A stretch of 29,699 bases of DNA, from positions 1-29,699 of the IMG/VR virus record IMGVR_UViG_3300042465_001993. One strand, 5' to 3'. A model generated the notes under the pieces. It was not told the origin of the DNA. It ran no database searches and saw only the letters and a list, made by a program, of their open reading frames with translations. Of the stretch, positions 1-29,699 are shown in pieces; position 1 is the first letter of the stretch; each line of letters opens with the position of its first letter. The position numbers were made by a program, and so were the translations under genes. This stretch comes from a virus.

Positions 1-106
1 CGCCAAGGGTGGCAAAACCAATCAGCAGATGCGCGAACTTGGTCGCGGTCTGGCAAAGGTTGCCAACCAGAAGAAGTCTTCGTTCACCTACAAGAAGGGT
101 GGCTGA
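1..106 (+). CDS. C-terminal end of a phage head-region protein (5' truncated)
   Basis: An open frame enters from the left edge (first full codon at base 2) and ends at a TGA at 104-106. Only 34 residues are visible; they are rich in Lys, Gly and Gln and end in Tyr-Lys-Lys-Gly-Gly. The next start codon follows one base later, so the two genes are probably cotranscribed. Its position just before the small basic protein and the adaptor suggests a capsid-proximal gene, but nothing in the fragment identifies a family. Function unknown. Confidence 0.7.
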   Translation, partial: AKGGKTNQQMRELGRGLAKVANQKKSSFTYKKGG

Positions 107-107
107 A

Positions 108-368
108 ATGGCTAAGTTCAGCAAAAAGATGATGGGCAAGGAAGTCGGAGATGCCTCCGTCTATGCCGAGCCCCACACGATGAAGGGCGGCAAGGTCGCT
201 CTGGGCAACGGTACTCAGAAAGAGCCGACCGCTGCCAATCGTGTAAACATGTCTGTTGGCAACATCACCCGCGACGGGTACAACCCTGCCCCCAAGACTT
301 CGGGTATCAAGACCCGTGGCAACGGTTGTGCCACCAAGGGAACGATGGCTCGCGGCCCGATGGCTTGA
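108..368 (+). CDS. Small basic conserved phage protein (86 aa)
   Basis: The ATG at 108 sits one base after the upstream stop. An in-frame ATG at 9 exists but lies inside the preceding gene, so I prefer 108. The 86-residue product is basic and rich in Lys, Gly and Thr, with no membrane segment or signal peptide. It begins MAKFSKKMMGKE and has a Gly/Lys/Arg-rich C-terminus ending ARGPMA. I recall similar short proteins beside adaptor or capsid genes in aquatic phages, but know of no assigned role. The position between a head-region gene and the head-tail adaptor suggests a minor virion or head-completion protein; that is inference. Confidence 0.75.
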   Translation: MAKFSKKMMGKEVGDASVYAEPHTMKGGKVALGNGTQKEPTAANRVNMSVGNITRDGYNPAPKTSGIKTRGNGCATKGTMARGPMA

Positions 369-375
369 GGTTCTT

Positions 376-1026
376 ATGAACTACACGGAGTTGAAGACTG
401 CGGTTGAGGATTACACGGAGAACTCTTTCTCCGCGACCGACTTCGCCACTATGACGGAGTTGGCCGAGCAGAAAATCTACAACACTGTCCAACTGCCGTC
501 ACTTCGTAAGAACGTCACCGGCACGCTCACGGTCAACAACAAGTACCTTCAGTGCCCTTCGGATTTCCTGTCAGTGTTTTCTCTGGCGGTGATCCTGGCA
601 GATGGGTCGTATGAGTATCTGCTTGATAAGGATGTGAACTTCATCCGACAGGCATACCCCACGCCCACGAGCACCGGCACTCCTCGGTACTACGCCATCT
701 TCGGCCCCCGGTCAGATGATCCAAATGAACTGACGTTCATTGTTGGTCCGACCCCGAGCGCCAGTCTGTCGGTAGAGTTGCACTACTTCTACTACCCGGT
801 CTCGATTGTTACCGCAAACACCTCTTGGCTTGGCGACAACTTTGACTCTGTGCTGTTCAACGGCGTGATGGTCGAAGCCGCCCGGTACATGAAGGAAGAG
901 CAGGACGTTGTTGCCATGTACGAGCAGCAGTTTGCTCAGTCTCTGATCCTGTTGAAGCAACTGGGCGATGGCAAGAACCGTCAAGACGCTTACAGGAACG
1001 GGCAGGTTAGGGTGAAGGTGGGCTGA
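376..1026 (+). CDS. Head-to-tail adaptor protein (SU10-type)
   Basis: The ATG at 376 gives 216 residues; an earlier in-frame ATG at 256 would overlap most of the previous gene, so it is rejected. The start NYTELKTAVEDYTE, the predicted helix with ATMTELAEQKIY, the central beta-rich part (SVELHYFYYP) and a C-terminal helical segment (GVMVEAARYMKEEQDVVAMYEQQF) match what I know of the SU10-type phage adaptor family. These proteins form the ring below the portal in short-tailed phages and connect the capsid vertex to the tail. Length is normal for the family. The stop overlaps the next start by one base. The family assignment is from recognition, not an alignment. Confidence 0.75.
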   Translation: MNYTELKTAVEDYTENSFSATDFATMTELAEQKIYNTVQLPSLRKNVTGTLTVNNKYLQCPSDFLSVFSLAVILADGSYEYLLDKDVNFIRQAYPTPTSTGTPRYYAIFGPRSDDPNELTFIVGPTPSASLSVELHYFYYPVSIVTANTSWLGDNFDSVLFNGVMVEAARYMKEEQDVVAMYEQQFAQSLILLKQLGDGKNRQDAYRNGQVRVKVG

Positions 1027-1445
1027 TGCCAATCGTTCAAACGCAGACCACCTCCTTCAAGAAGGAGTTGTACCAGGGCATCCACGATCTGACGACGGAT
1101 GTCCTGAAGATTGCTTTGTACACCGGCAACGCAGACCTCAACGAAGACACGACCGTTTACACAACGACGGCAGAGATCACGGGAACTGGGTATGTGGCAG
1201 GCGGAAAGATACTGACCGGCACGACCATCAACAGTTCTGGATACACGGCCTTTGTGGACTTCGACAACGTGGAATGGAACCCCGGCGCGTTTACAGCGCG
1301 GTGTGCCCTGATCTACAACTCCAGTAAAGCCAACCGTTCCATCGCCGTGTTGGACTTCGGGTCAGACAAGACCTCGACCACCACCTTCACCATCGTCATG
1401 CCGGTCAACGACGCCAACAGTGCGCTGATCCGGTCTTCCAATTAA
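1026..1445 (+). CDS. Putative phage tail/virion structural protein (139 aa)
   Basis: The start overlaps the adaptor stop (TGATG). The product opens MPIVQTQTTSFKKELYQGIH followed by DVLKIALYTGNADLNEDTT and is then beta-rich with Thr and Gly, ending in a strand-like segment TTTFTIVMPVNDA. This arrangement, an 'is delivered as a small structural subunit with Thr-rich strands' type, recurs in aquatic phage tail regions. No catalytic motif, signal or membrane segment is seen. Placement directly after the adaptor and before other Thr/Ser-rich tail genes supports a virion role, but the specific function is unknown. Confidence 0.65.
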   Translation: MPIVQTQTTSFKKELYQGIHDLTTDVLKIALYTGNADLNEDTTVYTTTAEITGTGYVAGGKILTGTTINSSGYTAFVDFDNVEWNPGAFTARCALIYNSSKANRSIAVLDFGSDKTSTTTFTIVMPVNDANSALIRSSN

Positions 1446-1455
1446 GGAGCATCAA

Positions 1456-2034
1456 ATGAGCATTGAAAAGGCCAAGGCCACTGACATCGTTGGCGGTGGG
1501 CTGATTGCAAACACCGGATCGTCTGAGGGCGCAAAGGCAACGGGCAAGTACACCGTTGAGTGCTACGACAAGGACGGCAACCTCAAGTGGGTTGCTGAGA
1601 CGCCCAACCTCGTGGTCAACGTCGGTCTTCAGTACATGGCAGGCTCTGCACTGACCTCGACTGCTCAGATCACCACTTGGTATCTGGGTCTGTATGGTTC
1701 GGGCGCGACCAACAGCCCCGCTGCCGGTGATACGATGGCTTTGCACGGTGGTTGGACGGAAGTGACCGCCTACAGCGAAGCCAACCGCCCGACTGCCACG
1801 CTTGCTGCCGCAACGAACGCCAACCCTTCTGTGGTGACCAACACCGCAAGCAAGGCCGTGTTCACCATCAACGGCACGACGACTGTGGGTGGGGCGTTCC
1901 TGACCTCCAACAACACCAAAGGTGGCACGACGGGCACGCTGTTCTCGGCGGCTGACTTCTCTGCTCCCGGCGACCGCTCGGTGGTTTCTGGCGACATTCT
2001 GAACGTGACGTACACCTTCAGCCTGTCCGCCTAA
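1456..2034 (+). CDS. Putative phage structural protein, Thr/Ala-rich (192 aa)
   Basis: A strong AAGGAG site at 1444-1449 precedes the ATG at 1456. After a short N-terminal stretch the protein contains KYTVECYDKDGNLKWVAET and PNLVVNVGLQYMAGSAL, then a Thr/Ala/Ser-rich beta domain ending NVTYTFSLSA. The segment 'DGNLKW...T.NLVVN.G' is a pattern I associate with phage tail-fibre-linked or decoration-like virion proteins. There are no membrane segments. It is spaced 10 bases after the preceding gene and followed by a repeat-containing tail gene. Virion structural role is inferred. Confidence 0.65.
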   Translation: MSIEKAKATDIVGGGLIANTGSSEGAKATGKYTVECYDKDGNLKWVAETPNLVVNVGLQYMAGSALTSTAQITTWYLGLYGSGATNSPAAGDTMALHGGWTEVTAYSEANRPTATLAAATNANPSVVTNTASKAVFTINGTTTVGGAFLTSNNTKGGTTGTLFSAADFSAPGDRSVVSGDILNVTYTFSLSA

Positions 2035-2044
2035 AGGATGATCC

Positions 2045-2794
2045 GTGGCCGAAGGCGGATGGGGTTCAGGCACCTGGGGTCAGGCCGGTTGGGGTGAATC
2101 GGTATATGACCGCGATGTCGCTGAGACAGCGACAGGTGCTGACTCCGTTTTCGCCTCGGCTTCAATTCAGCCCGCTGTAGCAGAGACCGCTACCGGCACT
2201 GATGCAATTGCCGGGGTAGTCGAGATTTACGGGGCTGTCAGTGAAACAGCCACTGGCACAGATCAGGTTGTTGCCGGTGCAGAATACGCCCGATCCGTTG
2301 CGGAAACCGCTTCCGGCGCAGACAGCGTAGCGGCTCAGGCCGAATACAACCGGGAGGTTTCAGAAACTGCCTCCGGTCTGGATCAGGTTCTTGCCCTGTT
2401 TAACCCCAACGCGGCGGTCAGCGAGACGGCGTCCGGGGCAGACGCAACAGAGGCAGCATTTGCTTTCTACAGCGATGTAGCCGAGACGGCTTCTGGTGCG
2501 GACAGCGTTAGCGCAAGCCAAGAAATACAAGGCGCGGTGGCTGAGACTGCTACCGGCGCTGATCAGGTTAGCACCAATCACGAAATCCAAAGCGCGGTTG
2601 CTGAAACCGCGACGGGTGCAGATGCAGTTTCTGCCGAAGCACGGTTCTTTGCTGCTATTCAAGAAACTGCAACGGCAACAGACTCAATTACGGGTCGCAG
2701 GTTCTGGGAACCTGTGGATGACATTCAGACTGCCAATTGGCAGAATATCAACAACGTGCAATCGTCCGGTTGGACGACCATTCCGACGACGTAG
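2045..2794 (+). CDS. Repeat-containing phage tail protein (ten 20-residue repeats)
   Basis: It starts at a GTG (2045) with AAAGGA just upstream; the nearby ATG at 2038 is in another frame. The 249-residue protein has a Trp/Gly-rich N-terminus (GGWGSGTWGQAGWGES, residues 4-19), then ten consecutive repeats of 20 residues (about residues 24-219) with the core VAETATGADSV (variants S for A, T or S at position 7, A/T/L before D). A C-terminal segment carries two NWQNI/GWTTI-like Trp motifs. Regular beta-type repeats of this sort suggest an extended fibre or stalk. Neighbouring genes are tail adhesins. No enzymatic motif is present. Exact function unknown. Confidence 0.7.
   Translation: MAEGGWGSGTWGQAGWGESVYDRDVAETATGADSVFASASIQPAVAETATGTDAIAGVVEIYGAVSETATGTDQVVAGAEYARSVAETASGADSVAAQAEYNREVSETASGLDQVLALFNPNAAVSETASGADATEAAFAFYSDVAETASGADSVSASQEIQGAVAETATGADQVSTNHEIQSAVAETATGADAVSAEARFFAAIQETATATDSITGRRFWEPVDDIQTANWQNINNVQSSGWTTIPTT
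2114..2701 (+). repeat. Coding tandem repeat, 60-base period, 10 copies
   Basis: Ten in-register repeats of 20 codons each lie in the preceding gene. The invariant core is E-T-A at repeat positions 4-6, then T or S, then G (A in the tenth copy), any residue, then D. At DNA level the copies are diverged, with many synonymous changes, so the period is kept by protein selection rather than recent slippage. No copy is shorter or longer than 20 residues except the last, which runs into the C-terminal segment. Confidence 0.85.
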
Positions 2795-2803
2795 GAGCCT
2801 TAG

Positions 2804-3583
2804 ATGCCCACCTCATACACCTCCCTTTTGGGTCTGGCCCTGCCGGTCACAGGTGAACTGTCTGGTACCTGGGGCGACACGGTCAACGACTACATCACCC
2901 AATATCTTGATGCGTCTGTTGCAGGAACGCAGACTATCAGCGGAAGCCAGACTGCGGTCACCCTGAGTAAAACCACTGCATCGTCACTGTCTCAGGCGGG
3001 GGTGGGATCGACGGGTTCGTCTCAGTACATGATCATCAACTGCACGGGTAACCCGGCAGGTCTTCTGACGATCACTGCACCTGCGGCCAGTAAGCCTTAC
3101 ATCGTCATCAACGGCACTTCAACTTCGCAGTCCGTCAAGATTGTGGGGGCAGGCCCGACCACGGGTGTGACCATCCCCTCTGGGCAGCGTGCCCTGGTTG
3201 CATGGAATGGCAGCGACTTCGTTCAGGTTGGCGCTTCTGCGGGTGGGTCAAACACCCAAGTCCAGTTCAACAGCAGCGGCGCTTTGGCGGGATCAGCAAA
3301 CCTGACCTTTGACGGCACGACGCTGACTGCCAATACGCTGGCGTTGACGAACCCGCTGACTGTTGGGAATGGTGGAACGGGCCTTTCAACGACAACCGCC
3401 TATAGTGTGGTGTTTACGGGCACGACTGCAACGGGCAACTTCCAAGCGTCAGCAGGCCCAGGCACTTCTGGTCAGGTGCTGACATCCAACGGCGCGGGGG
3501 CGCTTCCGACCTTCCAAGCCCTCCCGGCTTCTGGCGTTTCCAAGGGCCAGAGTATTGTTTTCGCAATGGTCTTCGGCCTGTAA
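2804..3583 (+). CDS. Tail fibre-like protein (259 aa)
   Basis: A GGAG site overlapping the upstream stop precedes the ATG at 2804. The N-terminal part contains TGELSGTWGDTVNDYITQYL, a pattern I know from fibre-like proteins of aquatic phages. The centre is Ser/Thr/Gly-rich with PYIVINGTSTSQSVKI, and the C-terminal part carries VGNGGTGLSTTTAYSVVFTG followed by QVLTSNGAGALPTFQ, a motif typical of phage tail-fibre shafts. There is no signal peptide or hydrophobic membrane segment. The gene is one of a run of tail genes and may form a trimeric shaft or connector. Assignment is by motif recognition only. Confidence 0.7.
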   Translation: MPTSYTSLLGLALPVTGELSGTWGDTVNDYITQYLDASVAGTQTISGSQTAVTLSKTTASSLSQAGVGSTGSSQYMIINCTGNPAGLLTITAPAASKPYIVINGTSTSQSVKIVGAGPTTGVTIPSGQRALVAWNGSDFVQVGASAGGSNTQVQFNSSGALAGSANLTFDGTTLTANTLALTNPLTVGNGGTGLSTTTAYSVVFTGTTATGNFQASAGPGTSGQVLTSNGAGALPTFQALPASGVSKGQSIVFAMVFGL

Positions 3584-3592
3584 GGAGCAAAC

Positions 3593-3970
3593 ATGGCAAA
3601 CCCAAACATCGTCAACGTCACGACAATTGTCGGCAACAACAGCAGCGTTTCGCTGTCCACCACGAGCGCCACCAGTCTGGTGAGCAATGCTGCCTCTAGC
3701 AACAAGGTCTTCAAGATCAATATGATCATGGTGGCCAACGTGGACGGCACCAACGCTGCTGACATCACCATCAACAAGTACAGCGCAGCAGCCCTGGGCG
3801 GTACGGCTTTCCCGATTGCCTCGACCATTTCGGTCCCGGCAGACGCCACGCTGATCATCCTTGACAAGACTACCTCCCTGTACCTGCTTGAGAACGAGTC
3901 CATCGGGGCTGTAGCAGGCACGGCAAGTGATCTTGTGGTGACGACCAGTTGGGAAGAAATCAACTCCTGA
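3593..3970 (+). CDS. Small beta-rich virion protein (125 aa)
   Basis: AAGGAG at 3582-3587 precedes the ATG at 3593. The product is 125 residues: a Ser/Thr-rich N-terminus, then VFKINMIMVANVDGTNAADI, a predicted strand pair, and DATLIILDKTTSLYLLENES near the C-terminus. It looks like a single compact beta-sandwich domain. I recall similar small proteins in tail regions of T4-like and other aquatic phages, without a known role. Location between a fibre-like gene and an adhesin with a propeller domain suggests a tail-tip or decoration protein. Confidence 0.65.
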   Translation: MANPNIVNVTTIVGNNSSVSLSTTSATSLVSNAASSNKVFKINMIMVANVDGTNAADITINKYSAAALGGTAFPIASTISVPADATLIILDKTTSLYLLENESIGAVAGTASDLVVTTSWEEINS

Positions 3971-3982
3971 TAGGAGGCAGCG

Positions 3983-5206
3983 ATGCCGCTTCGTCCTCCT
4001 GCCGGGTTTATCTCGGCAAACTATGACCCGCTGAAGAACCCGGATGCGCCGACCAGTGTAAGCGCCTCTGGCGGAGATGCTCAGGCGTCGGTGTCGTTTA
4101 CCGCTCCGACCAACACAGGTGGTTCGGCCATCACGGCGTACTACGCAGTCTCTAACCCCGGTCAGATCACTTCCTCGGGGACATCTTCTCCAGTCACCGT
4201 CACTGGTCTGAGCAACGGCACGAGTTACACGTTCCAAGTCTGGGCACTGAACAGTTTTGGCCCTGGCCCCTTCAGCGCGGCTAGTGGGAGCGTGACGCCT
4301 TCTACACCAAGAGGCTTGTTTGGTGGTGGCCAAAACTCATCTGGCTCGGGCACCAACGTAAACACCATTCAATACATAACCATAACCACAACTGGAAACT
4401 CTACTTACTTTGGAGACTTGACAACTACTGGAGCAACGACTGGACTTGCTTCTTCCACGAGGGGAGTATTTGGCCCCATTGGCGCTCCATTTGTTGCGGC
4501 GAATACAATAAATTATGTAACTATAGCCTCAACTGGGAACGCTTCTAGTTTTGGGCAACTTTCTGTTGCACGCGCACCGCTTGCAACTTGTTCCTCGTCA
4601 ACCCGTGGATTATTTGCCGGTGGCGATGATGGTAGTGCTCGATCAAACGTGATTGACTACATTACTATTGCATCTGTAGGTAACGCAACAGATTTTGGCG
4701 ATCTTACGGTCGCAAGAAACTCAGCAGCAGGTTGCGCATCCCCAACAAGGGGTGTTTTTGCAGGCGGCGCAGAAACTGGTGGTGTTACTGTAAATGTAAT
4801 AGATTATGTAACTATAGCAACTACAGGTAATGCAACAGATTTTGGAGACTTGAGTCAAAGTACGCAGGCCGCCGGAGGTTGCTCATCTTCGACTCGCGGA
4901 TTGTTTGCAGGCGGTTATGGCGCATCTGGCAGCCCAGTCAATGTAATTGAATATGTCACTATCGCGTCTGTAGGTAATGCAACAGATTTTGGTGACCTTA
5001 CCCAATCGGTATTACATTTGGCCGGATGTTCATCAGCAACCCGAGGAGTTTTTGGCGGCGGAGCAACTATCAATTCTTCTTCAGCAACAACAAATGTTAT
5101 CCAATATGTAACTATTGCATCCGTAGGAAATGCAACAGATTTTGGAGATTTGTCGTCTGGTCTATGGTATCTTGGCGCCTGCTCTAACTCCCACGGAGGT
5201 CTATAA
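3983..5206 (+). CDS. Fibronectin III plus six-repeat propeller-like adhesin (407 aa)
   Basis: AGGAGG at 3972-3977 precedes the ATG. Residues about 20-105 form a fibronectin type III domain (PDAPTSVSASGG..., GSAITAYYAVS, GLSNGTSYTFQVWALNSFG). From residue 110 to the end there are six repeats of 48-50 residues, each opening R-G-[LV]-F-[AG]-G-G and containing a [IV]-[DQEN]-Y-[IV]-T-I core, then GNATDFGDL-like text. The last residues (SNSHGGL) look like the first strand of a seventh repeat, which could close a propeller. A carbohydrate- or surface-binding role is likely. Codon and base use are clearly AT-richer in the repeats than in the fibronectin part. Confidence 0.75.
   Translation: MPLRPPAGFISANYDPLKNPDAPTSVSASGGDAQASVSFTAPTNTGGSAITAYYAVSNPGQITSSGTSSPVTVTGLSNGTSYTFQVWALNSFGPGPFSAASGSVTPSTPRGLFGGGQNSSGSGTNVNTIQYITITTTGNSTYFGDLTTTGATTGLASSTRGVFGPIGAPFVAANTINYVTIASTGNASSFGQLSVARAPLATCSSSTRGLFAGGDDGSARSNVIDYITIASVGNATDFGDLTVARNSAAGCASPTRGVFAGGAETGGVTVNVIDYVTIATTGNATDFGDLSQSTQAAGGCSSSTRGLFAGGYGASGSPVNVIEYVTIASVGNATDFGDLTQSVLHLAGCSSATRGVFGGGATINSSSATTNVIQYVTIASVGNATDFGDLSSGLWYLGACSNSHGGL
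4310..5203 (+). repeat. Six kelch-like coding repeats, about 147-base period
   Basis: Repeats start near residues 110, 160, 208, 256, 305 and 354 of the adhesin. The last four are also similar as DNA: a near-identical 17-mer (aatgcaacagattttgg, first copy with one change) begins at 4682, 4829, 4976 and 5129. The first two copies are more diverged. This pattern suggests more recent duplication or homogenisation in the distal part of the array. Confidence 0.75.
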
Positions 5207-5208
5207 CC

Positions 5209-6129
5209 ATGCCTAGTTATTCCGGCGTATGGACTCTCACGGCTCAGTTCCAGGCTATTGGGCAGAACAACTGGACTGGCCTGCCTGTTAGTATTGATTT
5301 ACTTGTCATTGCGGGTGGCGGTGGCGCTGTTGGCGCATACAGCACAAGTTATGAAGGATCTGGCGGAGGTGGTGCTGGAGGTGTTGTTTATAAAACGTCG
5401 TATTCAGCCGATATTGGTTCTGCGTATACGGTTACTGTAGGCGCAGGCGGCGCTGCTGTTGTAGCCACGGGAGCAGCACAAGTCGCCAATAACGGATCAG
5501 ATAGCCTGTTTGGAAGTAGCGTCATCGTTTCCAAAGGTGGCGGTGGTGGTGGCGGGTATCAGATTGGCGGTACTGGCGGAAGCGGTGGCGGCTCCGGTTA
5601 CGGATACACAACCGGCGGAACATCTAACCAAAGCAGTTCTGGCACAAGCGCCGGTGGAACCTCGTATGGAAATGCCGGTGGTACGCGCGGGACTACAACC
5701 GTTCTCGGTGGATCCGGCGGCGGCGGCGCGGGTGGCGTGGGTGGCACTGTTGTTACGCCCCCGATTTACAACGGTGGAGCGGGTGGTGCAGGTATTGCAA
5801 ACTCCATCACTGGATCGTCTGTTACCTATGCTGGTGGTGGCGGCGGCGGCGCAGGCTACACAGGTGGAGGAACTGGGGGCGCTGCCGGATCAGGTGGCGG
5901 TGGCCGAGGGTCTGACACCGGAACAAGCAATGCAACAAGTGGTACAGCAAATACTGGCGGTGGCGGTGGCGGCGGTGTAAACACATTCCCCGCAGGGAAT
6001 GGTGGCTCCGGTGTTGTCATCATCAGCGCGCCGCGAGCAGCCGCATCTACGACGGGCTCACCGACCGTCACGACATCTGGTGGCCGCACCATCTACACGT
6101 TCAATGCTTCTGGCAGCATCACTTTCTGA
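5209..6129 (+). CDS. Glycine-rich tail-tip adhesin-like protein (306 aa)
   Basis: The ATG lies two bases after the upstream stop. Residues 1-35 form a short leader domain including PVSIDLLVIAGGGG. The centre (about 35-265) is dominated by poly-Gly blocks (GGGGAGG, KGGGGGGGYQ, YAGGGGGGAG) separated by Thr/Ser-rich spacers, and the C-terminus reads NGGSGVVIISAP, then SGGRTIYTFNASGSITF. The GGxGVVI...YTF ending is the hallmark of the phage glycine-rich domain family. Glycine-rich blocks in known phage receptor-binding tips (for example T-even gp38-type adhesins) pack as polyglycine-II helices with variable loops between. A receptor-binding role is inferred. Confidence 0.75.
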   Translation: MPSYSGVWTLTAQFQAIGQNNWTGLPVSIDLLVIAGGGGAVGAYSTSYEGSGGGGAGGVVYKTSYSADIGSAYTVTVGAGGAAVVATGAAQVANNGSDSLFGSSVIVSKGGGGGGGYQIGGTGGSGGGSGYGYTTGGTSNQSSSGTSAGGTSYGNAGGTRGTTTVLGGSGGGGAGGVGGTVVTPPIYNGGAGGAGIANSITGSSVTYAGGGGGGAGYTGGGTGGAAGSGGGGRGSDTGTSNATSGTANTGGGGGGGVNTFPAGNGGSGVVIISAPRAAASTTGSPTVTTSGGRTIYTFNASGSITF

Positions 6130-6137
6130 GGTAACGC

Positions 6138-6497
6138 ATGGCGCACTTTGCAGAGATTGACTCCCAAGGCACTGTGCTGCGGGTAATCGTCGTCCACAAT
6201 AACGAACTTATAGATAACGGCGGCGAGTCTGAATCCAAAGGGATTGCCTTCTGCCAATCCTTGTTTGGCGGCAACTGGGTGCAGACTTCCTACAACGCCA
6301 ACTTTCGCAAGAACTATGCGGGAGAGGGTTTCACCTACGACGCGGTGCGTGACGCTTTTATCCCGCCGAAGCCATATCCTTCGTGGGCACTAAATGAAGA
6401 CACCTGCCGGTGGGATTCTCCCATCCCCTATCCCACGGATGGGAAACGCTATACCTGGGACGAAACCCAACAAGCATGGATTGAGGTGCAGCCATGA
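6138..6497 (+). CDS. Conserved small phage tail-region protein (119 aa)
   Basis: GAGGTAA just upstream supports the ATG at 6138. The protein starts MAHFAEIDSQGTVLRVIVVH, then FCQSLFGGNWVQTSYNANFR, KNYAGEGFTYD, RDAFIPPKPYPSW and a C-terminal DGKRYTWDETQQAW. I recognise this as a family widespread in marine phages, usually found next to tail fibre or adhesin genes and without an assigned function. Aromatic residues are strikingly frequent (many Trp, Tyr, Phe). Its stop overlaps the start of the LamG protein by four bases, indicating translational coupling. A tail accessory or fibre-assembly role is plausible but unproven. Confidence 0.7.
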   Translation: MAHFAEIDSQGTVLRVIVVHNNELIDNGGESESKGIAFCQSLFGGNWVQTSYNANFRKNYAGEGFTYDAVRDAFIPPKPYPSWALNEDTCRWDSPIPYPTDGKRYTWDETQQAWIEVQP

Positions 6498-8608
6498 GTC
6501 ATCAGTGGCCCGGTGGCCTTATCAGACCTATCCCTCCAACTCCGGCAGGCCCGTACCAAGACGGTGCTGCTCCTGGGGTGTGGACGCTCGACCAGATGAA
6601 CTACTGGCTCAAGCAAGGGCTGTGGCCGATTGCGGGTAATATTGCCCCTGATCCGTACTTTGAGTACGTCACGATGCTGCTCCCCGGCAACGGCACGAAC
6701 GGGGCGCAGAACAACACGTTCCTCGACAGCAGCACCAACAACTTCACGATCACCCGCAACGGCAACACGACGCAGGGCACGTTCAGCCCGTTTGGGAGCA
6801 ACTGGTCGAACTCTAGTTTTAGCGGTTCCGCGTATCTAACCTACAACCCCGGCGCTACTGCGGCGTTTGGGACTGGCGACTTTACGGTTGAGGCTTGGGT
6901 CTTTGCGACGGAAGCCTTATCAAGCGGCGACAACCCATATATCTGCGATACCCGAGGTGGTGGCGGGGCATGGTCATTTTCTTGGAACTGGACTGGTTCT
7001 GCAAATCCTTGGCAACTTGCTTGGGCCAATTCCTCTGCGCTTCAATCAAGCACATCCATGCCTCTCAACACATGGAACCATTGCGCGTATGTACGCAGCG
7101 GAACAACAGGCACCTTGTATCTGAACGGTGTGTCCATTGGCACATGGACGGATAGTTACAACTACTCTTCTTCGGTCACATCCATAACTATTGGCCGAAG
7201 GTTTACTACGACTGGGCAGACGCAGTGGCTCCCCGGATACTTGTCTAACCTGCGAATCGTCAAGGGCACCGCTGTCTACACCGGCGCTTTCACGCCGCCG
7301 ACATCTCCCCTCACCGCAATCACCAACACGGTATTGCTGACCTGTCAGAGCAACCGCTTCATCGACAACAGCAGCAACGCATTCGCCATCACGGTCAACG
7401 GCTCCCCAAGCGTCCAACGCTTCAGCCCGTTCAATCCGACTGCGCCCTATGCCGCAGGCACTGATGGCGGGAGTGGGTACTTTGATGGGAGTGGAGATTC
7501 GCTGACCACTAGCAGTCTGCCATCTTTCAATGGAGACTTTGATATTGAATTTTGGGTTTATTCAACCGCTATTAGCACACCGTTTTATTTGTACAGAAGC
7601 GGTGATGCATACCCACTTGTAAGCATACAAGTTTCTTTTAGTTCTGCGTTGCGTGCCGATGTTTCAACAGATGGGGCGACATCCACAACCTTGACCCATC
7701 AAAGTACAGCCGTGGCGGGACAATGGAATCATGTTGCGTTGACGCGCTCAGGAACTACAGTTCGTCTATTTTTGAACGGCGTAGTGTCCAGTTCCACAAT
7801 AACTGTGTCTGGAGCGATATCAACAACAAGCGCTGTAACTTACCTTGGTACCGGCGCGGCATTGCTTACTGGCTACCTTAGTAATTTGCGCGTTGTTCAA
7901 GGTTCTGCTGTCTATACAAGTAGTTTCACACCCCCTTCTTCGCCTGTCACAGCAATTACCAACACTAGCCTCCTGCTGAATTTCACCAACGCAGGCATCA
8001 TCGACAACGCCGAGATGAACAACCTTGAAACGGTTGGCAACGCGCAGATCAGCACCGCGCAGAGCAAGTTCGGTGGGGCGTCGATGTACTTTGATGGAAG
8101 TGGGGATGCTTTGGCGCTGCCTGCCAACATTAACTTGGCGATGGGCAGTGGCGACTTCACCATTGAGATGTGGGTTTACGCAGCCCTCGCAAGCAATAGT
8201 ACAACGGTTGGTGGAAGTTGGCCGAGATTCTTTACGCTTGGCACCGCACAGGGTTCAGGCAACATTAATTCTTATGTTGCGTCCGGCGCAACTGTGTATA
8301 TCGATATTGATGGCGCGGGTGGGCCATTAAGTTTTACGGCTTCAACACTGTTAAATTCAACTTGGAATCACTACGCAATAACCCGATCAGGCACAACACT
8401 CAAAGCATTTGTGAACGGAACTCAGGTCGCAAGTTCAACCGCTTCAAATAATCTTAATCTTGCCGCAACGACTCAAAGTTGGATCGGCGCAATTAGTTCG
8501 TCTGCGGGAACCTTCAACGGCTATATCGACGACCTCCGCATCACCAAGGGCGTAGCCCGTTACACCGCCAACTTCACAGCGCCAACAGCGGCATTCCCGC
8601 TTTTCTGA
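6494..8608 (+). CDS. Triple LamG-domain tail adhesin (704 aa)
   Basis: The start overlaps the upstream stop (ATGA). Residues 1-55 hold a Pro-rich leader with GVWTLDQMNYWLKQGLWP, seen in many aquatic phage adhesins. Three concanavalin A-like LamG domains follow (about 58-276, 279-490 and 491-704). Each carries the signature [TNS]GDF[TD][IV]E.WV[FY] and, further on, WNH.A..RSGTT plus a sheet-forming LNG or VNG. Each ends with [LD]LR[IV][VT][KQ]G.A.YT..FT.P. LamG domains bind carbohydrates or proteins, so this is a good candidate for host-surface recognition. The cores of domains 2 and 3 are visibly AT-richer than their edges. Confidence 0.8.
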   Translation: MSHQWPGGLIRPIPPTPAGPYQDGAAPGVWTLDQMNYWLKQGLWPIAGNIAPDPYFEYVTMLLPGNGTNGAQNNTFLDSSTNNFTITRNGNTTQGTFSPFGSNWSNSSFSGSAYLTYNPGATAAFGTGDFTVEAWVFATEALSSGDNPYICDTRGGGGAWSFSWNWTGSANPWQLAWANSSALQSSTSMPLNTWNHCAYVRSGTTGTLYLNGVSIGTWTDSYNYSSSVTSITIGRRFTTTGQTQWLPGYLSNLRIVKGTAVYTGAFTPPTSPLTAITNTVLLTCQSNRFIDNSSNAFAITVNGSPSVQRFSPFNPTAPYAAGTDGGSGYFDGSGDSLTTSSLPSFNGDFDIEFWVYSTAISTPFYLYRSGDAYPLVSIQVSFSSALRADVSTDGATSTTLTHQSTAVAGQWNHVALTRSGTTVRLFLNGVVSSSTITVSGAISTTSAVTYLGTGAALLTGYLSNLRVVQGSAVYTSSFTPPSSPVTAITNTSLLLNFTNAGIIDNAEMNNLETVGNAQISTAQSKFGGASMYFDGSGDALALPANINLAMGSGDFTIEMWVYAALASNSTTVGGSWPRFFTLGTAQGSGNINSYVASGATVYIDIDGAGGPLSFTASTLLNSTWNHYAITRSGTTLKAFVNGTQVASSTASNNLNLAATTQSWIGAISSSAGTFNGYIDDLRITKGVARYTANFTAPTAAFPLF

Positions 8609-8616
8609 GGATGACC

Positions 8617-8940
8617 ATGCTTTACTCTAAGAACGGCTCCATCCCCAAGCCCGAGACTGACGGCACCGAAGGGTGGATCGAAGTCGAAGAATCCCCAACT
8701 CCCGGCGAAGGTCAGGAAGTGGTGTGGTGGTTCCCGCCCGGATGGGTAGTGCGCCCCGTGTGCCCGAACGAACCCGGCATGAAATACGGTTGGAATCAGT
8801 CGGATCAACAGTGGATGGCGACGCCCGTGGAAGAAGTTCCGGTCATCACAATTGATCTTGGCGAGCACACCATCCCCGCCGGTAGTTCTGCTGATGTCAT
8901 CACAATGGGTAGTGCGGCAGATACCATTTCTGGCGCATAA
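8617..8940 (+). CDS. Small conserved tail-region protein, Trp/Pro-rich (107 aa)
   Basis: Two starts are possible, ATG at 8611 or 8617. I prefer 8617 because a GAGG at 8607-8610 is then spaced correctly and the product opens MLYSKNGSIPKPETDGTEGW. A Trp-rich part follows (EVVWWFPPGWVVRP, then YGWNQSDQQWM). The C-terminal 30 residues are rich in Val, Ile, Ser and Ala. No membrane segment or enzymatic motif is present. Similar short proteins with a WWFPPGW-type stretch occur next to tail adhesins in other phages as I recall them. Function unknown; probably a tail accessory protein. Confidence 0.6.
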   Translation: MLYSKNGSIPKPETDGTEGWIEVEESPTPGEGQEVVWWFPPGWVVRPVCPNEPGMKYGWNQSDQQWMATPVEEVPVITIDLGEHTIPAGSSADVITMGSAADTISGA

Positions 8941-8964
8941 AGCAACTTTGATTTGGAGAGCCCT

Positions 8965-9807
8965 TTGAACGATCTGATCATCAGCAACATGAACACCGCT
9001 CTGGCGGTGAAGAAGCCCGAGTACAACCTGATGCTGAAGAACATTCAGGATCGGATGCCTGCCGTCGTGCGGGACACGAGCAACTTCCACAAAAGCCACA
9101 GCCAGTTCATGCAGGTTGCTTTGGACGTAACGGCCATCACGCCGATCCGCTCCATCAAGCATTCCTTGGCTGAGATCGACCGTACCCGATCCGCGCTTCA
9201 GGAGGCGTACATCAACCTGCGCAAGAAGCAGGTGGAACTCAAGCGCAAAGAAGCCGCCTTGGAAACCACGACCGACCCGTTTGATCGGGAGTTGTTGGAG
9301 ATTGAGATTCTGGAAATCAATGGCCAGATCGAAGGCACCCAGAACCATGTAAACGGTGCCATCCGCAAAATGAACTTCTTTGTCAATCAACACAAGCAAC
9401 TGCTTGAGAAGGTTGGCAAGAACGAGATCACCGAAGAAGACTACGAGCGTGAGGAAGCCCGGTATCACATCATGACCTGCATGAAGCAGGCGCTGAACGC
9501 CGCCCGGTCTCGTAACGGCATGATCGACGAGGGCAACCTAATCTACTTGTTTGACCTGGGCATTAATGCCGCTCAGGCGCAGGCTGAAGTCTTTGCCTAC
9601 CTGAACATGGAGAACCAACTCATCTCCAACGGTCAGGCCCCCACGCACGAGATGACGATGCGCTGGTTGGAGGCTTGTGCTGACAAGTGGGCAGATGATC
9701 CGGCCAAGTTTGCCGCCCGTCGCGGGTTCTCTATCTTTGACCGGTCTTCCCTGACCAACTCCCCCCTGCTAGAGCAGGCTCCTGACCCGGATCAGAAGGC
9801 TGCGTGA
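8965..9807 (+). CDS. Coiled-coil phage protein of unknown function (280 aa)
   Basis: There is no ATG near the start. I choose TTG at 8965 because GGAG at 8955-8958 is well placed; the in-frame TTG at 8953 would have no site before it. The product is acidic-basic helical throughout. Residues about 60-140 form a long coiled coil (SALQEAYINLRKKQVELKRK, then REL-LEIEILEIN), with further helices to residue 240. It has no membrane segment, signal or catalytic motif. It sits between the adhesin genes and a glycosyltransferase and overlaps the latter by one base. I do not recognise the family; a scaffold-like or virion-associated helical protein is possible. Confidence 0.65.
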   Translation: MNDLIISNMNTALAVKKPEYNLMLKNIQDRMPAVVRDTSNFHKSHSQFMQVALDVTAITPIRSIKHSLAEIDRTRSALQEAYINLRKKQVELKRKEAALETTTDPFDRELLEIEILEINGQIEGTQNHVNGAIRKMNFFVNQHKQLLEKVGKNEITEEDYEREEARYHIMTCMKQALNAARSRNGMIDEGNLIYLFDLGINAAQAQAEVFAYLNMENQLISNGQAPTHEMTMRWLEACADKWADDPAKFAARRGFSIFDRSSLTNSPLLEQAPDPDQKAA

Positions 9808-10541
9808 TGCATCTGGTCATCGGCACTCCCTGCTACGGCGGGATGATGTGTACGGAGTACACGCAGTCTCTCTTGTCTCTCAAGGAAGCCTGCCTCCAGT
9901 ACAACATCAAGATGACCTGCATTTTCCTGGGCAATGAGTCCTTGGTGCAACGGGGCCGGAACACCATCGCGCATCACTTCATGGGTATGCCGGATGCAAC
10001 CCATCTGATGTTCATTGATGCTGATCAGAAGTTCGTGGCGAACGACATCGCCAGAATGGTCAAAGCAGACAAGGGAATCATCGGCGGGGCAGTCCCCATG
10101 AAGGGCATCAACTGGGAAAAGGTGCGGCAGGGGGCGGCGCTAAACCACCCCAACCTAGCATCTCTGACCGGCGTGTTCAATCTGAACAAGTTGCCCGGCC
10201 ACGAGATGATCGACTCTAACCTGCCGTTCCAAGTCAAGCACGTCGGTACTGGATTTATGTTGATCCGGCGCGATGTGTTTGAGAAACTTCAGCCCCATGT
10301 GGGTTGGTACACCAATGGCGGCGTAAGTATCAATCCCGAGGATAAGGTCTACGACTACTTCAAGGTTCAGAATGTAGACAACCAATTGCTCTCGGAAGAC
10401 TACAACTTCTGCCATATGTACCGTGAGCATGGCGGACAGGTTTGGGTTGCCCCGTGGTGCGTACTGGGGCACTTTGGCGCATATCTTTTCAGTGGGCAGT
10501 ACGCCCAACAAGGAGCACTTGATGGCACATCATTGCATTAA
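9807..10541 (+). CDS. Glycosyltransferase, GT-A fold (244 aa)
   Basis: ATG at 9807 overlaps the upstream TGA (TGATG); GTG at 9804 is possible but less likely. The N-terminus LVIGTPCYGGMM is the first strand and loop of a GT-A nucleotide-sugar fold; ESLVQRGRNTIAHHF follows, then the metal-binding DXD motif in FIDADQ (D71 and D73). A GGAVPMKG stretch and a C-terminal ED...CHMYREHGG segment complete the catalytic domain. The enzyme transfers a sugar from an activated donor. Targets could be phage proteins or host surface glycans. It overlaps the next gene by 20 bases. The adhesin-rich setting fits virion or surface modification, but the substrate cannot be told. Confidence 0.8.
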   Translation: MHLVIGTPCYGGMMCTEYTQSLLSLKEACLQYNIKMTCIFLGNESLVQRGRNTIAHHFMGMPDATHLMFIDADQKFVANDIARMVKADKGIIGGAVPMKGINWEKVRQGAALNHPNLASLTGVFNLNKLPGHEMIDSNLPFQVKHVGTGFMLIRRDVFEKLQPHVGWYTNGGVSINPEDKVYDYFKVQNVDNQLLSEDYNFCHMYREHGGQVWVAPWCVLGHFGAYLFSGQYAQQGALDGTSLH

Positions 10542-10860
10542 GTACCGTCTCAACGCTGACGGCACCATCCCTTCTTTCCTGTGCCTGCATCCCGAGGGTG
10601 TGGGTGGGGTGTTTGTTGTGGGTGATCCCGCTACGCCTAGCCCACGCGACATGGTGATGATCGGGTTGTCGGAGAACGACGACACGGGTGACGCTGAAGT
10701 CATCCCGACCAAGGATGATCTGCAAGCCTATCTGGCTTCTGTAGGCACGGGATGGACGGAGCCAGACCCGGCAGACCCTGCCAATCCCCCGGTGCCGTTT
10801 GATCCGGCCAAGTGGGCCAATTGGGTATGGGATCGTAAGGTTGCTCTTGATGCAGGTTGA
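10522..10860 (+). CDS. Hypothetical phage protein (112 aa)
   Basis: AAGGAG at 10510-10515 precedes the ATG at 10522, which is inside the 3' end of the glycosyltransferase gene (20-base overlap, different frame). The product opens MAHHCIKYRLNADGTIPSFL and has an acidic Pro-rich C-terminal half (EPDPADPANPPVPFDPAKW) ending with a Trp-rich helix. No membrane segment or known motif. The strong ribosome binding site and length make it a real gene. I do not recognise the family. Neighbours on the right are the membrane proteins of the lysis cassette. Confidence 0.65.
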   Translation: MAHHCIKYRLNADGTIPSFLCLHPEGVGGVFVVGDPATPSPRDMVMIGLSENDDTGDAEVIPTKDDLQAYLASVGTGWTEPDPADPANPPVPFDPAKWANWVWDRKVALDAG

Positions 10861-10862
10861 TC

Positions 10863-11060
10863 ATGGAAGAAACGGTTGAAACAAAATTCTTCGTACATGA
10901 AGCAGTTTGCGCTCAACGGTACGAAGCCATCGAAAAGCGGCTTGAGGACGGCAGCAAACGCATGACGCGCATTGAGCATCTGCTGTACATCACCATCGCT
11001 GCGGTCTTCCTTGGCCCTGGCGTGGCGGCACTGTTCCTAAAGAACTTACTGGGGCTGTAG
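10863..11060 (+). CDS. Small tail-anchored membrane protein, holin-like (65 aa)
   Basis: ATG at 10863 lies two bases after the upstream stop. Residues 1-40 are charged and helical (AQRYEAIEKRLEDGSKRMTR) and residues about 43-62 form one hydrophobic segment (LLYITIAAVFLGPGVAALFL). A short coiled coil followed by a single C-terminal membrane helix resembles XhlA-type haemolysin/holin-associated proteins. This is the first of five consecutive membrane proteins before the lysozyme. A role in lysis timing or membrane permeabilisation is inferred from this layout only. Confidence 0.6.
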   Translation: MEETVETKFFVHEAVCAQRYEAIEKRLEDGSKRMTRIEHLLYITIAAVFLGPGVAALFLKNLLGL

Positions 11061-11061
11061 C

Positions 11062-11337
11062 ATGGCATGGTCAGACGTACTCAAAGCAGTCATTCCCATC
11101 GTAGTGGCTGCGCTTGCTTGGTTACTTGGGCAGGTTGCATCCTTCTCCGAGCGTCTGACCAAGATCGAGGGGCAGATGCCCGCGCTGATCACCAAGGAAG
11201 GTGTCCCAACTGACAGCCCGATCAGCGCCGAACGCAGGCAGATTCAGAAAGAGCAACTGATGGCGCACATCAACGAGTTGCAAGTCAAGGTCAGGCTGCT
11301 TGAGGAACGCGAGCGCATTGCCAAGGGGAACAAGTAG
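11062..11337 (+). CDS. Small N-anchored coiled-coil membrane protein (91 aa)
   Basis: The start codon is one base after the preceding stop. Residues 5-27 are hydrophobic (VLKAVIPIVVAALAWLLGQV) and form one membrane anchor. The rest is a charged helix with coiled-coil character near the C-terminus (QIQKEQLMAHINELQVKVRL). This is the reverse of its neighbour, where the membrane helix is C-terminal. The geometry, an N-terminal anchor plus soluble coiled coil, resembles inner-membrane spanins, but at 91 residues it is short for an i-spanin and no lipoprotein o-spanin was found beside it. Lysis role is a hypothesis. Confidence 0.6.
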   Translation: MAWSDVLKAVIPIVVAALAWLLGQVASFSERLTKIEGQMPALITKEGVPTDSPISAERRQIQKEQLMAHINELQVKVRLLEERERIAKGNK

Positions 11338-11340
11338 TGT

Positions 11341-11835
11341 ATGGAACCGATAACCGGCATTCTCGCGGCAGTATCAGCGGCGAATGCTGCATTTGGGGCC
11401 GTTAAGAAACTCGTCGCCACAGGCCGCGAGATTCAGGACGTTGCCGGTCAGATTGGTAAGTGGTACGGCGCTTTCGGGGACTTCAACCGCCTAGCCAACG
11501 AGAAGGCCAACAAGAAGCCCTCGGTTTTCAAGCGCCTGTTGCACGACGGCAGTATCGAGCAGGAAGCCTTGCAGATCACGATGCACAAGCAGGCATTGGT
11601 CAAGCAGGAGTACGAACTGAAGTTGTTGATCATCGCTCACTACGGTGAGAACGTGTACAACGAGATGATCATGGAGCGCATCCGACTCAAGAAGGAGCGC
11701 GAGAAGAAAGACCGAGAGCACCGCCTGCGGCAGCAGGAGTTCATGCTCAACGCTAAGTACGGGGCAGCGATTGCTTTCGTGGCAACCGCCCTAATCGCGG
11801 TGGGCTACTACTTAATCGACAAGGCACAGCAATGA
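11341..11835 (+). CDS. Tail-anchored membrane protein (164 aa)
   Basis: Start is three bases after the upstream stop. The N-terminus has Ala/Gly-rich helices (GILAAVSAANAAFGAVKK), the centre is a long charged helix (MIMERIRLKKEREKKDREHR), and residues about 139-158 form one C-terminal membrane helix (YGAAIAFVATALIAVGYYLI). I recall related N-terminal patterns in hypothetical phage proteins annotated only as having a transmembrane helix. The gene ends in a four-base overlap with the next start. The position in the membrane protein cluster links it to lysis or membrane remodelling; the role is unknown. Confidence 0.6.
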   Translation: MEPITGILAAVSAANAAFGAVKKLVATGREIQDVAGQIGKWYGAFGDFNRLANEKANKKPSVFKRLLHDGSIEQEALQITMHKQALVKQEYELKLLIIAHYGENVYNEMIMERIRLKKEREKKDREHRLRQQEFMLNAKYGAAIAFVATALIAVGYYLIDKAQQ

Positions 11836-12308
11836 GTTTCAGGAAGCCGCCGGAAGGCGCAAGCCGGTCAGAGAGGGAGGCCCATGTTAAGGCTCTTGCT
11901 GCGGTTTCTATTAGCCTGCTTGCTCTACTCCTTGCTGTTACAAATTACTTTGCCGGAAGGAACTCCTCTGCGATTCTCAATGGAACCATAGAGTCGAACA
12001 ACCTGTGGGCGTGGTATCAGGCCAAGAACGTCCGGGCGACCATCTACGAGGTCACCAACAACGAGCAGAAAGCCACCAAGCAACGCGCCGACATGGACGA
12101 GATCATGGAGAAGGCCCGTGCTGCTGAAGCCAAACGCGACGCTGCCAAGGCCAAGTCTTCGTACTACTCGTACTCCGGCATGGCGCTACAACTAGCCATC
12201 GTCCTGTCCTCTGCCGCCATCTTGGCCGTCACCCTGAGTCTGTTCTACGCCTCCATCGGCGTGGGGGCGGTTGGGGTGCTTCTGTTCTTCTTTGCTCTAG
12301 GAGCCTGA
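11832..12308 (+). CDS. DUF4337-like membrane protein (158 aa)
   Basis: ATG overlaps the upstream TGA by four bases. Three hydrophobic segments are visible: residues about 21-40 (ALAAVSISLLALLLAVTNYF), about 117-135 (ALQLAIVLSSAAILAVTLSL) and about 139-157 (ASIGVGAVGVLLFFFALGA). Between the first two lies a hydrophilic loop with ESNNLWAWYQAKNVRATIYE, the conserved core of DUF4337. That family is widespread in bacteria and of unknown function. Finding it within a phage lysis cassette is uncommon in my experience. A structural or regulatory partner of the holin is one possibility. Confidence 0.65.
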   Translation: MSFRKPPEGASRSEREAHVKALAAVSISLLALLLAVTNYFAGRNSSAILNGTIESNNLWAWYQAKNVRATIYEVTNNEQKATKQRADMDEIMEKARAAEAKRDAAKAKSSYYSYSGMALQLAIVLSSAAILAVTLSLFYASIGVGAVGVLLFFFALGA

Positions 12309-12309
12309 G

Positions 12310-12813
12310 ATGCTGTCGCTTCTTTCCACCCTCGGGGGCTTGCTGCTCTCGGGCCTGCCAAAATTGCTTGAATACTTCCAGAACAAGGCAGATCAAGCCC
12401 ATGAACTGAAGTTGGCTCAGGTTCAGACCGAGCGCGAACTTCAACTGGCAGCGGCAGGTTTTGCAGCCCAGGCCCGGATGGAAGAGATTCGCACCGAGCA
12501 GGTTGCGATGGAGACTGACGCTCGGATGACCGAGGCGGCTCTGGCGCACGACCAGAAGATCATGGACAAGGCGTCCCGGTGGGTGGTGAACTACACCGGC
12601 ACCGTCCGGCCTACGGTCACTTACATCTTCGTGTTTGAGTTGGTGGCCATCAACGCCTTCATGGCGTGGTATCTGTGGAACCACCCGAATCTGATTCAGG
12701 GCATGGACGACATCATCCTGTACTCCGACCTGATCTTCTCCGCCGATGAGATGGCTATCCTTGGCGGCATCATCGGCTACTGGTTCGGGTCGCGTCAGTG
12801 GAGTAAGAAGTGA
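12310..12813 (+). CDS. Holin of the 3-TM family (GTA/phage type)
   Basis: GGAG at 12300-12303 precedes the ATG. The N-terminal helix (LLSTLGGLLLSGLPKLLEYF) is amphipathic or hydrophobic, a long charged coiled coil follows, and the C-terminal third holds membrane segments (VTYIFVFELVAINAFMAWYL and MAILGGIIGYWFGSRQW). The 'RPTVTY...FSADEMAILGGIIGYWFGSRQ' arrangement is characteristic of the three-transmembrane holins known from gene transfer agents and phages. Holins oligomerise in the inner membrane and let the endolysin reach peptidoglycan. Its 3' end overlaps the lysozyme start by four bases, the classic holin-endolysin coupling. Confidence 0.75.
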   Translation: MLSLLSTLGGLLLSGLPKLLEYFQNKADQAHELKLAQVQTERELQLAAAGFAAQARMEEIRTEQVAMETDARMTEAALAHDQKIMDKASRWVVNYTGTVRPTVTYIFVFELVAINAFMAWYLWNHPNLIQGMDDIILYSDLIFSADEMAILGGIIGYWFGSRQWSKK

Positions 12814-13313
12814 AACTGAGCAAGGCGGGCGAAGACCTCATGCACAAGTATGAGGGGTTTAGGAGTAAACCCTACCTTTGCCCTGCCTACATCTGGACGA
12901 TTGGCTATGGCCACGTCCTGTACCAAGAGCAGATCAGGCTCCCGGTTATCCGCAAGGAAGGCTACACCGGGATGCTCCGCAACGAGTTTCCCCTGAAGCC
13001 GGAGGACAGCCGTGTCTGGACTAAGACGGAGATCGACGAACTATTCCGTGATGATGTCGGCACTTTTGAACGTGGTGTTCTTCGACTTGTTCCCGGCGTA
13101 TCTGGCCGTCAAGGCTCTTTTGACGCTCTGGTCAGTTTTGCCTTCAATGCAGGGCTAGGCAATCTTCAGCGCAGTCAGATCAGGATGCGGGCCAACCGGG
13201 ACGACTGGAATGGGGCGGCAGACGCCTTCAGGCAGTGGACCAAGGGTGGTGGCAAAGTCCTGCCGGGTCTGGTCAAGCGCCGGGAAGCCGAGATTGCCCT
13301 TTTCCTGTCTTGA
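12810..13313 (+). CDS. Endolysin, GH24 phage lysozyme (167 aa)
   Basis: The start is GTG at 12810, overlapping the holin stop by four bases. The active-site region KYEGFRSKPY...CPAYIWTIGYGH places the catalytic Glu at residue 15, Cys at 24 and Thr at 30. This E-x8-C-x5-T spacing is the E-C/D-T triad of T4-type lysozymes; here the middle position is Cys rather than the Asp of T4. The C-terminal FNAGLGNLQ, QWTKGGGKVLPGLVKRREAE segments are the second lobe. It cleaves the MurNAc-GlcNAc bond of peptidoglycan at lysis. No signal-arrest-release segment is visible at the N-terminus, so export should depend on the holin. Confidence 0.85.
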   Translation: MKLSKAGEDLMHKYEGFRSKPYLCPAYIWTIGYGHVLYQEQIRLPVIRKEGYTGMLRNEFPLKPEDSRVWTKTEIDELFRDDVGTFERGVLRLVPGVSGRQGSFDALVSFAFNAGLGNLQRSQIRMRANRDDWNGAADAFRQWTKGGGKVLPGLVKRREAEIALFLS

Positions 13314-13328
13314 CGGGAGAATACCGAT

Positions 13329-15203
13329 ATGCCGCTGAAGAAACTCACGCTCAAGCCCGGTGTAAACAAAGAGAACACCCGCTACACCAATGAAGAGCGG
13401 GGTTGGTATGAGTGCGACAAGGTGCGCTTCCGCCAGGGTACGCCCGAGAAGATTGGCGGGTGGACCCGCATCTCTGGCAACACGTTTCTTGGTGTCTGTC
13501 GTTCTTTGTGGAACTGGGTGACCCTTAGCAATCTCAACATTGTTGGGGTTGGTACCAGTCTTAAGTTCTACCTTGAGAACGGCGGCGCATACAACGACAT
13601 CACGCCAATCCGCACGACGACCACTCTGGGCACCAACCCGTTTACAGGCAACGGCACCACGACGGTCACGGTGACTGCCCCATCACATGGCTGTGTAAAC
13701 GGTGACTTCGTGATCTTTAGCGGAGTCACCGGCACCTACGCATCTCTCCTCAACGGGCAATTTCAGATCACCTTTGTCACCGTCAACTCTTACACCATCA
13801 CCACGGCCTCGGCTGTGGCGTCAGGCGCTACAGGCGGTTCGGCGGTGTCGGCTCAGTATCAGATCAACGTCGGGCCTGAGTTTGCTGTTCCTCTAATTGG
13901 ATGGGGCGCAGGCGCTTGGGGGGCTGGATTCTGGGGTATTGGTGGCACGTCCAATACGGCCATTCGATTGTGGGGTCAAGACAACTTTGGTGAAGACTTG
14001 ATCTTTGGTCCTCGTGGTGGCGGAATCTACTACTGGGATGCCTCAACAAGTTTGTCCACTCGGGGTGTGGCTCTGTCTTCCTTGGCGGGAGCATCGGATG
14101 TCCCGACCAAGCAGAACTATATTTACGTTTCCGATATTAATCGGTTTGTGTTCTGCTTTGGATGCAACGACTACGGCTCTGCAACGCTTGACCCAATGCT
14201 GATCCGGTGGTCGGATCAAGAAAGCGCGGTCAACTGGACCCCATCGGCCACCAATCAGGCAGGCAGTCTCCGGCTGTCTCACGGGTCGGAGATTGTCACG
14301 GCAGTCCAGACCCGTCAGGAAATCGTGGTCTTCACGGACTCCGCCATCTACTCCATCCAATACCTTGGAGCGCAGGCAGGTGTCTGGGGCGCCCAACTCC
14401 TTGGCGACAATATCTCCATCGAAGGCCAGAACGCTGCGGTGATTGCATCAGGCGTGGTGTACTGGATGGGTGTAGACAAGTTCTACCAGTACGACGGTCG
14501 TGTTCAAACGCTGCCCTGCGATCTGCGCCGGTATGTGTTCAGCGACTTCAATCAAGCCCAGGCGGCTCAGGTCTACGCCGGAACCAATGAAGGATTCAAT
14601 GAGGTCTGGTGGTTCTACCCGTCTGCCAATTCAACCGTCAATGATCGGTATGTTGTTTACAACTACCTTGAGAAGATTTGGTACTACGGCAACCTGGGCC
14701 GGACAGCATGGCTTGACTCCGGCCTGCTCGACTTCCCCATTGCAGCAACGTACATTGGCACTAATCTTGGAAACAACGTGGGGAACCTTGTTCTCCATGA
14801 GAACGGTGTAGACGATAACGCCACAGGAACCCCCACGGCCATCAACGCTTACATTGAGTCCGCTGAGTTCGACATCGAAGACGGGCAGAACTTTGGTTTT
14901 GTCTGGCGTATGCTGCCGGACGTGACGTTTACAGGCTCGACGGCAAACAATCCGTCGCTGACCATGACGTTGATCCCAATGACGGGCGCAGGCTCTGGGT
15001 TTAACAACCCTCAGTCTCTTGGTGGTTCAAGCAGCGCAGCGGTCACGCGGTCGGCAACGGTGCCGATTGAGCAGTTCACAAACATCGTTTACATCCGGGT
15101 GCGCGGGCGGCAGTTGATTATGAAAGCCGAATCCAACGCGCTTGGTGTGGCGTGGCAGTTAGGCTCCCCCCGTATCGACGTTCGGATGGATGGCCGCAGA
15201 TGA
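13329..15203 (+). CDS. Tail nozzle/stabilisation-like virion protein (624 aa)
   Basis: GGGAGA upstream supports the ATG at 13329. The N-terminus holds CDKVRFRQGTPEKIGGWTRI and VGVGTSLKFYLENGGAYNDI followed by TPIR, a pattern I know from large tail proteins of short-tailed phages resembling P22 gp10 stabilisation proteins. An inserted domain (about residues 97-178) carries GCVNGDFVIFSGVTG and NSYTITTASAVASG. The remaining part is beta-propeller-like (WSDQESAVNWTPSATNQAGS, then GVVYWMGVDKFYQYDGRVQT). It probably forms the lower tail tube or nozzle with the adaptor. The stop overlaps the next start. No peptidase or lyase motif is evident. Confidence 0.7.
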   Translation: MPLKKLTLKPGVNKENTRYTNEERGWYECDKVRFRQGTPEKIGGWTRISGNTFLGVCRSLWNWVTLSNLNIVGVGTSLKFYLENGGAYNDITPIRTTTTLGTNPFTGNGTTTVTVTAPSHGCVNGDFVIFSGVTGTYASLLNGQFQITFVTVNSYTITTASAVASGATGGSAVSAQYQINVGPEFAVPLIGWGAGAWGAGFWGIGGTSNTAIRLWGQDNFGEDLIFGPRGGGIYYWDASTSLSTRGVALSSLAGASDVPTKQNYIYVSDINRFVFCFGCNDYGSATLDPMLIRWSDQESAVNWTPSATNQAGSLRLSHGSEIVTAVQTRQEIVVFTDSAIYSIQYLGAQAGVWGAQLLGDNISIEGQNAAVIASGVVYWMGVDKFYQYDGRVQTLPCDLRRYVFSDFNQAQAAQVYAGTNEGFNEVWWFYPSANSTVNDRYVVYNYLEKIWYYGNLGRTAWLDSGLLDFPIAATYIGTNLGNNVGNLVLHENGVDDNATGTPTAINAYIESAEFDIEDGQNFGFVWRMLPDVTFTGSTANNPSLTMTLIPMTGAGSGFNNPQSLGGSSSAAVTRSATVPIEQFTNIVYIRVRGRQLIMKAESNALGVAWQLGSPRIDVRMDGRR

Positions 15204-16576
15204 GCCTGCTCATTGAAGATGCAATTGTTCCGCCGCCACCCAACCTGCCCCTTGCGCCGGGTGGTTACGACTCGCGCTATCAGGAGCAGTTCAACAACGT
15301 CCTGCGTCTGTACTTCAACCGTTTAGACGCAATACTGAGGCAGATCGTGGCAACGACATCCCCCATCCCAATCTCCATTGGCGGCACCAATACGGATGCC
15401 TTTGGGCGGCTGCGGGTCAGTCAGCCCTACACGCTCTTCGACTCTCAGCAACGCTACGCCCCTGACAATCAGTTCGATACAAGCACGGTCAACGGCGCTT
15501 CGACTTCGTTCCTGACCAATGAATCTACGGTGCTGATGTCGGTGGACAGCACCACCAACTCCGAAGCGGTGCGGCAGACGTTCCGCTCCATGTCCTACCA
15601 ACCGGGCAAGGGGCTGTTGGTGCTTGCCACCTTCGCCATGAACACGCCCACAGCCAACATCCGGCAGCGTGTGGGGTACTTCAACACCCAGAACGGCGTG
15701 TTCTTTGAGGCCAACGGCACCACGCTGTCGATGGTCATGCGCTCTGATTCTCTGCCCACGCCGGGAACGCCAAGCGATATCCGCTCGATCCCTCAGTCCG
15801 CCTGGAACGGCGACAAGTTGGACGGAACCGGGGCATCAGGCTACACGCTAGACCCAAGCAAGACGCAGATTTTCTGGTGTGACTTTGAGTGGTTGGGTGT
15901 GGGCTCGGTGCGTACCGGGTTTGTAATCGACGGGCAGTACATCGTCTGCCACACGTTTACCAACGCCAATGAGATTGGTTCTGTCTACATGACCACGGCG
16001 ATCCTGCCGGTGCGGTACGAGATCAAGAACCTGTCCAACTTGACCACCGCGAGCATGAAGCAGATTTGCTCGACGGTCATCTCTGAGGGTGGATACGAGC
16101 AGTATTCTCCAAGCCACTTGGCGCGTCGCACCACTAAACTGACCAACATCCAACTGACGTTTAAACCTGTTGTGTCGATCCGTCTGGCATCTACGGCGCT
16201 TGGTGCGGTGGTGCTTCCTGGCCGGATGCAACTGTTGCCTATCGCAAGTCAGAACTACGAAGTGGGTCTGTTCTTTAACGCGACACTAACGGGCGCTTCT
16301 TGGTCTGCCGTTTCATCTGACACCAACGTGGAGATGGACACCTCTGCCACGGCCATGACTGGCGGCACTTTGGTGCAGACGGACTATGTGTCTTCAAGCG
16401 GTTCGGGCGGTACTCAACCCTTGGTTGATCCGGCAGGCTACAACTGGGCTTTGCAGTTGGGTGTGTCCTTGGCCGGTGCCAGTGATGTCCTGACGCTTGC
16501 CATCCGCACGGTGGATTCTGCAACTCCGCAAGGTGAGTGCTACGGCACCATCGCTTTCTGGGACTTAACTCAATAA
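15200..16576 (+). CDS. Virion structural protein (458 aa)
   Basis: The ATG at 15200 overlaps the preceding TGA by four bases; an ATG at 15152 in the same frame would extend into the upstream gene. Residues 1-70 include a Pro-rich start and the helix QFNNVLRLYFNRLDAILRQI. Then DAFGRLRVSQPYTLFDSQQR, a pattern I recall in structural proteins of marine T4-like and other phages. The remainder is a long beta-rich domain with many Thr/Ser. The length and close linkage with the nozzle gene suggest a tail-attached fibre or collar protein. Exact function is not known. Confidence 0.7.
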   Translation: MSLLIEDAIVPPPPNLPLAPGGYDSRYQEQFNNVLRLYFNRLDAILRQIVATTSPIPISIGGTNTDAFGRLRVSQPYTLFDSQQRYAPDNQFDTSTVNGASTSFLTNESTVLMSVDSTTNSEAVRQTFRSMSYQPGKGLLVLATFAMNTPTANIRQRVGYFNTQNGVFFEANGTTLSMVMRSDSLPTPGTPSDIRSIPQSAWNGDKLDGTGASGYTLDPSKTQIFWCDFEWLGVGSVRTGFVIDGQYIVCHTFTNANEIGSVYMTTAILPVRYEIKNLSNLTTASMKQICSTVISEGGYEQYSPSHLARRTTKLTNIQLTFKPVVSIRLASTALGAVVLPGRMQLLPIASQNYEVGLFFNATLTGASWSAVSSDTNVEMDTSATAMTGGTLVQTDYVSSSGSGGTQPLVDPAGYNWALQLGVSLAGASDVLTLAIRTVDSATPQGECYGTIAFWDLTQ

Positions 16577-16580
16577 GATT

Positions 16581-18092
16581 ATGGCAATCAATCTATTCCA
16601 AGACCGCGACACCACGCAAGATGATCTGCTAAATATGCTTGGCGGCACATCTAATCCTGCTCAGTCAAATTCCCAGGCGCAGTCTAATGCAAACGTGCCG
16701 GATTACAGCCGTATCAATGAGTTTTACGGAAACCAATCACCTCTTGGCGTATATAACTTGCTTAGATTTGGGGCAGAACGTGGCAATTTAGAAGATGTCT
16801 CTCCATTTAGCATGGGGGATATTTCCAACTGGGCCACATCTTCTGGAGTACTTACGCCATATCAATTAGAAATGGCGCAGCAAGGTAAAAGTGTTTCCAA
16901 TGAAGATGCGCTTATGAACTTGGTAAGGTCTGTGAGTCCTCCCCCACAGCCTCCAAAAGTTACGACCGCGCCTGTTCAGCCAATTACCAACTACACCGCA
17001 CAACAAGAGTTTTTGCCTCAAAAACCGTTGGGAGGCATACAGGGCCAACTTCCCGGATCAGATTTCACGGTAGAAGATTATTACCGAGTGATGGGGGAGA
17101 AACCGCCTGCTCAAACAATGGCGGGCATGCAATCATCCACCCTCTCGCCGGAACAGTTTAAACAGTACATCTACTCTGGCGGCGCAGATGATGCAGAGGC
17201 TACTCGTCGCGGAATTGATTGGGTGACTCAGCAGGGCATGAGACCGCAGGATGCGGTGAATCTTTGGAACAATGCTCTTGGCACAAGATTTACTGTCACC
17301 GATCTGTTTGGACAGACGGGCGGTGGTCCAGAGTTTACAAACTTTGGAGATGCTGATAGTTGGATGACAGGTACTCATGCGGAGCATGATAGGTCAACTG
17401 GAATGATTAAGTCATCCGGTGCGTATTTCCAACGTGGTAATGAGGCTGTTGTTTCGGACGAGTTGTTTTGGAACCCGGGGAGCCCAACTGGAGAAGCGCT
17501 TCAAAACAAAATTGCTGATGCACAAGCCGCCGGTCAACGTGCCGGTGTTGTGATTACGCCTTACGCAGTATTCCAAGGAAAAGCAACCAACGATCAACTG
17601 CTTAATGAGGTGAAAAACTCAGGGGCTGATTTTGTTGCTCTTGATCCTTATCTTGGTTGGGGCGTTCCTGCCGATCAACTATTTGATTGGACAAAAGATT
17701 TTATAAAAGAGGTTAATGCCCTTGGGAAAGAAGTCAAACTTGTTACACAAGGATTTGCCAGAAAAGGTGAAGAAGACGCGGCTCGGGCTTATAACCAAAG
17801 ATTATTGGGATTGCCTGGGGTAAGTGAGGTTGTAAACTTTGGCCTTGAAGATTGGTTCCCAGAAGGTTCAGAAGATGCAAAACAATTGTTTTCGCCAGAG
17901 TCTGAATGGGTGTCGCTTGGAAATGATTACAAGCAACCAGAAAGACGCACGGTAAGAGGCACCGGCACGACTGTTGGCGAGCCGGGCGCAACAAAAGAAT
18001 CCGAAGGGCGCCAAAACATTGGCAGGGTAGAAAACCGAGCCAGTGCTTATGCAAATAGGATGCGTCAAGGCATCGGTGGTTTGCGCGGATAA
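16581..18092 (+). CDS. Modular protein: phage N-terminal module plus TIM-barrel-like domain (503 aa)
   Basis: The ATG at 16581 follows the upstream stop by four bases and has only a weak ribosome binding site. Residues 39-109 match the N-terminal module of the next gene (47 of 71 identical by my count). Residues about 289-425 look like alternating strands and helices of a TIM barrel: AVVSDELFWNPG, AGVVITPYAVFQ, DFVALDPYLGWG, KEVKLVTQGF and VVNFGLEDWF, each ending a strand with acidic or polar residues, as in glycoside hydrolase-like barrels. Catalytic residues cannot be fixed. Base use is AT-richer than most neighbours. Probable virion-associated enzyme or binding protein; function inferred. 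Confidence 0.6.
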   Translation: MAINLFQDRDTTQDDLLNMLGGTSNPAQSNSQAQSNANVPDYSRINEFYGNQSPLGVYNLLRFGAERGNLEDVSPFSMGDISNWATSSGVLTPYQLEMAQQGKSVSNEDALMNLVRSVSPPPQPPKVTTAPVQPITNYTAQQEFLPQKPLGGIQGQLPGSDFTVEDYYRVMGEKPPAQTMAGMQSSTLSPEQFKQYIYSGGADDAEATRRGIDWVTQQGMRPQDAVNLWNNALGTRFTVTDLFGQTGGGPEFTNFGDADSWMTGTHAEHDRSTGMIKSSGAYFQRGNEAVVSDELFWNPGSPTGEALQNKIADAQAAGQRAGVVITPYAVFQGKATNDQLLNEVKNSGADFVALDPYLGWGVPADQLFDWTKDFIKEVNALGKEVKLVTQGFARKGEEDAARAYNQRLLGLPGVSEVVNFGLEDWFPEGSEDAKQLFSPESEWVSLGNDYKQPERRTVRGTGTTVGEPGATKESEGRQNIGRVENRASAYANRMRQGIGGLRG

Positions 18093-18103
18093 CAAGGTCT
18101 ATC

Positions 18104-21100
18104 ATGGCACGGCTTTACCAAGAAGACAGCGGATACACCGAGGACGATCTCCGAGAAATCGTAAGCGGTGCCCCCGATTACAGCCGCATTGCCTCGGCTT
18201 TGAGTAATCAGTCTCCCTATGGTGTTTACAACCTGCTGCGCTTTGGCGCAGAAAGGGGAGGTCTTGAAGGGGTCAGTCCGTTTGCCATTCAAGATATTGA
18301 ATCTTGGGCCACTCAAAGCGGAGCATTGACACCCGCTCAAGTTGAGATGGCTCGTCAGCAACGGTCATTTTCCACCGAAGAACAACTTGCTCAGGCATCT
18401 GCCCCGACGACACTGGCAGAGGCAGCGGCTCGTCCGCAAACGGTCTCTGCCCCTATTCCTGCACAAACGCCTGCAACACCGCAGGCAGTTGATGATTGGG
18501 GGCAGCAGTACCGCACGTCATATTTTGATGACGCAACCGGACAGATGGCGCTTAGGCAAGAAGATTTCTCAAGCGTGCCAACTGGGTTTAATTGGCAGGA
18601 ATATGTTCGCCTGAACCCCGATCTTGGCAAGGCCGGTATTGATACTGAAGCAGAAGCCAAGCGTCACTACGTTCAGTTTGGAGCCAAAGAAAGCCGCCCA
18701 GGCGCTCCAGTTCTGTCTTTGCAGGATGCAATCAACTTTGCAAAGACCAACATAACCGGCCAGAACGCATTTGTAGATGCGGGCGAAGCAGGACTTCAGG
18801 CGGTACCAAAACAACTGGGGCAGTTTTCTATTTCGCCCACAGGTGGGTACGGTGGCGTTCAAGGATATGACATCGCCGGGATGACCGGTAAGACGGACGC
18901 TGCGCTTCCTTTTGCTCCGGCAGGAACGCCTTACGAGCAGATCGTAAGGACAGACGCAAGCGGAAACATCATCGGTTATCAGATGAATCTGAAAACCGGT
19001 GGAGACAGTGGTTACTACGTTGATCTGGATGCACAGGGCAAGATCACCGGTGTTGATAAATACGATGAGTCGGAGAGTTGGCGTAAACCTGCTGCTCTGG
19101 CGGTCACATTCCTCGGGGCAACACTTGGCATTCCGCAGATAGGGTCGTGGTTATCCGGGGGCGCTTTGGGAGTAAAGACGGCAGGCGCGGCGGCTCTTGG
19201 GGGCGCTGCTGTTGGTGCAGCCAATGCGGCTATTGCCGGAGCAGAAGGTTCTGACATATTTAAACAGGCAGCGATTGGTGCGGCGGCAGCGGGAGCCGGT
19301 CAGTTTGCTGGTCAATATGCAGCAGAAGCCGTCAAGGCTTTGGAGTTGCAAGGCACTACAGCCGGTACGTCCCTTATCAACGCGGCAACATCAGGGGCGC
19401 AGGCTCTCCCAACCGCCATTCAAACAGGCGAGTTTTCTAACGTATTTAAACAAGCAGCACTTGGCGGATTTACATCGGCGGCAGGTTCTGAGTTGTCTAA
19501 GTCGTTGGAGGGTTCTGGGTTTACGCCAAAACAGATTCAAGGGGCATTCACGGTCGCCGCTCAGTTGGCATCAGGCAAGGTTGATCCAAGAACCCTTATT
19601 TCTGCGCTTGGTGATCTAAGCGGCCACCCAGATGCGGATGTTGCGGCAAGAGCGGCAAGGACCGGTGTTGCACTTAGTAAAGTCGATTTAAACAATCCTG
19701 CGTCGTTCACTTCAGTTCTTGGAGAACTGGCAGGGCTTGGCAAAGCAATTGATGAAAAGGCTTCAAGGCCGTTCTTGGAGGCGGCAGATGCTGCTTTGGC
19801 AGCAACGCCACGCGCTCCCGCTCCAACAGAGCAAGATGTTTTTCAATCCATCCGGTCTGAGCGTGCTCTACAGATTGAGCCGAGCATGGATGTCAAGACC
19901 CTAGAAGAAGCGGGCGCTCTTGCCGCTTCTCGTGGGTTTGGATCGTTTGAGTTTCCTGCCCGTTCGGGGATGGTTTACACCCTTGGCGGGGACATCGGGA
20001 CAGAACTGGAATCGGCAAACCGTCGCTTCATGGAGGAAGAGCGGGTTGCCAAACTGCCGGACATGAGCGCAGCCAAGTCACTTAGTGACGCAGGCATGCA
20101 GGCCATGAACACTGGCAGTGATACGTTCATGTATCAGGGCAAGGAGTACAGAACGCCTGATGCGATTGACATCGCAACCGCTCGGGCCACGGGACTGCCT
20201 GTCACTCAGATGCCGATCCCGCAAATCAAGATTGACTACGGCGCGGGCGCAGGGCGTGGCAGTTACGCCGGATACGATCCCAAGGCGGCTGCGGCGTCTC
20301 TTGCAAAAATTCCTCTGCGTCAGGGTGAACCCGCTCCTGGCGAAGAGCAGTTGGACTATGAGTCCATCCTGACCGGAATGCAAACCGGAGCGCCAGTTGG
20401 GCGTATGACAGCGCCTACGGTTGGTTCTCCTTTCTTGGAGTCTGCCGGTCGAGTCATCCCTGCAACCGGGCAATACCTTGCATCGCAACTTGAGTCCGGC
20501 ATGCTTCGCGCCGGTCAGTTGGCTTTTGGCCCTGAAGGTCTGATTCCGCTTCTGTCCGAAGACGCAAAGGCCCGAGAAGAAGGGCGGATGAGCGAGATTT
20601 ACAGAGAGCAGCAGCGGTTGCTTTCTTCTCTGCCAGAGAATGAACGGCTTGCGGTAACTGGACTCTCGTCAGGAATCATTTCTGCTGCGGGCTTGCCACT
20701 TGGTGGGCCTGCTGCGTCTATCGTATTTGGCGTTTCCAATACTGCCAATCAGACATGGCAGGATGGACTTGAGCGTGGACTTGATCCCAGTCAGAACGCC
20801 ATGCGTACGGCGGTTCAGTCAAGTATTGAACTGGTTGGGGAACTGGCGGGTGTGCCATTCCTGAAGAGCATTCTGCGTGGGGTTCCTTCCAACGCAACGC
20901 CGCAACAGATGGTTGCCTATGTCATTGACAAGGCCAAGGGTGTCGTGGGTGAGGAAGTAACTGAAGTTATTACTTCTGTTTTCCAGAACATTGCTGACAA
21001 GTTTGCACAACTTGGCGGGGTTGATAAAACTCCCGTAACGCTTGAGGAGTCTTTGAAGACGGCAGGTCAGGCTGCTGTTCAAACGCTGTATTCAATTGGT

Positions 21101-23188
21101 GTTCAAGGTGGTGCAGGCGCAGCAGGACGTGGCGCTCAAAATCTTGCCCAGAATGCCATTAGCACTCTAGAGCAGTCTTCTCAACAGACTCCATCTGTTC
21201 CCAATCTGCCGACGATTGAGGCTGCTCCGGTCAATCAGCCGGTTAATGTTTCACGTCCTACCGTCATCACACAGCCTGGAGAACTCAGTGTCTTCCCGGT
21301 AGAAGCAGCCTACAACGATCCAACCATGCAGGCGCTTCAGCAGGCGGGGCTGATTGAGGCTGTTCCCGGCGTAGAGACTGTGTTTAAACCGGGCGCAGCG
21401 GCCAACGAAATTTCCGCAATAGAAAGCCAGCCGCTTCCAACCGCAACACCCGATCTTGCGCCGACAGCGGGGGCAACTGCCCTTGCTCCAAAGTTGGAAG
21501 TCACTCCTGCACTTCAACTTTCTGTTGCTCCCGGCACCGCTCCCGTTGCCAAGCCAAAAGAAGAGGCGGCAAACGAGCCAGAGGTTAAGCCTGAGATCAC
21601 GCCCGAGCAGAAGAAAGACACGGCAGAGGACAAGAAAGACACTGTTGTTGCTTATGACAACGATGGCAATCCAGTAACTCAAAAGGAACTGGAGAACATC
21701 GCCGCCGGTAAAGGAAACATTCCGTCGAGCAAAATCAAACCAGACACGGTTATTGCTGTAGACCGTGATGGAAATGCGTTGACTGCGGCGGATGTTGGCG
21801 CGGCACCCTCTCCTGCACCCTCTCCTGCACCGGCTCCTAGTGCTGCGCCATCTGCTGCACCGTCTGCGGCACCGAGTGTTGCCCCTGCTCAGGCTCCTGC
21901 TCAGGCCCCTAGTCCGGCGCCGAGTCAAGCACCGGCTCCTAGCCCTGCCCCATCTCCTGCGCCAAGTCCTGCGCCGTCCCCCGCTCCTTCACCCGCGCCG
22001 AGTCAGGCTCCCTCTCCTGCGCCCTCTCAAGCGCCAAGTCCTGCTCCGGCGCCTGCTCCCGCTCAGGCCCCTGCGCCAAGCCCTGCGCCCGCCCAGGCTC
22101 CTAGCCCTGCTCCGTCTCCGGCACCAAGTCAAGCGCCTGCTCCCGCTCCTAGTCCTGCGCCGAGTCCTGCACCGGCTCAAGCACCTAGTCCCGCTCCCGC
22201 GCAAGCCCCGAGTCCGGCACCCGCTCCGTCTCAAGCGCCTGCTCCAAGTCCGGCTCCGGCGCAAGCACCATCTCCCGCGCCGAGTCCTGCGCCAGCCCCA
22301 AGTCCCGCACCATCGCCTGCACCGGCTCCCTCTCCTGCGCCAAGCCCTGCTCCTGCACCGTCTCCTGCACCGGCTCCCTCTCCTGCGCCAAGCCCTGCTC
22401 CTGCACCGTCTCCTGCACCGGCTCCCGCGCCCACACCGGCGCCCAGTCCTGCACCAAGCCCTGCACCAACTCCGGCGCCATCGCCTGCGCCTGCTCCTAG
22501 TCCTGCACCAACACCTTCCCCGGCGCCTGCTCCCGAACCCGCTCCGGCGCCTGCTCCTGAACCCGCTCCGGCGCCTACACCGGCACCAAGTCCCGCACCG
22601 AGTCCGACACCCGCTCCTGCCCCGGAACCAAGCCCTGCTCCGGCGCCCGAGCCATCTCCTGCTCCAACACCTGCGCCCGCACCCACAACGGAACCTCCGG
22701 TTACACAACCTCCGGTAGTGGCGCCACCAACTGTTGCGCCTCCTCCTCCGGTATCGCCGCCTCCAGTTGTGCCGCCACCTGTGGTGCCTCCGCCGGTCAC
22801 ACCACCGACGGTCACGCCACCGACTGTGACCCCGTCAACGGTGACGCCTCCCAAGGCGCCGGTTATCAAATTCCCTCCGAGGCCCACAAGAGCCCCGATG
22901 CCGATGGTTGCTCAGGCACCAACAGCAGGGGGGTCATTCCGGCCAGGGGTGGCAGATGTGTTTTATGGAAAAGGCGCGGTCCAGTTTGGGGCCAAGTCCA
23001 AGTCGATGGCGGATGTCACCGATTTCCAAGGCAGAAAAGAACAGGCTCGTCGTTCTATGGAACTTGCCCTTGAGGGTGAGGGCGGTGAAAATGGGGCAGA
23101 TGATGCCTACACCCGTTTGATGGCGCTCGCGGATGAGAATCCGGCGGCCACCATTGATGAACTGATGAAGATTATTGGAAGGGGCTGA
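18104..23188 (+). CDS. Giant virion-associated protein with Ala/Pro/Ser-rich tract (1694 aa)
   Basis: Starts 11 bases after the previous gene. Order of parts: residues 23-93 share the module of the preceding gene; about 164-199 hold a WxxYVRLNPDL...HYVQFG-type repeat unit; about 328-414 are Ala/Gly-rich helices; about 845-1030 are helical with GEEVTEVITSVFQNI. Residues near 1180-1230 contain two DxDGN segments (AYDNDGN, AVDRDGN). A Pro/Ala/Ser tract spans 1235-1527, then a Pro/Val/Thr linker to about 1597, and a C-terminal globular part of about 97 residues. Length, Ala/Gly helices and neighbours suggest an internal virion protein ejected with DNA. No peptidase or lysozyme motif was recognised. 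Confidence 0.65.
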   Translation: MARLYQEDSGYTEDDLREIVSGAPDYSRIASALSNQSPYGVYNLLRFGAERGGLEGVSPFAIQDIESWATQSGALTPAQVEMARQQRSFSTEEQLAQASAPTTLAEAAARPQTVSAPIPAQTPATPQAVDDWGQQYRTSYFDDATGQMALRQEDFSSVPTGFNWQEYVRLNPDLGKAGIDTEAEAKRHYVQFGAKESRPGAPVLSLQDAINFAKTNITGQNAFVDAGEAGLQAVPKQLGQFSISPTGGYGGVQGYDIAGMTGKTDAALPFAPAGTPYEQIVRTDASGNIIGYQMNLKTGGDSGYYVDLDAQGKITGVDKYDESESWRKPAALAVTFLGATLGIPQIGSWLSGGALGVKTAGAAALGGAAVGAANAAIAGAEGSDIFKQAAIGAAAAGAGQFAGQYAAEAVKALELQGTTAGTSLINAATSGAQALPTAIQTGEFSNVFKQAALGGFTSAAGSELSKSLEGSGFTPKQIQGAFTVAAQLASGKVDPRTLISALGDLSGHPDADVAARAARTGVALSKVDLNNPASFTSVLGELAGLGKAIDEKASRPFLEAADAALAATPRAPAPTEQDVFQSIRSERALQIEPSMDVKTLEEAGALAASRGFGSFEFPARSGMVYTLGGDIGTELESANRRFMEEERVAKLPDMSAAKSLSDAGMQAMNTGSDTFMYQGKEYRTPDAIDIATARATGLPVTQMPIPQIKIDYGAGAGRGSYAGYDPKAAAASLAKIPLRQGEPAPGEEQLDYESILTGMQTGAPVGRMTAPTVGSPFLESAGRVIPATGQYLASQLESGMLRAGQLAFGPEGLIPLLSEDAKAREEGRMSEIYREQQRLLSSLPENERLAVTGLSSGIISAAGLPLGGPAASIVFGVSNTANQTWQDGLERGLDPSQNAMRTAVQSSIELVGELAGVPFLKSILRGVPSNATPQQMVAYVIDKAKGVVGEEVTEVITSVFQNIADKFAQLGGVDKTPVTLEESLKTAGQAAVQTLYSIGVQGGAGAAGRGAQNLAQNAISTLEQSSQQTPSVPNLPTIEAAPVNQPVNVSRPTVITQPGELSVFPVEAAYNDPTMQALQQAGLIEAVPGVETVFKPGAAANEISAIESQPLPTATPDLAPTAGATALAPKLEVTPALQLSVAPGTAPVAKPKEEAANEPEVKPEITPEQKKDTAEDKKDTVVAYDNDGNPVTQKELENIAAGKGNIPSSKIKPDTVIAVDRDGNALTAADVGAAPSPAPSPAPAPSAAPSAAPSAAPSVAPAQAPAQAPSPAPSQAPAPSPAPSPAPSPAPSPAPSPAPSQAPSPAPSQAPSPAPAPAPAQAPAPSPAPAQAPSPAPSPAPSQAPAPAPSPAPSPAPAQAPSPAPAQAPSPAPAPSQAPAPSPAPAQAPSPAPSPAPAPSPAPSPAPAPSPAPSPAPAPSPAPAPSPAPSPAPAPSPAPAPAPTPAPSPAPSPAPTPAPSPAPAPSPAPTPSPAPAPEPAPAPAPEPAPAPTPAPSPAPSPTPAPAPEPSPAPAPEPSPAPTPAPAPTTEPPVTQPPVVAPPTVAPPPPVSPPPVVPPPVVPPPVTPPTVTPPTVTPSTVTPPKAPVIKFPPRPTRAPMPMVAQAPTAGGSFRPGVADVFYGKGAVQFGAKSKSMADVTDFQGRKEQARRSMELALEGEGGENGADDAYTRLMALADENPAATIDELMKIIGRG
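21806..22684 (+). repeat. Coding Ala/Pro/Ser repeat tract (about 293 codons)
   Basis: This is built from short units such as PAPS, PAPA, PSQAP and PAPTP in the giant protein. Synonymous codons are mixed (ccg, ccc, cct, cca), so the tract is mostly not a recent microsatellite. Its high G+C and absence of stop triplets keep several other frames open, producing long false ORFs on both strands. A disordered or polyproline II-like rigid spacer is expected. Confidence 0.85.
22316..22426 (+). repeat. Perfect 48-base tandem duplication inside the Pro-rich tract
   Basis: Two identical 48-base units (22316-22363 and 22364-22411) are followed by 15 bases of a third copy. The unit encodes 16 residues and starts cctgcaccggctccc. 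Unlike the rest of the tract there is no synonymous difference between copies, so this looks like a recent slippage or unequal recombination event, or an assembly artefact in a repetitive region. Confidence 0.8.
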
Positions 23189-23189
23189 G

Positions 23190-24065
23190 ATGCCGATCAA
23201 TCCAGAGACAGGTCAAAAGTACACCTCTGTTTGGGGAAATCTTGACGACAACTACATGGACTTCGGGGCAGGAGACGTTCCGTTTGGCTCTACCACAGAC
23301 TACGGACTGAAGAGTCTTACGGACCAACTGTCTAGTCCTGGTTTTGCAAAATTCCTTAAATCGCTTGGCGGGGTATTTACAGGCGATACGGCAGGAAGGG
23401 CGGGACAGTTTGCGGCCTTTGGTGGTATTGCTGCCCTACTCAACAGGATGATGGGTGACCAACAGCAAAAGCCTGTTGGCTATCAAGGTGGCATCCCGAA
23501 GTTCACCTATGAGCGCACCCAGACCCCTCTTGCTCAACAGCGCCCCGAAGGCTACCGTCCCGGCCAAGGCGGCATCTCTTACTTCACCCCCGGTACATTT
23601 AAATATGCAGGGTACACACCAAAGACTGCTCAGGAGTTTTTGACTGCACCGACCACAACGGGTGGTGGCACGTCTGGGGGCGCATCTGGTGGTGGCTCTG
23701 GCGAAGTAACACTTCCTGGCAGTGACATGATTCGGGAAGGAAACACCACGGTCATCACAAATGCCGCAGGTGGCTACATGCCCGGTGGTATCGCCATGCT
23801 TGCTAAAGGCAGATACCTCAAGGGCAACGGTGATGGTGTATCCGATTCCATTCCTGCACGCTTTGCAGGTTCAGGCCAAGAGGCTCGACTGGCAGATGGA
23901 GAGTTTGTGATTCCTGCCCGGGTTGTGTCTGAGATTGGTAATGGTTCATCCGATGCAGGCGCTCGGAAACTTTATGCAATGCTTGACCGTGTTGAGGCTC
24001 GGGCAAAGAAAGCAAAGCGCGGCAAGCCGTCCGGCGCTGATCGTGAACTAAAGAAACTTGCTTGA
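23190..24065 (+). CDS. Conserved aquatic phage virion-associated protein (291 aa)
   Basis: GGAAGGGG just upstream supports ATG at 23190 over the in-frame TTG at 23175. The N-terminal half has a Gly/Ala helix (AGQFAAFGGIAALLNRMMGD), the centre is Gly/Thr-rich. The C-terminal part carries GNGDGVSDSIPARF, QEARLADGEFVIPARVVSEI and GNGSSDAGARKLYAMLDRVE. This C-terminal block is very familiar from uncultured marine phages, where it recurs at the end of unrelated proteins with no assigned role. The gene lies among the putative ejected proteins. I infer a virion component. Confidence 0.7.
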   Translation: MPINPETGQKYTSVWGNLDDNYMDFGAGDVPFGSTTDYGLKSLTDQLSSPGFAKFLKSLGGVFTGDTAGRAGQFAAFGGIAALLNRMMGDQQQKPVGYQGGIPKFTYERTQTPLAQQRPEGYRPGQGGISYFTPGTFKYAGYTPKTAQEFLTAPTTTGGGTSGGASGGGSGEVTLPGSDMIREGNTTVITNAAGGYMPGGIAMLAKGRYLKGNGDGVSDSIPARFAGSGQEARLADGEFVIPARVVSEIGNGSSDAGARKLYAMLDRVEARAKKAKRGKPSGADRELKKLA

Positions 24066-24074
24066 GGATTAAAC

Positions 24075-24980
24075 ATGGCAACCGCAGCAACAAATCAAGG
24101 CTCAAACTCCATGAGCAGCGCAGCCAATGCGTTTACACCTGCTACCGGCGCAATGACCGGCAAGCAGGAAACGCTGTCTGAGTGGGCGGGTCCTTATGTC
24201 ACCTCGATGCTTGGCAAGACGGAAGCCTTGTCAAACATGCCCTATCAGGCGTATCAAGGGCCATTGACCGCAGGCGCATCTCCGCTTCAGCAGAAGTTGT
24301 TCTCCGGGCTTGGTGGGCTTGATTTCCCTGGGCGGCTTGGTCAGTCGTTTACAGCCACTGACGCACCAACCCTGCCGACCATGACGGCAACCGGGCAGGT
24401 ATCACCTACCGCCTCACAACCAACAGGGATCGCGGCTCAGTACATGAACCCGTACCTGAGTGCTGTCCTTGCGCCCCAACTGGCTGAGTTGCAGCGTCAG
24501 GCGCAGATTGCTCAGATGAATCAGGCGTCCAAACTGACTGGAACAGGCGGCGCAAGTGCATTCGGCGGCTCGCGTCAGGCCATTATGGATGCTGAGTTGC
24601 AACGCAATCTCTTGGCTAAGGCCAATGAAGCAATCGGCCAGGGGTATGCGTCTGCCTATGAGAAAGGCTTGGGCCAGTTCAACACTGAGTTCGGGCAGGC
24701 AAAGGACATCGCAGGCATGATGTCTAGCGCGGGCGCCACACAGCGCGATATTGAGACTGAGGGCATCAAGGCAGACCTTGCAGCGTTTGAAAGCGAAAGG
24801 GACTTCCCGTATAAACAGTTGCAGTTCCAACAGTCTATGTTGCAGGGCATGCCGATCCAGTCTACGGCAGCCTCGTATCAGCAGCCCAGTGCGGCCACCA
24901 ACTTCCTGAACACAACGGGCGGTCTGATGGACCTGTATCAGCGCATTTTTGGCGGCACAACCCCCCCGAAGGCTCCGTAA
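24075..24980 (+). CDS. Putative internal virion protein (301 aa)
   Basis: GAGGA upstream supports ATG at 24075. The N-terminal half is low in charge, with a SEWAGPYVTSMLGKTEAL helix and Pro-rich linker text. The helical C-terminal half contains AAQYMNPYLSAVLAPQLAEL, then GASAFGGSRQAIMDAELQRN and YEKGLGQFNTEFGQAK. The 'FGGSRQA..dAE..RNL' helix is one I associate with ejected or structural proteins of aquatic phages. No membrane span or enzymatic motif. Its neighbours are of the same kind, so a component of the internal core is likely. Confidence 0.65.
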   Translation: MATAATNQGSNSMSSAANAFTPATGAMTGKQETLSEWAGPYVTSMLGKTEALSNMPYQAYQGPLTAGASPLQQKLFSGLGGLDFPGRLGQSFTATDAPTLPTMTATGQVSPTASQPTGIAAQYMNPYLSAVLAPQLAELQRQAQIAQMNQASKLTGTGGASAFGGSRQAIMDAELQRNLLAKANEAIGQGYASAYEKGLGQFNTEFGQAKDIAGMMSSAGATQRDIETEGIKADLAAFESERDFPYKQLQFQQSMLQGMPIQSTAASYQQPSAATNFLNTTGGLMDLYQRIFGGTTPPKAP

Positions 24981-24981
24981 T

Positions 24982-26583
24982 ATGCAAACAGCAATTAATC
25001 CTGCACTCGCGGCTGCAATGACGCTTGAGCGTGCCGCGCAAGTTGGCGAGTTCCAACCGATGACTCGGGAGGGACAGCCCACGGTGGCGGCTCAACTGAT
25101 GCAGAAGGCTATGCCACCTGCTCCTCCGGCGGTCCCCGATGTAGCGCGTCAAGCAGGACTTGGTGGGCAGATTCAGGCTATGCAGATGCAGGAAGCCCAG
25201 AAGCAATTGATGAACCGCCTGATGCAACAGCAACAGGCTCCGGGAATCGCGGGGCTCAATCCTCAGATGGGCAACTTCGCTCAGGGCGGCATCGTTGGTT
25301 ATGCGGGTGATGAAGACAGCATGGTCGTTGACCCCCAGTTTGGCGGCTCAACTGAGCAGGCTCTTGTTGACGAAGAGATTCGCATGAATCGTGAGGCCGA
25401 CAGGAAGGAAAGAGAGAGACGGCTCATCAGGCAGCGCATGGATGAAGAGCGTCGACGGAATCAGGACATCGTTGCAAACGAAGGCTATACCCGTGGAGAC
25501 ATTCGTTTCCCCGCAGAGCCCGCTCCTCAACAGCCTCCCGCACCTCCTCGTGAAGCGCCGCAAGCGGCAGCACAGGCTCCCGCTATGGGCAATACCTCGC
25601 GTCTTCTTGGTGAAGCGCAGGCTTTGGTTGAGAGCATGAACCGTAGACCTGTTCCAATGGAGCAGGGTATTGAGGCTGCCCTCAAGTACGGTCAGGACAT
25701 GGATGCGTACCGTGGTCGCCTTGGGCTTCCTGGCCGCATGCAACAAGTTGGTGCTCAAGAGGCAGAGATGATGCGCCTCATGGGTGAGCGCGAGAAGAAG
25801 GTCTCTGAGCGCATGCAGCAACTGGAGGCAGAGAAGGGTCAGCAAGGTCTGATCAACTTCCTGCTTGGTGCTCGCGGGTTTAAAGGCGAGGGTATTGGGC
25901 AGGTTCTCAAGACCGGCGCTCAATCTGCCCGTTCTTACGATGAAGCCGTTCGCGGTCGCATGCAGGGCCTGGAAGACCTGAAGATGGACATCCAGATGCT
26001 CTCGTTTGAGAAGCGTAATGCTCTTGCCAAGATGCGTGACGACATCGCCACCGGAGACTTCAAGTCTGCGATGGATCGTGAGCAGCAAGCCGTCAACGCA
26101 GACAACGAACTGAAGAAGGCCAGGGCAGAACTCAAGATCAAAGAGGCTGAACTTCTTAGCGGAGAAGCCCGTGCCCGTATGCAGGCAACCCGTCCGCCAA
26201 GTGAGTTGGAACGCATGGTGGCTGACATCGAGCGCATGAGCGGCAAGCCTGCGACAGCAGAGTCGCGCATGGCCTTGATTGAGCGTCTGCGTGGCGCGGG
26301 TCAGGCGGGTGGGCGTGACATCCGCATGCAGGAAAGCGCAAACAAGAGCCTTGAGGACTTCAAGAAGTCAATCGACTACATCAGCGTGATTGACAAGCCG
26401 GCGGAACGTGAAGCGGCGCTAAACGCCAAGAAACGCGAACTGATGCAGCAGTATCCGGGCGCGGTCTTTGAGATTGGGCAGGCGGGTGGCCCCACGACGG
26501 TTAAATTCCCCAACGGAAAGACCTACACTTTCCCAACCCCAGAAGCGGCTGAGAAAGCCAAGCGAGAAGCGGGCATCAAGTAA
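24982..26583 (+). CDS. Large helical virion-associated protein (533 aa)
   Basis: ATG at 24982 is one base after the upstream stop, which excludes the in-frame ATG at 24949. The first 110 residues are Gln/Met/Pro-rich and end with MGNFAQGGIVGYAGDEDS, a motif I recall in many aquatic phage structural proteins. Residues about 135-160 are a very charged helix (ADRKERERRLIRQRMDEERR); a Pro/Ala linker follows; then long helices with coiled-coil character (about 235-420). The C-terminus has a small beta part (TTVKFPNGKTYTFPTPEAAE). No catalytic motif is visible. Likely ejected or internal core protein. Confidence 0.65.
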   Translation: MQTAINPALAAAMTLERAAQVGEFQPMTREGQPTVAAQLMQKAMPPAPPAVPDVARQAGLGGQIQAMQMQEAQKQLMNRLMQQQQAPGIAGLNPQMGNFAQGGIVGYAGDEDSMVVDPQFGGSTEQALVDEEIRMNREADRKERERRLIRQRMDEERRRNQDIVANEGYTRGDIRFPAEPAPQQPPAPPREAPQAAAQAPAMGNTSRLLGEAQALVESMNRRPVPMEQGIEAALKYGQDMDAYRGRLGLPGRMQQVGAQEAEMMRLMGEREKKVSERMQQLEAEKGQQGLINFLLGARGFKGEGIGQVLKTGAQSARSYDEAVRGRMQGLEDLKMDIQMLSFEKRNALAKMRDDIATGDFKSAMDREQQAVNADNELKKARAELKIKEAELLSGEARARMQATRPPSELERMVADIERMSGKPATAESRMALIERLRGAGQAGGRDIRMQESANKSLEDFKKSIDYISVIDKPAEREAALNAKKRELMQQYPGAVFEIGQAGGPTTVKFPNGKTYTFPTPEAAEKAKREAGIK

Positions 26584-26595
26584 TAAAGGTTCCAG

Positions 26596-29500
26596 ATGAA
26601 CTTTGATGAGATCGCCCGCAAGTATGGCGGCGCACCTTCTTCGTCTGAGTTAAGTCTTGACGAGGTTGCACAAAAGTATGGCGGCGTTCTCTCTGACGGG
26701 GAAAAACCAAAGACTGACCGCACCGCTATCGAGGCAGGCACGGACATCCTTGCCTCTGGTGTCCGAGGGCTTGGCAGTCTGCTTCAGTTCCCTGGTCAGG
26801 TTGTTGGTCTCCTGCCAGGGGCCCGTCCGGTTGGTGAGTTTTTTCAGAAGCCCGGTGAGTTCATTGGAGACATTGGCGAACGCCTGAAGTCCGACGGTTT
26901 AAAGGCCCGTCAGGCGCTTCAGAGCAAGACCATCTCTGAGGCCGAGAAGGATGGTGTGCTTGCGCAGTTTGCAACTGCCATCACCACCACTCTCAAGGAC
27001 CCTGCGCTCATCACCTCGTTTGTTGCCGAGCAGGTTCCTCAACTGCTTGGTCCTGCTGCTGCCGTTAAGGTTACGCAGAAGATTGGTGCTAAGGCTATTG
27101 AGTCTGCCGGTGTTGGGCTGACCGGCGCGGCTGCTGATCAGGCAGTTAAAGAGGCGGTCAAGTCTGTAAACAGGCGTGCTGCTGGTGCTGCATACGGCAC
27201 TGGCGCAGCCATGCAGGCCGCAGATGTAAGTGATAACACTTACCGCGACGCATATCAGAAGGCCATTGAGTCTGGACTTTCTGAAGAAGAGGCGGCAGAC
27301 AAGGCTATTGATGCAGCCCGTATCGCAGGCGCAGGCGCAGGTGTAACCGCTTTGCTTGCTCAGAGACTTCCTGGCGCACAGGCGATTGAACGCCGTCTTG
27401 CAGGAGTCCCTGGCTCCAAGGGCAGGATTGCATCCGGTCTTGGTGAGGCCATCGGTGAGTCTCTTGAAGAGGGCGGTGGTCAGGTCTTCAAGAACATTGG
27501 TCTGCGTCAGGTCGATCCCAGTCAATCGTTGGTTGAAGGGGTTGGTGGTGCTGCGGGTCTTGGCGCTCTTGGCGGCGGCATCTTGGGTACAGCCCTTGGA
27601 AAGAGGGCTGTTGAGCAAGAGCAACGCTTTGAGGGTCAGCGTGAGGGCGAGACGGACCGTCAGTTTGCCGCCCGTTTACAGCGCGAGATTGATGCAGGGC
27701 TTCGTCCGCCCGCACCTCCGCCCGCCGCGCCAACGCTGCCGACGGACCAGCAACTGTTTACATTGGCTGCCCAGCCGAACGGCTACGGCCTGCTGGAGAA
27801 TTTAAAGCAGCGGGTTCTTCAGGATCAGCAGTTCCCTGAAGCCGACCGCAATGCTTTGGCAAACAACATTGCCAACCTCCAACTGAAAATGACGGAGGAG
27901 GAGGCTACTCGCGCCCAATCTCCGAAGTCCATCGTCACTCAGGCAGAACTTAGTCAGGCAGGCATCCCCTCAAACGATCCTTTGGCATCTATTGCCAATC
28001 GGGACTTTGTTGCGGACAACCAAGTCTTTGACACGATCAATCAAGCCTTGTCCGGCGAGATCACGGACGAGCAACGTAAACGCTACGAAGGCTTGTACGA
28101 GGGCCTGTCACAACTGCGGCAGGACTTCTACCCTGAAGGCCAGGATGCGGGTATCCCGCAGATGGTTACGCCTCCCGCACCTCCGCCCGCTCCCGCTCCG
28201 CAAATCAAGTCCACCATCGAACTCTTCGACATGGCAGCGAAGAACGATTACGGCGGGATTGAGCAATATAAACAAACCCTCAAGACGTTTACACAGACGC
28301 AGGAGGTTGTGCAGGCTATTCGTGATGCTGAGTTCGTGCAGAACCGCATGAACGTCGAGGCAGCACAGCGTCAGAAGCAAATCGGAAAGCCACCCGAGGC
28401 ACCCATCTCCGCAGAAGCAGAGAAGGCGGAGGGCGAAGCAGAAACCGTTGAGCCGGTCATTCCTGGGGCGGTAGAGAAGGTCACGAAGATCAAGGGGCCC
28501 ATGCCCCCGAAGATGCCTGTGCGGGCCAAGGAGTTGCCACAGCCCGCTGCGCCGATCCCTGAGGATGTGGCTGCGGCAGAGAAGGCCGTCAAGGATGCAG
28601 AGCGCCTGCGCCGCACCGCTACACGGGAAAGCCCCAGTCTGTTTACAGCACTGCGCGGCAAGTTGACCCCGACCGAGGTCAGCGATGTGGGGGGCACATC
28701 TCTGCGATTCAGACCGCTGATCAACAAGACCAAGGGCGACAGCATCAGCACTTTCGTTGCCAACGGCGATCTTGATCCGTGGCTGCCGCCCGACAAGCGT
28801 CTTGGTGCTCCCAACTACGATGAGTACGACAACACCGAATTCATCAAGGAACAACTGCGTCAGGGCAATTTCCTGACGCAAGAAGCCAATGTTCAGATCA
28901 AGGCTGCGTTTGAAGGCATTCAGCAAGCCGAGTCCCTGATCCGCGAATACCTAACACCCAAGGAAGTTGAGGCACTGATCAATGAAGCCCAAGATGAGCA
29001 AAGACGAATTGATCAAGCGGCTAAGAGGACTGCCGCCGAGCGTCCGCCTGGAACTGCTGAAACGGAGGATGTCGGCGATGCCGGCCTGGACCTCGGGCCA
29101 GAATTTGAAGCCCAACCCCTCGGTGAAAGGGTAGTCAAGAAGTCTCTGGCGGCCATCCCAGAGGCCCGGTTTAAAGAACTGGAGCGCCGGGTTAAACAGG
29201 CAGAGCAGCGGGCCGACGAGGCCGAGAAGGCCGTGGAGCAGGCTGAAGAAGCCAAGCCCGAGGTGCCGCCCGAGATTCAGAAGAAGATTGAGATTCTGAA
29301 GCAGGTGCTTCGGAAGAACTTGAACAAGTTCGGTCTGAAGGATGTCGAACTGAACCTTGAGCGCGGCATGACCGACGAGGGCAGTTACGACGGCATGCTG
29401 ATCAAGTTGGCCCTGGATGCGGCTGACCCGCTTGGCATCCTGCGCCATGAGTCCGTCCATGCTCTGAAGGAGGCAGGCTTCTTCACCGACAAGCAGTGGG

Positions 29501-29699
29501 CAACCCTGGAGAAGATGGCCGACACCAAGTGGATCGACCAATACCTCAAGGGCCAGCGCACCGTTTACAACGGCCAGGAGATGAGCCGTTACGAAGGCTA
29601 CATGCAGGAGTACGGCGGCAACATGGCAATGATCCGCGAGGAAGCCATTGCTGATGCGTTCCGTAACTTCTCCAAGAAGCAGCCTGCCGGTCTGATGGG
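26596..29699 (+). CDS. Polyvalent-type phage protein with zincin metallopeptidase domain (3' truncated)
   Basis: The frame is open from ATG at 26596 (AAAGG site upstream) to the right edge, at least 1034 codons. The N-terminus has two copies of DE[IV]A.KYGG. Residues about 170-350 are Ala/Gly-rich helices, including GEAIGESLEEGGGQVFKNI (283-301). Pro/Ala linkers and charged helices follow. At residues 951-955 HESVH matches the HExxH zinc motif, inside GILRHESVHALKEAGFF, with EEAIADAF (from residue 1015) supplying a possible third ligand. Zincin domains of this form occur in phage polyvalent proteins that are packaged and delivered with DNA. The C-terminal part lies outside the window. Confidence 0.7.
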   Translation, partial: MNFDEIARKYGGAPSSSELSLDEVAQKYGGVLSDGEKPKTDRTAIEAGTDILASGVRGLGSLLQFPGQVVGLLPGARPVGEFFQKPGEFIGDIGERLKSDGLKARQALQSKTISEAEKDGVLAQFATAITTTLKDPALITSFVAEQVPQLLGPAAAVKVTQKIGAKAIESAGVGLTGAAADQAVKEAVKSVNRRAAGAAYGTGAAMQAADVSDNTYRDAYQKAIESGLSEEEAADKAIDAARIAGAGAGVTALLAQRLPGAQAIERRLAGVPGSKGRIASGLGEAIGESLEEGGGQVFKNIGLRQVDPSQSLVEGVGGAAGLGALGGGILGTALGKRAVEQEQRFEGQREGETDRQFAARLQREIDAGLRPPAPPPAAPTLPTDQQLFTLAAQPNGYGLLENLKQRVLQDQQFPEADRNALANNIANLQLKMTEEEATRAQSPKSIVTQAELSQAGIPSNDPLASIANRDFVADNQVFDTINQALSGEITDEQRKRYEGLYEGLSQLRQDFYPEGQDAGIPQMVTPPAPPPAPAPQIKSTIELFDMAAKNDYGGIEQYKQTLKTFTQTQEVVQAIRDAEFVQNRMNVEAAQRQKQIGKPPEAPISAEAEKAEGEAETVEPVIPGAVEKVTKIKGPMPPKMPVRAKELPQPAAPIPEDVAAAEKAVKDAERLRRTATRESPSLFTALRGKLTPTEVSDVGGTSLRFRPLINKTKGDSISTFVANGDLDPWLPPDKRLGAPNYDEYDNTEFIKEQLRQGNFLTQEANVQIKAAFEGIQQAESLIREYLTPKEVEALINEAQDEQRRIDQAAKRTAAERPPGTAETEDVGDAGLDLGPEFEAQPLGERVVKKSLAAIPEARFKELERRVKQAEQRADEAEKAVEQAEEAKPEVPPEIQKKIEILKQVLRKNLNKFGLKDVELNLERGMTDEGSYDGMLIKLALDAADPLGILRHESVHALKEAGFFTDKQWATLEKMADTKWIDQYLKGQRTVYNGQEMSRYEGYMQEYGGNMAMIREEAIADAFRNFSKKQPAGLM

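Follow-up and report, generated by a model that had tools for sequence, protein, structure and literature searches.

A predicted beta/alpha barrel with a conserved acidic mouth in a cassette slot of a phage virion-module protein

An open reading frame (ORF) of 503 amino acids in the virion module of an IMG/VR virus very probably encodes a compact beta/alpha (TIM-type) barrel at residues 250–450, as judged from an AlphaFold2 model and structural comparison, and in an alignment with its relatives the invariant acidic residues gather at the C-terminal ends of the barrel strands. We read the domain as an optional, virion-carried barrel cassette acting on a host-envelope glycan, a reading in which our confidence and our doubt are about equal.

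The barrel gene and its neighbourhood

The window analysed here is the whole IMG/VR virus record IMGVR_UViG_3300042465_001993 (29,699 bases), in which no tRNA genes were found; the features under discussion are collected in Table 1. The barrel ORF lies between a match to phrog_1645 ('virion structural protein', 15152–16576, 4e-103 in the PHROG search) and a giant protein, both of the virion module, in the same order as in DSL-LC04, described in the cited portion of PMC10611076 as a lake metagenome-assembled phage. It is thus encoded within the virion module, as is looked for in virion-associated depolymerases. Further upstream are a match to phrog_3287 (13329–15203; again 'virion structural protein' in the PHROG search) and a phage lysozyme (12810–13313; Pfam PF00959). 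By tblastn, nine of 27 tested window ORFs match a 29-kb stretch of DSL-LC04 and one of the 27 matches the HMO-2011 stretch examined, while the structural protein at 15152–16576 has relatives in 177 phage records, HMO-2011 among them, the closest being that of DSL-LC04 (60%).

Table 1. Coordinates of the barrel gene, its predicted elements and the adjoining genes
Feature	Positions	Strand	Remark
503-aa ORF with barrel domain	16581..18092	+	also present in full in an IMG/VR contig that matches the window exactly for 10,694 bases
N-terminal region common with next gene, aa 37–140	16689..17000	+	51% identity
Second copy of shared N-terminal region	18164–18481		in next gene
Helical module, aa 190–246	17148..17318	+	four helices in model; precedes enzyme domains in relatives
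Predicted beta/alpha barrel domain, aa 250–450	17328..17930	+	
Barrel model strand starts	17331, 17442, 17538, 17631, 17730, 17820, 17907	+	
S292-D293-E294	17454..17462	+	invariant; C-terminal end of model strand 2
D355 (LDPY)	17643..17645	+	invariant; model strand 4 end
Q390 (VTQGF)	17748..17750	+	invariant in 8/8 rows; model strand 5 end
E423-D424 (NFGLED)	17847..17852	+	invariant; model strand 6 end
D449 (ND)	17925..17927	+	invariant; after model strand 7
1694-aa virion-module protein	18104..23188	+	aa 130–554, 69% identity, collinear with L006 protein after its barrel
296-aa ORF	23175..24065	+	C-terminal part matches C-terminus of L006 giant protein

The original prediction, made from the window sequence, had called the gene AT-richer than most of its neighbours, and its G+C of 0.481 is in fact the lowest of the 26 ORFs examined (window, 0.56). 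The barrel part has a G+C of 0.459 and a GC3 of 0.328, and the N-terminal part is also low (0.477). The accompanying idea that the barrel had been imported fared less well. In five of the seven relatives examined (L004, L006, L007, L018 and L020) linker and barrel together have a lower GC3 than the remainder of their ORF, but L039 gives nearly the same value for both and in L014 the order is reversed, a mixed outcome that we do not accept as evidence of import.

Relatives of the barrel

Scans of viral contigs found barrel relatives on 12 contigs, one of which is the contig identical to the window listed in Table 1. The alignment used for conservation (A6) holds the window and seven distinct relatives, 55–80% identical over helical module plus barrel; a second alignment of seven sequences (A4) was used for folding, so that L039 is in A6 and absent from the model. 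L009 was left out of the alignments, as were L008, L015 and L019, whose proteins are the same or nearly the same as those of L007, L014 and L020. L009 (3300045125_000028, 5400–7300) has many frame breaks, as in uncorrected long reads, and encodes a more divergent barrel that keeps the DPYIGW motif.

Searches of Pfam, NCBIfam, PHROGs and PDB chains gave no sequence match of the barrel domain to any glycosidase. Neither the Pfam glycosidase models nor the GTA_TIM Pfam model matched any of the eight family members at E values up to 10, and the SGNH/GDSL models PF13472/PF00657 did not match the window barrel domain. The family profile found only unrelated proteins among PDB chains (best E 0.13). 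Profile comparison with hhalign returned a probability of 0.1–0.3% with no supporting alignment for GH10, and of 0.1%, with no detectable relation, for the SGNH domain. No relative of the barrel domain was found in phage records or plasmids, nor in two genome-contig scans with short peptide patterns, by which distant relatives would be missed. Two candidate relatives were set aside: Microcystis phage Mae-JY22 (tblastn E 9), a chance match in an ORF whose product looks unrelated, and LIT1 gp53 (730 aa), equated by protein length with the LIT1 SGNH-type protein in the viral Foldseek list, which was not counted because its N-terminal part is different.

The barrel is under purifying selection in the closest distinct pair, L014–L018 (dN 0.036, dS 0.69), the only pair with unsaturated dS; among 28 pairs, barrel dS was obtained for 11 and lay below 1 in this one, the others being at or near saturation.

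Predicted fold

AlphaFold2 run on A4 over aa 189–460 gave a model with mean pLDDT 78.1 and pTM 0.70, in which the helical module is followed by alternating strands and helices, with seven strands assigned and not eight. Blocks of 10 residues average about 80–96 pLDDT over model residues 91–230; the averages fall to 67 in the part that holds the first strand and to 56–73 around the last helix and strand. A single-sequence AlphaFold2 run on the whole ORF was poor (pLDDT 44) and was not used for conclusions.

In the structural comparison with VIA-align, 161 of 1000 chains reached a Z of at least 8. The best was PdxJ (pyridoxine 5'-phosphate synthase; Z 11.0, rmsd 4.4, 159 residues aligned), below which GH10 (Z 10.2, rmsd 3.5, 176 aligned), GH53 (Z 10.0, rmsd 3.9, 191 aligned) and GH128 (Z 9.5, rmsd 4.3, 176 aligned) make up most of the list. 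A family absent from that list is not thereby excluded, and a GH114/GH135-like order of motifs is a further candidate. According to the guidance for the method, models that have no clear match typically reach a best Z of 7–8, and the values for the barrel are therefore above background. Foldseek against the PDB gave one match below 1e-3 (PdxJ, E 1.7e-4), with a query TM of 0.38 or less, and listed N-acetylneuraminate lyase, DHDPS and ribulose-phosphate epimerase alongside glycosidases; its best viral match, at 52% identity over only 58 columns, may be to the helical module. A shared fold by itself shows no function.

Model and structural comparison thus agree on the beta/alpha barrel that had been proposed, with seven strands and with moderate confidence in closure by the first and last of them. 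The four strings quoted in support of that proposal (SDELFWNPG, ALDPYLGWG, LVTQGF and FGLEDW) all occur in the ORF, in that order and inside 17445–17860, and they lie at the C-terminal ends of model strands 2, 4, 5 and 6 of the seven; an additional strand, AGVVITPY, lies between the first two. As to the extent of the domain, the span 17445–17860 put forward for it does fall inside the barrel, and the full domain extends past both ends, to about 17328–17930.

Conserved acidic residues at the barrel mouth

In TIM barrels the residues of the active or ligand site lie at the C-terminal ends of the strands. With a strand end defined as the last strand residue and the four that follow, and counting the Asp and Glu of the window sequence, six of seven acidic residues at strand ends are invariant in A6, against 3/24 in the rest of the domain (Fisher p=7e-4); for residues of any type the corresponding figures are 23/35 and 57/169 (p=5e-4). 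The end of strand 2 was set at model residue 103, one past the DSSP end. When the segments were slid from -15 to +15 residues, the count of invariant acids peaked at 6 at shifts 0 and +1 (4 at -1) and was at most 1 at shifts beyond about 5 residues either side; random placement of the segments reached 6 in 37 of 20000 trials. Since the model was built largely from the same sequences, the placement of the strands depends in part on the same data as the conservation. The clustering of acidic residues at strand ends that had been anticipated is therefore present, and fades as the segments are moved. Counted from the first strand of the model, strands 4 and 7 end in D355 and D449 respectively, and D293, E294, D355, Q390, E423, D424 and D449 are candidate residues of the predicted mouth.

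The cassette slot after the helical module

One further scan placed the helical module (about 58 aa) at 26 loci. Twelve are on barrel-bearing contigs, two of which also carry an SGNH domain: these are L007 and its near-copy L008, where the module is present twice, first ahead of the SGNH domain and then ahead of the barrel. Another two (L047, L048) carry SGNH without the barrel. In 11 more the module leads into Pro/Ala-rich sequence with neither enzyme, as seen from inspection of at most about 420 aa beyond it (three of the 11 by 200-aa identity to another locus), and at the remaining locus the contig stops short. The SGNH domains that follow the module match the Pfam GDSL families PF13472/PF00657 (1.6e-14 in L007, 1.9e-13 in L047), and some relatives have a DUF4214 domain upstream. 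On sequence comparison, then, the region is a cassette: behind the module comes a barrel or an SGNH/GDSL hydrolase, the two together, or a Pro/Ala-rich stretch.

The giant virion-module protein and its split form

In L006 a single protein of 2248 aa (stop-to-stop length) is collinear with three adjacent window genes, which therefore correspond to one protein there. Its first part is the barrel, matching aa 177–452 of the 503-aa protein at 78%, and its C-terminal part matches aa 212–279 of the third window protein at 50%. A C-terminal motif of that third protein also occurs in DSL-LC04, where the gene carries the annotation 'tail tape measure protein'. The original prediction of a barrel attached to a virion-module N-terminus is borne out and can be extended, the cassette being fused in relatives to a giant virion-module protein. 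The region aa 37–140 is a possible common docking region, and the shared N-termini of the first two genes suggest that each gene fragment may have kept a copy of it. Between 21800 and 22900 the 1694-aa protein contains a long Pro-Ala-Ser repeat (PAPSPAPS...) with a G+C of about 0.70; its relatives have other low-complexity repeats, for example a Thr/Asn-rich one in L004.

Possible function

Given a barrel with an acidic mouth, a slot shared with SGNH hydrolases and a virion-module protein, an envelope-glycan enzyme is the simplest reading. The barrel, with its predicted ligand-binding mouth of conserved acids, would be an optional enzyme cassette set into the N-terminal portion of a giant virion-module protein found in HMO-2011/DSL-LC04-like phages; in the window this cassette would have become a separate gene, taking a copy of the N-terminal region with it. 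Carried in the particle, the protein would act during adsorption or entry on a glycan of the host envelope, perhaps hydrolysing capsule, exopolysaccharide, LPS or peptidoglycan, and the SGNH/GDSL hydrolase that shares or takes the slot in relatives may act likewise.

The earlier description of the domain as glycoside hydrolase-like stands in part: it is plausible from the GH10, GH53 and GH128 structural neighbours, against which must be set a sequence that matches no glycosidase and the nearness of aldolases and PdxJ, barrels of other function whose scores equal or exceed those of the glycosidases. The glycosidase label is accordingly a plausible one drawn from predicted structure and context only, and whether the barrel is an active glycosidase is a matter on which our doubt slightly outweighs our belief.

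One alternative turns on Q390. Clan GH-A enzymes (GH10/GH128) have a set order of motifs on strands 4 to 8, to which VVSDELFW, AGVVITPY, FVALDPY, VKLVTQGF and VVNFGLEDW can be fitted; on this alternative mapping E294, in SDELFW, would be the acid/base on strand 4, and the invariant glutamine of VTQGF (8/8 rows) would take the position of the nucleophile Glu on strand 7. The domain could then be a catalytically dead or non-hydrolytic barrel, a lectin-like binder of a glycan receptor whose mouth is a binding site. We think this unlikely, because the mapping is unsupported by hhalign against GH10, a strand is already present in the model far ahead of SDE, and the invariant D355, E423, D424 and D449 at the mouth exceed the needs of simple binding. 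A bolder version combines these elements into a new TIM-barrel family missing from sequence libraries, one of several interchangeable cassettes in an 'enzyme bay' of the giant particle protein, which, if fitted to clan GH-A with Gln at the nucleophile position, would work by substrate assistance or through another acid (D355/E423), or would be a glycan-gripping pseudo-enzyme travelling with the particle or ejected from it; this we regard as quite improbable.

The barrel might instead be an enzyme of another kind (lyase, aldolase, phosphodiesterase or epimerase) with a sugar or some other small metabolite as its substrate. PdxJ tops the VIA-align results, the Foldseek list includes lyase, DHDPS and epimerase, and the only NCBIfam match among the eight members is to an aldolase model (E 0.043, one member). 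None of the invariant lysines (model residues 146, 195, 198, 207 and 246) lies at the C-terminal end of a strand, where one that forms a Schiff base might be expected (K198 is within strand 5), and the setting in a virion-module protein, next to an SGNH hydrolase, is easier to reconcile with a surface glycan; we regard this explanation as improbable. A purely structural or assembly domain, with residues conserved for folding or docking, is very unlikely: the Pro/Ala-rich partners do suggest extended structural proteins, and the barrel is absent from 11 of the 26 module loci and therefore not essential, but its invariant acids lie mostly at strand C-ends and an SGNH hydrolase fills the slot in other contigs.

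The slot that this barrel family, invisible to sequence searches, shares with SGNH hydrolases marks a site in one giant virion-module protein at which phage enzymes can be sought by position rather than by sequence, and the barrel is a small, testable domain. Were it a depolymerase or a receptor-gripping barrel, it would shed light on the way in which phages of this poorly cultured group cross the host envelope.

Relation to known systems

Clan GH-A (GH10, GH53, GH128) gives Z 9–10 over 170–190 residues against the predicted barrel and likewise has acids at strand C-ends; in contrast, the window barrel has no sequence or profile match, is about 200 residues long with seven assigned strands, and has only a putative catalytic Glu pair, in which Gln may stand for the nucleophile. 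Small TIM barrels such as PdxJ, which gives the best Z, are of similar size, but show 9–16% identity in the listed rows and are metabolic enzymes outside any virion context. A domain of the SGNH/GDSL type known from phage tail fibres follows the helical module in this slot in L047 and L007; its fold differs from that of the barrel domain.

We take SSF51445, the (trans)glycosidase superfamily of Acinetobacter phage Aci07 gp45, to be a barrel superfamily. Aci07 gp45 is described in the cited part of PMC11058221 as a tail fibre with a (trans)glycosidase-superfamily domain and a proposed depolymerase; it is thus a phage tail protein with a barrel-superfamily domain like ours, but one recognised by sequence, whereas the window barrel is unrecognised by sequence and lies in or beside a giant virion-module protein. 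The same portion of that source reports the SGNH domain of a tail protein, phage Aristophanes gp41, as a deacetylase, and the section of PMC10684548 used here describes how enzymatic domains of tail proteins are shuffled. The RcGTA 'megatron' (GTA TIM barrel-like), as presented in the cited passages of PMC8601537, likewise has a barrel in a tail or penetration protein, but the gene order differs and the window family does not match the GTA barrel Pfam models. Because barrel and SGNH tail domains and domain shuffling have already been published, the kind of arrangement is known, and the original suggestion of a novel depolymerase arrangement is weakened by the tail-fibre (trans)glycosidase and SGNH domains in PMC11058221, so far as the cited text goes. 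The barrel sequence family and its slot do appear to be new: no description of either was found in open-access text, where a nameless family is hard to search for.

Other features of the window

Of the 26 ORFs, the one at 3983–5206 (407 aa) has the lowest GC3 (0.387) and ranks second from the bottom in G+C (0.502); its weak PHROG matches include a minor tail protein. At 6494–8608 an ORF of 704 aa contains three laminin-G/concanavalin A-like stretches (Pfam PF13385, 3.6e-50), and its product is a possible glycan-binding virion protein. The large ORF at 26596–29697, which is cut by the window end, gave no match in a Pfam search and begins with two similar YGG repeats; it probably encodes an ejection protein, and the HESVH motif near its end is, we presume, suggestive of a zinc peptidase.
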